64,000 bases of DNA from Rugamonas rubra (GTDB taxonomy: Bacteria; Pseudomonadota; Gammaproteobacteria; Burkholderiales; Burkholderiaceae_D), in NCBI RefSeq assembly GCF_900114705.1, contig NZ_FOTW01000008.1, positions 186,001-250,000 on the forward strand, given 5' to 3'. A program made the position numbers and the translations under genes. Below are positions 1-64,000 of this stretch, one piece after another. The stretch's first letter is position 1, and every line of letters begins with the position of its first letter. Below the pieces are notes generated by a model. It did no database searches, had not been told where the DNA came from, and saw nothing but the letters and a program-made list of their open reading frames with translations.

Positions 1-1005
1 AAGTTCGAGCAGGCCGACAGCACCACCACCCGGCGCTACGGCGGCACCGGCCTGGGGCTGGCGATCTGCCGCCAACTGGTCGAGCTGATGGGCGGCGCCA
101 TCAGCGTGGTCAGCACGCCCGGCGTGGGCAGCGTGTTCGCCTTCGAGCTGCCGCTGGCCGACGGCGTGGCGCCGCCGCTGGTGCCGCACGTGCCGCGCGA
201 GCCGCACAGCCACCAGCTGCGCATCCTGTGCGCCGAGGACTTCCCGACCAACCAGATCATCATCCGCATGATGCTCGAGGACCTGGGCCACAAGGTCGAC
301 ATCGCCGCCAACGGCGCGCTGGCGGTGAAGGCCTGCTCGATGACCCGCTACGACCTGATTTTGATGGACGGCCGCATGCCGGAGATGGACGGCGCCAGCG
401 CCACCCGGCTGATCCGCTCGGGCGGCAGCGAGGAGGCGCCGGTGCGCGACCAGGAGCTGATGATCATCGCGCTGACCGCCAACGCCAGCGAGGAGGACCG
501 CAGCCGCTACCTGGGCTCGGGCATGGACGACTTCCTGACCAAGCCGATCGACGAGTCGGCGCTGCACTTCCAGCTGAGCCGCGCCATCGAGCGCCAGCTG
601 CAGCGCGGCGTGGCGCTGCCGCGCATGGCGCCGCGCCTGCAGGCGCCGGAGATGCCCAGCGTGGCCGAGCTAGACGCCATGTTCGGCGTGGCGGCCGAGC
701 CGGCGCCGACGGCGGGCCACTACAGCGGCAGCGGCGCCGGCCTGCGCGCGCGCCTGCGCGCCGCCTTCAACGCCGACGTGCCGGCCCGCCTGGCCGAGCT
801 GGACCGCGCCCTGGCCGAGCAGGACGGCGACGGCGCGGCGCGCCTGCTGCACGGCATCAAGGGCAGCGCCGCCTATCTGGAGGAGCAGGAATTGCAGACC
901 CTGTGCGCCGAGCTGGAGCGGGCCGCCGACGCCGGCGACTGGCCCAGCGTGGTGGCCGGCCTGGCGCCGCTGCGCGGCCTGCTGGGCCATCCGCTGCCGG
1001 CCTGA
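1..1005 (+). CDS. Hybrid sensor histidine kinase, C-terminal part (5' end outside window)
   Basis: The reading frame is open from the first base, so the gene starts upstream. The first residues are the end of a HATPase domain ([20 protein letters not shown], the F and G2 boxes). After a short linker comes a receiver domain (visible residues about 73-195) with the phospho-acceptor Asp in [13 protein letters not shown] and the Lys in FLTKPID. An HPt domain follows near the C-terminus ([13 protein letters not shown], phospho-His). The protein is therefore a kinase-REC-HPt phosphorelay sensor. Its input domain is not visible, so the signal is unknown. A hairpin lies directly behind the stop, and a response regulator follows 127 bp downstream on the same strand; it may be the partner (inference). 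Confidence 0.9.
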
Positions 1006-1038
1006 GTGGCGGCCGAGTGGCGGCCCAAATGTTATCGA

Positions 1039-1062
1039 GGCGGCGCCCTGTTCGGCGCCGCC
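1039..1062 (+). terminator. Hairpin behind the hybrid kinase gene
   Basis: A perfect 9-bp stem (GGCGGCGCC / GGCGCCGCC) with a 6-nt loop lies 34 bp behind the kinase stop codon. The tail is only moderately T-rich (GTTTGTCT), so termination may be incomplete and the response regulator behind it could be co-transcribed. Confidence 0.5.
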
Positions 1063-1132
1063 GTTTGTCTGTAAGATCCGGCGCGGCTGCCATGTTGATG
1101 GCCTTGTTCCGCGCGCGGCACTGGAGAGATGA

Positions 1133-1903
1133 ATGAAAGTATTGGTGGTCGATGATGATGTGGTGTCGCGCATGGTGCTGATGCACCTGGTCGACAGCTG
1201 CGGCAGTTTCGAGATTCTCGAGGCGGAGGACGGCGCCGACGCCTGGCGCCAGCTGGAGCAGGGCCTGCGTCCGGCGATCTGTTTCTGCGACCTGCGCATG
1301 CCGCGCCTGTCCGGCATGGAGCTGTTGCAGCGCGTGCGCGCCGAGCCGGCGTTCGACGGCATGCCCTTCGTGCTGGTCACCTCGGCCAACGACGACGACA
1401 CCGTGCAGTCGGCCGACAAGGCCGGCGCCGCCGGCTTCATCGTCAAACCCTTCCAGGCCGAGCAGGTGCGCCAGCACCTGGCCCCCTTGCTCGCGCCGGC
1501 GGGGGAGGCGCGCGCGTCCGCGCCGGAGGTGTTGTACCAGGCCGAGGCGCCGGCGGCGACGCTGCAGCGCCTGGGCATCAACCACGAGCGCCTGCTGGTC
1601 TACCTGGACGGCTTCCACAAGCAGCTCGACGCCGCCGGCGGCGACATCGGCGCGCTGCTGGCGCGCGGCGAGCAGCGCGAGGCCCAGTTGCGCCTGGAGC
1701 GGCTGCGCGCCGGCTGCCTCACGCTGGGCCTGGACGGCGCCGCCGCCACCTTGCAGGCGCTGGCGCCGGCCGCCGGCGCAGCAGCAGCAGCAGCGGCGGC
1801 GCCAGCGCCATTGGCCAGCGCCGCCGTGCAGGCCGCGCTGGCCGGCGTGGTGCGCGCCGTGCTGCAGCAATCCGCCGAGGTGCGCCAAGCCGGCGCCGCC
1901 TGA
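1133..1903 (+). CDS. Response regulator with a degenerate HPt-like C-terminal domain
   Basis: Residues 1-120 form a receiver domain: acidic pocket in VVDDDV, phospho-acceptor D53 (FCDLRMP), Thr/Ser in LVTSAN and Lys in FIVKPF. Residues about 145-225 look like an HPt four-helix domain, but the segment that normally reads HxLKG....LG is here ERLRAGCLTLG, with Glu189 at the phospho-His position. There is no DNA-binding or enzymatic output domain. The end of the protein is Ala/Pro-rich. The start is the ATG behind GGAGAGATGA. The protein may be a phosphate sink or a binding partner of the upstream hybrid kinase; this is inference. Confidence 0.85.
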   Translation: MKVLVVDDDVVSRMVLMHLVDSCGSFEILEAEDGADAWRQLEQGLRPAICFCDLRMPRLSGMELLQRVRAEPAFDGMPFVLVTSANDDDTVQSADKAGAAGFIVKPFQAEQVRQHLAPLLAPAGEARASAPEVLYQAEAPAATLQRLGINHERLLVYLDGFHKQLDAAGGDIGALLARGEQREAQLRLERLRAGCLTLGLDGAAATLQALAPAAGAAAAAAAAPAPLASAAVQAALAGVVRAVLQQSAEVRQAGAA

Positions 1904-1959
1904 TTTGCCGCCAATGCCAAGGCGCCAGCGGCGCCCAAACCACCCCGCGGCAAAGAGCC

Positions 1960-1985
1960 AGGGTCAGACCCTAGGGTCTGACCCT
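1960..1985. repeat. 26-bp perfect palindrome, copy 1
   Basis: The sequence is AGGGTCAGACCCT followed immediately by its exact reverse complement. An identical 26-bp copy lies at 60906-60931. It sits in the 206-bp gap between the response regulator and the CoA-ligase gene. Size and intergenic placement resemble REP-type palindromes that are mobilised by REP-associated tyrosine transposases, but no such transposase is in the window. It could also form a short hairpin in RNA. Confidence 0.8.
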
Positions 1986-2109
1986 AGATTTTGCTTCGGG
2001 GTTTCGGTCGCCACCAGTCGGCAAGATTGCGCTTGAAGTCGAGATAGTTTAGGTTTAAAGTATCTGCTCGCAGGCTGATCCGATACTCCTATCCCACCTC
2101 AGGCCGACC

Positions 2110-3783
2110 ATGACCACACCGCCCGACAGCAGTGCCAGTGCCCACACCGACCACTTCGCGCGCGAGCACCTGCCGCCGCCCGAGCAGTGGCCGGAGCTGT
2201 GCTTCGACCTGCCGCAGCTGCAGTACCCGGCACGGCTGAACTGCGTCGCCGAGCTGTTGGACGCGGCCGTCGCCGACGGCGCCGGCGAGCGTTTGGCGAT
2301 CCGCAGCGACACGCAAAGCTGGACCTACGCCGAACTACAGCGCCAGGTCGACCGCATCGCCCACGTGTTGCGCGGCCCGATGGGGCTGGTGCCGGGCAAC
2401 CGCGTGCTGCTGCGCGGCGCCAACAACCCAATGATGGCGGCCTGCGTGCTGGCCGTGTTCAAGGCCGGCATGGTCGCCGTGCCGACCATGCCGCTGCTGC
2501 GCGCGCGCGAGCTGGGCGCCATCCTGGCCAAGGCCGAGGTCAACGCCGCGCTGTGCGCTTACGGCCTGCGCGCCGAACTGGACGCCGCGCCCGGCGTGCC
2601 GGCCACGCTGTTGTATTTCGGCCTCGATGCCGGCCTCGATGCCGGCACGGACGCCGGCGATGCGGCGCAGGGCGCCAACTCGCTGGAAGCCCGCATGGCC
2701 GAGCAGCCGGAGCGCTTCGACGCCGTCGACACGGCGGCCGACGACATCTGCCTGATCAGCTTCACCTCGGGCACCACCGGCGTCCCCAAGGGCACCATGC
2801 ACTTCCAGCGCGACATCCTGGCCATTTGCGACTGCTTCCCGCGCGAGGTGCTGCGCTCGCGCGCCGACGACGTTTTCATCGGCACGCCGCCGCTGGCCTT
2901 TACCTTCGGCCTGGGTGGCCTGCTGCTGTTCCCGCTGCGGGTCGGCGCCAGCGCCGTGCTGCTGGAGAAGCTGACGCCGGAGACGCTGTTGCAGGCCATC
3001 GAACGGCACCGCGCCACGGTCTGCTTCACCGCGCCGACCTTCTACCGCCAGATGGCGCCGCTGGCCGCAAAGTACGACCTGTCCAGCCTGCGCCAAAGCG
3101 TGTCGGCCGGCGAGGCGCTGCCGCTGGCCACGCGCGAGAGCTGGCAGCGGGCCAGCGGCCTGGCAATGATCGACGGCATAGGCGCCACCGAGCTGCTGCA
3201 CATCTTCATCGCGGCGGCCGACGAGCAGATCCGCCCCGGCGCCACCGGCAAGCCGGTGCCCGGCTACCAGGCCTGTGTGCTGGACCGCGACGGCCAGCCG
3301 GTCGGCCCCGGCGTGATCGGCCGGCTGGCGGTGAAGGGACCGACCGGCTGCCGCTACCTGGCCGACGAGCGCCAGCGCGACTATGTGCTGAACGGCTGGA
3401 ACCTGACCGGCGACGCCTACGAGATGGACGCCGACGGCTACTTCTACTACCGCTCGCGCACCGACGACATGATCATCTCGGCCGGCTACAACATCGCAGG
3501 GCCGGAAGTGGAGGACGCGCTGCTGCGCCACCCGGCGGTGGCCGAATGCGGCGTGGTCGGCCGCGCCGACGAGGAGCGCGGCCAGATCGTCGAGGCGCAC
3601 GTCGTGCTCAAGCCCGGCCACGAGGCGGGCGCGCGGCTGGCGGCCGAGCTGCAGGAGTTCGTCAAGGGCCAGATCGCCCCATACAAATATCCCCGCGCGG
3701 TGCGCTTTTTGAGCGCCTTGCCGCGCACCGAGACGGGCAAGCTACAACGCTTCAAACTGCGCGACGCCGCCACCACTTCGTGA
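2110..3783 (+). CDS. Aromatic acid-CoA ligase (2-aminobenzoate/benzoate-CoA ligase family)
   Basis: A 557-residue member of the acyl-adenylate superfamily. The AMP/ATP-binding P-loop is [15 protein letters not shown] (about residues 218-232), an A5-like [11 protein letters not shown] segment follows, and the C-terminal catalytic Lys lies in [14 protein letters not shown] near residue 545. It would activate an aromatic carboxylate to its CoA thioester with ATP, the first step of the pathway encoded by the following six genes. Its neighbour, a fused monooxygenase/reductase, points to 2-aminobenzoate or a hydroxybenzoate as substrate. The next gene starts 8 bp behind its stop. No strong ribosome-binding site is visible before the ATG. 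Confidence 0.88.
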
Positions 3784-3791
3784 AGAATTCC

Positions 3792-6164
3792 ATGAATATC
3801 GTTTGCATAGGCGGCGGTCCGGCCGGCCTGTATTTCAGCCTGTTGATGAAACAGCAGAACCCGGCCCACCGCATCACCGTGGTCGAGCGCAACCGCCCCT
3901 ACGACACCTTCGGCTGGGGCGTGGTGTTCTCCGACCAGACCCTGGGCAATCTGATGAACGCCGACGCGGAGACCGCGCGCGCCATCCTGCAATCGTTCAA
4001 CCACTGGGACGACATCGACATCCATTTCAAGGGCGCCAAAGTCAGTTCGGGCGGCCACGGCTTCTGCGGCATCGGCCGCAAGCGCCTGCTCAACATCCTG
4101 CAGCAGCGCTGCGAGGAGCTGGGCGTGGAACTGGTGTTCGAGACCGACGTCGCCGACGACCAGGAACTGGCGGCAAAGTACGGCGCCGACCTGGTGATCG
4201 CCTCGGACGGTTTGAACAGCCGCATCCGCAGCCGCTACGCCGCCACCTACGCGCCGCAGATCGAGGCGCGCCAGTGCCGCTTCGTCTGGCTCGGCACCAA
4301 GAAGAAGTTCGACGCCTTCACCTTCGCCTTCAAGCAGACCGAGCACGGTTGGTTCCAGGCCCACATCTACCAATACGACGGCGACACCTCGACCTTCATC
4401 GTCGAGGCGCCGGAGACGGTGTGGCGCGCCGCCGGCCTGGAGGAGATGAGCCAAGAGCAGAGCATCGCCTTCTGCGAGCAGCTGTTCGCCGAGCAGTTGG
4501 ACGGCCACGCGTTGCTGTCGAACGCCGCCCACCTGCGCGGCTCCAGCGTGTGGATCAAGTTCCCGCGCATCGTCTGCGAACAGTGGGTGCACTGGAACGG
4601 CGCCACCCCGGTGGTGCTGATGGGCGACGCCGCCCACTCGGCACACTATTCGATCGGCTCCGGCACCAAGCTGGCGCTGGAGGACGCCATCGAACTGGCG
4701 CGCTGCTTCGGCGCGCACGGCGATGCCAAGACGGCGCTGGCGGCCTACCAGTCGCTGCGCGCGGTGGAGGTGTTGAAGATCCAGAGCGCGGCGCGCAATT
4801 CGATGGAGTGGTTCGAGAACGTACAACGCTACAGCGCGATGGAGGCGCCGCAGTTCGCCTACTCGATGCTGACGCGCAGCCAGCGCCTGTCGCACGAGAA
4901 CCTGCGCCTGCGCGACGCCGCCTACGTGGCCGGTTTCGAAAGCTGGTTCGCCGCGCGCGCCTTCGCCCAGGCCGGCGTGGCGCCGGCGGCGAACCTGGCG
5001 GTCCCGCCGATGTTCACGCCGTTCAAGGTGCGCGGCCTGACGCTGAAAAACCGCGTCCTGGTCTCGCCGATGGCGCAGTACAGCGCCGTCGACGGTGTCG
5101 TTGGCGACTACCACCTGGCGCATTTGGGCGCGCGGGCGCTGGGCGGCGCCGCGCTGGTGTTCGCCGAGATGACTTGCGTGTCGGCCGAGGCGCGCATCAC
5201 GCCGGCCTGTCCCGGCATGTACACGCCGGCCCACACGGCGGCGTGGCAGCGCATCGTCGACTTCGTCCATGCGAGTAGCGACGCCAAGATCGCGCTGCAA
5301 CTGGGCCACGCCGGCGCCAAGGGTTCGACCCGCGCCATGTGGGACGGCATCGACCAGCCGCTGGAGCAGGGCAACTGGCCGCTGTGGGCGGCTTCGCCGC
5401 AGCAGTACCTGGCCGGCGTGTCGCAGACGGCGCGGGAGATGGGCGAGGCCGACATGGCGCAGTTGCAGGCCGACTTCGTGCGCGCCACCCTGGCCGCAGA
5501 CGAGGCCGGCTTCGACTGGCTGGAGCTGCACTGCGCGCACGGCTATTTGCTGTCGTCCTTCATCTCGCCGCTGACCAACCGGCGTGGTGACGACTACGGC
5601 GGCAGTCTTGAAAACCGCTGCCGCTTCCCGCTGCGCGTGTTCGCCGCGATGCGCGCCGCCTGGCCGCAGCACAAGCCGATGAGCGTGCGCATCTCGGCGC
5701 ACGACTGGGTCGAGGGCGGCATCACGCCGGACGACGCGGTGGCCATCGCCCGCCTGTTCAAGGCAGCCGGCGCCGACCTGATCGACTGCTCGTCCGGCCA
5801 GGTGAGCAAGCGCGAGAAGCCGGTATACGGCCGCATGTTCCAGACCCCGTTCGCCGACCGCGTGCGCAACGAGGCGGACATCGCCACCATCGCCGTCGGC
5901 TCCATCTTCGAGGCCGACCACGCCAACGGCATCATCGCCGCCGGTCGCGCCGACCTGTGCGCGGTGGGCCGGCCGCACCTGGCCAACCCGGCCTGGACCC
6001 TGGCCGAGGCGGCCCGGATCGGCTACCACGCCGTCGCTTGGCCGAAGCAGTACCAGCCGGGCAAGCAGCAGCTGGAGCGCAACCTGGAACGCGAGCGGCA
6101 ACTGGCGGCGGCCAGCGGCGGCCTCAGTCCGCAGCAGGTGGCGGCCAAGCTGCTGGAGGGATGA
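3792..6164 (+). CDS. Fused FAD monooxygenase / old-yellow-enzyme reductase (2-aminobenzoyl-CoA monooxygenase/reductase or salicylyl-CoA 5-hydroxylase type)
   Basis: A 790-residue two-domain protein. Residues 1 to about 395 are a class A flavoprotein hydroxylase, with dinucleotide-binding GGGPAG at 7-12 and the FAD GD motif [12 protein letters not shown] near 274. From about residue 407 ([20 protein letters not shown]) an OYE-type FMN barrel follows, with LGHAGAKG near 502 and [20 protein letters not shown] near 579. In Azoarcus evansii such a fusion hydroxylates and reduces 2-aminobenzoyl-CoA to a non-aromatic 2-amino-5-oxocyclohexene-carboxyl-CoA. Databases often name the same architecture salicylyl-CoA 5-hydroxylase. 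The substrate cannot be fixed from sequence. A GTG at 3780 overlapping the previous stop is a possible alternative start. Confidence 0.9.
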
Positions 6165-6168
6165 GGAC

Positions 6169-6954
<786 letters not shown>

Positions 6955-6987
6955 ACACACCAATGAGAGCAGCCAGCAAGGAACCCC

Positions 6988-7518
6988 ATGTCATTTTCCG
7001 CTAACACCGAGGGCGCCGACGCCGACGAGCACAGCGAGCCGGTGCTCGACCTGTCCAGCCGCCTGACCGAGGACCACCACCAGTCGCTCAAGCTGTGGCT
7101 GCGCATGCTGTCGTGCACCGTCAAAATCGAGAACGAGATCCGCAGCCGGCTGCGCGCCAGCTTCGGCATCACGCTGCCGCGCTTCGACCTGATGGCGCAA
7201 CTGGAGCGCTACCCGGACGGCCTGCGCATGGGCGAGCTGTCCAAGCGCATGATGGTCACCGGCGGGAACATCACCGGCATCACCGACCAGCTGGAGCAGG
7301 AGAAGCTGGTGGTGCGCGTGCCCGACCCCAAGGACGGCCGCGCCTACAGCGTCAAGCTGACCGGCGCCGGCCGGCGCGCCTTCGCCACCATGGCGGCGGT
7401 GCACGAGGGCTGGATCGCCGAACTGCTGCAGGACATGTCCGGCGCCGACAAGGGCCAGCTGATCGCGCTGCTGTCGCAAATGAAGCGGCACCTGAACGCG
7501 CCCGACGACAAACCATAA
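6988..7518 (+). CDS. MarR-family transcriptional regulator
   Basis: A 176-residue winged-helix protein. The HTH is in [28 protein letters not shown] and the wing in [16 protein letters not shown], typical of MarR. Its position inside an aromatic-CoA catabolic operon, between SDR and enoyl-CoA hydratase, suggests that it senses a pathway CoA-ester and controls the operon, as BadR/HcaR-type MarR proteins do (inference). The start is well set by AAGGA 8 bp upstream of the ATG. No clear operator palindrome was found before 2110. Confidence 0.9.
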
Positions 7519-7531
7519 CGAGGACACCACC

Positions 7532-8386
7532 ATGCGATACCTTCCCGGCGAAGCCCAACAACTGCCCGGCAACCGCGCCAGCCTGGCCGGCTACCAGGCG
7601 CGCCACTTCCTCTTCGATGTGGCCGACGGCGTCGCCACGCTGACCCTGAACCGCCCCGAGCGCAAGAACCCGCTGACCTTCGACTCCTACGCCGAGCTGC
7701 GCGAGCTGTTCCGCGCGCTGGCCTACGCCGACGACGTCAAGGCGGTCGTCATTGCCGGCGCAGGCGAGAACTTCTGCTCCGGCGGCGACGTGCACGACAT
7801 CATCGGCCCGCTGACCAAGCTGGACATGCCCGGCCTGCTGGCCTTTACCCGCATGACCGGCGACGTGGTCAAGGCCATGCGCGCCTGCCCGCAGCCGGTG
7901 GTGGCCGCCATCGACGGCATTTGCGCCGGCGCCGGCGCCATGCTGGCGCTGGCCGCCGACATGCGCCTGGGCACGGCACGCAGCAAGACAGCCTACCTGT
8001 TCACCCGCGTCGGCCTGGCCGGCTGCGACATGGGCGCCTGCGCGCTGCTGCCACGGCTGATCGGCCAGGGCAGGGCGTCCGAGCTGCTCTACACCGGCCG
8101 CTCGATGGGCGGCGCGGAGGGCGAGCGCTGGGGCTTTTTCAACAGCCTGCACGAGCCGCAGGAGCTGCTGGCGGCCGCGCGCGCGTTGGCGCAGAGGCTG
8201 GCCGACGGCCCCACCTTCGCTCACGGCATGACCAAGAAAATGCTGCAGCAGGAGTGGAACATGGGCGTCGACGAGGCCATCGAGGCGGAGGCGCAGGCGC
8301 AGGCCATCTGCATGGCCACCAACGACTTCCACCGCGCCTACCACGCCTTCGTGGCCAAGCAAAAACCGCAATTCGAGGGAGACTGA
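7532..8386 (+). CDS. Enoyl-CoA hydratase/isomerase family protein
   Basis: A 284-residue crotonase-fold protein. The first oxyanion segment is [15 protein letters not shown] and the second is [20 protein letters not shown], both at family positions. The extra N-terminal ~25 residues before the core ([21 protein letters not shown]) are common in enzymes of aromatic-CoA pathways. It would hydrate or open the ring of the cyclohexene-carboxyl-CoA intermediate in a beta-oxidation-like sequence. It starts 13 bp behind the MarR gene and ends 1 bp before the next start codon, so it is clearly in the operon. Confidence 0.88.
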
Positions 8387-8387
8387 T

Positions 8388-9587
<1,200 letters not shown>

Positions 9588-9607
9588 GATATCATAAAGG
9601 TAATTTC

Positions 9608-10015
9608 ATGGAATTTTTACAACCGGAGGGCTGGGCGCGAGCGCGTGGCTACTCGAACGGCGTGGCCGCCAGCGGCAGGATGGTCTGCGTCAGCGGCATG
9701 ATCGGCTGGGACGGGCAGGGCGTGTTCCACACCGACGACTTCGCCGGCCAGGTGCGCCAGGCGCTGCTCAATGTGGTGGCGGTGCTGGCCGAGGCCGGCG
9801 CGCGGCCCGAGCACATCGTGCGCATGACCTGGTATGTGCTCGACAAGAAGGAATACGTCGGCGCCTACAAGGAGGTCGGCGCGGCCTACCGCGAGGTGAT
9901 CGGCGCGCACTACCCGGCGATGACGGCGGTGCAGGTGGCCGGCTTGCTGGAGGAGCGGGCCAGGGTGGAGATCGAGGTGACTGCCGTTGCGCCGTTGGAG
10001 GATTCCCAGCAGTGA
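9608..10015 (+). CDS. RidA (YjgF/YER057c/UK114) family protein
   Basis: A 135-residue single-domain protein with the RidA core: SGMIGWD, a central TWYVLDKKEYVGAYKEV segment and the C-terminal AMTAVQVAGLLEERARVEIEVTAV with the conserved Arg that binds the substrate carboxylate. RidA proteins hydrolyse enamines/imines. Here it closes an operon whose monooxygenase/reductase could make an enamine-type 2-amino-cyclohexene-carboxyl-CoA, so it may remove the amino group (inference). It lies 20 bp behind the dehydrogenase. The A/T-rich stretch after its stop has no clear terminator hairpin. Confidence 0.87.
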   Translation: MEFLQPEGWARARGYSNGVAASGRMVCVSGMIGWDGQGVFHTDDFAGQVRQALLNVVAVLAEAGARPEHIVRMTWYVLDKKEYVGAYKEVGAAYREVIGAHYPAMTAVQVAGLLEERARVEIEVTAVAPLEDSQQ

Positions 10016-10310
10016 AAAAATGTGTAAAAATGCAAACTCAGCTGGACGATATGTTATATTTTGCCTGATGCATGCGGCCTCACGTTCTTATCATGACTCG
10101 TGCGGCTCTACGTCCGCTTGGTGCATCGTTGCGGGAAATTAATGCACCAATGATGTTAACCAATTTGTCTGTTTTACCGGCAGCCCCGCAGTCTCGCCAA
10201 CCACTCCGCATTGCCAGTAGCCGGCATGGCTGCAGGATGGATCGCGCAATAACATTTTGGATGCCGCCTGTTGTACAGCGCGGCTTTTGTCCCTCTATTG
10301 AGATTCTTCA
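10016..10310. other. Intergenic stretch before the O-acetylation pair
   Basis: This roughly 295-bp gap between RidA and the MBOAT gene is more A/T-rich than its surroundings. A TATATT (10055-10060) could be a -10 element, but no convincing -35 was found at the right distance. Open frames crossing it show no recognisable protein. The composition change here marks the end of the catabolic operon. Confidence 0.5.
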
Positions 10311-11780
10311 GTGCTATTTAATACATTTTCTTTCTTTGCAGTCTTTCTGCCGCTCACTCTGCTTGTATATTTCCTCTGTTCCCGGTACTCGTTGCGCGGT
10401 TCCATTGTTGCGCTACTGCTGGCTTCCGTCGCTTTCTACTGCTATTGGGATATTCGTTTTTTCCCCATTTTGGCGGGCTCGATATGCTGCAACTTTTGGA
10501 TGGGGAGGAAGATCTCGGACCTGCATGCCGCAGGCGACTTGCTGTCGGCCAAGCGTTGGCTGATTGTCGGCCTGGTTGCAAATTTGAGCTTGCTCGTGTT
10601 CTTTAAGTACTTTGACTTCCTTCTGGGTAATTTTAGTTTATTGATCGGTCGCCCCTACCAGCAATTGGGACTCGCTTTGCCCATCGGAATTTCGTTTTTC
10701 ACTTTTACACAAATTGCCTATCTGGTCGATTGCAACGCTGGCAAGGTGCGTGAAACTAAGCCGGAAAGCTATGGTTTGTTCGTCACGTATTTCCCCCACC
10801 TGATTGCCGGCCCCATCCTGCATCACAAAGAGATGATGCCGCAGTTCGATCAGCCGGATTCCCATGTGTTTAGTCGCGGCCGGCTGATCCTCGGTTTGCT
10901 GTTCTTTACCTCCGGCCTGTTCAAGAAAGTCGTGCTGGCCGACGGCGTGGCTCGCTATGTCGGCCCGGTGTTCGACGTCAGTCAAGGCAATCTGACCATG
11001 CTGGAGGGATGGGCGGGTGCGCTGTCCTACACCTTCCAACTGTACTTCGATTTTTCGGCCTATTCGGACATGGCATATGGCCTGTCGTATATGTTTGGCA
11101 TCGTGTTGCCGATAAATTTCAATTCGCCGTACCAGTCCCGTTCAATTATCGAGTTTTGGCGGCGCTGGCACATCACGCTGTCGACCTTCCTGCGGGACTA
11201 TCTGTACATCCCACTTGGGGGCAACCGCGATGGTGATGCGAGACGTTACCTGAACCTGGTCATCACCATGCTGCTTGGCGGTTTGTGGCATGGCGCGAAC
11301 TGGACTTTTGTTATATGGGGCGGCCTGCATGGTTTTTACTTGGTGTGCAACCACGGTCTGCGCCATCTGCTCGCCGGGCGCGATAATTGGTGCATCCGGG
11401 TGCTCGGCACCTTGCTGACCTTGCTGGCGGTGGTGGTCGGTTGGGTGTTCTTCCGCGCTAACTCCGTGGCCAGTGCGTGTGCCATCTTGAAGGCAATGGC
11501 GGGCGGCACGATGCTGTCGGTTAGCGGCGCCAGCCTAGGCATCAACCGCATCATGGACGTGAACAATTGTCTCGTTTGGCTGGCAGCATGCGCGGCGATC
11601 ACCTTCCTGATGCCAAATATTTATCAAGTGCTCGGCACCGGTTTGCGGCGCGAGCAGGAGCGGCGGCTCGAACAGGGACTTGGAGGCATGCTGCTCGGCG
11701 CCTTGTTACTGCTGAGCGCCCTGTTGTTGGCCATTAGTGAGACCCGCGGCGTGTCAGAATTCTTGTACTTCAATTTCTAA
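10311..11780 (+). CDS. MBOAT-family polysaccharide O-acyltransferase (AlgI-like)
   Basis: A 489-residue multi-pass membrane protein that starts MLFNTFSFFAVFLPL, the usual beginning of AlgI/PatA-like acyltransferases, which supports the GTG start. The MBOAT signature is present: RRWHITLSTFLRDYLYIPLGG and GGLWHGANW with catalytic His327, followed by His340 in GGLHG. AlgI-type proteins carry acetyl groups across the inner membrane for O-acetylation of periplasmic polysaccharide. The SGNH gene behind it overlaps its stop codon by one base. About 6 kb downstream is the EPS locus, the probable substrate source. The gene is less GC-rich than the catabolic operon. Confidence 0.9.
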   Translation: MLFNTFSFFAVFLPLTLLVYFLCSRYSLRGSIVALLLASVAFYCYWDIRFFPILAGSICCNFWMGRKISDLHAAGDLLSAKRWLIVGLVANLSLLVFFKYFDFLLGNFSLLIGRPYQQLGLALPIGISFFTFTQIAYLVDCNAGKVRETKPESYGLFVTYFPHLIAGPILHHKEMMPQFDQPDSHVFSRGRLILGLLFFTSGLFKKVVLADGVARYVGPVFDVSQGNLTMLEGWAGALSYTFQLYFDFSAYSDMAYGLSYMFGIVLPINFNSPYQSRSIIEFWRRWHITLSTFLRDYLYIPLGGNRDGDARRYLNLVITMLLGGLWHGANWTFVIWGGLHGFYLVCNHGLRHLLAGRDNWCIRVLGTLLTLLAVVVGWVFFRANSVASACAILKAMAGGTMLSVSGASLGINRIMDVNNCLVWLAACAAITFLMPNIYQVLGTGLRREQERRLEQGLGGMLLGALLLLSALLLAISETRGVSEFLYFNF

Positions 11781-12793
11781 TGAAACCTATGCGCGTAATT
11801 TTTGGCTTTGTGGTCGGCCTCCTGCTGACCGCACTCTCCTTGGAGGCGGCGTTCCAATTGCTGCCCGTCGTCTCTGGTTTGCGCCTGCAATCGACCAGCC
11901 CGGCGATCCCGTTTAACCGCTATTTGCCCCAATTGAGATACACCTATTCCTTTGGTTGGGCGATGGCAAATGCCCGCCGTGGTGCCACCAATCTGCAGGG
12001 CTTCAACAACTCGCCGGATTTCGCAGACCAGGCGAGGGCCTTGGTGATCGGCGACAGTTTTATTGAAAGCCTGATGCTTGACTATCCTCAGACGGTGCAG
12101 GGACGACTGGCGGAATTGTCTGGCGCCGCCGTATATGCCGCCTCGGCCTCCGGCAACGGCTTGGCCGACTCGCTTGAAATAGCGCGATACTACGCACCGC
12201 GCTTGCATCCTCGCAACATCGTATTGTTCGTAGAGGAAAACGACATTAGCGGTTTGCTCGACCAGCCCGGACGGGGCCATAGCGGCTTTAAACTGGACGA
12301 CGGCAGCATCCGCATATTGCATGAGCCATACCACGAGTCGGATTCGAAGCAGTTGATGCTGCGTTCGGCTTTGTTTCGCTATGCCTATTACAACTTGAAA
12401 TTACGCGACTGGGTGTCGACAACGAAGCGAGCCGCTGCGGGTGCGCCGAAGAGCGACGACGGCGCAAGCAAGGCCGCCGTTCTCGACTATTATTTTGCAC
12501 AGTTGCATATCCTTGGAAAGAACAACGACATTCGTTTCATTTTCCTGGTCGATGGTGATCGCAACGCTGTCTATGCAGGCAAGAGGCAGGGTCCTGCGTG
12601 GAAGGGCACTGGGCTGCCTGCCTTCGTGGCGTTGGCGCGGGCGCAAGGCTTCGATGTGGTCGACATGCAGCCCGAGTTCCAGCGTCATTGGGCCGAGTTC
12701 CACGAACGCATGGACTATATGCCCATGGATGGACACTGGAACAGCGTCGCCCACGAGCTTGCAGCACGTCTTTTGGCGCAACAGTTGCAATAA
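11780..12793 (+). CDS. SGNH-hydrolase-like acetyltransferase partner (AlgX/AlgJ type)
   Basis: A 337-residue protein with an N-terminal membrane anchor/signal (residues 5-25) and an SGNH fold. Block I is VIGDSFIES with Ser93, and the C-terminal block is MPMDGHWNSVAHELAA with Asp317 and His319. It resembles the periplasmic acetyltransferases AlgX/AlgJ that work with an MBOAT protein. The start codon overlaps the MBOAT stop (TAATG), so the two are translationally coupled. It probably transfers acetyl groups onto the exopolysaccharide made by the downstream locus (inference). No T-tailed terminator is visible behind it. Confidence 0.82.
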   Translation: MKPMRVIFGFVVGLLLTALSLEAAFQLLPVVSGLRLQSTSPAIPFNRYLPQLRYTYSFGWAMANARRGATNLQGFNNSPDFADQARALVIGDSFIESLMLDYPQTVQGRLAELSGAAVYAASASGNGLADSLEIARYYAPRLHPRNIVLFVEENDISGLLDQPGRGHSGFKLDDGSIRILHEPYHESDSKQLMLRSALFRYAYYNLKLRDWVSTTKRAAAGAPKSDDGASKAAVLDYYFAQLHILGKNNDIRFIFLVDGDRNAVYAGKRQGPAWKGTGLPAFVALARAQGFDVVDMQPEFQRHWAEFHERMDYMPMDGHWNSVAHELAARLLAQQLQ

Positions 12794-13124
12794 GGCGGGC
12801 GCGGGTATTGTTGGGCGAATACAGCGTGCGCCGCAGGCTGGATTCTGTGTAAACGGTTTTTCGGTTACACCTGCTGCACCCAGTTTGCAAACTGGATGGT
12901 GAAACGCCAAGCATAAGCGCACCTTGCGTCACGGCGACAAGTGGCGGAGCACCCTTGCGTTGGCGAGACGCTGGGTTAGATCGTGTTCTCTGTGTCCTCG
13001 CAGCTTGGCATCAGAAGATGAGTGAAACACTGACGCATGCTTTGTGGAAATTATTGATAAGGCTTTATGTCAATATGGTATATTTGGCAAATTGCTGGTC
13101 ATCGTCAAACACGAAGGGGAAGAA
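12794..13124. other. Intergenic region with palindromes
   Basis: A 331-bp gap with no supported gene. It holds a perfect 16-bp palindrome CCAGTTTGCAAACTGG (12880-12895) and, just before it, a GTGTAA...TTACAC hairpin (about 12847-12870). Either could be an operator or leader structure for the PEP-CTERM gene that follows. The last 100 bp are A/T-rich and could contain its promoter. No strong -35/-10 pair was identified. Confidence 0.5.
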
Positions 13125-13844
13125 ATGAAAGCTCGTTCTAACATTGTGCCGGCTGTGCTGGCGATCGCCGCCACTTTTGGCGCCTGCGGCAACGCGTCAG
13201 CCGACGTGTCGCTGCTGAGTCCCGCCTACCAAAGCCAGCTGGCCAGCTGGCTGGGCAGCGGCCCGCTCTCCCTGACCAACATCTACACCAAGGCGGCGGG
13301 CGACACGGCGCTGGATTTCCACCACGCGGTGGACGGCAAGGGCGCTACCTTCTCGGTGATGGAGGCGAGCAACGGCAAGGGCCAGACCTGGGTGATCGGC
13401 GGCTACAATCCGCGCAGTTGGGCGTCCTCCGGCGAGTACAACATGACGTACGACAACGCCCAGCGCACTTCGTTCTTGTTCAACTTGACCGCCGGCCAGA
13501 TCCACCGCCAAACGCCGAAGGGTTACGTCTATGACACGGTGGGGGCTTACCAGGCGTACAACAATATCAATTCCGGTCCGACCTTCGGCATGGGGCGCGA
13601 TCTGTACGTGCCCTACGACCTGCAAACCGGCGGCGTGTCGCTGCTGTATTCCTACATCGATCCAAACGAGGGGAACTTCTACGCGAGCATTCTCGACGGT
13701 TCCCGCTACACGCAGCCGGACGTCACCTATGGCGCGATCCAGGTGTTCTCGATTGCCGTGGTGCCGGAGCCGAGCGCCTACCTGATGCTGTTGCTCGGTT
13801 TGGGTGGCTTGGCCATCCTGCGCCGCGGCAAGGCTGCCGCCTAG
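13125..13844 (+). CDS. PEP-CTERM sorting-domain protein
   Basis: A 239-residue secreted protein: signal peptide (MKARSNIVPAVLAIAATFGA...ASA), an unrecognised mature domain, and a C-terminal VPEP motif followed by a hydrophobic helix (YLMLLLGLGGLAILRRGKAAA). The tail carries only two adjacent arginines and a lysine. It is a predicted exosortase B substrate. The chosen ATG lies behind GAAGGGGAAG; a longer frame from 13044 lacks a ribosome-binding site and would bury the signal peptide. Its stop codon shares the bases CTAG with the stop of the convergent glycosyltransferase gene. Confidence 0.85.
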   Translation: MKARSNIVPAVLAIAATFGACGNASADVSLLSPAYQSQLASWLGSGPLSLTNIYTKAAGDTALDFHHAVDGKGATFSVMEASNGKGQTWVIGGYNPRSWASSGEYNMTYDNAQRTSFLFNLTAGQIHRQTPKGYVYDTVGAYQAYNNINSGPTFGMGRDLYVPYDLQTGGVSLLYSYIDPNEGNFYASILDGSRYTQPDVTYGAIQVFSIAVVPEPSAYLMLLLGLGGLAILRRGKAAA

Positions 13845-14980
13845 TCCAGCAGCGCCGTATAGGCGGCAAGTTCCTGGGCGATCCAGGCGTCGATGCCGTA
13901 GGTGGCGACGATGTGCGTGCGCGCCTGCTGCGCCAGGCGCTGGTAGTGACCATAGTTTCCCCTCACCTGGAGCACGCGGCGCACGAAGTCGGCGGTGTCG
14001 CCGGCGGCAAAATAGCTGCCGTGCACGTCCGGCGTGGCGACTTGCCGGTGGCCGCGGATGTCCGACAGCAGCACCGGCACCTCGCAGGCCATCGCCTCGA
14101 TGACGGCCGCCGGGCATCCTTCGTTGTGCGAGGCCTGGACATACAGGTCGATCTCTTTGTTGAGGGCGCCCGGAATGTCGCTCACCGGGCCGGCGAAGCG
14201 CACGTAGTCAGTCACACTTTCCTCTATGACCAGCTGTTCCAGCGCCGCGCGCATCTGGCCGTCGCCGATCAGAGTGAGCGTGACGTCGCGCACCTGGTGC
14301 TGGCGTACCAGCACGCCCATGCCGCGGATGATCAACTCGATGTTCTTGACCGGGTTGAGGCGGCCGATGAAGCCCAGGCGCAGACCGGCCGAGGCGAGCG
14401 CGGGGGCAGGGGTGTGGCGCCGGAAACGCTCGATGTCCGTCGCGTTCGGGATGACCAGGACGCGATCGGCCGGCAGGCCGAATTGGACCAGCATTTCGCC
14501 GATGTGCTCGCCCACGCAGATGACCCTTTTCATCTGCGATAGATCGAACACCCACTTGCGCCGCTTGATCCCGTCCAAATAGCGGCGCGTGCCGGTCGGC
14601 ACTGGTGTGCTGCCGATGGTGCGGATGAACTTGACTCGAGGGAACAGGCGGGCCAATTGGTTCAACAGCCGCGCACCCGGATCGAAATACAGGTGGACGA
14701 TGTCGAAATTGCCGTTGGCGATGATGCGTCTGGCCGAGCGCAGATAAGCCAGCATGGCGCGCGGACGTTTCAGGCCGAACGTGCTGGGTAGGTCGAAGTG
14801 CAGTTTGACGGCGGGTGCGAAGGCCTGCGCCTGGATCGCCGCCGCCGGTGTCTTGATGCCGTCGAAGACGATCTCAACCTGGTGTCCAAGTTGCCCCAGG
14901 CGGGAGGCCTGCGCGAGCATCATGCGTTCGAGCGTGCTGAAATTGTTGATCGGGTAGCCCATGAACCGCAAGATGCGCAT
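13841..14980 (-). CDS. Glycosyltransferase family 4 protein
   Basis: A 379-residue GT-B glycosyltransferase. The N-terminus MRILRFMGYPINNFSTLERM is the acceptor domain, and the C-terminal nucleotide-sugar domain shows GLRLGFIGRLNPVKNIELII and an E-x7-E motif in HNEGCPAAVIEAMACEVPVL. The start was placed at 14980, behind AGGATC. A longer open frame reaching 15070 runs into the tRNA-Arg gene and is not credible. It is transcribed against the neighbouring PEP-CTERM gene and away from the EPS operon, but the family suggests a role in surface glycan synthesis. The sugar and the linkage are unknown. Confidence 0.88.
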   Translation of the reverse strand: MRILRFMGYPINNFSTLERMMLAQASRLGQLGHQVEIVFDGIKTPAAAIQAQAFAPAVKLHFDLPSTFGLKRPRAMLAYLRSARRIIANGNFDIVHLYFDPGARLLNQLARLFPRVKFIRTIGSTPVPTGTRRYLDGIKRRKWVFDLSQMKRVICVGEHIGEMLVQFGLPADRVLVIPNATDIERFRRHTPAPALASAGLRLGFIGRLNPVKNIELIIRGMGVLVRQHQVRDVTLTLIGDGQMRAALEQLVIEESVTDYVRFAGPVSDIPGALNKEIDLYVQASHNEGCPAAVIEAMACEVPVLLSDIRGHRQVATPDVHGSYFAAGDTADFVRRVLQVRGNYGHYQRLAQQARTHIVATYGIDAWIAQELAAYTALLD

Positions 14981-15035
14981 AGTGATCCTATGAAAAAAGG
15001 AGGTCTCGCTGGTGGCCGCCGCTGGCGGCCGGGAA

Positions 15036-15110
15036 TGGTCCCCCCGACAAGAATCGAACTTGTATCCCACGCTTAGGAGGCATGTGCACTATCCATTGTG
15101 CTACGGGGAG
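15036..15110 (-). tRNA. tRNA-Arg (anticodon CCU)
   Basis: On the minus strand the gene reads CTCCCCGTAGCACAATGG at its 5' end. It folds into a cloverleaf: 7-bp acceptor (one U-G pair), D-arm GCAC...GTGC, anticodon stem CATGC/GCGTG with loop CTCCTAA (anticodon CCU, codon AGG), and T-arm ACAAG-TTCGATT-CTTGT. The CCA end is encoded. It lies between the glycosyltransferase and uup, both of which it could share regulation with only by chance. tRNA genes are frequent integration sites, but no attachment-site duplicate was seen. Confidence 0.93.
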
Positions 15111-15343
15111 GACGTGGCGGCCAGACCGATGCTGGGCCACATGCCGTTCGGCATGACTGAACCGGCAGGCGCTGTCTTGCCCTTCGCCGGCAGGGGCAAG
15201 ATGGTCAAAACGCTTGCAATTATAGCTGAGACTTTTACAAGATATGGTGCCAATTGCCAGAGTATCGGTACAATGTCGGCTCCATTCATCTAATCGGCGG
15301 TTTTTCCTGCTACAACGGAACCCGCTCGGACACCCTCATCACT

Positions 15344-17257
<1,914 letters not shown>

Positions 17258-17302
17258 CCAGGCTTGGAGAGGGCGCGTCGGCGGGCGCGTAAAAATGCCT
17301 CT

Positions 17303-17368
17303 ACAACAACATCATGATTTGTTGTACCATGTGCATTGTTTCGGGCGCCAAGGGGTGGCCGAAACAAT
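17303..17368. promoter_or_regulatory. Two dyad-symmetry elements in front of the EPS/exosortase locus
   Basis: Two inverted repeats lie side by side: ACAACAA (17303-17309) with TTGTTGT (17319-17325), and ATTGTTTCGG (17335-17344) with CCGAAACAAT (17359-17368). The second stem could be extended by GC pairs in its loop. Neither is followed by a T run, so they look more like operators or leader structures than terminators. A CATAAT lies just downstream (17380-17385). They sit directly before the first gene of the EPS locus. Confidence 0.5.
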
Positions 17369-17408
17369 CTTACGTTTTGCATAATGGAAAGATTCATGCT
17401 CCTAGTTG

Positions 17409-18134
17409 ATGGCAAGTCCCCTCTCCAAGCGACCGGCCGGTCGCGATATCGGCCGCATTGCGGGAGCCGCCGTGTTTGACCGCGCCGCCTTGCCGCGGGT
17501 GCTGCCTTTCCTGGTTTACCTCGCGTTCATCCTGCTGGCCGACGTCTTGGGTCGCTTGGGTTTCGCGCCCGCCGAGCTGCGCTGGCTCTACACGGTGAAG
17601 ATCGTCGCGGTACTTGCTGTGTTGCTGGCCTGCCGCCGACACTACACCGAGTTGAGCGGCCCCTTGCCCGGTGTCGCGGCGCTGGCGACGGCGGTGGTTG
17701 CCGGCGTGGTCGTGCTGGTGCTGTGGATTAGTTTGAACGCTTCCTGGATGCAGATCGGCAGTTCGAGCGGATTCGATCCGCGCGTTGACGGCGCCATAGA
17801 CTGGTCGCTGGTCGCGATCCGCATCGGCGGCGCCGCTCTGGTGGTGCCGGTAATGGAGGAGCTGTTCTGGCGCTCCTTTCTGCTGCGCTGGATCGAGGCC
17901 GCCGATTTTCTGCGGGTCGACCCCGCGCGGGTAAAAACCAAGGCTTTTATTGTCACGGTGTTATTATTCGGCGTCGAGCACACGCTTTGGCTCGCCGGTA
18001 TGGTGGCGGGCGCCGTTTACACCCTGTTGTATATGCGCAGTCGTTCGCTGTGGATACCGATTGTTGCCCACGGTGTCACCAATGGACTACTGGGTGCATG
18101 GATTATTTCCACTGGTCACTGGACTTACTGGTAA
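17409..18134 (+). CDS. CPBP-type intramembrane protease, exosortase-associated CAAX-protease-related protein
   Basis: A 241-residue multi-pass membrane protein with all motifs of the CPBP/Rce1-like family: E150-E151-L-F-W-R155, H191 in FGVEHTLWLAG, and H221/N225 in VAHGVTNGLLG. A subgroup of this family is found next to exosortase genes in PEP-CTERM species. Its first position in the EPS/exosortase locus fits that subgroup. It may trim the hydrophobic tail or signal remnants of sorted proteins, but this is inference. The ATG at 17409 was preferred over the TTG three bases upstream. It ends 42 bp before EpsL. Confidence 0.85.
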   Translation: MASPLSKRPAGRDIGRIAGAAVFDRAALPRVLPFLVYLAFILLADVLGRLGFAPAELRWLYTVKIVAVLAVLLACRRHYTELSGPLPGVAALATAVVAGVVVLVLWISLNASWMQIGSSSGFDPRVDGAIDWSLVAIRIGGAALVVPVMEELFWRSFLLRWIEAADFLRVDPARVKTKAFIVTVLLFGVEHTLWLAGMVAGAVYTLLYMRSRSLWIPIVAHGVTNGLLGAWIISTGHWTYW

Positions 18135-18176
18135 TATAATTTGCCGCTGTTTGATCTCTCTCAAAGACGACTACCA

Positions 18177-19427
18177 ATGTTGAGTTCTAAGCTAAAAAAA
18201 GATTCAGGTCGGAATCAGTTCGCCGTCAAGCGGCCGCTGTCCTCCTTTCAGCCTCTGGCCTTGTTGCTCGCCACGGCAGTGAGCCTGCCGGCGTCGGCCG
18301 CGCTCAGCGACACCATCCATCCCTTCGTCACGCTCGGTTACAGCTATGACGACAATTTGTTCCGCCTGCCCGACGAGGTCGCCGGGTTCGCCGGCAGTCG
18401 CTCCGACACCATGCGCCAGACGGCGGTAGGCGTGTCGTTCGAGCGGCCGCTGGGGCGCCAGATCCTGACCGGGCAGGCTAAGCTGAGCAACGTCAAGTTC
18501 TCCCATTACGACCAGCTCGACTACAACGCCAAGGACTTCTTGGCCGCCCTTGAGTGGCATCTAGGCAACCATCTCTCTGGCAACTTGGGTGGCAAGTACG
18601 TCCAGACCCTCACTCCGTTCACCGACTACCATTCCAATGAGCGCAATTTGCGCACCCAGCGCCGCGAGTATGTCGACGGCGCCTGGCGCTTCCATCCTAG
18701 CTGGCAGTTGCGCGGCGGCTTCGCGCAGGAGAAATTCTCCTATGATCTGCCGGCCCAGCGCTACAACGACCGCAGTGAAGATGTCGCCAATATGGGGATC
18801 GACTACCTGGCCCCGAGCGGCAGCCGGGTCGGCCTGCAACTGCGCCGTCTGAAGGGCGCGTATGCCAACCTGCGCAGCGTGGGCGGCGTGTTGGTCGACG
18901 ACGGCTATTCGCAGGACGAGTTGAAGGCCGACGTGAACTGGCGCTTCAGCGGCACCACCCAGTTGCAGATGCTGGTCGGCTGGGCCCGCCGCGAGCACAG
19001 GTTCTTTACTGGGCGCGACGCCAGCGGCGCGAACGGCAGGGGGAGCGTCGAATGGCGCCCGCTGGGCAAACTCGCGTTTACCGTGGCGGGATGGCGCGAG
19101 TTCGCCGCCGTCGAGAGCAATCTCGTCAGCAATAGTTTCAACAAGGGGGGGAGCGTGGCGGCGGCCTGGGACATTTCGGCCAAACTCCGCGCCGACGCCT
19201 CGCTGCGGCGCGAGACGCGCGACTTCGCCAAGATCAATGGTATCGCCTTCTCCGGCTCGTCGGAGGACTCGATCCGCAGCGCCAACCTGGGACTGACCTA
19301 CGCGCCGCTGCCGACCGTTCAGCTCAACGCGGGACTGTTCCGCGAGAGCCGGTCGGGCAGCCCCCTGGTCGGCACCGGCAACTATAGCGCGAATGGCGGT
19401 TCCTTCAACGTTAGCGCGCAGTTTTAA
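18177..19427 (+). CDS. epsL: Outer-membrane beta-barrel protein EpsL (exosortase B-associated EPS transporter)
   Basis: A 416-residue protein with a signal peptide (long basic N-region, cleavage near PASAALS) and a barrel of repeating amphipathic strands ending in aromatic FNVSAQF, the usual C-terminal outer-membrane signal. Its composition and position directly behind the CPBP protease and in front of the priming transferase match EpsL of exosortase B loci. It is thought to help EPS cross the outer membrane. The start ATG lies in the stretch CAAAGACGACTACCAATG; an upstream TTG frame at 18141 was rejected because the signal peptide would be too long. Confidence 0.85.
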   Translation: MLSSKLKKDSGRNQFAVKRPLSSFQPLALLLATAVSLPASAALSDTIHPFVTLGYSYDDNLFRLPDEVAGFAGSRSDTMRQTAVGVSFERPLGRQILTGQAKLSNVKFSHYDQLDYNAKDFLAALEWHLGNHLSGNLGGKYVQTLTPFTDYHSNERNLRTQRREYVDGAWRFHPSWQLRGGFAQEKFSYDLPAQRYNDRSEDVANMGIDYLAPSGSRVGLQLRRLKGAYANLRSVGGVLVDDGYSQDELKADVNWRFSGTTQLQMLVGWARREHRFFTGRDASGANGRGSVEWRPLGKLAFTVAGWREFAAVESNLVSNSFNKGGSVAAAWDISAKLRADASLRRETRDFAKINGIAFSGSSEDSIRSANLGLTYAPLPTVQLNAGLFRESRSGSPLVGTGNYSANGGSFNVSAQF

Positions 19428-19435
19428 GAATTCAC

Positions 19436-20818
19436 ATGACGGTTAACGATATTCCCTTAATTTCCTTCTTCCAGCGGGTGCTTGATCCGTTGATCGTCAT
19501 GGGCACCCTGTACCTGACGTCGTTCCTGCTGGCCGAGCCATTCACCGGCTATTCGCTGGTGTTGATGGTGTTGGCGTTTTTCATTTCCTCGTCGGTCTAC
19601 CAACACGTCGACCCATACCGCACCTGGCGCAGCGGCCGCATGCTGGCCTATTCACGCGATATTTTCGCTGGTTGGATCGTTACCGCGCTGATCCTCGCCA
19701 TGCTGGGCATAGTCAGCGGCCTAGCCTACCACTACGATGACGCCGTGCTGGCGTGCTGGTTTGTCTCCACTCCCTTCATCTTGTTGGTCAGCCATTTGGC
19801 GGTGCGCAAGATCGGTTCGGACCCGGGCAAGGAAAGCGAGGTCCGCTCGGTCGCGATTATCGGCGCCAACGACGTCGGCATCAAGTTCGCCAACACCATC
19901 GAACGCAACCCCAATCTGTTCATGGCCGTGCGCGGCTTCTTCGACGACCGCACCGAAGACCGCCGCCCGCCCGACCTGGCCCATCCGATGCTCGGCAAAA
20001 TGTCCGATATTGCCGGTTTTGTGCGCGAACACCACATCAAGATGATCTTCATCAGCCAACCGATCTCGGCCCAGCCGCGCATCCGCAAGCTGCTTGACGA
20101 GCTGCAGGACACCACCGCCTCCGTCTATTTTCTGCCGGACATTTATGTGTTCGATTTGATGCAGGCGCGTTTCGACAATGTCGGCGGCATGCCGGTGATC
20201 GCCATCTGCGAGAGCCCGTTCACCGGCTTCAACAGCATGGTCAAGCGCGCCAGTGACATCCTGTTGGCCCTGCTGATCCAGCTTGCCCTGCTGCCGCTAA
20301 TGTTGATCATTGCGCTGGCCGTCAAATTGACTTCGCCGGGGCCGGTCATCTTCCGCCAGCGGCGTTACGGCCTGTACGGTGAGGAGATCATCGTCTACAA
20401 GTTCCGTTCGATGACGGTCGCCGAGGACGGCGCCAAAGTAGTGCAGGCCACCAAGAACGACCAGCGGGTGACGCGGATCGGCGCCTTCTTGCGCCGCAGT
20501 TCGCTCGACGAGCTGCCGCAGTTCATCAATGTCCTGCAGGGCCGGATGAGCATAGTCGGACCGCGTCCGCACGCGGTCGCCCACAACGAGCAGTACCGGA
20601 AACTAATCAAGGGCTATATGCTGCGCCATAAGGTCAAGCCGGGCATCACCGGCTGGGCGCAGGTGAACGGGCTGCGCGGCGAAACCGAGACGCTGGATAA
20701 GATGGAGGCGCGGATCCGCTACGATCTCGACTACCTGCGAAGCTGGTCGCTGTGGTTGGACTTGTGGATCATCTTGTGCACGGTGAAGGTGGTGCTGGCG
20801 CGCGAAAACGCGCATTGA
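19436..20818 (+). CDS. Undecaprenyl-phosphate glucose-1-phosphate transferase (WcaJ-type priming enzyme)
   Basis: A 460-residue polyisoprenyl-phosphate hexose-1-phosphate transferase. Four N-terminal membrane helices are followed by a Rossmann-like CoA-binding domain (VAIIGANDVGIKFANTIERN). Then comes a membrane hairpin and the catalytic domain (FNSMVKRASDILLALL, YKFRSMTVAEDG, RRSSLDELPQFINVLQGRMSIVGPRPH, VKPGITGWAQVNGLRGET). It attaches the first sugar, most often glucose-1-phosphate, to undecaprenyl phosphate in the inner membrane. It begins 8 bp behind EpsL, so the two are co-transcribed. Confidence 0.92.
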   Translation: MTVNDIPLISFFQRVLDPLIVMGTLYLTSFLLAEPFTGYSLVLMVLAFFISSSVYQHVDPYRTWRSGRMLAYSRDIFAGWIVTALILAMLGIVSGLAYHYDDAVLACWFVSTPFILLVSHLAVRKIGSDPGKESEVRSVAIIGANDVGIKFANTIERNPNLFMAVRGFFDDRTEDRRPPDLAHPMLGKMSDIAGFVREHHIKMIFISQPISAQPRIRKLLDELQDTTASVYFLPDIYVFDLMQARFDNVGGMPVIAICESPFTGFNSMVKRASDILLALLIQLALLPLMLIIALAVKLTSPGPVIFRQRRYGLYGEEIIVYKFRSMTVAEDGAKVVQATKNDQRVTRIGAFLRRSSLDELPQFINVLQGRMSIVGPRPHAVAHNEQYRKLIKGYMLRHKVKPGITGWAQVNGLRGETETLDKMEARIRYDLDYLRSWSLWLDLWIILCTVKVVLARENAH

Positions 20819-20909
20819 GCCGCGCGCCGGCGCGCGGGAACGAATAGTTGTTGCTATAATACCTTGTTCGTTGATATTATTACAATCGCACCACCATAAT
20901 TTTACAATA

Positions 20910-20939
20910 TTGACAATGTTGGGGCCGGGGTTGCATACT
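20910..20939 (+). promoter_or_regulatory. Candidate sigma-70 promoter of epsD
   Basis: A perfect -35 hexamer TTGACA (20910-20915) is followed after 18 bp by CATACT (20934-20939), four of six matches to TATAAT. This would start transcription near 20946 and give an epsD leader of about 145 nt. It lies in an A/T-rich gap of 273 bp, the longest between the CPBP gene and the O-antigen genes, and would begin a second transcription unit epsD-epsI. Confidence 0.5.
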
Positions 20940-21091
20940 TCCCCTCGCAAAAAAACCAATCGGCGGTGGCCGTTCTCGCATCGTGTGGCAGAATTGGCCG
21001 GCGATGGCGCGTCGCCCTCGGCCGCCGTCGGGCATACCGAACCATGAATCGTAAAGGAATTATCTTGAACCATTTTGATATCGCAGGTTTG

Positions 21092-22042
21092 ATGAAAACT
21101 AAAAAAATCGGTTCAGGCAGGCGCTTGCTGTGCGCCGGTTTGCTCGTCACCGTGGCTGTCGGCCTGGGCGCCTGCGGCGAGAAGGAGAAAAAGTCCGGCC
21201 AGGCGCTCGCCAGCGTCAACGGCGAGGAGATCACGGTCTTGCAGCTCAATGAGGAAATGCAGCGCGCCGGTGTGCAGAGCGAGCAACAGGAAAGCGCGCG
21301 CAAGCAGCTGTTGCAGTCGCTGGTCGACCGCCAACTGTTGATGAACGAGGCTGCCAAGGATAAGGTCGACCGCGACCCGAAGGTGGTGCAGTCGATCGAA
21401 CGGGCCAAGGCCCTCATCGTGGCCCAGGCGTATATGCAAAAACGCATCGGCACGCCGGCCAAGCCGACGCCGGCCGAGGTGGCTGATTACTTTGACAAGC
21501 ATCCGGAATTTTTCGTGCGCCGCAAGCAGATCGACATGAAGGAGCTGGTCATCGCCAGCAATGACATGAACGACGCCTTGAAGGCGGCAATGGATGCGGC
21601 CAAGTCGCTCGACGAGGTCGCGGCCTGGCTCGACGCGCACAAGATCAAGTTCGGCCGCACCCAGCTGGCGCGCTCGACGGCCGATTTGCCGCCGGAATTG
21701 TCGTCCAAGCTGTTGGCGATGCCCAAGGGGCAGTTGTTCATCATCCGCGAGGGCCAGCGCTCACTGCTGATCTCGATCGCCGACATCCGCGACAATCCGG
21801 TCACGCTGGAGCAGGCCACCGGCCAGATCGAACAGTTCCTGTTCAACAAGAAGAACAAGGAGGCGGCCGACGCCGAGTTGGCGCGTTTGCGCGCGGCGGC
21901 GAAGATCGAATACCTGGACAAGACGATCGCTCCCGGCAAGGGCGCCGCGCCTGCCGCCGCCGCCGCGCCTGCCGCCGCGCCGGCAGCTTCGGCGAGTGGA
22001 AGCAACGAGGCCAACGAGCGTGGCGTTGCCGGCCTGAAATAG
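21092..22042 (+). CDS. epsD: EpsD family peptidyl-prolyl cis-trans isomerase lipoprotein
   Basis: A 316-residue protein with a lipoprotein signal peptide: basic start, hydrophobic core, lipobox LGAC followed by GEKEKK. A SurA/PpiC-like N-terminal helical domain (LASVNGEEITVLQLNEEMQRAG...LLQSLVDRQLLMNEA) and a parvulin-like region (FFVRRKQIDMKELVIAS...) follow, then an Ala/Pro-rich tail. EpsD proteins are conserved in exosortase B EPS loci and probably help fold outer-membrane or sorted proteins. The ATG at 21092 gives a standard lipoprotein signal; an ATG at 21044 is the alternative. Confidence 0.87.
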   Translation: MKTKKIGSGRRLLCAGLLVTVAVGLGACGEKEKKSGQALASVNGEEITVLQLNEEMQRAGVQSEQQESARKQLLQSLVDRQLLMNEAAKDKVDRDPKVVQSIERAKALIVAQAYMQKRIGTPAKPTPAEVADYFDKHPEFFVRRKQIDMKELVIASNDMNDALKAAMDAAKSLDEVAAWLDAHKIKFGRTQLARSTADLPPELSSKLLAMPKGQLFIIREGQRSLLISIADIRDNPVTLEQATGQIEQFLFNKKNKEAADAELARLRAAAKIEYLDKTIAPGKGAAPAAAAAPAAAPAASASGSNEANERGVAGLK

Positions 22043-22103
22043 GCTGGAGCGGATCCGGCGCGCCGGCGAAGACTATTTTTTTGACTTTAGATATGGGTAC
22101 ACC

Positions 22104-22892
22104 ATGAAACGACTCACGTATTGGATGATGGCACTGTTGATTGCCTTCGGTTTCGGCAGCGCATCGGCAGCGGACATTTTGCTCGGTCCGGGGGACGTGC
22201 TCAAGGTGTCGGTGTACGGCAGCCCGGACCTCGGTTTGGAGACGCGCGTCAGTGAAAGCGGCGCCATCACCTTTCCGCTGATCGGCGAGGTCGCGCTGGG
22301 TGGCCTGTCGGTGTCGAGCGCCGAGAAGAAAATCGCCAGCATGCTCGAGAGCGGCGGCTTCGTGCGCAAGGCCCAGGTGAACATGATCGTTACCTCGATC
22401 CAGAGCCAGCAGGTGTCCGTGCTGGGCCAGGTGTTCCGCCCCGGCCGCTATCCGCTGGAGGGTAAGCGCAGTGTGGTCGACATGCTCGCGGTGGCCGGCG
22501 GCATCAACGGCGACGGCGGCGACAGCCTGACGCTGATCCGCAAGCGCGGCGGCAAGGCCAGCAAAGAGGTGATCGACCTGATCCAGATGGTGCGCAGCGG
22601 CGACCTGGAACGCGACGTCGACCTGGCGGCGAACGACATCATCTATGTTGAACGCGCTCCGCGGTTTTACATCTATGGCGAGGTGCAGCGTCCCGGCACC
22701 TTCCGCCTGGAGCGCTCGATGACCGTCGTGCAGGCGCTGTCGACCGGTGGCGGACTTACCCCGCGCGGGACCGAACGCGGCATGCAGATCAAACGGCGCG
22801 ACAGCCAGGGCGTGGTGCAGATTATCAACGCCAAACAGGACGACCTGTTGCAGACCGACGACGTCGTGTATGTCAAGGAAAGCCTGTTCTAA
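22104..22892 (+). CDS. epsE: Polysaccharide export protein EpsE (Wza family)
   Basis: A 262-residue OPX protein. The signal peptide ends in ASAADILL and lacks a lipobox Cys, unlike Wza. The Poly_export motif LGPGDVLKVSVYGSPDLGLETRVSESG (about 26-50) is followed by two SLBB domains (SVLGQVFRPGRYPLEGKRSV and IYGEVQRPGTFRLERSMTV). It forms the periplasm/outer-membrane channel through which the EPS leaves, here together with the EpsL barrel. The ATG is at 22104; the ribosome-binding site is weak. EpsF follows after 61 bp. Confidence 0.92.
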   Translation: MKRLTYWMMALLIAFGFGSASAADILLGPGDVLKVSVYGSPDLGLETRVSESGAITFPLIGEVALGGLSVSSAEKKIASMLESGGFVRKAQVNMIVTSIQSQQVSVLGQVFRPGRYPLEGKRSVVDMLAVAGGINGDGGDSLTLIRKRGGKASKEVIDLIQMVRSGDLERDVDLAANDIIYVERAPRFYIYGEVQRPGTFRLERSMTVVQALSTGGGLTPRGTERGMQIKRRDSQGVVQIINAKQDDLLQTDDVVYVKESLF

Positions 22893-22953
22893 GCCGCCTG
22901 TCGCGCGGTCCGGAACGCCCAATGGCGTCTTTTTCGCTTAGAAAGTTTTATAT

Positions 22954-24357
22954 ATGAATCTCTCCCAATTTCTGCTGATCCTCGGCGCGCGCAAGAAGCT
23001 CGTCTTCTTCACGCTGCTGCTGACGGTGCTCGCCGCGCTGACAGTGAGTTTGTTGTTGCCGAAGTCATACAAGGCCACCAGCACCCTGCTGTTGAACTAC
23101 AAGGGCGTCGACCCGCTGACCGGCGTGACCATGCCCGGCCAATTGTTGCCCGGCTATATGGCCACGCAGATCGATATCGCCTCGAGCAAAAAGGTGGCGC
23201 TGCAGGTGGTCGACCAGCTGAAGCTGGCTTCCAGCCCGGCGGTGGTGGCCCAGTTCAACTCGGCAACCGAGGGCCGCGGTTCGGTGCGCGACTGGCTCGC
23301 CGACCTGTTGCTGCGCAAGCTAGAGATCGTGCCGGCGCGGGAAAGCAGCGTGGTAGACATCAGCTTCAAGGGTTCCGACCCGCAGTTCGTCGCCGCCGTC
23401 GCCAACGCCTTCGCCGAGGAGTACCAAAAAGTCAGCATCCAGTTGAAGGTCGAGCCGATGAAGAAGGCCTCGGTGTACTTCGACGAGCAAACCAAGGCGT
23501 TGCGCGACAACGTCGAGAAGGCGCAAAGCCGGCTGTCGAAGTACCAGCAGGAACACGGCATCGTCAGTGTCGACAATCGCCTCGACGTCGAATCGAACCG
23601 CTTGAACGACCTGTCGGCCCAGTTGGTCGGCGCCCAGGGCCAGTTGATGGAGGCGCAGTCGCGCCAACGCATGGCGCAGGGTAGTTCCGGCGAGTCGCCC
23701 GACGTGGCCTCGAACGCGCTGATCCAGAACCTGAAGGTGGGCCTGGGCAACGCCGAGGCCAAGCTGTCGGAGATCGCCCAGCGCCTCGACCGCAACCATC
23801 CGCAATACCAGAGCGCCAAGGCTGAGGTCGACAAGATGCGCCGCGACCTCGACGAGCAGATCCGCGTCGCCTCCCGGAGCGTCGGCAACAACGCGCAGAT
23901 CTTCCAACAGCGCGAGGCTTCGGTGCGCGCCGCCCTGCTCGAGCAAAAGAACAAGGTCCTCGAGCTCAACCGCACCCGCGACGAGATGGGCGTGTTGGCC
24001 AAGGACGTCGAGAGCGCCCAGCGCGCCTTCGACTCGGCCTCGCAGCGCTTCTCGCAGACCAAGATCGAGGGCCAGTCGGAGCAGTCGGACATCGCCGTGC
24101 TCAACCCGGCCGTGGCGCCGATCGAACCGGACGGTCCGAAGGTGGTGCGCAACGTGCTGCTGTCGCTGTTCCTCGGCGTGTTCCTCGGCGTCGGCCTGGC
24201 CTTCATGGTCGAGTTGCTCAACCGCCGCGTCCGTTCGGAGAACGATTTGCGCGAGGCCCTGCAGATTCCCGTCTTCGGCGTGGTCGACTGGGCGCCCAAG
24301 CGCCATGGTAACGCGCGACTGAACGCCCTGCTGCCGCGACGCCTGCGTCTTAACTAA
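22954..24357 (+). CDS. epsF: Chain-length determinant protein EpsF (Wzz/PCP family)
   Basis: A 467-residue inner-membrane protein with a TM helix near 17-38 and another near 395-415, separated by a long periplasmic coiled-coil region (about 170-380, rich in Glu, Gln, Ala, Arg). The late segment FDSASQRFSQTKIEGQSEQSDIAVLNPAVAPIEPDGP resembles the GNVR domain. Such proteins set polymer length and couple to a BY-kinase-like partner, here EpsG, whose start lies one base behind the EpsF stop. The cytoplasmic tail is short and Arg-rich. Confidence 0.9.
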   Translation: MNLSQFLLILGARKKLVFFTLLLTVLAALTVSLLLPKSYKATSTLLLNYKGVDPLTGVTMPGQLLPGYMATQIDIASSKKVALQVVDQLKLASSPAVVAQFNSATEGRGSVRDWLADLLLRKLEIVPARESSVVDISFKGSDPQFVAAVANAFAEEYQKVSIQLKVEPMKKASVYFDEQTKALRDNVEKAQSRLSKYQQEHGIVSVDNRLDVESNRLNDLSAQLVGAQGQLMEAQSRQRMAQGSSGESPDVASNALIQNLKVGLGNAEAKLSEIAQRLDRNHPQYQSAKAEVDKMRRDLDEQIRVASRSVGNNAQIFQQREASVRAALLEQKNKVLELNRTRDEMGVLAKDVESAQRAFDSASQRFSQTKIEGQSEQSDIAVLNPAVAPIEPDGPKVVRNVLLSLFLGVFLGVGLAFMVELLNRRVRSENDLREALQIPVFGVVDWAPKRHGNARLNALLPRRLRLN

Positions 24358-24358
24358 G

Positions 24359-25240
24359 ATGGAACCCCACAAAATGCAACCTGTCACCCCCCTCTCCACG
24401 CCACCCCGCGGCGCCGATTCCAGCATCGGCGGACTGCTGCTCGAGTCCGGCAAGATCACGCCGGAGAACGCCGAGCGCGTGTTGCGCATGCAGAAAGAGC
24501 TGGGCATCCGCTTCGGCGAGGCGGCGCAGCGGCTCGGCCTGATTACCGAGGCCGACATCCAGCAAGTGCTGGCGCGCCAGTTCGACTACCCCTATCTGCA
24601 ACCGGGCGAGGGGCGCTTCTCGCCCCTGCTGGTGGCCGCCTATCAACCGTTCAGCCCGCAGGTGGAGGTGCTGCGCGCCGTGCGCAGCCAGCTGATGCTG
24701 CGGTGGTTCGCCCGCGGCCGCAAGTCGTTGGTGGTGCTGGGCATCGACTCCGGCGACGGCGCCAGCCTGTTCGCCGCCAACCTGGCGGTGGTGTTCTCGC
24801 AATTGGGCGAGCGCACGCTGCTGGTCGACGCCAATTTGCGCCATCCGAAGCAGGGCGAGATCTTCGGCGTGACCGCCAAGCAGGGCCTGTCCGACATGTT
24901 GGCCGGGCGCGCCGAAATGGACGCCATCGCCAAGATCAACGCCTTTGTCGCCCTGTCGCTGCTCGGCGCCGGCACCTTGCCGCCGAACCCGGCCGAGCTG
25001 CTCAGCCGCACCTCGTTCGGCGGCCTGAACACGCAATTGGAGGCCAACTACGACGCCGTGATCTACGACGTGGCGCCGTTCGCCACCGGTTCCGACGCGC
25101 TGGCCGTGGCCGCGCGCGCTGGCGGCGTGTTGCTGGTGGCACGCAAGAACAAGACACTGATGTCCAGCATCAGCTCGATGACCGAGCAGATGGGGCAGAA
25201 CGGTGTCGAGGTGGTTGGCTCCGTCATGGTTGATTTTTGA
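24359..25240 (+). CDS. epsG: EpsG, chain-length-associated tyrosine-kinase-like protein with degenerate nucleotide-binding motifs
   Basis: A 293-residue cytosolic protein. Residues about 22-82 resemble the GspE/MshE N-terminal domain (IGGLLLESGKITPENAERVL...FGEAAQRLGLITEADIQQVL). The rest is a MinD/BY-kinase fold (NLAVVFSQLGERTLLVDANLRHPKQGEIFG). The Walker A segment is GIDSGDGAS (128-136), with Ala135 where the invariant Lys should be. Walker A' has DAN instead of DxD, and there is no C-terminal tyrosine cluster. It should still bind EpsF, but autophosphorylation is doubtful. Its stop overlaps the XrtB start (TGATG). Confidence 0.88.
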   Translation: MEPHKMQPVTPLSTPPRGADSSIGGLLLESGKITPENAERVLRMQKELGIRFGEAAQRLGLITEADIQQVLARQFDYPYLQPGEGRFSPLLVAAYQPFSPQVEVLRAVRSQLMLRWFARGRKSLVVLGIDSGDGASLFAANLAVVFSQLGERTLLVDANLRHPKQGEIFGVTAKQGLSDMLAGRAEMDAIAKINAFVALSLLGAGTLPPNPAELLSRTSFGGLNTQLEANYDAVIYDVAPFATGSDALAVAARAGGVLLVARKNKTLMSSISSMTEQMGQNGVEVVGSVMVDF

Positions 25241-26133
25241 TGAATCCCCCAGGTAATCGGCCAGCACTGGCGCGCCTTTTCGCCGACCGGGAGCTGCTGC
25301 CGGAATGGCTGCCGCTGGCGCTGGGCTTCCTGGCGTTGCTGCTGCCCACCGTGTACGGCTTGTTCCGCGGCGTTTGGTCGACCGAGGAGCAGGCCCACGG
25401 GCCCATCATCTTGGCCTTGTCGGCCTGGTTGATCTACCGCCAGTGGCCGGAGATGCTGGCGCGCAGCGCCGGGCGCGCCGGTACGCCGGCCGGCTGGCCG
25501 TTGCTGGTCGTCGCGCTGGCGATGTACGTGCTGGGCCGTTCGCAGCAGATCTTGTCGATGGAGATCCTGTCGCTGATCATGCTGGCGGCGGCGATCCTTC
25601 TGCTCAAGCGCGGCGGCAAGGCCCTGGCCGCCGTCTGGTTCCCATTCTTCTTCATGTTGTTCATGGTGCCGCTGCCGGGACCTCTGGTGAGCCAGCTGAC
25701 CATGCCGATGAAGATGGCGGTGTCGTACGCGACCGAGCACATCCTTTATGCCGCCGGCCTGCCGATCGCCCGCAACGGCGTGATCCTGCAGATCGGGCAG
25801 TACCAACTGCTGGTGGCCGACGCTTGCGCCGGTCTGCAGACGTTGCTGACGCTGGAGGCGTTGGGGCTGTTCTACCTGAACGTGGTGCGCCACACCTCGC
25901 CGTTCCGTAACATTGCGTTGGCGCTGCTGATCATTCCGATCTCGTTTTCTGCCAACGTGATCCGGGTCATTACCTTGACGCTGATCACCTATTTCTTCGG
26001 CGACGCCGCCGGCCAGGGCTTCCTGCACGGCTTCGCCGGCATGGTGCTGTTCATCACCGCGCTGGTGCTGATACTGTGTCTTGACTCGGTGCTGCAGTGG
26101 GTGGTGAAGAAACGCGCCGCGACTGCGGCCTAA
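25240..26133 (+). CDS. xrtB: Exosortase B (XrtB)
   Basis: A 297-residue integral membrane protein with eight or so hydrophobic segments and the exosortase/archaeosortase triad: Cys196 in [13 protein letters not shown], Arg242 in SANVIRVI and His263 in FLHGFAG. It is predicted to cleave PEP-CTERM tails and join the proteins to an acceptor in the cell envelope; nine candidate substrates are encoded in this window. It sits between EpsG and EpsI, the order of exosortase B loci. The ATG overlaps the EpsG stop; the TTG just before it is a less likely start. Confidence 0.94.
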
Positions 26134-26145
26134 GGAGATCTAGAC

Positions 26146-26832
26146 ATGAAAAAAACAGTAGTGGCCAGCATGGTGATGTGCCTGTTGATGGTGTCCTCGG
26201 CCGGCCTGAGCAAGATCGTGGCGCCGACCAACAAGATGGCGGACCGGCGCGACAAGTTACAGCTGGACACGATGATTCCGGCCACCTTCGCCGACTGGCG
26301 GGTCGACGACACGATAGTACCGTTGCAGGTCGATCCGGACACGCAGGCGAGGCTGGACCGGATCTATAACCAGACACTGTCGCGCACCTACGTCAACCGC
26401 AACGGCGACCGCGTGATGCTGTCGATGGCCTACGGCGGCGACCAAGGCGACAGCATGGGCGTGCACCGGCCCGAGGTGTGCTACGCCTCGCAGGGCTTCG
26501 AGATCAAACAGGACCAGTTCGTCAGTCTGGACACCAGCTACGGCGTGCTGCCGGTCAAGCGCCTGTTGGCCGTCAGCGGCAACCGCAGCGAACCGATCAC
26601 GTATTGGATCACTATCGGCGACAAGATGACCCGGCCCGACTTCCAGCAGCGCCTGCAGCGGCTTCGCTACGGCCTGGAGGGCACGGTGCCCGACGGCATG
26701 CTGGTGCGGGTGTCGACCATCGACACCGACGTCAACCGCGCCTACGGCGTGCAGGCGCAGTTCGTCCAGGCCTTGTTGGACAACATCAAGAGCAAAGACC
26801 GGACGCGCCTGATCGGCACCTTCAACGGATAG
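26146..26832 (+). CDS. epsI: EpsI family protein, exosortase B-associated
   Basis: A 228-residue protein with an N-terminal signal/anchor (MKKTVVASMVMCLLMVSSA) and a single EpsI domain. It has PATFADWRVDD and the family hallmark HRPEVCYASQGFEI, and ends in a helical C-terminus. In many exosortases EpsI is fused to the enzyme; here it is a separate gene 12 bp downstream. It is needed for EPS production in Methylobacillus by genetic evidence, with its reaction unknown. AAGGAG lies properly before the ATG. Confidence 0.9.
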   Translation: MKKTVVASMVMCLLMVSSAGLSKIVAPTNKMADRRDKLQLDTMIPATFADWRVDDTIVPLQVDPDTQARLDRIYNQTLSRTYVNRNGDRVMLSMAYGGDQGDSMGVHRPEVCYASQGFEIKQDQFVSLDTSYGVLPVKRLLAVSGNRSEPITYWITIGDKMTRPDFQQRLQRLRYGLEGTVPDGMLVRVSTIDTDVNRAYGVQAQFVQALLDNIKSKDRTRLIGTFNG

Positions 26833-26959
26833 CGCGCGGCGGCGGCGGGCCTCGTCCCTTGGCTGCCGGCTCCTTCTTTTTAATCAGGAATCCTATTTTG
26901 CTTCACACGATACTCCCCTCCTGGCGGCCAGCGCGAGCTCCGTCTTTACGGCCGCCAGC

Positions 26960-28468
26960 ATGAGCGCGGGCCACGATATTGAGCGCAAGAGCGTCAGTGC
27001 GGTCAAATGGGCCGTGGTCGGCACCGTCGCCCGCTTCGCGCTGCAGCTGTGCACCCAGGTGGTGTTGGCGCGCATGTTGGGCCCGGAGGTTTATGGCTTG
27101 TTCGCGCTGGGTTTGATCGTGATGACATTCAGCAACTTTCTGGCGGACTTCGGTTTTTCCTGGGGCTTGATCCAAAACCAACAGATCGACGACAAGGACA
27201 TCCGCTTCGCCTTCACTTGGCAGTTTATTTCCGGCGGTGTGGCGACGGTTCTGTTGTTCTTGCTGGCGCCGATGGTGGCCCAGTACTTCAACGAGCCGCG
27301 CGTCGAGCCCATCGTTCGCTGGCTGAGTTTGACTTGCGTGATCAGCGCCGTCACCGCGCCGGCGAGTAGTTTGCTGCGCCGGAACATGGATTTTCGCGCG
27401 CTCAATATCATTCAGATCACCAGCTACGTCGTCGGCTATCTGGTAGTGGGCATCGGCTGCGCTTATATGGGTTTGGGTGTTTGGTCGCTGGTGGCAGCCT
27501 GGTTGACCCAGACGCTTTCCGCTTTTCTGCTGAGCATTCTGCGCCACCCGCATTCGTGGTGGCCCTTGTTGTGGTATCCCGGCGCGCGCGATTTCACGCA
27601 GGTCGGGGTGACGGTCTTCGCGACGAATCTGTGCAACTGGTTTCTCAACAATCTGGACCGGATCTTCCTTGGACGCTACTTGAATGCGCACGCGGTTGGC
27701 CTATACAACATCGCTTACAACCTGGCCAACACGCCCAACTCATTGTTTCTCACGGCCCTGCAGCCGGCGTTCCTGGCGGCAGGGGCGAGGCTACAGGATG
27801 ATCGGGCGCGGCTGCGCGAGGCCTATCTGTCCGTTATCGCCATGATCTGGATCGTAATCGCGCCGATGTTTGTCGCCTTGGCATGCATCGCGGGGGATTT
27901 GATCGGCACCGTATACGGCCCAGCCTGGGCGGATTCCGCGTCTTTGTTCGCGATCTTGGCGTTGGCCATGCCGCTTTACATCACTTGGGGCATGTCGACG
28001 CCCATCCTTTGGAACACGGGTGGCAAGCATCTGGAGAGTCTGCTGCAGTTGCCGGTGTTGTTGGCCATGCTCTACGCGCTGCCCACCTTCGCCGGAAGGG
28101 GCGCCGACACTGTTGCCTTGATCGCCGCCGGTAGTCTGCTGGCGCGTGCTCTAGTTGTTGGCGCAGCGGCGTGCCGCCGGCTCGGCATCGGTGTTGCCGA
28201 TTTGGCGCCAATGGCCGGACGCAGTGTAGTTGTGGTACTGATCGCCACCGGCGCCAGCTTGGCGGGCGGAATGCTGGGGCGGCTAGCGGGGAGGGCGCCG
28301 ATGCTGCCACTCGCCGGCGGTGCGCTGGCCGGAGTCGGCGTTGTTGTCTTGGTGGTGTTGTTGTTTCCGCGTGTGCTAGGCGCGCGCGTGGCGACGATGC
28401 TTGCGCGCTTCAGCCCGCCCTTGCCGGGGCGCCTGTCCGGTTACCTTAGCGCTTGCAATAAAGGATAA
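26960..28468 (+). CDS. Polysaccharide flippase (Wzx/WzxC-like, MOP superfamily)
   Basis: A 502-residue protein with about 12-14 membrane helices and the family start (SVSAVKWAVVGTVARFALQLCTQVVLARMLGPEVYGLFAL). It resembles WzxC-type lipid-linked oligosaccharide flippases and would move the undecaprenyl-linked repeat unit to the periplasm. The region from here to about 35 kb uses more A/T-ending codons than the eps genes before it, as is usual for exchangeable repeat-unit genes. It begins 127 bp behind EpsI and has no clear terminator in front. Confidence 0.88.
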   Translation: MSAGHDIERKSVSAVKWAVVGTVARFALQLCTQVVLARMLGPEVYGLFALGLIVMTFSNFLADFGFSWGLIQNQQIDDKDIRFAFTWQFISGGVATVLLFLLAPMVAQYFNEPRVEPIVRWLSLTCVISAVTAPASSLLRRNMDFRALNIIQITSYVVGYLVVGIGCAYMGLGVWSLVAAWLTQTLSAFLLSILRHPHSWWPLLWYPGARDFTQVGVTVFATNLCNWFLNNLDRIFLGRYLNAHAVGLYNIAYNLANTPNSLFLTALQPAFLAAGARLQDDRARLREAYLSVIAMIWIVIAPMFVALACIAGDLIGTVYGPAWADSASLFAILALAMPLYITWGMSTPILWNTGGKHLESLLQLPVLLAMLYALPTFAGRGADTVALIAAGSLLARALVVGAAACRRLGIGVADLAPMAGRSVVVVLIATGASLAGGMLGRLAGRAPMLPLAGGALAGVGVVVLVVLLFPRVLGARVATMLARFSPPLPGRLSGYLSACNKG

Positions 28469-28477
28469 GAGAAAAGC

Positions 28478-29914
28478 ATGGAACTGATTATCTATGGCGT
28501 GGTTGTGCTGGTCATCGCCTTCTCGTTGGTCTTCGCGATCGCGGTGCTGCTTCACCTTGGACACAAGCATCGGGATGGGTTGTTGCCCTATATTTTCTAT
28601 CCGGTCTTGTTCTCCATCGGTATCGCGACGCTGTTGTCACACCGGAATCTGTTCATGTTTGACGAGTTGCTGGCGGGCCCGCCTCCGACCAAGCACGCGG
28701 TGGTAGCTTGGTCCAGTCGTATCGCCACCTTGCTGTTGTTGTTGATTCCGTTGGAACGCTTGGGCCAGTTTGCTCTCGCCGGGCGCCAGCGGGCATCGCT
28801 GCCCACTTTACTGATGGTTGGTTTCTGTGCCTACTACACTGGCAACATCGTCACCGCAGCCTTATGGTCGGCCCATCCATCATTGCTAAAAGATTACTTT
28901 ATGTTCGCGGCTGCCGGAGCTGCCGCCTTGCTCACTTCGCGCGCCGAGGGCGAGGCGGCGGTACGCAGTTTTCGCAACGGCGTATTTGTCTTTGTGTTGG
29001 CCGGTCTCGCGGCGGGGGCAATTCGGCCGGAGCTTGTGATGAGCCACAATTACGTCGGCATCCTTCCCGGTGTGCACATCCGTCTGGCCGGTCTCAACAC
29101 CCATGCGAACAGTCTGGGGCCGCTTGCTGCGGCGTTCCTGTTCTGCTTGTGGCACTCGCCCTACCGGCGGCGCTGGATGACCATCTTAGCCTGGTGTGTT
29201 GGCGGAGTTGCATTGTTGCTGACCCAGTCGAAATCTAGCTATATCGCGTTTCTGCTTGGATCTTGTAGCCTTTTCTATTTTCAGGCCGGCGTTTCGGTTA
29301 GCAAACGCTTGTTAGATTTTCGCCGCCCTCACATCCCGGTTGTCGTTATCATCTGCGCGCTGGGCGGGCTGACCGTGATCTGCGTCGCGTTCATGTTCGG
29401 TGGCATGGGTGACCGCATTGCACGCTTTTTCGACTCCAGCGCGGGGGCCGAACTGGTGAGTTTGACAGGGCGCGATCAAATCTGGCGGATCGCGATACAA
29501 GAGTGGTACCGCAATCCGGTGTTCGGTTACGGCTTGACTATTTTCGACGACGCCTACCGCCTGCAAATCCGTATTCCTTATGCCTATCATGCTCACAATC
29601 AGCTTTACCAGAGTCTGGCCAGTGCCGGGGCTGTTGGCGCCGCTGGGTTGTTCTTGTACGCCGCTGCAATGCTGGCGTTTACGCTGAAGACGCTGCGTGC
29701 TAGCCACGGTCTGTCCGGCGCACTTTTTTTGTTGATGCTCTCGCGCTCCTTCAGCGAGGTGCCGCTGGCGCTGATCGGCTTCGGCACCGAGCAACTCATG
29801 CAGTTGTTGCTCCTGATCGTCCTAGCGGCATTTTGGAAACAACGCGCTGAAGCGCTGCAGCAGTCGCCGCAAATCGCGCCTGCTCAGGCTCGTGCCCTCG
29901 CTGAGGTCGCATAG
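28478..29914 (+). CDS. O-antigen polymerase/ligase family protein (Wzy-like)
   Basis: A 478-residue membrane protein with about 12 hydrophobic segments and a large periplasmic loop. The Wzy_C/RfaL-type region reads GRDQIWRIAIQEWYRNPVFGYGLTIFDDAYRLQIRIPYAYHAHNQLYQSLASAG, with the H-x-N-x-x-(L/Y) pattern of the family. Because it stands between a flippase and glycosyltransferases, polymerase of the EPS repeat unit is more likely than LPS ligase. It begins 9 bp behind the flippase, and its stop touches the next start. Confidence 0.85.
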   Translation: MELIIYGVVVLVIAFSLVFAIAVLLHLGHKHRDGLLPYIFYPVLFSIGIATLLSHRNLFMFDELLAGPPPTKHAVVAWSSRIATLLLLLIPLERLGQFALAGRQRASLPTLLMVGFCAYYTGNIVTAALWSAHPSLLKDYFMFAAAGAAALLTSRAEGEAAVRSFRNGVFVFVLAGLAAGAIRPELVMSHNYVGILPGVHIRLAGLNTHANSLGPLAAAFLFCLWHSPYRRRWMTILAWCVGGVALLLTQSKSSYIAFLLGSCSLFYFQAGVSVSKRLLDFRRPHIPVVVIICALGGLTVICVAFMFGGMGDRIARFFDSSAGAELVSLTGRDQIWRIAIQEWYRNPVFGYGLTIFDDAYRLQIRIPYAYHAHNQLYQSLASAGAVGAAGLFLYAAAMLAFTLKTLRASHGLSGALFLLMLSRSFSEVPLALIGFGTEQLMQLLLLIVLAAFWKQRAEALQQSPQIAPAQARALAEVA

Positions 29915-29916
29915 TG

Positions 29917-30861
29917 ATGCTCTGTTCGGTTATCATTCCACTTTACAACAAAGCGCCTTTTGTCGAGGCGGCGATTCGGTCGGTTTTGACGCAATCCCAC
30001 CGCGACGTCGAGATTATTGTCGTAGATGACGGGTCGCTGGACAATGGCGCCGAGTTGGTTGCAGCGATGAATCAACCCCAGGTTCGCTTGTTTCGGGTGC
30101 CGAACGGTGGAGTGTCTCGAGCGAGGAACTTCGGCATCGAGGCTGCGACTGGCGAACTGATCTGTTTTTTGGATGCCGATGACTGGTATCGTCCCGGTTA
30201 TCTGGAAACTGTAGTAGCGATGGCTACGCGGCACCCTGCTGGCGCTTTCTATGCCACCGGCTACGAACGTATTCCAGATGGATCCCAGGATGCGGGTGTT
30301 GGCGTCATGTCTGTTTCGGCCCAGTTCGAAGTGGTTGAGAATGGTTTTTACCGACTGCGCTTCGGCTCGCTGTTTTGCACCAATTCAGTCGCGGTGCGTC
30401 GCGCCGAGTTGCTGCCGTTTGGGCCGTTTTTCCCGCCTGGAGAATCGATGGGCGAGGATCTTGATTTGTGGTTTCGTCTGATGGAAAAATTGCAGCTGAT
30501 TTACTGCCCGTCGCCGCTGGTCGCCTACCGTGTTGCCGTCGCTGGAAGTCTCGTCGCTAGCAACTCGGTGCGGACGTTGCTGCCGGCGCTGGCGCGGCTC
30601 GAGAAGCGTGCGCTCGACGGCGAGACTCCGGCGCAGATGCGCGAGGCGGCGCTGTGGTTGGTCTCCGATGCGCGTGTCAGCTTGGCCCGCACCGCCTTGC
30701 TTGATGGGCGGCGCCACGCGGCCTTGCGGCAACTGGCGACAATCCGTCGTGGGCCGTGCGCGAAGCGCTGGTGGGCCACCTTACTGATGTGTGTGCCGGG
30801 TGGAATGGGTGTTGTAGAACGGTGCAAAAACTGGCTTGGTGGAAAAAATAGGCTGTCCTGA
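29917..30861 (+). CDS. Glycosyltransferase family 2 protein
   Basis: A 314-residue GT-A enzyme: MLCSVIIPLYNKAPFVEAAIRSVLTQ at the N-terminus, VDDGS for UDP-sugar binding, and the DxD motif in CFLDADDW, followed by GED in MGEDLDLWFRL. It adds a sugar to the lipid-linked repeat unit at the cytoplasmic face. The donor is unknown. The ATG at 29917 was chosen; a GTG at 29914 overlapping the upstream TAG is possible. The 189-bp gap behind it is A/T-rich with no clear hairpin and may hold a promoter for the heparinase gene. Confidence 0.88.
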   Translation: MLCSVIIPLYNKAPFVEAAIRSVLTQSHRDVEIIVVDDGSLDNGAELVAAMNQPQVRLFRVPNGGVSRARNFGIEAATGELICFLDADDWYRPGYLETVVAMATRHPAGAFYATGYERIPDGSQDAGVGVMSVSAQFEVVENGFYRLRFGSLFCTNSVAVRRAELLPFGPFFPPGESMGEDLDLWFRLMEKLQLIYCPSPLVAYRVAVAGSLVASNSVRTLLPALARLEKRALDGETPAQMREAALWLVSDARVSLARTALLDGRRHAALRQLATIRRGPCAKRWWATLLMCVPGGMGVVERCKNWLGGKNRLS

Positions 30862-31050
30862 CGGCTTCTGTTGTATAGTAATGATGAGGTCGAGCAAGTT
30901 AGTTTGTAATTCCCTCGGGATACTTTAGTTTATCGTAAGATTTTTTTTCGGCAGATGGCTCCGTCCTATACCACCGGCGGCGCACTCGCCACTGACTTGC
31001 GCCCATAGTCAATCAATCGTTCGCACTTCTTCTCGCATCCGGAGAATTCT

Positions 31051-33294
31051 ATGCCATTCAATACATCACGCCTTGCTCGGCACGCGCTGCTGATTGCTGC
31101 CGCCGTCGTTTGGATCCCCTGCCATGCTGATTGGGCACAGTCGACCGATCCGTTGGCGACACGTCCGTTGCCCACCAATCTGGAGGCACAGGCGCAAAAT
31201 CCTCCCGCCTTCTCCTGGTCGCGCCACGGGACCAATCCGTCGGCGTATGTATTGGAAATCAGCGGGCCGACTGCTGGCAAGATCACGACAGTAACGGTAC
31301 TGAAGAACTGGTACTGGCCCGCCCGTGCGATGACCGCCGGCACCTACTCGTGGCGGGTACGCCCGGCCACGACGCAGGAATGGTCGACGCCGCGCAGCTT
31401 CGTCCTCAACGCCAGTTCGGCCGTGTTCGAGGTGCCGGAATCGGCGGTGATGCGCGCGTCCATTCTCAGCCGCCCACGGCCGCGCGCCATGCCTGCCGGT
31501 ATGCCGGTGCGCAGCGCCTGGAGTGCGGCGATGGTCGCCGAGCGTGGGGGCGCGCTGACCCGCCTGATGGCCGATGTGAAGCGCGTCATCACCTCCGAGC
31601 CGCCCGTCAAGGACAGCATGTGGAAGCTGACCACGACCAAAGTGGTAACCGCTGATGTCAACGCCCAGTGGTCCAACATCCGCACGCACGTTAACATCGT
31701 CCGCCGCCAGCTTGAGGCAGCGGCCCTGGTGTTCCGCCTGACCGGCGACCGCGCCTACCTGGGCGAGGCCTTGTTGCGCGGCGACCAGCTCGCTGGCCTC
31801 AGTCCGGCCGGGCCGACCGGCTACGCTCAGTTCGACATCATAACCTTGCCGATTGCCGCCTCTCTGCTGAAGGCGGCCGACTTCCTGGCTGCGGATCTGG
31901 ACGCGACGCGACGCGCGGCGTGGGTCAAGAACGCCGGTCAGCGCGCCGCCGACGTGTATAACGACTTGTCCAGCAAGAACGGCTGGCTCGACCAGATGCC
32001 GTTCGACGAACACGGCGGCTCGAATTTGGGCTACTTGGCGATGGTGGCGACGCTTGCGCTGGGCGATGTTCCCGCCGCAGTTGATTGGTTCGACTTCTCG
32101 TTCCGCAACTACGTCAACTACATCTTCCATTGGAGCGGTCCGGAGGGCGGCTACTCGAACGGCACGGCCTATGGTCAATATGCGATCGATGCCGCGCTGC
32201 AGGTCTGGCAACCGATGAGCACGGCAACGGGGATCGATATCTTCAGCAAGCCTTGGACACGTGGATTTCTGCAGTTCTTCATGCACTTCACGCCTCCCGG
32301 CACACCCTCGCATACTTTTGGCGACGGCAACGAGGAAACGCCGGATCTGCGCTATATGAAGGCGCTCGCCTCGCGGGTCAACTCACCCCAAGCCGCGTGG
32401 TTCTACAAGAACATCGCCGGCGACGAGGATCCTTTGACCCAGTTGCAGATCGCCTACCCGTTGCCGGTGCTGCGCGCGACCAGCAGCGCGCCGCCGCCCA
32501 ATTCCGCCTACTACCCGAGTATCGGTTGGGCCGCCATCCATAGCAACATCGCCGACCGGGCACGCACCTCGTTCTACTTCAAGTCCAGCCCATACGGTTC
32601 CTTCAACCACAGCCACGGCGACCAGAACGGCTTCACCCTCAACCGCGGCGGCCGCAAGCTGTTGATCGGCACCGGCTGGTACGACTGGTACAACTCGCCG
32701 ATGTGGACAGATTGGTATCGCGCCACCAAGTCGAAGAACGCGGTGACCTTCGACGGCGGCCAGGGGCAGCGCACCGAGGGCTACAAGGAGCCGATGGTGC
32801 GTAACGGCAAGATCGTTGGCTTCTCCGCTTCCACGGCGGTCGATTTCGTCGAGGGCGATGCGACGGCCGCTTTTGCCGGAGCGCTGACGTCGGCGCGCCG
32901 CCAGGTCTGGTATCTCCGTAGTCAGGACGCCTTTGTTGTGCTCGACAAACTGGCCTCGGCGACGGCGCGAACGTTCGAATGGAATTTGCACGCGCCGGTC
33001 GCCATCAACGTCAGCGGCACTGGTGAGGCCAAGATCGTCAACATCGACCAGTCGGTTTGTGTCAGGCCGATCCCTAACAGTTCGGGACAGGTGTACAAGT
33101 CGATCGTCGGGCCGGCGCCGAAACCGGGCTCCACCGAGTTCCACGGCGCATATGTCAAGACCAGCGCGTTGAAGTCGGCCGAGTTCCTTATGCTATTGGA
33201 CGTCGGTTGCAAGCATCCTGTGGTATCCTTGACAACCACGTCGAATGGGCGGTCGCTGACGGTCGGCACGCAATCGATCACGCTACAGCCCTAA
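31051..33294 (+). CDS. Heparinase II/III-fold protein, putative secreted polysaccharide lyase (DUF4962 type)
   Basis: A 747-residue exported protein (signal peptide ending CHADWA). The N-terminal part (residues about 40-120, PPAFSWSRHGTNPSAYVLEI...TYSWRVRP) is a beta-sandwich of the DUF4962 type. An (alpha/alpha) toroid follows (about 170-470), then the heparinase II/III C-terminal sandwich (about 500-745) with YGSFNHSHGDQNGFTLNRGGRKLLIG. Such lyases cleave uronic-acid polysaccharides by beta-elimination. Inside an EPS locus it may trim or release the polymer in the periplasm. It is followed by a strong terminator hairpin. Confidence 0.85.
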   Translation: MPFNTSRLARHALLIAAAVVWIPCHADWAQSTDPLATRPLPTNLEAQAQNPPAFSWSRHGTNPSAYVLEISGPTAGKITTVTVLKNWYWPARAMTAGTYSWRVRPATTQEWSTPRSFVLNASSAVFEVPESAVMRASILSRPRPRAMPAGMPVRSAWSAAMVAERGGALTRLMADVKRVITSEPPVKDSMWKLTTTKVVTADVNAQWSNIRTHVNIVRRQLEAAALVFRLTGDRAYLGEALLRGDQLAGLSPAGPTGYAQFDIITLPIAASLLKAADFLAADLDATRRAAWVKNAGQRAADVYNDLSSKNGWLDQMPFDEHGGSNLGYLAMVATLALGDVPAAVDWFDFSFRNYVNYIFHWSGPEGGYSNGTAYGQYAIDAALQVWQPMSTATGIDIFSKPWTRGFLQFFMHFTPPGTPSHTFGDGNEETPDLRYMKALASRVNSPQAAWFYKNIAGDEDPLTQLQIAYPLPVLRATSSAPPPNSAYYPSIGWAAIHSNIADRARTSFYFKSSPYGSFNHSHGDQNGFTLNRGGRKLLIGTGWYDWYNSPMWTDWYRATKSKNAVTFDGGQGQRTEGYKEPMVRNGKIVGFSASTAVDFVEGDATAAFAGALTSARRQVWYLRSQDAFVVLDKLASATARTFEWNLHAPVAINVSGTGEAKIVNIDQSVCVRPIPNSSGQVYKSIVGPAPKPGSTEFHGAYVKTSALKSAEFLMLLDVGCKHPVVSLTTTSNGRSLTVGTQSITLQP

Positions 33295-33362
33295 CGCAAG
33301 CCGGGGCGCGCCGCTTGGGGCGCTCCGGCCGCTGGTCCTCACCGTCGCTGGGCGGTCATATC

Positions 33363-33392
33363 GGAAGCGACTCCCGTCGCTTCCTTTTTTTT
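33363..33392 (+). terminator. Rho-independent terminator, directly before a glycosyltransferase RBS
   Basis: GGAAGCGAC (33363-33371), loop TCCC, GTCGCTTCC (33376-33384) and eight T residues (33385-33392). Only 3 bp separate the T run from the GGAGG ribosome-binding site (33396-33400) of the next gene. No promoter can fit between, so the downstream genes depend on read-through or regulated antitermination. Confidence 0.85.
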
Positions 33393-33406
33393 GTTGGAGG
33401 CTCGCA

Positions 33407-34657
33407 TTGAATTTCCCATCACGGCTGCGGCTGTTGCAATTCGTTCCGGAACCGCTGCCCACGTTCCGGGCCGACGTCGCCGTCCTATTCGGACGCTATC
33501 TACCGAGGCTGGGCGTCGATTGTCACCTGGTCGGCCCGGCCAGCGCCGCCGCACCGGGTGCAACGGACCGGCCCGGATTGAGTTGTTCCGCATATTCGCC
33601 GAATCGCTTGCGTCGTGAGCTTGCCTACTTGGCGCTTTGTTTGCGTCAGCTCTGGCGCGTCGACAAGTCGAACTACGACGTGATCCAAGTGCGCGACATG
33701 GTCGCCATCGGCTGGCTGGCCCTACTTTTTGCGCGGCTGAAGGGTATACCTTTTGTGTACTGGATGTCGTTCATGATGTGCAACGGGCGCATCGACAACG
33801 CGCGCGCTCAGATCGCCGCCGGCGGTGGCCTACGCGCGTATGCCGTGTTGGTCAAGGGCTTGACTGAGCGTTGGATTCTGAATCGGGTTGTTTTGCCCGG
33901 CGCTAAGCACGTCTTCGTACAAAGCGCGGCGATGTTGGATGTTGTCGCGGCGCAGGGTATTTCGCGCGAAAAGATGAGCGCGGTGCCGATGGGGGTGGAC
34001 ACGGAGGTGCTGAATCCGCAGGCGGTGGTGCCAGAGCGTCTCGATGGCTGGCAAGGTTTGCCCGTCATCGCCTATTTGGGGACGCTCGACCGACCTCGCT
34101 GCCTGCACGTTGTGGTCGAGGCATTGGGTCATGTTCGCCGTGTTCATCCGACGGCCCGCTTGTTGCTGATCGGCGACGCCTCCTACCGCCCCGACCTGGA
34201 CTCGCTGCTGGCCAGTGCGGCGCAGCTCGGCTTGTCCGAGGCCGTGCATGTCACAGGCTGGATGGCCTCGCGCCAAGCCTGGCCTCTACTGGCCGGGTCC
34301 GATCTGGCCGTGTCATATGTGCCGAGGGGGGCGCTGCTCGACACCAATTCGCCGACGAAGATCCTTGAGTATCTGGCACTGGCGCTGCCGTGTGTGGGGA
34401 ACGACAATCCAGACCAGGTCGAGGTGTTAGCGTCGAGTCAGTCCGGCAGCCTAACCGAAAGTACCGCAGAGGCCTTGGCCGACGGTATGTTGCGGATTTT
34501 GGCCGACCCCGAACTGGCGCGCGCGCGCGCCAGTTCGGGACCCGGCTATATTGAGCAGCACCGGAGCTATCGAGTGTTGGCCGAGGTAGTTGGGCGGCGA
34601 TATGGCGCCCTAACAGGCAAGTCATCTGAAGCCGGCGCCGCGCCCGGCGTAATGTAG
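33407..34657 (+). CDS. Glycosyltransferase family 4 protein
   Basis: A 416-residue GT-B enzyme: N-terminal acceptor domain (LRLLQFVPEPLPTFRADVAVLFGRYLPRLG), a middle segment KMSAVPMGVDTEVLNP, and a C-terminal donor domain with VIAYLGTLDRPRCLHVVVEAL and TNSPTKILEYLALALP, a weak form of the E-x7-E region. It starts at a TTG, but the GGAGG six bases upstream and the fit to the family make this start convincing. It probably adds one sugar of the EPS repeat unit. The gene directly behind it starts 11 bp after its stop. Confidence 0.85.
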   Translation: MNFPSRLRLLQFVPEPLPTFRADVAVLFGRYLPRLGVDCHLVGPASAAAPGATDRPGLSCSAYSPNRLRRELAYLALCLRQLWRVDKSNYDVIQVRDMVAIGWLALLFARLKGIPFVYWMSFMMCNGRIDNARAQIAAGGGLRAYAVLVKGLTERWILNRVVLPGAKHVFVQSAAMLDVVAAQGISREKMSAVPMGVDTEVLNPQAVVPERLDGWQGLPVIAYLGTLDRPRCLHVVVEALGHVRRVHPTARLLLIGDASYRPDLDSLLASAAQLGLSEAVHVTGWMASRQAWPLLAGSDLAVSYVPRGALLDTNSPTKILEYLALALPCVGNDNPDQVEVLASSQSGSLTESTAEALADGMLRILADPELARARASSGPGYIEQHRSYRVLAEVVGRRYGALTGKSSEAGAAPGVM

Positions 34658-34668
34658 GGAGCCCACCT

Positions 34669-35088
34669 TTGATCCAGATCTTTCGTCTCTACTCTTGCCT
34701 GTTTCGAATGGGGGTGCCGCTCCTGCCGCGCTGCCTGTATTTGCTGAACCGGATTCTTTTCGCCGTGGTGTTGCCGCCGTCGGTCAAGGTGGGCAAGGGG
34801 GTGACCTTTGCCTATCAGGGCTTGGGCGTCGTGGTGCACGAGCGGGCCGTGTTGGGTTCAAATATCTATGTTGGTGCCCAAGTTGTAATCGGTGGACGGG
34901 CCGGTAGGCACGAAGTGCCCGTCATCCATGATGGCGTTTTCTTGGGTGTGGGGGCCAAAATTCTGGGGCCGGTGGTGATCGGCGCTGGTGCCGTCGTGGC
35001 GGCCGGTGCCGTCGTCTTGTCCGACGTCGCGCCGGGGAGCAGAGTGGCCGGAGTGCCCGCAAAGCCGATCCGCGCCTCCGGCAAATAA
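34669..35088 (+). CDS. Hexapeptide-repeat acetyltransferase (serine O-acetyltransferase-like)
   Basis: A 139-residue left-handed beta-helix protein. Short helices (residues 1-38) precede hexapeptide turns: VKVGKGVTFAYQGLGVVVHERAVLGSNIYVGAQVVIGG and LGVGAKILGPVVIGAGAVVAAGAVVLSDVAPGSRVAGVPAKPI. The C-terminal loop is the acetyl-CoA signature seen in WcaF/CysE/colanic acid-type acetyltransferases. It probably acetylates a sugar or intermediate in the cytoplasm, separate from the periplasmic MBOAT pair. The TTG start is supported by AGGGA eight bases upstream. Confidence 0.83.
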   Translation: MIQIFRLYSCLFRMGVPLLPRCLYLLNRILFAVVLPPSVKVGKGVTFAYQGLGVVVHERAVLGSNIYVGAQVVIGGRAGRHEVPVIHDGVFLGVGAKILGPVVIGAGAVVAAGAVVLSDVAPGSRVAGVPAKPIRASGK

Positions 35089-35322
35089 ACCGCAGGCCTT
35101 CGTGTCGTTGCGCCGCGCCACTCAAGCGGCGCGGCCCAGGTGGCGCGGCGGCGGCCGGGCCAAATGCCGCCAGAAACATAAATTGTGTCGTGCATAGCAT
35201 TATTTCCGTGACAACTTGATAGAATGTCGGCCGACGCGCAGCGGATCGTTGCGCCGGCTGCGGGCCGCCATGTCTGGCGATGGCGTGGCCCGCCCGCGAA
35301 TTCCATTCAGCAACGAGGAAGC

Positions 35323-36396
35323 ATGAAGAAAATAGTAATGATAGGAACACGTTTCGACACCATGGGTGGCATCTCCGCCGTAGTCAACGTGTATCGCGCC
35401 GCCGGCTTGTTCGAGCGCCTGCCCATCGAGTACATCGCCACCCATTGCGACGGCGGCGCCGGCGCCAAGCTGCGCATCCTCGCCGCAGCCCTGTGGCGCT
35501 TCGCCGGCCTCCTGCTGCGCGGCCAGGTCGGCCTGCTGCACGTCCACGTCTCGCGCCGCGCCAGCTTCTGGCGCAAATCCGTGTTCTTCTTGGCCGCCTT
35601 CGCGTTTCGTGTGCCTGCCGTGCTGCACCTGCACAGCGGCGCCTTCCACGATTTTTACGAACGCGACTGCGGGGCCGTGAAAAAACGGCTGGTGCGCTAC
35701 GTCTTCGACCACGCGGCCCACGTTGTGGTGTTGTCGCAGACCTGGAAGAGTTGGGTCGCCAGCATCAGCGGCAACCGCCACATCACGGCGATCTACAACC
35801 CGGTTCTGCTGGCAGAGCCGGCGGGCGACGAGGCGCGGGTCGCCGGACAGACGCTGTTCCTCGGCCGTCTGGGGCACAACAAAGGCAGCTACGATCTGCT
35901 CAGCGCCGCCGCCGCCGTGCGCGCAGCGCAGCCCGGGCTGCCGCTGCGCCTGCAACTGGGCGGCGACGGCGAGGTGGAACAGGTGCGTGCGCGCGCGCAG
36001 GCGCTGGGCATCGCCGACCGCGTCGACCTACTGGGCTGGGTCTCCAGCGCCGACAAGGCCGCCCGCTTGGCGCGGGCTGTGGTGTACGTGCTGCCCTCCT
36101 ACAGCGAGGGCCTGCCGATGAGTGTGCTTGAGGCGATGGCGGCGGGATTGCCGGTGCTGACCACCCCGGTCGGCGGCATCCCCGAGGCTGTCAGCGACGG
36201 CGTCGAAGGCTTCCTGGTCGCCCCGGGCGACGTGGCGGCGCTGGCCGAGCGCTGGTCGCGCCTGCTGGCCGACCCAGCGCTGGCGCGGCGCATGGGCGAG
36301 GCGGCGCGGCGCAAGGTGGCCTCCACCTTCTCGGCGCAAGCGGTGCTGCCGCAACTCGAGTCGGTCTACCTCAGCCTGGGGTTCGCCGCACGATGA
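35323..36396 (+). CDS. Glycosyltransferase family 4 protein
   Basis: A 357-residue GT-B enzyme. The N-terminus is MKKIVMIGTRFDTMGGISAVVNVYRAAG; the donor domain has LFLGRLGHNKGSYDLLSAAAAV and the E-x7-E motif in PSYSEGLPMSVLEAMAAGLPVL. It would transfer a sugar from a nucleotide donor to the EPS repeat unit. The ATG at 35323 is preceded by ACGAGGAAGC; the frame upstream to 35224 is not needed. Its stop overlaps the start of the next gene by 4 bp (ATGA), showing coupling with the heparinase-fold protein. Confidence 0.9.
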   Translation: MKKIVMIGTRFDTMGGISAVVNVYRAAGLFERLPIEYIATHCDGGAGAKLRILAAALWRFAGLLLRGQVGLLHVHVSRRASFWRKSVFFLAAFAFRVPAVLHLHSGAFHDFYERDCGAVKKRLVRYVFDHAAHVVVLSQTWKSWVASISGNRHITAIYNPVLLAEPAGDEARVAGQTLFLGRLGHNKGSYDLLSAAAAVRAAQPGLPLRLQLGGDGEVEQVRARAQALGIADRVDLLGWVSSADKAARLARAVVYVLPSYSEGLPMSVLEAMAAGLPVLTTPVGGIPEAVSDGVEGFLVAPGDVAALAERWSRLLADPALARRMGEAARRKVASTFSAQAVLPQLESVYLSLGFAAR

Positions 36397-38378
36397 CTAC
36401 GCTCGCCTGGAAGATCAACCGTCTTAAACTGATGGGGCTGCCGGAAATCCTCTGGCGCGTGCGCCAGCTGGCGCAGAAGAAGGCCAGCAAGTTCGGCCTG
36501 GGGCTGGTTGCGCAAGTGCCGGCGCCGCGCTTGGCCGGGGCCATGCCGGCCCTGCTGGGCGAGGCGCCGGCACAGGTCGACGCGGTGGCGTTGGCCGCCG
36601 CCGCCGACGCCATCCTGGCCGGCCGTTGGAACGTGTTCGCCCTGCGCGGCGCCCAACTGGGCTTTCCGCCGCGCTGGAACTGCGACCCCAAGACCGGCAC
36701 GCACGCGCCGATGGGGCTGGGCAAGCAGATCGACTACCGCAGCGAGCGCGTGGTCGGCGACATCAAATACCTGTGGGAGCCGAGCCGCCATCTCGAGCTG
36801 GTCACCCTGGCCCAGGCGTGGCGGGTCAGCGGCGAGCAGCGCTACGCCGACGGCGCGCGCGCGCTGTTGCAATCCTGGTTCGAGCAGTGCCCCTATCCGC
36901 AGGGCGTACATTGGACCAGTTCGCTTGAGCTGGCGGTGCGCCTGCTCAACTGGGCGTGCGCCTGGGAGTTGCTGGGCGGCGCCAGTTCACCCTTGTTCGC
37001 CGGCGCCGAGGGACAGCGCTTCCAGCGCCAGTGGCTCGACAGCGTCTACCAGCACTGCCATTTCATCCAGGGATATTTTTCGCGCCACTCATCGGCCAAC
37101 AACCATCTGTTCGGCGAGTACATGGGCCTGTTCGTCGCCAGCCTGGTCTGGCCGTGCTGGCCTGCCAGCGCGCGCTGGCAGGCGCTGGCCCGGCGGGGCC
37201 TGGAGGTGGAGGCCCTGAAGCAGAACACGGCGGACGGCGTCAACCGCGAGCAGGCGGTCTACTATCAGCACGAGGTGATGGACATGATGCTGCTGTGCCA
37301 GTTGTTCGGCCAGGTCCACGGCGCCGGTTTTTCGGCGGCCTATCTGGAGCGGCTCGAACGCCTGGCCGATTTCATCGCGGCCCTGCTCGACGCCGGTGGC
37401 AACATGCCGATGATCGGCGACGCCGACGACGCCCAGATGGTGCGTCTGGCGCACGACGGCGCATGGTCGCCGTACCGCTCCCTGCTAGCTAGTTGCGCCG
37501 TGTTGTTCGGCCGCGCCGACTTCAAGCGCAAGGCTGGCGCCTATGACGACAAGAGCCGCTGGCTGCTGGGTGCGGCCGGCCTGCTCGGCTGGGACTCCCT
37601 GGCGGCGCCGGCCGAGGAGCGCCCGGTGCAGGCCTTCCCGGAGGGCGGCTACTATCTGCTCGGGAATGGTTTCGGCACGCCGGCCGAGGTGCGCCTGGTG
37701 GCCGACTGCGCGCCGCTCGGCTACCTGTCGATCGCCGCCCACGGCCACGCCGACGCGCTGGCGTTCACCCTGTCGCTTGGCGGCGAGGAGTTCCTGATCG
37801 ATCCGGGCACCTACGCCTACCATACGCAAAAGGCGTGGCGCGACTACTTCCGCAGCACCGCCGCGCACAACACCGTTTGCGTCGACGGCCAGGACCAGTC
37901 CGAAATCGGCGGCAACTTCATGTGGTTGCGCAAGGCGAACGCCAGCCTGCTGGCGCACCAGCCCTCGGGACCCGTGCAGTTGTTCGACGGCCAGCACGAT
38001 GGCTATTGCCGGCTGTCCGATCCGCTGACGCACCGCCGCCAGGTCGAGTTCGATACGCAGAAAAACCGTGTTGTTGTAAAAGACATATTACAATGTCGGG
38101 GCGAACACGAGGTGGCGCTGCATTGGCACTTCGCCGAAGGCTGTCAAGTCGGCCTCGACGGCGCGCGGGTGCGCGCGCGCGGACGGCGCCTCGGCCTGAC
38201 GCTGGCCTGCGCCTTCGGCGCCGGTGCGCAACTGCTGCGCGCCAGCGAGACGCCGATTGGCGGCTGGATCTCGCGCAAGTTCGACGAAAAATCACCGATC
38301 ACCACCGCCGTGTGGCGGGGGAGCATCAACGGCACGACGGAAATAGTGACCGAATTCCACTGGTCACCGACGGAATAA
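36393..38378 (+). CDS. Heparinase II/III family protein (alginate-lyase-like)
   Basis: A 661-residue protein with no clear signal peptide. The N-terminal toroid has FSRHSSANNHLFGEYMGLF, which carries the Asn-His pair of alginate-lyase-like proteins, and a Tyr-rich helix (EQAVYYQHEVMDMMLL). The C-terminal heparinase sandwich reads LSIAAHGHADALAFTLSLGGEEFLIDPGTYAY and STAAHNTVCVDGQDQSE. Members are common in Wzx/Wzy-type EPS operons, where they may act on uronate polymers. This fits the AlgD-like gene directly behind it. It could be exported without a classical signal or be a cytosolic modifier; this is unresolved. Confidence 0.85.
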   Translation: MTTLAWKINRLKLMGLPEILWRVRQLAQKKASKFGLGLVAQVPAPRLAGAMPALLGEAPAQVDAVALAAAADAILAGRWNVFALRGAQLGFPPRWNCDPKTGTHAPMGLGKQIDYRSERVVGDIKYLWEPSRHLELVTLAQAWRVSGEQRYADGARALLQSWFEQCPYPQGVHWTSSLELAVRLLNWACAWELLGGASSPLFAGAEGQRFQRQWLDSVYQHCHFIQGYFSRHSSANNHLFGEYMGLFVASLVWPCWPASARWQALARRGLEVEALKQNTADGVNREQAVYYQHEVMDMMLLCQLFGQVHGAGFSAAYLERLERLADFIAALLDAGGNMPMIGDADDAQMVRLAHDGAWSPYRSLLASCAVLFGRADFKRKAGAYDDKSRWLLGAAGLLGWDSLAAPAEERPVQAFPEGGYYLLGNGFGTPAEVRLVADCAPLGYLSIAAHGHADALAFTLSLGGEEFLIDPGTYAYHTQKAWRDYFRSTAAHNTVCVDGQDQSEIGGNFMWLRKANASLLAHQPSGPVQLFDGQHDGYCRLSDPLTHRRQVEFDTQKNRVVVKDILQCRGEHEVALHWHFAEGCQVGLDGARVRARGRRLGLTLACAFGAGAQLLRASETPIGGWISRKFDEKSPITTAVWRGSINGTTEIVTEFHWSPTE

Positions 38379-38399
38379 CCATTTTTTGAGGAGCATATT

Positions 38400-39710
38400 T
38401 TGAAAATCAGTATCTTTGGCCTGGGTTATGTGGGCGCGGTATCGGCAGGTTGTTTGGCCAGCGACGGCCACGAGGTGATCGGCGTCGATCCGAATCGCAC
38501 CAAGGTCGACCTGATCAACCAGGGCGTCACGCCGATCATCGAGAAGGACATCGGCGAGATGATCGCCGCCACCGTCAAGAGCGGCCTGCTGCGCGCCACC
38601 GTCGACGTGCGCGACGCCGTGCTGGGCAGCGACATGTCCTTGATCTGCGTCGGCACGCCGTCGCAGTTGAACGGCAACCTCGACCTGAGCCACGTGCGCA
38701 AGGTCTGCGAGCAGATCGGCGCCGCCATCAAGGACAAGGACGCCTTCCACGTGGTGGTGGCGCGCAGCACCATGCTGCCCGGCTCGATGAGCAACCTGGT
38801 GATCCCGACCTTGGAGGCTGCCTCCGGCAAGAAGGCGGGCGTCGACTTCGGCGTCTGCAACAACCCCGAGTTCCTGCGCGAGGGCACCGCGGTCTACGAC
38901 TACTACCACCCACCGAAGACGGTCATCGGCGAGAGTGACGAGCGGGCCGGCGCGCTGCTCGTCGAGCTGTACGCCAAGATGGAGGCGCCGCTGGTGCGCA
39001 CCAACGTCGAGACGGCCGAGATGGTCAAGTACACCGACAACACCTGGCACGCCGTCAAGGTGGCCTTCGCCAACGAGATCGGTAACATCTGCAAGGCGGT
39101 CGGCATCGACGGCCACAAGGTGATGGAGATCTTCTGCCAGGACACCAAGCTGAACCTGTCGTCCTACTACATGAAGCCGGGCTTCGCCTTCGGCGGCTCC
39201 TGCCTGCCCAAGGACGTGCGCGCGTTGACCTACAAGGCGCGCAGCCTGGACCTGGACCTGCCGCTGCTCAACAGCATCCTGCCGTCCAACCAGAAGCAGG
39301 TCGACAAGGGCCTGAAGATGATCATGGACAAGGGCGCGCGCAAGGTCGGCATCCTCGGCTTCTCGTTCAAGGCCGGCACCGATGACCTGCGCGAATCGCC
39401 GCTGGTCGACGTTATCGAGCACCTGCTGGGCAAGGGCTACGAGCTGAAACTGTACGACAAGAACGTCAACCTGGCGGCGCTGACCGGCGCCAACCAGGAC
39501 TACATCCTGAACCACATTCCGCACATCTCCAAGCTGATGGTCGACTCGATGGAGGAGGTGCTGGCCTTCGCCGAGACCATCGTGGTGGGCAACGGCGCGG
39601 CCGAGTTCAAGGCGCTGCCGGGCCTGCTCAAGCCGGGCCAGAGCGTGGTCGACCTGGTGCGCATCAGCACCGAGCAAAGCGGAGGTCAGTACGATGGCAT
39701 TTGCTGGTAA
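38400..39710 (+). CDS. algD: GDP-mannose 6-dehydrogenase (AlgD-like)
   Basis: A 436-residue NAD-dependent nucleotide-sugar dehydrogenase. It has Rossmann GLGYVGAVSAGCLASDGHEVIGVD, catalytic Cys268 in FAFGGSCLPKD, and the C-terminal ending QYDGICW. Length, Cys position and the ending match Pseudomonas AlgD, and the match runs along the whole protein, so GDP-mannose rather than UDP-glucose is the likely substrate. It makes GDP-mannuronate for the EPS. The TTG start has GAGGAG six bases upstream. The next glycosyltransferase overlaps its end by 17 bp. Confidence 0.88.
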   Translation: MKISIFGLGYVGAVSAGCLASDGHEVIGVDPNRTKVDLINQGVTPIIEKDIGEMIAATVKSGLLRATVDVRDAVLGSDMSLICVGTPSQLNGNLDLSHVRKVCEQIGAAIKDKDAFHVVVARSTMLPGSMSNLVIPTLEAASGKKAGVDFGVCNNPEFLREGTAVYDYYHPPKTVIGESDERAGALLVELYAKMEAPLVRTNVETAEMVKYTDNTWHAVKVAFANEIGNICKAVGIDGHKVMEIFCQDTKLNLSSYYMKPGFAFGGSCLPKDVRALTYKARSLDLDLPLLNSILPSNQKQVDKGLKMIMDKGARKVGILGFSFKAGTDDLRESPLVDVIEHLLGKGYELKLYDKNVNLAALTGANQDYILNHIPHISKLMVDSMEEVLAFAETIVVGNGAAEFKALPGLLKPGQSVVDLVRISTEQSGGQYDGICW

Positions 39711-40944
39711 GAAGCGCCGCGTCCTGATCCTGGTCGAGAACCTGCCGTCGCCGTTCGACCGCCGGGTCTGGCAGGAGGCGACCACCCTGCACGCCAACGG
39801 CTACGAGGTGTCGATCATCTGTCCGACCGGCAAGGGCTACGAGGGCCGCTACGAGTTGATCGACGGCATCCACATCCACCGCTACCGCCTGCCGCTCGAG
39901 GCCGAGGGCGCCAAGGGCTATCTGGTGGAGTACTCGCTGGCCTTGTTCCACACCTTCCGGCTGGCCTGGAAAGTGCAGTTCGCCCGCGGCTTCGACATCA
40001 TCCACGCCTGCAACCCGCCCGACCTGCTGTTCCTGATCGGCGGCTTCTTCAAGCTGACGATGGGCAAGAAGTTCCTGTTCGACCACCACGACATCAACCC
40101 CGAGTTGTACGAGGCCAAGTTCGGCCGGCGCGACTTCTTCTACAAGCTGATGGTGTTGTTCGAGCGCTGGTCGTTCAAGACGGCCGACGTGTCGATCGCC
40201 ACCAACGAGTCGTACAAGAAGATCGCCGTCGAGCGCGGCGGCATGGACCCGGACAAGTGCTACGTGGTGCGCAGCGGTCCCAAGCTGGACCGCCTGCGCG
40301 TGCTGCCGCCGGTGCCGGCGCTCAAGCGCGGCCGCGCCTTCCTGGTCGGCTACGTCGGCGTGATGGGGGCGCAGGAGGGCATCGACCTGCTGCTGCAGGC
40401 GGCGCAACACCTGATCCAGACGCTGGGCCGCACTGACGTGCAGTTCGGCCTGGTCGGCGGCGGCACCTCGCTCGAGCAGATGAAACAGATGGCGTCCGAC
40501 ATGGGCATCGCCGACTACGTCACCTTCACCGGCCGCGTGCCGGACCAGCAGTTGCTGGAGATGCTCAACACGGCAGACGTCTGCGTCAACCCCGACGTGG
40601 CCAACGACATGAACGACAAGTCGACCATGAACAAGATCATGGAATACATGGCGCTGGGCAAACCGATCGTCCAGTTCGACCTGGTCGAGGGCAAGGTGTC
40701 GGCCCAGCAGGCCTCGCTGTACGCCTTGAAGAACGACCCGGTCGACCTGGCGCGCAAGATCGCCGAGTTGCTCGACGACCCGGCGCGGCGCGCCGAGATG
40801 GGCGCCTTCGGCCGCCACCGCGTGGTCAACGAGCTGGAGTGGGAATACGAGGCGCCCAAGCTGCTGGCCGCCTACGAGCGTTTGTTCTCGGCCGACGCGC
40901 CCCGTCCGGGCGCCGCGCCATCGATTCGGAAAGAAAGCAAATGA
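39694..40944 (+). CDS. Glycosyltransferase family 4 protein
   Basis: A 416-residue GT-B enzyme. It starts [27 protein letters not shown], typical of EPS transferases of this clade, and has [24 protein letters not shown], and [20 protein letters not shown] in the donor domain. The E-x7-E region is degenerate ([17 protein letters not shown]). It overlaps the AlgD-like gene by 17 bp in another frame and the next gene by 4 bp (ATGA), so the three are tightly coupled. This suggests it uses the GDP-mannuronate made next door (inference). Confidence 0.9.
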
Positions 40945-41939
40945 AGATACTGGTAACGGGTGGCATGGGCTATATCGGCTCGCACACGGTGGTCGAGCTG
41001 CTGCAGGCCGGCCACGAGGTGGTGGTGATCGACAACCTGTCGAACGCCAAGGCCTCGGTGCAGGAGCGGGTCGAGCGCATCGCCGGCAAGCCCTTCGTGT
41101 TCCTGCCGGTCGATGTGCGCGACCGGGCCGGCGTCGACGCCGTCTTCGCCGCCCACGCGGTCGACGCGGTGATCCACTTCGCCGGCCTGAAGGCGGTCGG
41201 CGAGTCGGTCGAGCAACCGCTGCGCTACTACGACAACAACATCACCGGCTCGCTGGTGCTGTTCGAGTCGATGGCGGCGGCCGGCGTCAAGCGGCTGGTG
41301 TTCAGCTCGTCGGCGACGGTCTACGGCGATCCGGCCTCGGTGCCGATCTTCGAGCACTTCCCGCTGTCGGCCACCAACCCCTACGGCCGCAGCAAGCTGA
41401 TGATCGAGGAAATCCTGGGCGACCTGATCAAGGCCGACCCGTCCTGGTCGATCGCCCTGCTGCGCTACTTCAACCCGGTTGGCGCGCACGAGAGCGGCTT
41501 GATCGGCGAGGAGCCGAACGGCATCCCCAACAACCTGGTGCCCTACATTGCCCAGGTGGCCGACGGCCGCCGCGAGCGCCTGTCGGTCTACGGCGGCGAC
41601 TATCCGACGCCGGACGGCACCGGCCTGCGCGACTACATCCACGTGGTCGACCTGGCGCTGGGCCACCTGAAGACGCTGGCCAAGCTGGCCGAGGGCCCGG
41701 GCGTGTTGACCTACAACCTTGGAACCGGACGCGGCAACAGCGTGCTGGAGATGGTGCGCGCCTTCGAGGCGGCCAGCGGCCGTCCGGTGCCGTACCAGAT
41801 CGTGGCGCGCCGCGCCGGCGACATCGCCGCCTGCTACGCCGACGCCGGCCTGGCCGAGCGCGAGCTGGGCTGGAAGGCCGAGCGTGGCATCGCGCAGATG
41901 TGCGCCGACTCTTGGCGCTGGCAGTCGGGCCCCAAATAA
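40941..41939 (+). CDS. galE: UDP-glucose 4-epimerase
   Basis: A 332-residue extended SDR. It has NAD-binding [10 protein letters not shown], the catalytic Ser in [11 protein letters not shown] and YGRSK (Tyr-x3-Lys), then [35 protein letters not shown], a very well conserved GalE region. It supplies UDP-galactose (or UDP-GalNAc) for the polymer. The protein is about 6 residues shorter than E. coli GalE, which is normal. The start ATG overlaps the upstream TGA; a longer frame upstream was rejected because it lies inside the preceding gene. Confidence 0.93.
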
Positions 41940-41959
41940 TTGAACAAGGCGCGCAGCAC

Positions 41960-43120
41960 ATGAAAGCAATGATTTTGGCGGCGGGCAAGGGCACGCGGGT
42001 GCGCCCGCTGACCTACGACCTGCCCAAGCCGATGATCCCCATCCTCGGCAAGCCGGTGATGGCCTATTTGATCGAGCACCTGCACAAGTACGGCGTGACC
42101 GAGATCATGGTCAACGTCAGCTATCTGCACGAGAAGATCGAGGAGTACTTCGGCGAGGGTCACCAGTACGACGTGCAGATCGGCTATTCCTTCGAGGGCT
42201 ACACCAACGACGACGGCGAGGTGGTGCCGCAGCCGCTCGGCTCGGCCGGCGGCATGAAGAAGATCCAGCAGTTCGGCGGCTTTTTTGACGACACCACCAT
42301 CGTCCTGTGCGGCGACGCGCTGATCGACCTGGACATCAAGTCGGCCCTGTTCGAGCACCGCCGCAAGGGCGCGCTGGCCTCGGTGATCACCAAGGAGGTG
42401 CCGTGGGACAAGGTGTCGAGCTACGGCGTGGTGGTGGCCGACGCCGACGGGCGCATCCGCCAGTTCCAGGAGAAGCCCAGCCAGGAGGAGGCGCTGTCGA
42501 ACTTTGTCAGCACCGGCATCTACATCTTCGAGCCGGAGGTGATCGACCTGATCCCGTCGGACCGGCCGTTCGACATCGGTTCCGACCTGTTCCCGCTGCT
42601 GGCCGAGAAGGGCCTGCCGTTCTACGCCCAGACGCGCGGCTTCAACTGGATCGACATCGGCAGCGTGAGCGACTACTGGGAGGTGTGCCAGAGCGTGCTG
42701 ATGGGCGAGGTGGCCAATCTGCACATGCCCGGCATCCAGGTCGACGACGGCCTGTGGGTCGGCCTCAACACCAGCATCGACTGGGACGGCACGCAGATCG
42801 AGGGTCCGGTCTACATCGGCTCGGGCTGCCGCATCGAGGCCGGCGTGCGCATCGTGGGGCCGACCTGGATCGGCCACGGCAGCCACGTCTGCGCCGGCGC
42901 CGAGGTGGTGCGCAGCGTGCTGTTCGAATACACCCGAGTGTTACCGGATGTTTCGCTGGAGGAAATGATCGTCTTCAAGGACTATAGTGTCGACCGCGCC
43001 GGCGAGATGAAGCACGTCTCCGAATGCGACCCGGACGCCTGGGCCAACGCGCGCGACCGGCGCAGCAAACGCCGCACGAACAACAGCAACGATATCAACG
43101 AGAAGAGAAACAGAGCATGA
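41960..43120 (+). CDS. Sugar-nucleotide nucleotidyltransferase with hexapeptide C-terminal domain
   Basis: A 386-residue protein. The nucleotidyltransferase domain begins [32 protein letters not shown] and has the metal-binding Asp in CGDALIDLD and FQEKPSQEE. From about 255 a left-handed beta-helix follows ([30 protein letters not shown]...). The closest types are mannose-1-phosphate guanylyltransferase and glucose-1-phosphate thymidylyl/uridylyltransferase. The GDP-mannose context favours the first, but this is not proven. The C-terminal 60 residues are basic and unusual. The stop overlaps the next start (ATGA). Confidence 0.85.
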
Positions 43121-44532
43121 AAATCTATCCAGTCATCCTGTCGGGCGGCTCCGGCACCCGTCTGTGGCCGCTGTCGCGCGCCGTGTTGCCCAAGCAGTTG
43201 CTGCCGCTGGTCGGCGAGCAGACCATGCTGCAGGACACCGCGCTGCGCCTGGCCGGCCGGCCCGGCCTGATGGCCCCGCTGATCGTCTGCGGCAACGAGC
43301 ACCGCTTCCTGGTGGCCGAGCAGATGCGCGAGATCCGCCAGGCGCCGCTCGGCATCCTGCTCGAGCCGGTCGGCCGCAACACGGCGCCGGCGGTGGCCGC
43401 CGCCGCCCACTACCTGCGCGTCATCGACGCCGAGGCGGTGATGCTGGTGCTGCCGGCCGACCACGTGATCGAGGACGTCGACGCCTTCTTCGCCGCCATC
43501 GAGGCGGCCGGCGCGCTGGTCGCCGAGGGCGCCCTGGCCACCTTCGGCATCGTGCCGAGCGGCCCGGAGACGGGCTACGGCTACATCCAGAGCGGCAAGG
43601 CGGCCGCCGCCGCGCAGTGTTTCGCGGTCGACCGCTTCGTCGAGAAGCCGGACCTGGCCACGGCCGAGGGCTTCGTCGCCGCCGGCAACTACTTCTGGAA
43701 CAGCGGCATGTTCCTGTTCCGCGCCGACAGCTATCTGCGCGAGCTCGAGCAGTTCCAGCCGGCCATCGCGGCGGCCAGCGAGGCCGCCGTGCGGCTGGGC
43801 TACCGCGACCTCGACTTCTGCCGCCTCGACGAGGCCAGCTTCACCGCCTGCCCGTCCGACTCGATCGACTACGCGGTGATGGAGCACACCCGCCACGCCA
43901 TCGTGGTGCCGGCCTCGATCGGCTGGAGCGACGTCGGCTCCTGGTCGGCGCTGTGGGAGGTGCAGCCGCAGGACGCCGACGGCAACGTGGCGCGCGGCGA
44001 CGTCTACCTGGACGGCGTGTCCGGCTCGCTGGTGCGCGCCGAGAGCCGCATCGTCGCGGTGGTCGGCGTGCAGGACCTGGTGGTGGTCGAGACGGCCGAC
44101 GCGGTGCTGGTGGCGCACAAGGACCAGGTGCAGCGGGTCAAGCAGATCGTCGAGCACCTGAAGGCGCAGGAGCGCACCGAGCACCTGCACCACACCAAGG
44201 TGTACCGGCCGTGGGGCTGCTACGAGGGCATCGACATCGGCGAGCGTTTCCAGGTCAAGCGCATCACCGTCAATCCGGGCGGCAAGCTGTCGCTGCAGAT
44301 GCACCACCACCGCGCCGAGCACTGGATCGTGGTCAGCGGCACGGCCCGCGTCACCTGCGGCGACAAGGTCAGCCTGCTGACCGAGAACGAGTCGACCTAC
44401 ATTCCGATCGGCATGAACCACCGCTTGGAAAATCCGGGCAAACTGCCGCTGCACCTGATCGAAGTGCAGTCGGGCAGCTACCTGGGCGAGGACGACATCG
44501 TGCGCTTCGAGGACGTCTACTCGCGCGCCTGA
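43117..44532 (+). CDS. manC: Mannose-1-phosphate guanylyltransferase / mannose-6-phosphate isomerase (AlgA/ManC type)
   Basis: A 471-residue bifunctional enzyme. The GMP domain has ILSGGSGTRLWPLSRAVLPKQLLPL, RNTAPAVAAAA, FVEKPD and NSGMFLF. The C-terminal cupin PMI domain has YRPWGCYEGIDIGERFQVKRI and GGKLSLQMHHHRAEHWIVVSGTARV. It makes GDP-mannose from mannose-6-P isomers and so feeds the AlgD-like dehydrogenase. It is the last gene of the EPS locus, followed by a strong terminator. The start ATG overlaps the upstream TGA. Confidence 0.93.
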   Translation: MKIYPVILSGGSGTRLWPLSRAVLPKQLLPLVGEQTMLQDTALRLAGRPGLMAPLIVCGNEHRFLVAEQMREIRQAPLGILLEPVGRNTAPAVAAAAHYLRVIDAEAVMLVLPADHVIEDVDAFFAAIEAAGALVAEGALATFGIVPSGPETGYGYIQSGKAAAAAQCFAVDRFVEKPDLATAEGFVAAGNYFWNSGMFLFRADSYLRELEQFQPAIAAASEAAVRLGYRDLDFCRLDEASFTACPSDSIDYAVMEHTRHAIVVPASIGWSDVGSWSALWEVQPQDADGNVARGDVYLDGVSGSLVRAESRIVAVVGVQDLVVVETADAVLVAHKDQVQRVKQIVEHLKAQERTEHLHHTKVYRPWGCYEGIDIGERFQVKRITVNPGGKLSLQMHHHRAEHWIVVSGTARVTCGDKVSLLTENESTYIPIGMNHRLENPGKLPLHLIEVQSGSYLGEDDIVRFEDVYSRA

Positions 44533-44585
44533 GGTTGGCCCGGCGGCGGCGCCACGCGGCGCGGCGCGATGGCGCTATAATCGAC

Positions 44586-44614
44586 AGCGGAAGCCTTGGC
44601 TTCCGCTTTTTTTT
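44586..44614 (+). terminator. Rho-independent terminator of the EPS locus
   Basis: AGCGGAAGCC (44586-44595), loop TT, GGCTTCCGCT (44598-44607), then a T run to 44614. Its position 53 bp behind the ManC-type gene marks the end of the long EPS transcript. The start codon of the next gene lies 20 bp further on, so that gene must be served by a promoter overlapping the hairpin region or by read-through. Confidence 0.92.
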
Positions 44615-44634
44615 CACATTGACCAGAGTGCCAC

Positions 44635-45678
44635 TTGCCTACAATTCCCACCCTCCTGCGCGGCCTGTGCTGTGCCACCATGCTGGCCTCGGCCGCCGCC
44701 TCGGCGCAGTTCAAGCCGGCCGCGGCCGCCGGCTTGCAGCCGGCGCAACTCGCCATCGTGGTCAACGACGACGAAGCCAACAGCGTGGAGATCGGCGAGT
44801 ACTACCGCCAGGCGCGCAACATACCGGCCAGGAACGTGGTGCATGTGCGCATTCCCGGCAAGCCCCACAAGCTCGACGCTGAACAGTTCCGCCAGCTCAA
44901 GGAGCAGATCGACGGCCAACTGGGCGCTGACATCCAGGCCGTGTTGATGGTCTGGACGGCGCCCTACGCGGTCGAGTGCAACTCGATCACGGCGGCGTAC
45001 ACGATGGGCTTCGACGCCGCGCTGTGCCAGAAACCCTGCGGGCCGGGCAAGCCGAGCGCCTATTACAACACCGCCTCGGCGCGGCCGCAGGCCGAGTTCG
45101 GCATGCGCCTGTCGATGCTGCTGCCGACCGAGTCGGTCGAGCAGGCCAAGGCGCTGATCGGGCGCGGCCAGGTCAGCGGCTTCTCGACGCCGGCGGCCAG
45201 CGCCTACTACCTGGTCACCAGCGAGCAGGCGCGCAACAGCCGGGCGCCGTTCTTTCCGCGCGCCATGGTGTTGCCGCAGAAAAAACTGACCATCAAGAAC
45301 CTTCACGCCGACAGCCTGGAGGACGCCAAGGACATCATGGTCTACCAGACCGGCATGGCGCGCGTGGCCAAGCTGGATACACTGCAGTTCCTGCCCGGCG
45401 CGCTGGCCGACCACCTGACCTCGGTCGGCGGCGACCTGCTCGGCGACGCCCAGATGAGCAGCCTGCGCTGGCTCGAGGCGGGCGCCACGGCCAGCTACGG
45501 CACCGTGTCCGAGCCGTGCAACTACTGGCAGAAGTTCCCCAATTCCACCGTGCTGCTGCAGCACTATCTACGCGGCGCCAGCGCCATCGAGGCCTACTGG
45601 CGCAGCGTGGCTTGGCCGGGGCAGGGCGTGTTCATCGGCGAGCCGTTGGCGGCGCCGTACCGGGGCGCGGCGCGGTAG
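44635..45678 (+). CDS. TIGR03790 family secreted protein
   Basis: A 347-residue protein with a signal peptide (LLRGLCCATMLASAAASAQF) and the TIGR03790 domain: LAIVVNDDEANSVEIGEYYRQARNIPARNVVHVRIP, then AVLMVWTAPYAVEC and, near the end, LRWLEAGATASYGTVSEPCNYWQKFPN. The family occurs, from memory, only in species with exosortase and has no known function. It lies directly behind the EPS locus terminator and before PEP-CTERM genes. The start is a TTG; a later ATG at 44680 would cut the signal peptide short. Confidence 0.82.
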   Translation: MPTIPTLLRGLCCATMLASAAASAQFKPAAAAGLQPAQLAIVVNDDEANSVEIGEYYRQARNIPARNVVHVRIPGKPHKLDAEQFRQLKEQIDGQLGADIQAVLMVWTAPYAVECNSITAAYTMGFDAALCQKPCGPGKPSAYYNTASARPQAEFGMRLSMLLPTESVEQAKALIGRGQVSGFSTPAASAYYLVTSEQARNSRAPFFPRAMVLPQKKLTIKNLHADSLEDAKDIMVYQTGMARVAKLDTLQFLPGALADHLTSVGGDLLGDAQMSSLRWLEAGATASYGTVSEPCNYWQKFPNSTVLLQHYLRGASAIEAYWRSVAWPGQGVFIGEPLAAPYRGAAR

Positions 45679-45810
45679 TGCCGCACGGCAATTATTTCAT
45701 ACAATATACATAACACTTTCCTGATGAATATGCTATCATCGCGACCAAGTCAGTAGCAATTCAATATGTCCCGGCATCCGGCCGGGGCAGATTATTCAGT
45801 TAAGGCAAGC

Positions 45811-46365
45811 ATGAAAAAGAATTTCAACAACATCGCCGCAGCCCTGGTCTTCGCCGGCTCCGCGCTGGTCGCCCAAGCCGCCCAGGCCGCCCCGATCGAC
45901 ATCAGCCAACTGCCGGAAGCGGTGACCCTGGCCGCAGGTACCGCCCACTTCGACGACACCTTCGCCAACGGCAACGCCCACAACCTGTTCAACGACCAGT
46001 TCACCTTCACCACCACCGGTGTGAGCAATGTCGACATGATCCTGACCTCGATCAGCACCAAGGCCAGCAACGGCCTGGACCTGACCGGTTTCGCCCTGTA
46101 CAACAGCAACAGCAACGCCATGGTCTTGAATGGCACCCAGCTCAAGACTGGCCTGCAGGACAAATGGACGCTGACGGTCAACTCGCTGGCGGCCGGTTCG
46201 TACTACTTCAAAGTGAGCGGCAATGTGGTTTCGGCCGCCGGCGGCGCTTTCGCCGGCAACGGCCACGTGCTGAGCGCGGTACCGGAAGCCGACACCTACG
46301 CCATGTTGCTGGCCGGCCTGGGCCTGCTGGGCGTGGTGGCACGCCGCCGCAGCAACGCGGCCTAA
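45811..46365 (+). CDS. FxDxF-type PEP-CTERM protein with a PEA variant motif
   Basis: A 184-residue secreted protein. The signal peptide (FNNIAAALVFAGSALVAQAAQA) is followed by FxDxF-like segments (AHFDDTFANGNAHNLFNDQFTF) and a C-terminal sorting tail VPEADTYAMLLAGLGLLGVVARRRSNAA. The third motif residue is Ala instead of Pro. The ATG at 45811 was preferred over an upstream one at 45766 because the signal peptide then has normal length. It is a predicted exosortase B substrate. Function unknown; the FxDxF group is common in Oxalobacteraceae. A second such gene follows 66 bp downstream. Confidence 0.83.
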   Translation: MKKNFNNIAAALVFAGSALVAQAAQAAPIDISQLPEAVTLAAGTAHFDDTFANGNAHNLFNDQFTFTTTGVSNVDMILTSISTKASNGLDLTGFALYNSNSNAMVLNGTQLKTGLQDKWTLTVNSLAAGSYYFKVSGNVVSAAGGAFAGNGHVLSAVPEADTYAMLLAGLGLLGVVARRRSNAA

Positions 46366-46431
46366 GTTCGACCTCCTTACTTTAGATAATCGGCGGACGC
46401 CACGGCGGCCGCCCTCACTTTCGGTGACACT

Positions 46432-47010
46432 ATGCATAAATTGACCCAATCCCTGATCCTGGCCCTGGCCCTGGCCGGTTCCAGCATCGCCCACGCCGCC
46501 ACCGACCTGAGCGCCGCGTCGGTCGACCTGACCGCCGACCTGCTGAGCTCGTCGTCGGCCGCCTTCGGCCAGACCATCCACCTGAGCAACGCGGCCGACG
46601 TCGGCGCCGTGAACAACTTCTTCATCGACAACTACACCTTCACCCTGTCGGGCGCCAACGACCTGTCCAGCCTGGTGACCTCGCTGATCGCCGCGCCGAA
46701 CTCCGGCCTGATCATCACCGGCTTCAACCTGCTGAGCAATAACGCCGTGGTGCTGGCCGGCCAGCAGAACCTGGTCGACTTCGACGCCGCCGACCAGGCT
46801 TGGTCGTTCGACAGCACCCAGCCGCTGAACGCCGGCAGCTACACGCTGCAAGTGCGCGGCTACGCCGCCGACACCACCGCCGGCAGCTACAGCGGCAACA
46901 TCGGCATCGCCGCCGCCGTGCCGGAACCAGAAACCATCGCCATGCTGCTGGCCGGCCTGGGTCTGATCGGCGTGGTCAGCCGTCGCCGCAAAGTGGCCGT
47001 CGCCGCGTAA
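46432..47010 (+). CDS. FxDxF-type PEP-CTERM protein
   Basis: A 192-residue secreted protein with signal peptide MHKLTQSLILALALAGSSIAHA, an N-terminal FFIDNYTF segment of the FxDxF type and a C-terminal VPEPETIAMLLAGLGLIGVVSRRRKVAVAA. It resembles the gene in front (45811) in size and plan, although the two are clearly diverged. Function unknown. It is followed by a strong terminator that carries a group II intron relic directly behind its T run. Confidence 0.87.
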   Translation: MHKLTQSLILALALAGSSIAHAATDLSAASVDLTADLLSSSSAAFGQTIHLSNAADVGAVNNFFIDNYTFTLSGANDLSSLVTSLIAAPNSGLIITGFNLLSNNAVVLAGQQNLVDFDAADQAWSFDSTQPLNAGSYTLQVRGYAADTTAGSYSGNIGIAAAVPEPETIAMLLAGLGLIGVVSRRRKVAVAA

Positions 47011-47027
47011 GTCTTTCTGCTGCAACA

Positions 47028-47059
47028 AAAACGGAGGCCTTCGGCCTCCGTTTTTTTTT
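47028..47059 (+). terminator. Rho-independent terminator behind the FxDxF gene
   Basis: ACGGAGGCC (47031-47039), loop TTC, GGCCTCCGT (47043-47051), followed by T residues to 47059. The sequence after the T run is intron-like (see the next feature), so the terminator probably served as the insertion target. Confidence 0.92.
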
Positions 47060-47860
47060 GCGCGCCCAGTATTGGCGCCCTCCCGTGGGTGCAAGTCGCG
47101 CCATGAGCTGACCACGGTGAGCGAAGTGAGGCGCAGCTGCATGAGGGCAGCCGATTGCGCCAACGTGCCGCTTGCGGCACGGCACGGAGCATGCATCACG
47201 AGCCGATGGGCAAGAGCCGTATCGAAAGCGTTGCCGATCAGGACGGGCTGGCCATGGGCCGCGAAGCTCTTCTCGCCAAGGAGCGGCGGCGTAGATGGCG
47301 CGGTTGAGTGATGGTGGAGTGTGTCTCTTACTTGGGCCGAAACCCGACGGCGGCGAACTCGAGTTCGGCATCCCGACGGTGGTGGACCGCCAAATTCAGC
47401 AGGCCCTGCCACACGTGCTGCAACCGATACTTGATCCCACTTCCAGCGAGCATAGCTACGGTTTTCGTCCGGGCGGGCATGCGCAAGACGTGGTGTTGGC
47501 CGCCCAAGCGTGCGCCCAGTCCGGCTTGCGGATCGTGGTCGAAGTCGACTTGTCGAAGCCCTTCGGCAGGGGTAGCTGGGGTGGAAGGGGCGCCCGGTGA
47601 TCGCGAATTGCTCAAGCAGGCAGCAGTGCCGTCGGTGGCAAGATAAGGCGCGGCATGCGGCCGACGCTGGTGGGACTATAGCGATAGTTGCTGAAAACGG
47701 TAATGGCTTTCGGCTATTTCGACCGACTGGATGTACCTCGCCTATCTTAACTTCAACCACTCGAGCCGTCCGGTGCGGACTCGCATGGCCGGTGGTGTGG
47801 CTGGGGAGGGGGGGCATCAAAAACAATTCACCGCTCGCCCAATGCCGAGTTATAGGGGGG
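47060..47860 (+). mobile_element. Decayed group II intron
   Basis: The first bases behind the terminator (GCGCGCCCAGTATTGGCGCC, then TGGGTGCAAGTCGCGCC and GGTGAGCGAAGTGAGGCGCAG) have the look of the 5' end of bacterial group II introns. A fragment of the intron-encoded reverse transcriptase follows (about 47337-47570). Near 47762-47800 a domain V-like hairpin stretch appears (GAGCCGTCCGGTGCGGACTC...GGTGGTGTGG). The total of about 800 bp is far shorter than the 2-2.5 kb of an intact intron, so most of the reverse transcriptase gene is deleted. Position behind a terminator hairpin is the target habit of class C introns. The 3' boundary is approximate. Confidence 0.72.
47337..47570 (+). pseudogene. 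Group II intron reverse transcriptase fragment
   Basis: The frame reads KPDGGELEFGIPTVVDRQIQ and continues to SEHSYGFRPGGHAQDVVLAAQ and VVEVDLSKPF. These are the RT-0 to RT-3 segments of LtrA-type proteins (KPxGGxRPLGIPTVxDRxxQ and SYGFRPGRSAH). Only about 80 of the usual 400-plus residues remain. The catalytic YADD, maturase and endonuclease parts are missing, and typical Arg residues are replaced (RPLG is ELEFG). It is inactive. Confidence 0.85.
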
Positions 47861-48179
47861 GGGCTAGTTGCGTTTGCCGGTGGCGTTGTGGGAATGAGCG
47901 GTTCGTGCCTGGACGGAACTGCGACTGCGGCCCGCGACGGTCATAGCACAGTCGGGTGCAGGCAGCCATTGCGCCATTATCAAAAGTTGGGACGGGTTTG
48001 TGTTCAATTAAATAATTGTGTTCTAAAAACTATTTATATATTATAATTATTGCAATTTATACCACTAATTGACTGGGTACATCGCCGGCGAGACTGATCG
48101 AGTCGGTGAACGCATCACTTGCACGCCCCTGCGGCACAGAGGTCCATGGCCGCTCCACCCAACGAAACGTAAGGAAATC
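47861..48179 (+). promoter_or_regulatory. Upstream region of cassette A1-B1, with A/T-rich promoter-like element
   Basis: After the intron relic the sequence turns A/T-rich. TATTTATATATTATA (48031-48045) recurs identically at 52107-52121 before the second cassette, and contains TATAAT (48042-48047) as a possible -10. No good -35 was found. The last 35 bp before the ATG (GGCCGCTCCACCCAACG and AAGGAAATCATG) are also nearly the same as before A2. The element is thus part of the duplicated unit. Confidence 0.55.
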
Positions 48180-49115
48180 ATGAACAACATACATCGCAGT
48201 GTTCTGCTTGCCGTATGTGCCTTGTTTGGCATATCGAGCGGCGCGCAGGCCTACGGCATAGGCGAATCGATTATGCGTGTCAGCGATCTGAAGCTGACCG
48301 ATTCGGCAGGTGCCCAGTACACTAATGCTAAATTGTTGTCATCGTCGAGCATGGCGTTCGCCAGCGTCTTCAACTCCACGTCTCCAGGTGTGGGCGGGGG
48401 GGACTGGTGGCGCTGGAGCACTTTTGGTGACGGGTGGGATCCATACGAACATTGTTCCATCGCGGGCCACTTGGATTGCGGGCCGTTTTACCTTAACTAT
48501 TTCCTACCATTCGACCCCCAGGGATATCATTTTCTCCCTGGAGTTGGATATAGGAATACCGACCTGCGGATCAAGGGCGATATCCTCTACAAGCCGGCGA
48601 CCCCGATGAACATCGATATGCGGGGCGATGCCGCCACCTATGGGGCCGAGGCATATTACGGCGGCGTGAGCTTGGTTCAATTCGACATGACGTTCAAGCT
48701 TGCGTCGGCCGATCGCATCACCTTGTCGTTCGATGCGGATGCCTTCAGCAAGGCGAGCAACGGTGGCAGCGGAGAGCGTCTCTTGGATCGCGCGACGTCG
48801 CAAGTGAAGTTCGAGGCAAGGCTGATCAACAAGACGACAGGCGTACAGATTTTTTACTTTGCTCCTGAGGAGTTGAACTTTCTGAACGCTCCGTTGCACG
48901 GCGACTCTGTGATGGATCCAGCGGCGAAATCGTTCTCCGTCAGTTCATCCTTGCTCAACACGTCGGACGAGTACGCGTTCTCGTTTACGCAACTCACCGC
49001 CAGTTATGCCTCCACGGCGCCTGTTCCCGAGCCGTCTGGCGTCGCCATGCTGGGCGCCGGGATCGGGCTGCTGGCCTTCGTGAGAAGGCGTTCGCGCAAG
49101 CCGGCCGCGCCGTGA
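48180..49115 (+). CDS. PEP-CTERM protein A1 of the duplicated cassette
   Basis: A 311-residue secreted protein of an unrecognised family. Signal peptide MNNIHRSVLLAVCALFGISSGAQA; early motif GIGESIMRVSDLKLTDSAGAQYT; a Cys pair (HCSIAGHLDCG); central YYGGVSLVQFDMTFKLASADRITLSFDADAFSK. The C-terminal VPEPSGVAMLGAGIGLLAFVRRRSRK is a PEP-CTERM tail with Gly in the helix. Most residues match A2 (52247), and the motifs are shared with B1/B2. Predicted to be sorted by exosortase B. The ATG follows AAGGAAATC. Confidence 0.87.
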   Translation: MNNIHRSVLLAVCALFGISSGAQAYGIGESIMRVSDLKLTDSAGAQYTNAKLLSSSSMAFASVFNSTSPGVGGGDWWRWSTFGDGWDPYEHCSIAGHLDCGPFYLNYFLPFDPQGYHFLPGVGYRNTDLRIKGDILYKPATPMNIDMRGDAATYGAEAYYGGVSLVQFDMTFKLASADRITLSFDADAFSKASNGGSGERLLDRATSQVKFEARLINKTTGVQIFYFAPEELNFLNAPLHGDSVMDPAAKSFSVSSSLLNTSDEYAFSFTQLTASYASTAPVPEPSGVAMLGAGIGLLAFVRRRSRKPAAP

Positions 49116-49197
49116 TGCCGGGCGATTCGCCTGCACACCGCCGCACTCCACCTCCGCAGCCGACGTCAAGTAGCTGCTTCACGCACGCAAGGAAACC

Positions 49198-50136
49198 ATG
49201 AACAAACATATCATTGCCGGTACGCTGATGGCCGTTGCCACCCTGTGCCTTTCGACTGGCGCCCATGCCCGTGGGGTAGCGGAGACGCTGCTTCGTGTTA
49301 GCAACCTGAAACTGAGTGATTCGGTTGGCGCGGCATACACGCGGGCCGCGTTCTCGGCTTTGTCCACTAGCAACGTCACCAGCAACATTCTGTACACCGG
49401 TGCGCCAGAGAAACAAATCGGCGTTGGATACTACTTGCCCGGCTTGGGCAGCGTCGACCTGCCGACTCTGTGCCAGCAGTCGCGGCGCAACGATTGTGCC
49501 AGGGTCTATTCCAATTATTTCCGGCCTTTTAGCCGCGATGAATATAGCTTTCCCGCCGGTTACGATTACCTCCACGCCGATCAGTTGATCAAGGGGGATC
49601 TCATCGGCAACGTGCCGTCGACATTGAGCATCGATACGCGTGGTGACGCCGCAATCCGTTATGTTGATAAGGGGTATTACGGCGGCGCGAGCTCGGTAAA
49701 CCTGCAAATGAAGTTCAAGCTCGCCTCGGAGAATCGCCTTACCCTGTCGTTCGATGCGGACGCCTACTCCAATGTGTACGGCTTCAGTCCCAACTGGGAC
49801 GAGCGGGAGCACATGGAGTCGCAAATAAGGTTCGGGGCGACATTGATGAACAAGACGACCGGCGCCACGGTGTTTTCCTACGCCCCTGAGGAGATCAACT
49901 TCGGCAACGACCCTGAGTTTGGGCAGGTCGTGCTGGACCCGGCAGCGAAGTCGTTCAGCATTACCTCGGCCCTGCTCAATACGTCGGACGACTATGTGCT
50001 GTCGATCACCCAGATGGCGGGAAGCTTTGCGAGGATCTCGGCGATCCCCGAGCCATCCGGCGCCGCGATGCTGGGCGCCGGTATTGGCCTGCTGGCGTTC
50101 CTGAGACGGCGGTCGCGGACGGCCTCGGTGGCCTGA
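49198..50136 (+). CDS. PEP-CTERM protein B1 of the duplicated cassette
   Basis: A 312-residue secreted protein paralogous to A1. Signal peptide MNKHIIAGTLMAVATLCLSTGAHA; ETLLRVSNLKLSDSVGAAYTRAAFSAL; Cys pair in LCQQSRRNDCA; YYGGASSVNLQMKFKLASENRLTLSFDADAYSNVYG; tail IPEPSGAAMLGAGIGLLAFLRRRSRT. It is about as distant from A1 as B2 is from A2, so A and B are old paralogues while B1 and B2 are recent copies. The gap to A1 is 82 bp; it carries AAGGAAACC before the ATG. Function unknown. Confidence 0.87.
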   Translation: MNKHIIAGTLMAVATLCLSTGAHARGVAETLLRVSNLKLSDSVGAAYTRAAFSALSTSNVTSNILYTGAPEKQIGVGYYLPGLGSVDLPTLCQQSRRNDCARVYSNYFRPFSRDEYSFPAGYDYLHADQLIKGDLIGNVPSTLSIDTRGDAAIRYVDKGYYGGASSVNLQMKFKLASENRLTLSFDADAYSNVYGFSPNWDEREHMESQIRFGATLMNKTTGATVFSYAPEEINFGNDPEFGQVVLDPAAKSFSITSALLNTSDDYVLSITQMAGSFARISAIPEPSGAAMLGAGIGLLAFLRRRSRTASVA

Positions 50137-50382
50137 GGCGGCGCGAAATGGCGGCCGGCGATGTCCGCGCCGGCCGTCGGCCGTGCTAAAGGCGTATGGC
50201 CGCTTCGACTAACCTGCTTTCTCGACATGAGGCAATGAATCAACTAGCATTGCCGCAACGTTGGATATGGACCTGCCAGCTAGCCTGTTTGAGGTAGTGG
50301 AATGGACGCCCCCTTTCAGAAACGGCATCTAAGTGTCAAAGTGATGATGTCACTCAACCACGTTCCGAAGGGGGCGCCTGAA

Positions 50383-50681
50383 ATGAAGGTTGCAACAATT
50401 GGTGCCGATTTGGCAAAAAGCGTAATTCAGATCCATGGGGTCGATTCCCACGGCAACACGGTGCAGAGGAAGCAGCTCAAACCAAGCAGGTGACGGAATT
50501 CTTCGCCAAGCTGGAACGCTGCCTGATCGGGATGGAGGCGTGCGGCAGCGCCCACTACTGGGCCAGAAAGCTGCAGCAACTGGGGGCATACGGTGAAGCT
50601 GATGGCACCGCTGTTCGTCAAGCCCTACGTGAAGACGAACAAGAATGACATGGCTGATGCCGAAGCGATCTGCGATGGTTC
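50383..50681 (+). pseudogene. IS110-family transposase N-terminal fragment, frameshifted
   Basis: Three frames joined by two frameshifts give MKVATIGADLAKSVIQIHGVD, then VTEFFAKLERCLIGMEACGS (and AHYWARKLQQLG), then GHTVKLMAPLFVKPYVKTNK and NDMADAEAICD. This is the RuvC-like DEDD half of IS110 transposases, with its Asp, Glu and Asp. The sequence stops at the left end of the next element, so the C-terminal Ser-type half is gone. Just upstream (50306 and 50367) is a small inverted repeat CCCCCTTTC/GAAGGGGG. The element is dead. Confidence 0.87.
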
Positions 50682-50686
50682 GCGTC

Positions 50687-52090
50687 AACTATCTTGGCCA
50701 GCCGGCGTCAGTTATCTCGGCCGGTGAAGCGAGGGTTTCTTAGTCCTTTTTTCCTCGGCTGCGGCGTAGTGCTCGCGGTCGCGGCGGCGCGGCGCCGATA
50801 GCTCTCGAGGTTCAGTTCGAAGATGGTCGAGTGGTGCACCAATCGGTCGACGGCGGCGAGCGTGATCGCCGGTTCCGGAAACACCTGGTCCCACCCGGAG
50901 AACAGCTGGTTCGCCGTCAGCGCCAGGCTCTTCCTTTCATAGCGCACCGCGACCAACTCGAACAGCACGGACGTCTCTGTCTGGTCCCGCCGGACATAGC
51001 TCAGGTCGTCCAGGATCAAGAGGTCGAAGCGGTCCAGCCTGGAGATCTCGGCCGGTAGACGCATCTCGCGCCGCCCGATCTGCAACTTTTGCACCAGGTC
51101 GCTGGTGCGCGTGAAGTGGACCCCGTAGCCGTAGTCGATCAGGCCGGAGCCGATGGCGCAGAGCAGATGGCTCTTGCCCACGCCAGGCGGACCGAACTAC
51201 AGCAGGTTGGCGTCCTGCTCGAGCCAGCTGTCGCCGTCGACCAGGGCGGTGAGGTGGGTCTTCGACACGGTCGGCGCGGTGGCGAAGTTGAAGTTCGACA
51301 GCAGCTTGCCTGGCAGCATCTGCGACTCCAGCCGGTCCCGCTCCAGGCGCCGGGTCAGCAGCTCGTGCTTGTCCTTGTTCTGGACTGCCGCCGCCAAGCT
51401 GTCGGTGCGATGCTCCTGGGGCACGCCGTCCATCATCCACCCGCAGTTCTGCGGGCCCGACGACAGTGCCAAGAAGCTCTCGCCGCCCAGCACCACCTCG
51501 ACGTAGCGCCAGCCCGAATAGGCCAGCCCGAACTGGTACAGCAGGTGCAGCGAGGCGGCACCGGCGACCGTTACCTGCAGCACGGCGGCGTTGGTGAAGT
51601 CCGACAGGCCCAACCGGCCCGGCCGGCGCGCCTGTGCGAAGTACACCTCGCGCTCCTTGACATGGATGGCGGTCCAACTGCGCACCCGACGCTGCAACGT
51701 ATGCAGCAAAGCGCCGTCGTACTGCTCTGGGTGGCGCCCCTGCATCTCCTTGAGCAAGGTGGTCGCCGTCAGCGCCGGCGGGGGCGCCAGCAACGGCACG
51801 ATCGCGCTCCGCCAGAGCGCTTCGAACGGGGCGGCGGGGTGCGCCAACCACGCGTCTCGCGCTGCGCCGTCCAGCCGCCGCGCCGAACGCTGATGCCGAC
51901 CTTGGCGGCGGCGACTTCCTGGCCGAGCTTGGTTCTGCGTTTCTTGTAGATGCTCACTTGGTGACCTCCAATGCGTTTGCCGGCCACTCGTCGTCTCCCT
52001 CAGCGCGATGCTGAATGAAACAACCATAATCCTCGCTTCCGCATCGGGCCGGTTTCAGGTGACGAACCGGCCAAGATAATTGTCGTTAAC
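50687..52090. mobile_element. IS21-family element, internally deleted
   Basis: The left end (AACTATCTTGGCCAGCCGG from 50687) and the right end (CCGGCCAAGATAATTGTCG to about 52085) are inverted copies around TATCTTGGCC. Between them, on the minus strand, is a short IstA followed in frame by part of IstB. A second TTATCTCGGCC at 50712 resembles the multiple terminal repeats of IS21 elements. An intact IS21-type element is 2-2.5 kb; this one is about 1.4 kb. It separates cassette A1-B1 from A2-B2. No target duplication was confirmed. Confidence 0.8.
50708..51990 (-). pseudogene. IstA-IstB in-frame deletion fusion with frameshift and nonsense codon
   Basis: Reading on the minus strand: an IstA start at 51987 (GTG; MAGKRIGGHQVSIYKKRRTK, KVGISVRRG), a frameshift near 51890, and the IstA middle (PALTATTLLKEMQGRHPEQY, GRLGLSDFTNAAVLQV, SGWRYVEVVLGGESFLAL, PQEHRTDSLAAA). 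This is fused in frame to IstB (SNFNFATAPTVSK). A TAG at 51197-51199 stands directly before FGPPGVGKSHLL. IstB then continues (LDRFDLLILDDLSYV, GWDQVFPEPAITLAAVDRLVHHSTIFELNLESYR) to 50708. The IstA DDE end and the IstB N-terminus are missing. Confidence 0.85.
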
Positions 52091-52246
52091 AATGTATTTA
52101 TATAATTATTTATATATTATACTTGTTGCTGTATTTGCCATTTATCTCTGCGGCTGGCGACATTGATTGGGTCGCCGCGCGTTGCCCACGTTCGAACCCG
52201 GCCCCGTGCTTTTAGGCCGCTCCACTCAACGTAGCGAAAGGAAATT
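52091..52246 (+). promoter_or_regulatory. Upstream region of cassette A2-B2
   Basis: The A/T-rich block beginning right behind the IS21 end contains TATTTATATATTATA (52107-52121), identical to 48031-48045, and TATACT as possible -10. The end of the region (GGCCGCTCCACTCAACG, then AAAGGAAATTATG) matches the leader of A1. This shows that the promoter was duplicated with the genes. A second, shifted run TATTTATATAATTATT (from 52095) may be a partial repeat. Confidence 0.55.
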
Positions 52247-53194
52247 ATGAAGAACACACGTCTTGGAATTTTGCTCGCCATATGTGTCTTGTCAGGTGTA
52301 TCGAGCAGTGCGCAGGCCTACGGCGTGGGCGAATCGATTCTGCGTGTCAGTGATCTGAAGCTGACCGATTCGGTCGGTGCGCGCTATACCAGCGCCAAGT
52401 TTTCGACATTGTCGAGCAAGGCCTTCGCCAGCAACCTCAACCATTATTCGCCGGGCCACCAAGGGGAGGGGGGGCAGTGGTCCTACTCCACCAACTTTGG
52501 TGTCGTCGACCTAACCACTAACTGCGGTATTGATAGTGGAGTGCCTTGCGGACCGACCTATCCCAACTATTTCCTGCCTTTCTCGCCCGATGGCTACCAT
52601 TTCGTCCCAGGCGTTGGGTACCGCTATGCCGACCAACTGATCAAAGGCGACCTCATCATTAGCCCGGCAACTCCAATGAGCATCGATACGCGTGGTGATG
52701 CCGCCACAAATGGGGGCAATGGGTATTACGGCGGCTCGAGTTTGGTTCAATTCGACATGACGTTCAAGCTCGCTTCGGCCGATCGCCTCACCTTGTCGTT
52801 CGATGCGGACGCCTTCAGCAAGGTGAGCAACAATGGCAGCGGGGTGCATTTCTTTGATCGCGCGGCGTCGCAAGTGAAGTTCGAAGCAAGGCTTGTCAAC
52901 ACCACGACTGGCGCGCAGATTTTTTCCTTTGCTCCAGACGAGTTGAATTTTCTGAATGCGCCGTGGCACGGCGACTCGGTGATGGATCCGGCGGCGAAAT
53001 CGTTCTCCGTCAGTTCATCCTTGCTCAACACGTCGGACGAGTATGCGTTCTCGTTCACGCAGTTAACTGCCACTTTTGCCTCCGCCACGGCGGTTCCCGA
53101 GCCGTCTGGCGTTGCCATGCTGGGCGCCGGGATCGGGCTGCTGGCCTTCCTGAGAAGGCGCTCGCACAAGTCGGCCGCGCTGGGATGCCGATGA
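52247..53194 (+). CDS. PEP-CTERM protein A2 of the duplicated cassette
   Basis: A 315-residue copy of A1: signal peptide MKNTRLGILLAICVLSGVSSSAQA; YGVGESILRVSDLKLTDSVG; Cys pair NCGIDSGVPCG; YYGGSSLVQFDMTFKLASADRLTLSFDADAFSKV; tail VPEPSGVAMLGAGIGLLAFLRRRSHK. Compared with A1, the stop TGA has become GGA, so the protein runs three residues longer (GCR) to the next TGA. Most differences lie between residues 45 and 110. Predicted exosortase B substrate; function unknown. Confidence 0.87.
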   Translation: MKNTRLGILLAICVLSGVSSSAQAYGVGESILRVSDLKLTDSVGARYTSAKFSTLSSKAFASNLNHYSPGHQGEGGQWSYSTNFGVVDLTTNCGIDSGVPCGPTYPNYFLPFSPDGYHFVPGVGYRYADQLIKGDLIISPATPMSIDTRGDAATNGGNGYYGGSSLVQFDMTFKLASADRLTLSFDADAFSKVSNNGSGVHFFDRAASQVKFEARLVNTTTGAQIFSFAPDELNFLNAPWHGDSVMDPAAKSFSVSSSLLNTSDEYAFSFTQLTATFASATAVPEPSGVAMLGAGIGLLAFLRRRSHKSAALGCR

Positions 53195-53266
53195 TGCGTC
53201 TGCACACAGCGGTAATCCACCTCCGCAGCGAATGGCATGTGGCTGCTCTACGTACTTAAGGAAACC

Positions 53267-54202
53267 ATGAACAAAAATATCTTTCGGGGCGCGCTGACAG
53301 CCGTCGTTGTCCTTTGCATCTCGACTGGCGCCCATGCCAGAGGGTCGGCGGAGACGCTGCTCCGTGTCAGCAACCTGAGGCTGAGTGATTCGGTTGGCGC
53401 AGCGTACACGCGCGCCGCGTTCTCGGCGTTAGCCACTAGTAATGCCGCCAGTTCCATTCTGTACACTGGTACGCCGGAGCAACAAGCCGGTGTTGGATAT
53501 TACTTGCCCAGCTTGGGTAACGTCGACCTGCCGACTCTGTGCCAGCAGCCGGTACGCAACGATTGCGCCTTGGTTTTTTCTAACTATTTCCAACCATTTG
53601 GTCTCGATGGATATGGCTTCGGCCGGGGCTATGATTACCTCCATGCCGATCAGAGGATCAAGGGGGATCTCATTGGCAACTTGCCATCGGCGCTGAGCAT
53701 CGATACGCGCGGTGACGCCCAGATCCAGTACGAAGATGGATACTACGGCGGCGTGAGTTCGGTAAACCTGCAAATGAAGTTCAAGCTCGCCTCTGAGAAC
53801 CGCCTTACTCTGTCGTTCGACGCGGACGCCTATTCCAACGTGTATGGCTACAGTCCCGACTGGTACGAGCGGGAGCACATGGAGTCGCAAGTGAAGTTCG
53901 AGGCGACACTGACAAATAGGACGACTGGTGCCACAGTTTTTTCCTACGCCCCTGACGAGATCAACTTTGGGAACGACCCCGAGTTTGGGATCGTCGTGAA
54001 GGACCCTGCAGCGAAGTGGTTCAGCGTTACCTCGGCTTTGCTCAATACGTCGGACGAGTACGTACTGTCAATCACCCAAGTGGCGGGCAGCTACGCGAGG
54101 ATATCGGCGGTTCCCGAGCCATCTGGCGCCGCGATGCTAGGCGCCGGCATTGGCTTACTGGCGTTCCTGAGAAGGCGGTCGCGAACGGCCTTGGCGGTCT
54201 GA
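53267..54202 (+). CDS. PEP-CTERM protein B2 of the duplicated cassette
   Basis: A 311-residue copy of B1: signal peptide MNKNIFRGALTAVVVLCISTGAHA; ETLLRVSNLRLSDSVGAAYTRAAFSALATS; LCQQPVRNDCA; YYGGVSSVNLQMKFKLASEN; tail VPEPSGAAMLGAGIGLLAFLRRRSRT. The 72-bp gap from A2 is alignable to the A1-B1 gap (CTGCACAC, TCCACCTCCGCAGC, AAGGAAACC). The reading frame is intact, which suggests continued selection. An in-frame upstream ATG at 53237 was rejected because the signal peptide starts at 53267. Confidence 0.87.
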   Translation: MNKNIFRGALTAVVVLCISTGAHARGSAETLLRVSNLRLSDSVGAAYTRAAFSALATSNAASSILYTGTPEQQAGVGYYLPSLGNVDLPTLCQQPVRNDCALVFSNYFQPFGLDGYGFGRGYDYLHADQRIKGDLIGNLPSALSIDTRGDAQIQYEDGYYGGVSSVNLQMKFKLASENRLTLSFDADAYSNVYGYSPDWYEREHMESQVKFEATLTNRTTGATVFSYAPDEINFGNDPEFGIVVKDPAAKWFSVTSALLNTSDEYVLSITQVAGSYARISAVPEPSGAAMLGAGIGLLAFLRRRSRTALAV

Positions 54203-54645
54203 CGCGAAGCGAGGCGGCAGTGGTGAGCTTCTCGCGAGCCATTCCCGCCAAGTGCCGATGGTTTCCAACGGTATCTCCAGAGAATCGACTGAAAGAGACT
54301 GTTGGAAACTTCCCGCACTTTTCGGATGCTTTTTTTCGCAGGCGCAATGCCGGATGTCGTTTTTCCATTGCTACCACCTCCGCATTTTTCTCCTCTTGAT
54401 GTAAGACATATCCTACGCCGGTTGCTCGGCGGAACCATTCGCCCGCACCTTGGTGGAGCTCTCCTATGAGTGATCCAACTGGCCGCGTCAGCGCAGTGAA
54501 ATCATGCTTTTAGGATATATCCACAGGGAAATTCCACGCTCCTGCAGTGTTAATCTTTTCATTTTCGCCATGCTAGGATTGTTGGGCAGTATTCCATCAA
54601 TCAGGGGCCGTCAACGGCCCCGACCATATTTTTTTTGGGGGCAAC
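54203..54645. other. Intergenic region with leader hairpin
   Basis: A 443-bp gap with no supported gene. Near its end GGGGCCG (54604-54610), loop TCAA, CGGCCCC (54615-54621) is followed after 7 bp by a T run (54629-54636) and GGGGG as ribosome-binding site of the next gene. The hairpin could be an imperfect terminator for A2-B2 or an attenuator in the leader of the FxDxF gene. The first 200 bp show nothing recognisable. Confidence 0.45.
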
Positions 54646-55185
54646 ATGAAAAAAATCCACTCCATGCTGGCGGTGCTCACCTTGGCCGGCGCCACCCTGG
54701 CACCCGTCGCCGCGCAGGCGGCCGACGTCAGCCAAGCGGCGCAGACCATCACCTTGACGGCGGGTACCAACTACTTCGGCCACTCCTTCGCGGGCGGCAT
54801 CGGCGACACCTTCTCCGACCGTTACAACTTCACCACCAGCAGTTTCAGCAATTTGGGTTCGTTGGTCTCGGCCTTCAGCCCGACCATGCTCGACGACATC
54901 AAGATCAGCGGCCTGTGGCTGTACAACTCGGCCAACATGTCGCTGGGCGGCACCCAGGTGCTGGACGGCCAGGTCGACTTGTGGACGCTGGCGACCAGCC
55001 ATCTGGCGGCCGACAGCTACTATCTGCTGGTCAAGGGCGAGCTGCTGTCGGCGTCGCCATCCAGCTACGCCGGCACGTTGACGGTGACGCCGGTGCCGGA
55101 ACCCGAGACCTACGGCATGTTGTTGGCCGGCCTGGGCCTGGTTGGCTATCTGGCGCGCCGGCGCGGCGCCATCAAGGCGGCGTAG
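54646..55185 (+). CDS. FxDxF-type PEP-CTERM protein
   Basis: A 179-residue secreted protein. Signal peptide MKKIHSMLAVLTLAGATLAPVAAQA; N-terminal FGHSFAGGIGDTFSDRYNFTT, which contains the FxDxF-like pattern; a LWLYNSANMSLGGTQVLDGQ segment similar in place to the two genes at 45811 and 46432; tail VPEPETYGMLLAGLGLVGYLARRRGAIKAA. Predicted exosortase B substrate, function unknown. A strong terminator follows. Confidence 0.88.
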   Translation: MKKIHSMLAVLTLAGATLAPVAAQAADVSQAAQTITLTAGTNYFGHSFAGGIGDTFSDRYNFTTSSFSNLGSLVSAFSPTMLDDIKISGLWLYNSANMSLGGTQVLDGQVDLWTLATSHLAADSYYLLVKGELLSASPSSYAGTLTVTPVPEPETYGMLLAGLGLVGYLARRRGAIKAA

Positions 55186-55222
55186 GCGGTAAGGGGCGCA
55201 GCATTACGCTAGCCCGGCGCTT

Positions 55223-55260
55223 GGCCCGGTGGCACCTTGGTGCCGCCGGGCCGTTTTTTT
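55223..55260 (+). terminator. Rho-independent terminator behind the FxDxF gene
   Basis: A 14-bp stem (GGCCCGGTGGCACC, 55223-55236, with GGTGCCGCCGGGCC, 55239-55252, one U-G pair), a 2-nt loop and a T run to 55260. It separates the gene from the nuclease operon. Confidence 0.9.
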
Positions 55261-55444
55261 GCCGGCCCCGACCATCGGTTTGCCGCTCCCTGCTTAGTCC
55301 GTTCGGACTAAAGCCCTGTCATCAAGTCGTCATTCGTGCCCGTTAATATGCAAATTGCAAGTTTGAATTCATTTTGTTAACAAACGCGAGCCGCAGCGGC
55401 CGCCGCGCCGTGCACGAGCACCCACTAGACGATCAGGACGCAAC

Positions 55445-58400
55445 ATGAAAAACACCCTTTCCCCGAACACCGCCCGCAGTGTGGCGACGCCCGGTCGCCT
55501 GACCGTGATGGCGGCCCTGCTGGCCGGCCTGTGCGCCCCGGCGCTGGCATCCGACGTGGTCATCAGCCAGGTCTACGGCGGCGGCGGCAACAACGGCGCC
55601 ACCTACAAGAATGACTTCATCGAGCTGTTCAACCGTGGCGGCGTGGCCGTCAACGTCAACGGCTGGAGCGTGCAGTACGCCAGCGCCAACGGCGCCAGCT
55701 GGCAGAAGACCGCCTTGCCGAACATCACCCTGCAACCCGGCCAATACCTGCTGGTGCAGCAGGCCGCCGGCACCGGCGGCAGCACCGCCTTGCCGACACC
55801 GGACGCCAGCGCCTCGATCGCCATGAGCGGTACCGCCGGCAAGGTGCTGCTGGCCAGCGTCAACACCGCCTTCAGCGGAACCAACCCGAGCGGGGCCACG
55901 GTCAAGGACCTGGTCGGCTTCGGCGGCGCCAACGGTTTCGAGGGCGCGCCGACACCGTTGCTGAGCAACGCCACGGCGGCCCTGCGCAACGCCGACGGCT
56001 GCGCCGACACGGACAACAACCAGGCCGACTTCGCCGTGCTGGCGCCGACGCCGCGCAACAGCAGCTCGCCGCTGCACGCCTGCGGCGCGCCGTCGGCGCC
56101 ACCGATCGTCGCCGCCTGCCCGGCGGCGCTGCAACTGGCCGCCGGCAGCGGCGGTTCGGCCGTGCTCGGCGCCAGCGACGCCGACGGCATCGTCAACAGC
56201 GCCAGCATCAGCGCCGGCGCCGTGCCGGGCATCAGCCTGGTCAACTTCATCGCCGCCTCCTCGGCCGGCGGCAGCGCCAGCGCCAGCCTGCAGGTGGCCG
56301 CCAACGTGGCGGTGGGCAGCTATCCGCTGACCATCCTGTTCGGCAACAACCAGTCGCAAAGCGTCAGCTGTGACGTCGCCGTGACGGTGCAGGCCGCCGC
56401 CGGCCTGAGCCACACGATTCCGCAGATCCAGGGCAGCGGCGCCAGCAGCCCCTACGCAGGCACCACGCAGACCACCGAGGGCGTAGTCACGCTGAAGGTG
56501 GGCGGCGGCTTCTTCATCCAGGACGCCAACGGCGACGGCGACCCGACCAGCTCGGACGGTATCTTCGTCTACACCGGCGCGGCGGCGTTCGCCGCCAACG
56601 TCGGCGACAAGGTGCGCGTCAGCGGCACCGTGTTCGAATACAAGCCGAGCGGCGCGACGCGCTCCTACACCGAACTGAAGGATGTCACTTCGGTGCTGGT
56701 GCAGAGCAGCGGCCACCAGGTCGTGCCGACCAACGTCGAGCTGCCGCACGCCGACCTGGGCCAGCTCGAGGGCATGCTGGTGCGCTTCGTGCGTCCGCTG
56801 ACCATCGCGCAGACCGCCTTCCTCGGCGCCCGTGGCGAGCTGAGCCTGTCGTCCGGCCGCCTCGAGGTGCCGACCAACCGCTACCGTCCCGGCACGCCGG
56901 AAATGCTGGCCTTGGCCGCCGCCAACGAGCGCGACCTGATCGTCCTCGACGACGGCATCTTCGTCACGCCGAGCACCATCCCCTACATCGGCGCCGACAG
57001 CACGGTGCGCGCCGGCGACCTGGTCTCCAACCTGACCGGCGTGGTCGACTTCGGCGCCATCGGCGGCGGCGGCGCCGCCTTCAAGCTGCAGCCGAGCGAG
57101 GCGCCGCAGATCACCCGCGACAATCCGCGCACGGCCCATCCCGAACTGGCCGCCGGCAACGTCAAGGTGGCCAGCGCCAACGTGCTGAACTTCTTCACCA
57201 CCTTCACCAACGGCAGCGACGTGACCGGCGCGACCGGCCAGGGTTGCGCCCTGGGCAGCAGCGTCAGCAAGTCGAACTGCCGCGGCGCCGACAACCTGGC
57301 CGAGTTCATCCGCCAGCGCGACAAGATCGTCAACGAGCTGAAGGGCATCGACGCCGACGTCTACGGCTTGATGGAGATCCAGAACAAGGGCGACTACTCG
57401 GTCACCTACCTGGTCGACGCGCTCAACGCGGCCATCGGCGGCCTGCCGACCTACGCCGTGGTGCCCAAGCCGGCCAACACCGGCACCGACGCGATCCGCG
57501 TCGCGATGATCTACAAGCCGGCCAAGCTGAGCCTGGTGGGCGGCGCGCTGGCCGACGGCGACGCCGTCAACAACCGTCCGCCGATGGCGCAGACCTTCCG
57601 CGCCGGCAACGGCGAGAAGTTCTCCATCGTCGTCAACCACCTGAAGTCGAAGGGCGGTTGCACCACGGCCAGCGGGGCCGACGCCGACCAGAAGGACGGC
57701 CAGGCTTGCTGGAACGCCACCCGCGTGTTGCAGGCCAAGCGCCTGGTCAACAGCTTTGTGCCGCAGGTGGCCGCCGCCGCCGGCGACCCGGACGTGCTGC
57801 TGATCGGCGACTTCAACGCCCACGGCTTCGAGGACCCGATCGACGCCGTCACCAAGGCCGGCTTCGTCAACCAGCTCGAGCGCCACGTGCGGCCGAAGGC
57901 CCTGCCTTACTCCTACGTGTTCGACAGCGAGAGCGGCTACCTCGACCACGCCCTGGCCAGCGCCGCGCTGGACCGCCAGGTGGTCGACGCCACCGAGTGG
58001 CACATCAACGCCGACGAGCCGACCGTGATCGACTACAACACCGACGGCAAGCCGCAGGACCTGTACAACGCCTTGCCTTACCGCGCCTCCGACCACGACC
58101 CCGTGGTGGTCAGCCTGAACCTGCAGCCGGCCTACAGCGACGTCACCGCGTCGCTGCGCACCAGCGCCTCGGCGCTGGTGTTCAACCGCGCCACTGGCAA
58201 GTTCAGCGGCAAGTTGAGCATCAGCAACAGCGGCGCGAGCGCCTTGAGCGGCCCGTTCCAGGTGCGGTTCGACGGCCTGGCCGCCGGCGTCACCCTGGCC
58301 AACGCCAGCGGCAGCCACAACGGCGCGCCCTACATCAGCATCGACGCGGCCACCCTGGCACCCGGCGCCACCCTGACCCTGCCGCTGAGCTTCAGCCGCA

Positions 58401-58453
58401 GCGGCAGCGCCAATATCGGCTACACCACCACCGTCTTCAGCGGTAAATTCTAA
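55445..58453 (+). CDS. ExeM/NucH-family extracellular endonuclease
   Basis: A 1002-residue secreted protein. The signal peptide ends near APALASDVV. A lamin-tail domain follows (about 38-165; VVISQVYGGGGNNGATYKND), then a linker, an OB-fold-like region (about 330-460) and an endonuclease/exonuclease/phosphatase domain (about 570-890). The last carries KVASANVLNFF, GLMEIQN, VNHLKSKGG, IGDFNAHG and SDHDPV, giving the Asn, Glu, His, Asp/Asn and Asp/His catalytic set. It degrades extracellular DNA and is typical of biofilm formers. The C-terminal ~110 residues have no PEP-CTERM tail. The next gene starts 6 bp behind, so both are co-transcribed. Confidence 0.92.
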   Translation: MKNTLSPNTARSVATPGRLTVMAALLAGLCAPALASDVVISQVYGGGGNNGATYKNDFIELFNRGGVAVNVNGWSVQYASANGASWQKTALPNITLQPGQYLLVQQAAGTGGSTALPTPDASASIAMSGTAGKVLLASVNTAFSGTNPSGATVKDLVGFGGANGFEGAPTPLLSNATAALRNADGCADTDNNQADFAVLAPTPRNSSSPLHACGAPSAPPIVAACPAALQLAAGSGGSAVLGASDADGIVNSASISAGAVPGISLVNFIAASSAGGSASASLQVAANVAVGSYPLTILFGNNQSQSVSCDVAVTVQAAAGLSHTIPQIQGSGASSPYAGTTQTTEGVVTLKVGGGFFIQDANGDGDPTSSDGIFVYTGAAAFAANVGDKVRVSGTVFEYKPSGATRSYTELKDVTSVLVQSSGHQVVPTNVELPHADLGQLEGMLVRFVRPLTIAQTAFLGARGELSLSSGRLEVPTNRYRPGTPEMLALAAANERDLIVLDDGIFVTPSTIPYIGADSTVRAGDLVSNLTGVVDFGAIGGGGAAFKLQPSEAPQITRDNPRTAHPELAAGNVKVASANVLNFFTTFTNGSDVTGATGQGCALGSSVSKSNCRGADNLAEFIRQRDKIVNELKGIDADVYGLMEIQNKGDYSVTYLVDALNAAIGGLPTYAVVPKPANTGTDAIRVAMIYKPAKLSLVGGALADGDAVNNRPPMAQTFRAGNGEKFSIVVNHLKSKGGCTTASGADADQKDGQACWNATRVLQAKRLVNSFVPQVAAAAGDPDVLLIGDFNAHGFEDPIDAVTKAGFVNQLERHVRPKALPYSYVFDSESGYLDHALASAALDRQVVDATEWHINADEPTVIDYNTDGKPQDLYNALPYRASDHDPVVVSLNLQPAYSDVTASLRTSASALVFNRATGKFSGKLSISNSGASALSGPFQVRFDGLAAGVTLANASGSHNGAPYISIDAATLAPGATLTLPLSFSRSGSANIGYTTTVFSGKF

Positions 58454-58459
58454 GGAAAC

Positions 58460-59113
58460 ATGATGTTCGCACACACCACCTCCCTGACCCTGCGCCGCAG
58501 CCTGCTGGCGCTGGCCCTGTCCGCCCTGGCCGGCGCCGCCTCGGCCGACGTGCTGCACGTCGAGCTCGACACCAGCGGCTTCGGCCCGCTGAGCTGGATC
58601 GACCTGCAGTTCAATCCAGGCAACATGAACGGCGTCGTGCTGGCCGAGGTCAGCCTGTCGCACCTGAGCGGCTTCGACGCCAGCCTGGCGCCCGAACTGA
58701 TCGGCGACGTCACCGGCTCGGCGGCCAGCGGCTTCCACTTCGCCAACACCACCTCGTGGAACGACCTGTTCCACGCCGTGCGCGGCAAGGTCAGCTTCGA
58801 CGTCACCTTCAGCGGCCTGGCCGATCCCTCGTTCAACACGATCCAGTCGGCCTTCAGCGTCTCGCTGTACGGCGCCGACAAGGTCACCCAGCTGGGCAAC
58901 GCGGCCGCCGACGGCAGCCTGCTGCGCTTGGACTGGACGCCGTCGGCCGTGGCCGGCGGCAAGGGCAGCGTCAGCACCGGCTACCTGGACGGCGCCAACG
59001 TCAGCGTCAGCGCCGTGCCGGAACCGTCGAGCTGGCTGATGTTGGGCGCCGGCCTGGCCATGCTGGGTGGCGCCGTGCGCCGCCGCAACAAGGCCGCGCT
59101 GCCAGCGGCCTGA
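58460..59113 (+). CDS. PEP-CTERM protein, co-transcribed with the nuclease
   Basis: A 217-residue secreted protein: signal peptide (LRRSLLALALSALAGAASA), a mature domain starting DVLHVELDTSGFGPLSWIDLQFNPGN, and VPEPSSWLMLGAGLAMLGGAVRRRNK as sorting tail. It resembles a PEP-CTERM group common in Oxalobacteraceae with a beta-rich domain of unknown role. The 6-bp gap to the nuclease and AAGGAAAC before the ATG show co-translation. It may help hold the nuclease at the surface (inference). A second ATG at 58463 is equally possible. Confidence 0.86.
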   Translation: MMFAHTTSLTLRRSLLALALSALAGAASADVLHVELDTSGFGPLSWIDLQFNPGNMNGVVLAEVSLSHLSGFDASLAPELIGDVTGSAASGFHFANTTSWNDLFHAVRGKVSFDVTFSGLADPSFNTIQSAFSVSLYGADKVTQLGNAAADGSLLRLDWTPSAVAGGKGSVSTGYLDGANVSVSAVPEPSSWLMLGAGLAMLGGAVRRRNKAALPAA

Positions 59114-59168
59114 ATGGCTTGACGCCGGCCGTGCCGTGCGCCCTCGCGGCGCCGGTGCGGCGGCCATG

Positions 59169-59206
59169 AACACCGCCTTTCCCGCGTGGAGGGCGGTGTT
59201 TTTTTT
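59169..59206 (+). terminator. Rho-independent terminator of the nuclease operon
   Basis: AACACCGCC (59169-59177) pairs with GGCGGTGTT (59192-59200) and is followed by a T run to 59206. The loop is 14 nt. A short open frame that crosses it (59166-59249, ending GIYIGKL) is probably not a gene. Confidence 0.85.
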
Positions 59207-59332
59207 CGCCGTCGCCGCCGGCATGGGGATTTATATCGGCAAGCTCTAAATGGCTTAATAAAATCATATTAGTCATACAAATAACGTTGATGCATAGTTA
59301 AAAATGCCACCAACGTTATAGGAATCGCCCGG

Positions 59333-60064
59333 ATGCCAGCCTCTACCGCCAGCGCACTGGTTCTCGTCGTCGACGGCGAGCCGGCCGTGCAAGAATTGAT
59401 CGCGCAAAACCTGGCCATGGCGGGCCACCGCGCCAGCGCCGCCGCCAGCGCCGAGAGCGCCTTGCTGTTGCTCGAGCAGGCCCTGCCGGACCTGTTGCTG
59501 CTCGACTGGGAGCTGCCCGGCCAGTCCGGCCTGGCGCTGCTGCGCCGCCTGCGCGCGCAGGCGCGCACGCGCCAGTTGCCGATCATCATGGTGACGGCGC
59601 GCGCCGCCGAGCAGGACAAGATCCTGGCGCTGGAAAGCGGCGCCGACGACTATTTGACCAAGCCCTTCAGTCCGCGCGAGTTGCTGGCCCGCATGCACGC
59701 GCTGCTGCGCCGGCGCCAGCCGGACGCGGCGGCCGACACGCTGCAGATGGCCGGCCTGCGGCTCGATCCGGCCACCTTGCGGGTGACGGCCGGCGCGCGC
59801 CAGCTGGCGCTGGGGCGGCTCGAGTTCAAGCTGCTCAACTTCCTCATGCACCATCCGGAGCGGGTCTACAGCCGCGCCCAGCTGCTCGACCAGGTGTGGG
59901 GCTGCGACGCCGCGCTCGACGAGCGCACCGTCGACACCCATGTCGGCCGGCTGCGCAGCGCGCTGCAGCCCAGCGGCCACCAGGAGCACATCGAAACCGT
60001 GCGCGGCAGCGGCTACCGCTTCGTCGCCTGGGGCCGCGCCGGCGCCGGCGGGGCGCGCTGCTGA
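59333..60064 (+). CDS. OmpR/PhoB-family response regulator
   Basis: A 243-residue two-domain regulator. The receiver has phospho-acceptor D58 (LLLLDWELPGQSG), MVTAR and YLTKPFSPREL. The winged-helix domain begins about residue 140 (LRLDPATLRVTAGARQLALG, EFKLLNFLMHHPERVYSRAQLLDQVWG, ERTVDTHVGRLRSAL, ETVRGSGYRF), which is PhoB-like. The acidic pocket reads VVDGEP: the second Asp is Gly15, which may weaken Mg2+ binding. No histidine kinase is next to it. EpsA starts 2 bp behind the stop, so the two regulators are one operon. Confidence 0.9.
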   Translation: MPASTASALVLVVDGEPAVQELIAQNLAMAGHRASAAASAESALLLLEQALPDLLLLDWELPGQSGLALLRRLRAQARTRQLPIIMVTARAAEQDKILALESGADDYLTKPFSPRELLARMHALLRRRQPDAAADTLQMAGLRLDPATLRVTAGARQLALGRLEFKLLNFLMHHPERVYSRAQLLDQVWGCDAALDERTVDTHVGRLRSALQPSGHQEHIETVRGSGYRFVAWGRAGAGGARC

Positions 60065-60066
60065 CC

Positions 60067-60852
60067 ATGGAACAACTGATTATTCTGAGCACCCTGGAGC
60101 AGGAGCACCTGCTGCACGCGCTGGAGGCGGCCGTGCGCATCGCCGAGCCGCGCCAGTTCTTCCTGTGGAGCCAGGGCCAGTTGCAGGCCCTGCTGCCGCA
60201 CCAGATGTTGGTGTGCCTGCAGTTCGACGCCGAGCAGCGCTTGAGCTACCACAGCTGCCTGCACAGCCGGGTGTTCGACGCTGCGCTGCGCGCTCGCCTG
60301 ACCGGCGCCGAGGACAGCTTGGCTGTGCGCCTGGCGCGCCACTGCCGCCAGGGCGCGGTGCTGCCGGCCATGCTCGACGCGGCGCGGCCGGCGCCGGACG
60401 CCGGCTTGGCGGCGCTGCAGGAGGAGGCGCGCCGGCTCGGCTTCGACAACGTGCTGCTGCACGGCACCGAGCAACTGGCCGGCGGCGCCAGCTTCTTCGC
60501 CCTGTTCGGCCTGCCGCACCGCTTGCGCGGGCGCGACGCCTATTTCCTCGAGCTGTTGCTGCCGACCTTGCATCTGAGCTTGCAGCGGCTGGCCCGCTGC
60601 GCCGCCGCGCCGGCCGACGCCGGCCCGCGTCCGCTCAGCGGGCGCGAGGTGCAGATCCTGTACTGGGTGAGGGAGGGCAAGAGCAACGACGAGATCGGCC
60701 AGATCCTCGGCATCAGCGGCCTGACGGTGAAGAACCATCTGCAGCGGCTGTACCGCGTGCTGGGCGTCAGCAACCGCACCCATGCGATCGCCCGCTGCAT
60801 GGCGCTGCGCCTGTTGGCGCCGGCGCCGCCGGCCATCGCCCGCGCCGCCTGA
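60067..60852 (+). CDS. epsA: LuxR-type transcriptional regulator EpsA (XrtB/PEP-CTERM-associated)
   Basis: A 261-residue protein. An N-terminal ligand-like domain (about 1-175; LQALLPHQMLVCLQFDAEQRLSYHSCLH, then GFDNVLLHGTEQL and FFALFGLPHRLRGRDAYFLELLLPTLHL) is followed by a LuxR HTH (PLSGREVQILYWVREGKSNDEIGQILGISGLTVKNHLQRLYRVLGVSNRTHAIAR). This arrangement is that of EpsA, the regulator linked with exosortase B systems. It probably controls the eps and PEP-CTERM genes of this window, although it lies about 40 kb from epsD. No autoinducer synthase is visible. Confidence 0.85.
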   Translation: MEQLIILSTLEQEHLLHALEAAVRIAEPRQFFLWSQGQLQALLPHQMLVCLQFDAEQRLSYHSCLHSRVFDAALRARLTGAEDSLAVRLARHCRQGAVLPAMLDAARPAPDAGLAALQEEARRLGFDNVLLHGTEQLAGGASFFALFGLPHRLRGRDAYFLELLLPTLHLSLQRLARCAAAPADAGPRPLSGREVQILYWVREGKSNDEIGQILGISGLTVKNHLQRLYRVLGVSNRTHAIARCMALRLLAPAPPAIARAA

Positions 60853-60905
60853 GCGCGCCGCCTTTTTTGGCGGCGGCCGAAGGCAAGGGCCGGCGGCGAG
60901 TATCG

Positions 60906-60931
60906 AGGGTCAGACCCTAGGGTCTGACCCT
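60906..60931. repeat. 26-bp perfect palindrome, copy 2
   Basis: Identical over all 26 bp to 1960-1985 (AGGGTCAGACCCT plus its reverse complement). The bases directly outside differ from copy 1, so only the palindrome itself is repeated. It lies between the convergent ends of EpsA and the minus-strand protease gene. Confidence 0.8.
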
Positions 60932-60952
60932 GGTTTGGCGCATTGGGCTGCT

Positions 60953-60980
60953 CCCGGCGCCGTGCATTCGCGGCACCGGG
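60953..60980 (-). terminator. GC-rich stem-loop behind the protease gene
   Basis: CCCGGCGCCG (60953-60962) and CGGCACCGGG (60971-60980) form a 10-bp stem with one wobble pair and an 8-nt loop, 11 bp behind the protease stop. There is no T run on the minus strand, so this is a weak candidate terminator or an mRNA 3'-end stabiliser. Confidence 0.35.
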
Positions 60981-60991
60981 ATTCCTGCAGC

Positions 60992-64000
<3,009 letters not shown>

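Follow-up and report, generated by a model that had tools for sequence, protein, structure and literature searches.

A repeated pair of EDSAP-1 PEP-CTERM genes with XrtB-type tails in an exopolysaccharide locus of Rugamonas rubra

When a genome encodes several exosortases and dozens of PEP-CTERM proteins, how are the clients divided among the enzymes? The question is raised by a stretch of 64,000 nucleotides (the window) from Rugamonas rubra, a bacterium of the family Oxalobacteraceae, in which four genes on the forward strand form a repeat: A1 (48180-49115, 311 aa), B1 (49198-50136, 312 aa), A2 (52247-53194, 315 aa) and B2 (53267-54202, 311 aa). Their products match the NCBIfam model NF041538, "EDSAP-1 family PEP-CTERM protein", with 194.5, 195.3, 188.8 and 182.9 bits, respectively (cut-off 100); the alignments begin at model positions 3-7 and reach the model end (307 of 307), tail included. 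The initial annotation had seen in them a candidate undescribed surface system of its own; with 183-195 bits against that cut-off the family is already catalogued, it is found in other genomes (above the cut-off in 29 of 74 in the genus and in 55 of 294 in a family-wide draw), and the genes are rather a set of exosortase clients. In the literature searched, the papers containing "EDSAP" did not concern bacteria, judging by titles and abstract openings, and the term "EDSAP-1" was absent from the listed part of those with it or "PEP-CTERM"; no function of the family came to light there. The family being known, what is new is the XrtB locus, the absent sigma-54 site and the type of tail borne by A and B.

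PEP-CTERM tails, as had been claimed for all four proteins, were recovered by TIGR02595 in each of them (21.4-23.0 bits, cut-off 16) and by Pfam PF07589 above the gathering score in three, B1 falling slightly short (19.4 vs. 20.7). By eye, the N-terminus has a basic start, a hydrophobic stretch and an A-x-A motif, and a structure was predicted for A2 (pLDDT 71.7, pTM 0.75). The four proteins would begin with a signal sequence, fold into a two-cysteine beta-sandwich as mature domain and end in a PEP-CTERM tag, which an exosortase would remove or exchange, leaving the mature domain in the surface or exopolysaccharide matrix. A sequence search of the PDB gave no match at E ≤ 1, nor did Foldseek against solved structures at E ≤ 1e-3, the CBM-like and Eph-receptor-like rows being too weak to use; empty structure searches of this kind exclude no family. 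The FxDxF family (NF038126), to which neighbouring genes at 45766, 46432 and 54646 belong, has the same general kind of tail as A and B, but these reach only 26-33 bits against its cut-off of 50. They differ also from the flocculation protein PepA of Aquincola tertiaricarbonis (NF033554; 21.5-27 bits, cut-off 80), a PEP-CTERM protein reported (PMC9850573) to reduce soluble and increase bound exopolysaccharide and to have an RpoN1-dependent promoter carrying TGGCAC and CTGCTT.

The two units had been described as near-copies in the same order, with alignable gaps and a repeated upstream element and leader, and as the product of growth in two steps from distant paralogues, a description that stood throughout. 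A1 and A2 are identical at 71.4% of amino acids and 77.8% of nucleotides, B1 and B2 at 81.7 and 83.1%, while A and B share 45-54% of amino acids and the tree places their split earlier. The A-B gaps of both units agree at 77% over 83 aligned columns and the leaders at 64% over 154 columns, with a 15-nt element exact. The repeat is thus wider than 48180-54202, leaders being alignable from about 48017 and 52093, and unit-to-unit similarity is soon lost past the B stop codons; a direct-repeat search returned a four-copy register with spacing 1021/3049/1017, in agreement with the gene layout. The dS values of A1/A2 (0.53) and B1/B2 (0.50) are similar, which fits a single block duplication, and duplication of the A-B unit as a block, after an older A/B split, is supported by these comparisons. 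Windowed counts showed no clear tract of gene conversion between the copies, and the 3' halves had fewer non-synonymous changes with ordinary synonymous differences. Duplication as such is ordinary, as tandem EDSAP-1 pairs recur elsewhere.

A and B could be two subunits of one surface assembly (a fibre, a layer or a receptor pair), the block having been kept twice because their stoichiometry had to persist. Order, spacing and gaps are preserved in both units, the A/B split predates the block duplication, and tandem pairs recur in genus g6 and in genome G016; the G016 pair, however, consists of sister copies rather than of A plus B, and the contig of the relative in Pseudoduganella flava has one EDSAP-1 match and not two. 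We consider such an assembly quite unlikely.

Still less credible, in our judgment, is that redundant duplicates are being lost from an IS-rich, low-GC region, A1 first. It is true that A1 has evolved faster than A2 (33 vs. 8 lineage-specific residues with B1 as outgroup, p 1e-4; 30 vs. 11 with B2, p 0.004) and that IS and reverse-transcriptase debris lies nearby, but B1 and B2 show no difference in rate and all four frames are intact, as initially noted. The comparison of copies proposed at the outset as a check against unselected pseudogenes gave dN/dS of 0.37 for A1/A2 and 0.23 for B1/B2 (bootstrap intervals 0.27-0.52 and 0.15-0.34), far under 1 for both pairs, and in 500 neutral simulations with half of the differences just 2.8% for A and 8.2% for B remained free of stop codons. 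Judged by these substitution patterns, all four frames are under purifying selection.

The block stands at the end of an exopolysaccharide cluster (17406-44532, forward strand; NCBIfam and Pfam matches) built around exosortase B, XrtB (25237-26133, forward strand; TIGR03113 381.9 bits, cut-off 275). The cluster comprises a CAAX-like protease, EpsL, a glycosyl-1-P transferase, EpsD, EpsE, EpsF, EpsG, XrtB and EpsI type B, and further a flippase, a Wzy-like protein, glycosyltransferases, a UDP-sugar dehydrogenase, GalE and GMP/PMI; XrtB, EpsI-B, EpsL and EpsD-G lie at 17-27 kb in the window. XrtB is likely the processing enzyme of the locus, and is encoded 22-28 kb upstream of A and B on the same contig and strand, with exopolysaccharide genes between. 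The initial annotation had missed both this locus and the departure of A and B from their family in promoter and tail. Beyond the cluster follow, on the forward strand, a TIGR03790 family gene (44635-45678; 224.8 bits, cut-off 67), two FxDxF genes (45766-46365 and 46432-47010; NF038126 157.5 and 140.5 bits, cut-off 50) and a reverse-transcriptase fragment (47295-47597; PF00078 26.7 bits, below the gathering score of 29.6), presumably of group II intron type. The mobile DNA between the units is decayed, as first proposed: a reverse-strand element of IS21 type (50708-52024; IstB_IS21 118 bits) retains a partial istB remnant (50708-51178) covering model positions 104-235 of 238, beside which the frame 51197-52024 had no Pfam match, and short, putatively IS110-like pieces at 50383-50645 gave nothing relevant in Pfam. 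To the right lie a third FxDxF gene (54646-55185, forward strand; 158 bits) and an ExeM/NucH extracellular nuclease (55445-58453, forward strand; NF033681 549.7 bits, cut-off 300).

The TIGR03790 and ExeM/NucH genes are also neighbours in relatives, and frame the A/B block as conserved flanks. From start to start they are 10.8 kb apart here vs. 1.1-2.0 kb in six of six relatives, these being the relatives where both genes were found; A1 and B1 had no match in any of the six, nor in the nine fetched loci overall, seven of which had FxDxF matches. The block sits inside a region of about 10 kb that has low-GC3 genes and mobile-element debris, and A2 (0.722) and A1 (0.767) have the lowest GC3 of 29 PEP-CTERM genes examined in the R. 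rubra genome, the next being 0.856. The A/B DNA was probably acquired horizontally, as these features suggest. Searches for a donor found no match to A2 in 72,556 plasmid records, none to B2 in 50,697 phage records and nothing related to A2 among viral contigs; a scan of genome contigs returned three loci, two in P. flava and one in Rugamonas sp. CCM 8940. In a tree built without the tails, A and B form one clade with a P. flava gene; the clade has SH-aLRT support of 99 and its branch a length of 2.42.

Elsewhere EDSAP-1 keeps company with XrtA, which was present in 29 of 29 EDSAP-1 genomes of the genus vs. 51 of 74 overall (Fisher 5e-7), and in 51 of 55 vs. 116 of 294 in the family draw (5e-20). 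The 14 same-contig EDSAP-1 and XrtA pairs, hand-picked from listings and with no denominator, were 7-49 kb apart, 11 of them within 17 kb. R. rubra itself has three exosortases, 60 matches to TIGR02595 (E ≤ 1) and a fifth EDSAP-1 gene, in an XrtA locus on contig C31; its two XrtA genes are on C31 and C62, and the A/B block is on C50 with XrtB, a comparison bounded by contig ends.

Other EDSAP-1 genes often carry a sigma-54 site. The pattern [TGC]GG[CAT]AC[GA]N4[TC]TGC[TA] was found within 300 nt upstream of 30 of the 55 other members fetched, vs. none of the 55 on the other strand and a mean of 0.145 in order-1 random sequence. Across eight genomes it had 49 sites vs. 42 for the reversed pattern, so that the enrichment lies in its placement before EDSAP-1 genes and not in the pattern itself; among 30 of the genome-wide sites given as loci, a PEP-CTERM gene followed directly in three, two of them EDSAP-1. 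A1 and A2, on the other hand, lacked the pattern within 300 nt, and their best -24/-12 scores within 400 nt upstream did not exceed the shuffle median; that of B1, in its 83-nt gap, fell between the median and the 95th percentile. In Haft et al. (2006; PMC1569441), a PrsK/PrsR/sigma-54 regulon of PEP-CTERM genes is described in which motif 2 corresponds to -24(GG)/-12(GC), which the TGGCAC...CTGC site of the other EDSAP-1 genes fits, and in which PEP-CTERM proteins adjoin exopolysaccharide genes, as A and B do; A1 and A2, nevertheless, have neither the -24/-12 site nor TTTACA.

What A1 and A2 do have is an AT-rich leader on the forward strand (48017-48179 and 52093-52246), each with an exact TATTTATATATTATA (48031-48045 and 52107-52121) and, by eye, a -10-like TATAAT or TATACT. 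At up to two mismatches the element had no third place in the window (shuffle mean 0.00, n = 100). A sigma-70 scan gave nothing clearly beyond chance (4 vs. an expected 2.2 ± 1.4), hence it is solely from its conservation that the element is read as a promoter; both leaders may act as sigma-70-like promoters.

The tails set A and B apart as well. Reference tails were taken from XrtB-only genomes, i.e., 20 of the 22 genomes without XrtA that have a single exosortase match (G012 and G033 were left out); none had an XrtA match, and in 20 of 20 the single exosortase match was above the XrtB cut-off (343.9-402.3 bits, cut-off 275). Four of 60 loci yielded no tail, one tail that looks out of frame (L162) was retained in the XrtB-only set, and in one XrtB-only locus (L144) a sigma-54-like site lies 975 nt ahead of the presumed start. 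As a check of the score, 24 of 26 tails in the XrtB-only set were negative (leave-one-out) and 22 of 22 in the sigma-54 EDSAP-1 set positive. Among 73 scored EDSAP-1 members, 64 were positive, while log-odds were -21.6 for A1 and A2, -24.9 for B1, -25.6 for B2 and -21.5 for the P. flava relative, the next lowest being -6.6. In sequence, the A/B tails and that of the P. flava relative are of the type of genomes whose sole exosortase is XrtB, unlike nearly all other EDSAP-1 tails scored; A and B with the P. flava gene make up a long-branch clade, and A and B, with no sigma-54 site, are placed in an XrtB locus.

Were A and B instead ordinary EDSAP-1 clients, served by XrtA or by whichever exosortase is present, the differences in tail and promoter would be drift and the proximity of XrtB chance. 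The genome does have two XrtA genes, the very long branch leaves room for much drift, and the P. flava relative is outside an XrtB locus. Such drift would have to be non-random, as all five tails of the clade (-21 to -26) fall within the XrtB-only range; moreover, 23 of 23 non-EDSAP-1 tails of the genome were negative (25 of 30 loci had a scorable tail). We regard this account as unlikely, and infer that A and B pair with XrtB.

The explanation we favor, to which we would give about an even chance, is that an acquired and diverged EDSAP-1 branch moved from an XrtA/sigma-54 setting to an XrtB setting and was then duplicated in tandem. The ancestral setting would have been exosortase XrtA, often with a sigma-54 promoter; in the A/B branch the site would have gone, with an AT-rich sigma-70-like leader and an XrtB-type tail present, and the A-B unit would have been placed in the XrtB exopolysaccharide locus on probably acquired DNA, where one later block duplication would have produced A1-B1 and A2-B2, now split by IS debris. 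The AT-rich leader would drive joint transcription of A and B, and the XrtB whose gene lies 22-28 kb upstream would sort both proteins; these would bind or crosslink the polysaccharide of their own cluster, whose matrix they probably bind. That the branch swapped its sorting enzyme, losing the sigma-54 promoter and XrtA-type tail, gaining an XrtB-type tail and being amplified in the XrtB locus, is proposed tentatively, a little short of an even chance. If true, a client's pairing with either XrtA or XrtB is set by the core of its tail, some 14 residues following PEP, and cargo and tail behave as modules that can be exchanged. A cargo domain kept while tail type and promoter changed would provide matched pairs for a direct tail-swap test, one being A2 with the EDSAP-1 copy of C31 in the same cell, and the A/B branch would be a natural test of how tags choose their enzyme.

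The four duplicated genes, A1 (48180-49115), B1 (49198-50136), A2 (52247-53194) and B2 (53267-54202), all on the plus strand, belong to the PEP-CTERM family EDSAP-1 (NCBIfam NF041538), so that the undescribed system put forward in the initial annotation cannot be maintained in that form. EDSAP-1 was found above cut-off in 29 of 74 genomes of the genus group, to which Pseudoduganella flava and Rugamonas sp. CCM 8940 belong, and in 55 of 294 in the draw from the taxonomic family, Oxalobacteraceae. With A2 as query (E ≤ 1e-12; 294 genomes, at most seven candidates scored in each), matches outside the R. rubra genome were 28-34% identical, except one in Pseudoduganella flava (42%), and by sequence the A/B branch is nearly private. 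A tree of 75 rows, built quickly with the tails removed and subject to a long-branch warning, grouped A1 with A2 (SH-aLRT 94) and B1 with B2 (SH-aLRT 99); together with the P. flava gene (G018:C3:640165), which may fall inside or outside A+B, they formed one clade (SH-aLRT 99, branch 2.42). Tandem EDSAP-1 pairs also occur in another genus, g6 (e.g., G143:C19:43849-44796 and 44971-45915), and in genome G016, and were placed apart from A/B. Three consecutive EDSAP-1 matches were observed in a single g6 genome (L094, G319:C4:106476-109550).

The tandem A-B, A-B repeat was recovered as first described, including the four frames, the leaders and the A-B gaps. The R. rubra genome is a draft (6.83 Mb, 82 contigs; the window is C50:186001-250000); an assembly echo as source of the repeat is ruled out by the 17-22% DNA divergence between copies. 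Synonymous divergence (NG86) was nearly equal in A1/A2 (dN 0.195, dS 0.53) and B1/B2 (dN 0.114, dS 0.498), which fits a single duplication of the whole block, while A vs. B values (dS 1.28-1.67) are close to saturation, placing the A/B split before it. The suggested dN/dS comparison revealed constraint on the copies, with codon-bootstrap intervals for omega of 0.27-0.52 (A1/A2) and 0.15-0.34 (B1/B2). A1 has evolved several times faster than A2 (taking B1 as outgroup, 33 vs. 8 lineage-specific residues, p 1e-4; taking B2, 30 vs. 11, p 0.004), unlike B1 and B2, whose rates since duplication did not differ.

GC3 of the four genes (0.70-0.75 vs. 0.85-0.95 in six neighbor genes measured) and the IS21 and reverse-transcriptase debris inside the block point to acquired DNA. 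Among 29 PEP-CTERM genes of the genome, drawn from the best 30 of 60 matches, a set in which B1 and B2 are not included, A2 and A1 had the two lowest GC3 values. No donor was found among the plasmid records, phage records, viral contigs and genome contigs searched.

R. rubra possesses three exosortases, XrtB in the window and XrtA on contigs C62 and C31. A fifth EDSAP-1 gene is also on C31, roughly 7 kb away from XrtA, and the interval encodes WecB, an outer-membrane protein of TIGR03016 and a tyrosine kinase associated with XrtA; at this locus (L081:1233-10379) XrtA is fused to EpsI and the EDSAP-1 gene is canonical. All 29 EDSAP-1 genomes of the genus are among the 51 of 74 with XrtA above cut-off (Fisher 5e-7), and in the family draw XrtA occurs in 116 of 294 genomes and in 51 of the 55 with EDSAP-1 (Fisher 5e-20), tests that count related genomes as independent. 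Of the four exceptions, G078 carries a single other exosortase and G273 a fragment located where a contig ends, and in G090 and G118 no exosortase was found; the last three assemblies are 89-93% complete and in 200-400 contigs.

A sigma-54 -24/-12 motif is described upstream of proteobacterial PEP-CTERM genes (Haft et al., PMC1569441), and the pepA promoter was mapped with TGGCAC/CTGCTT (PMC9850573). Upstream DNA was fetched for 55 other EDSAP-1 genes, and 30 of them have such a site, placed 58-149 nt upstream of the presumed start; as controls, the opposite strand gave 0 and order-1 random sequence a mean of 0.145. The site is missing upstream of A1 and A2, as it is for the P. flava relative. 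The C31 EDSAP-1 gene alone carried it among the 29 R. rubra PEP-CTERM genes with extracted tails (best 30 of 60 matches). The A1 and A2 leaders share an AT-rich element with TATAAT or TATACT, in a window of 65% GC, a putative promoter.

Sorting tails were scored against two 18-residue profiles starting at PEP, one from sigma-54 EDSAP-1 genes (30 tails, 22 distinct; positive log-odds) and one from genus genomes without an XrtA match (30 loci, 20 genomes, 26 usable; negative), whose single exosortase was XrtB in 20 of 20 (343.9-402.3 bits, cut-off 275). Leave-one-out scoring returned 22/22 positive and 24/26 negative, respectively. The A/B tails are of the type of XrtB-only genomes (A1 and A2 -21.6, B1 -24.9, B2 -25.6), as is that of the P. 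flava relative (-21.5). Nine of 73 EDSAP-1 members scored were negative, five of them this clade, and the lowest score outside it was -6.6; three further members had no recognizable tail. Among 25 R. rubra tails scored from the best 30 of 60 matches, 24 were negative, A1 included, the exception being C31 EDSAP-1 (+24.5). The contrast is partly kinship, since the first profile was built from EDSAP-1 itself; a non-EDSAP sigma-54 tail (L180) scored +7.5.

The A/B genes lie at an XrtB locus. Profile matches to its exopolysaccharide genes upstream comprise EpsL, EpsD, EpsE, EpsF, EpsG, XrtB (381.9 bits) and EpsI type B, along with a flippase, a Wzy-like protein, glycosyltransferases, nucleotide-sugar genes, TIGR03790 and two heparinase II/III-like genes (31051-33294 and 36393-38378), the latter suggesting a uronate-containing polymer. 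Downstream (55445-59113) follow an ExeM/NucH nuclease carrying a lamin-tail domain and then a further PEP-CTERM protein (NF038129), an order repeated near the XrtB locus end in six relatives. Very long minus-strand frames opposite likely genes (45796-47826 and 55433-59224) were rejected as genes, being expected from high GC. In XrtB loci fetched from nine relatives the block is absent: no A1 or B1 match was found at E 1e-6, and TIGR03790 and ExeM, 10.8 kb apart start to start in R. rubra, are 1.1-2.0 kb apart in the six relatives with both. The G016 and G002 stretches matched TIGR03790 with ExeM not found, and in the 20 kb fetched from Rugamonas sp. CCM 8940 neither was found.

A and B would be co-transcribed (gaps of 82 and 72 nt, with no terminator-like sites) and exported by Sec, after which an exosortase would remove the tail; we give XrtB about an even chance of being that enzyme. 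AlphaFold2 (seven sequences) predicted a beta-sandwich with strands within residues 26-279 and low-confidence loops (pLDDT 71.7, pTM 0.75), and cysteines 93 and 101 (A2 numbering), invariant across seven aligned members, could form a disulfide. Foldseek returned no match at E ≤ 1e-3. Overexpression of PepA is reported to have decreased soluble and increased bound polymer (PMC9850573), and by analogy A/B may bind the polysaccharide of the XrtB cluster. The remaining interest is a duplicated and diverged branch of EDSAP-1 that matches XrtB in both tail and locus, while its family matches XrtA.
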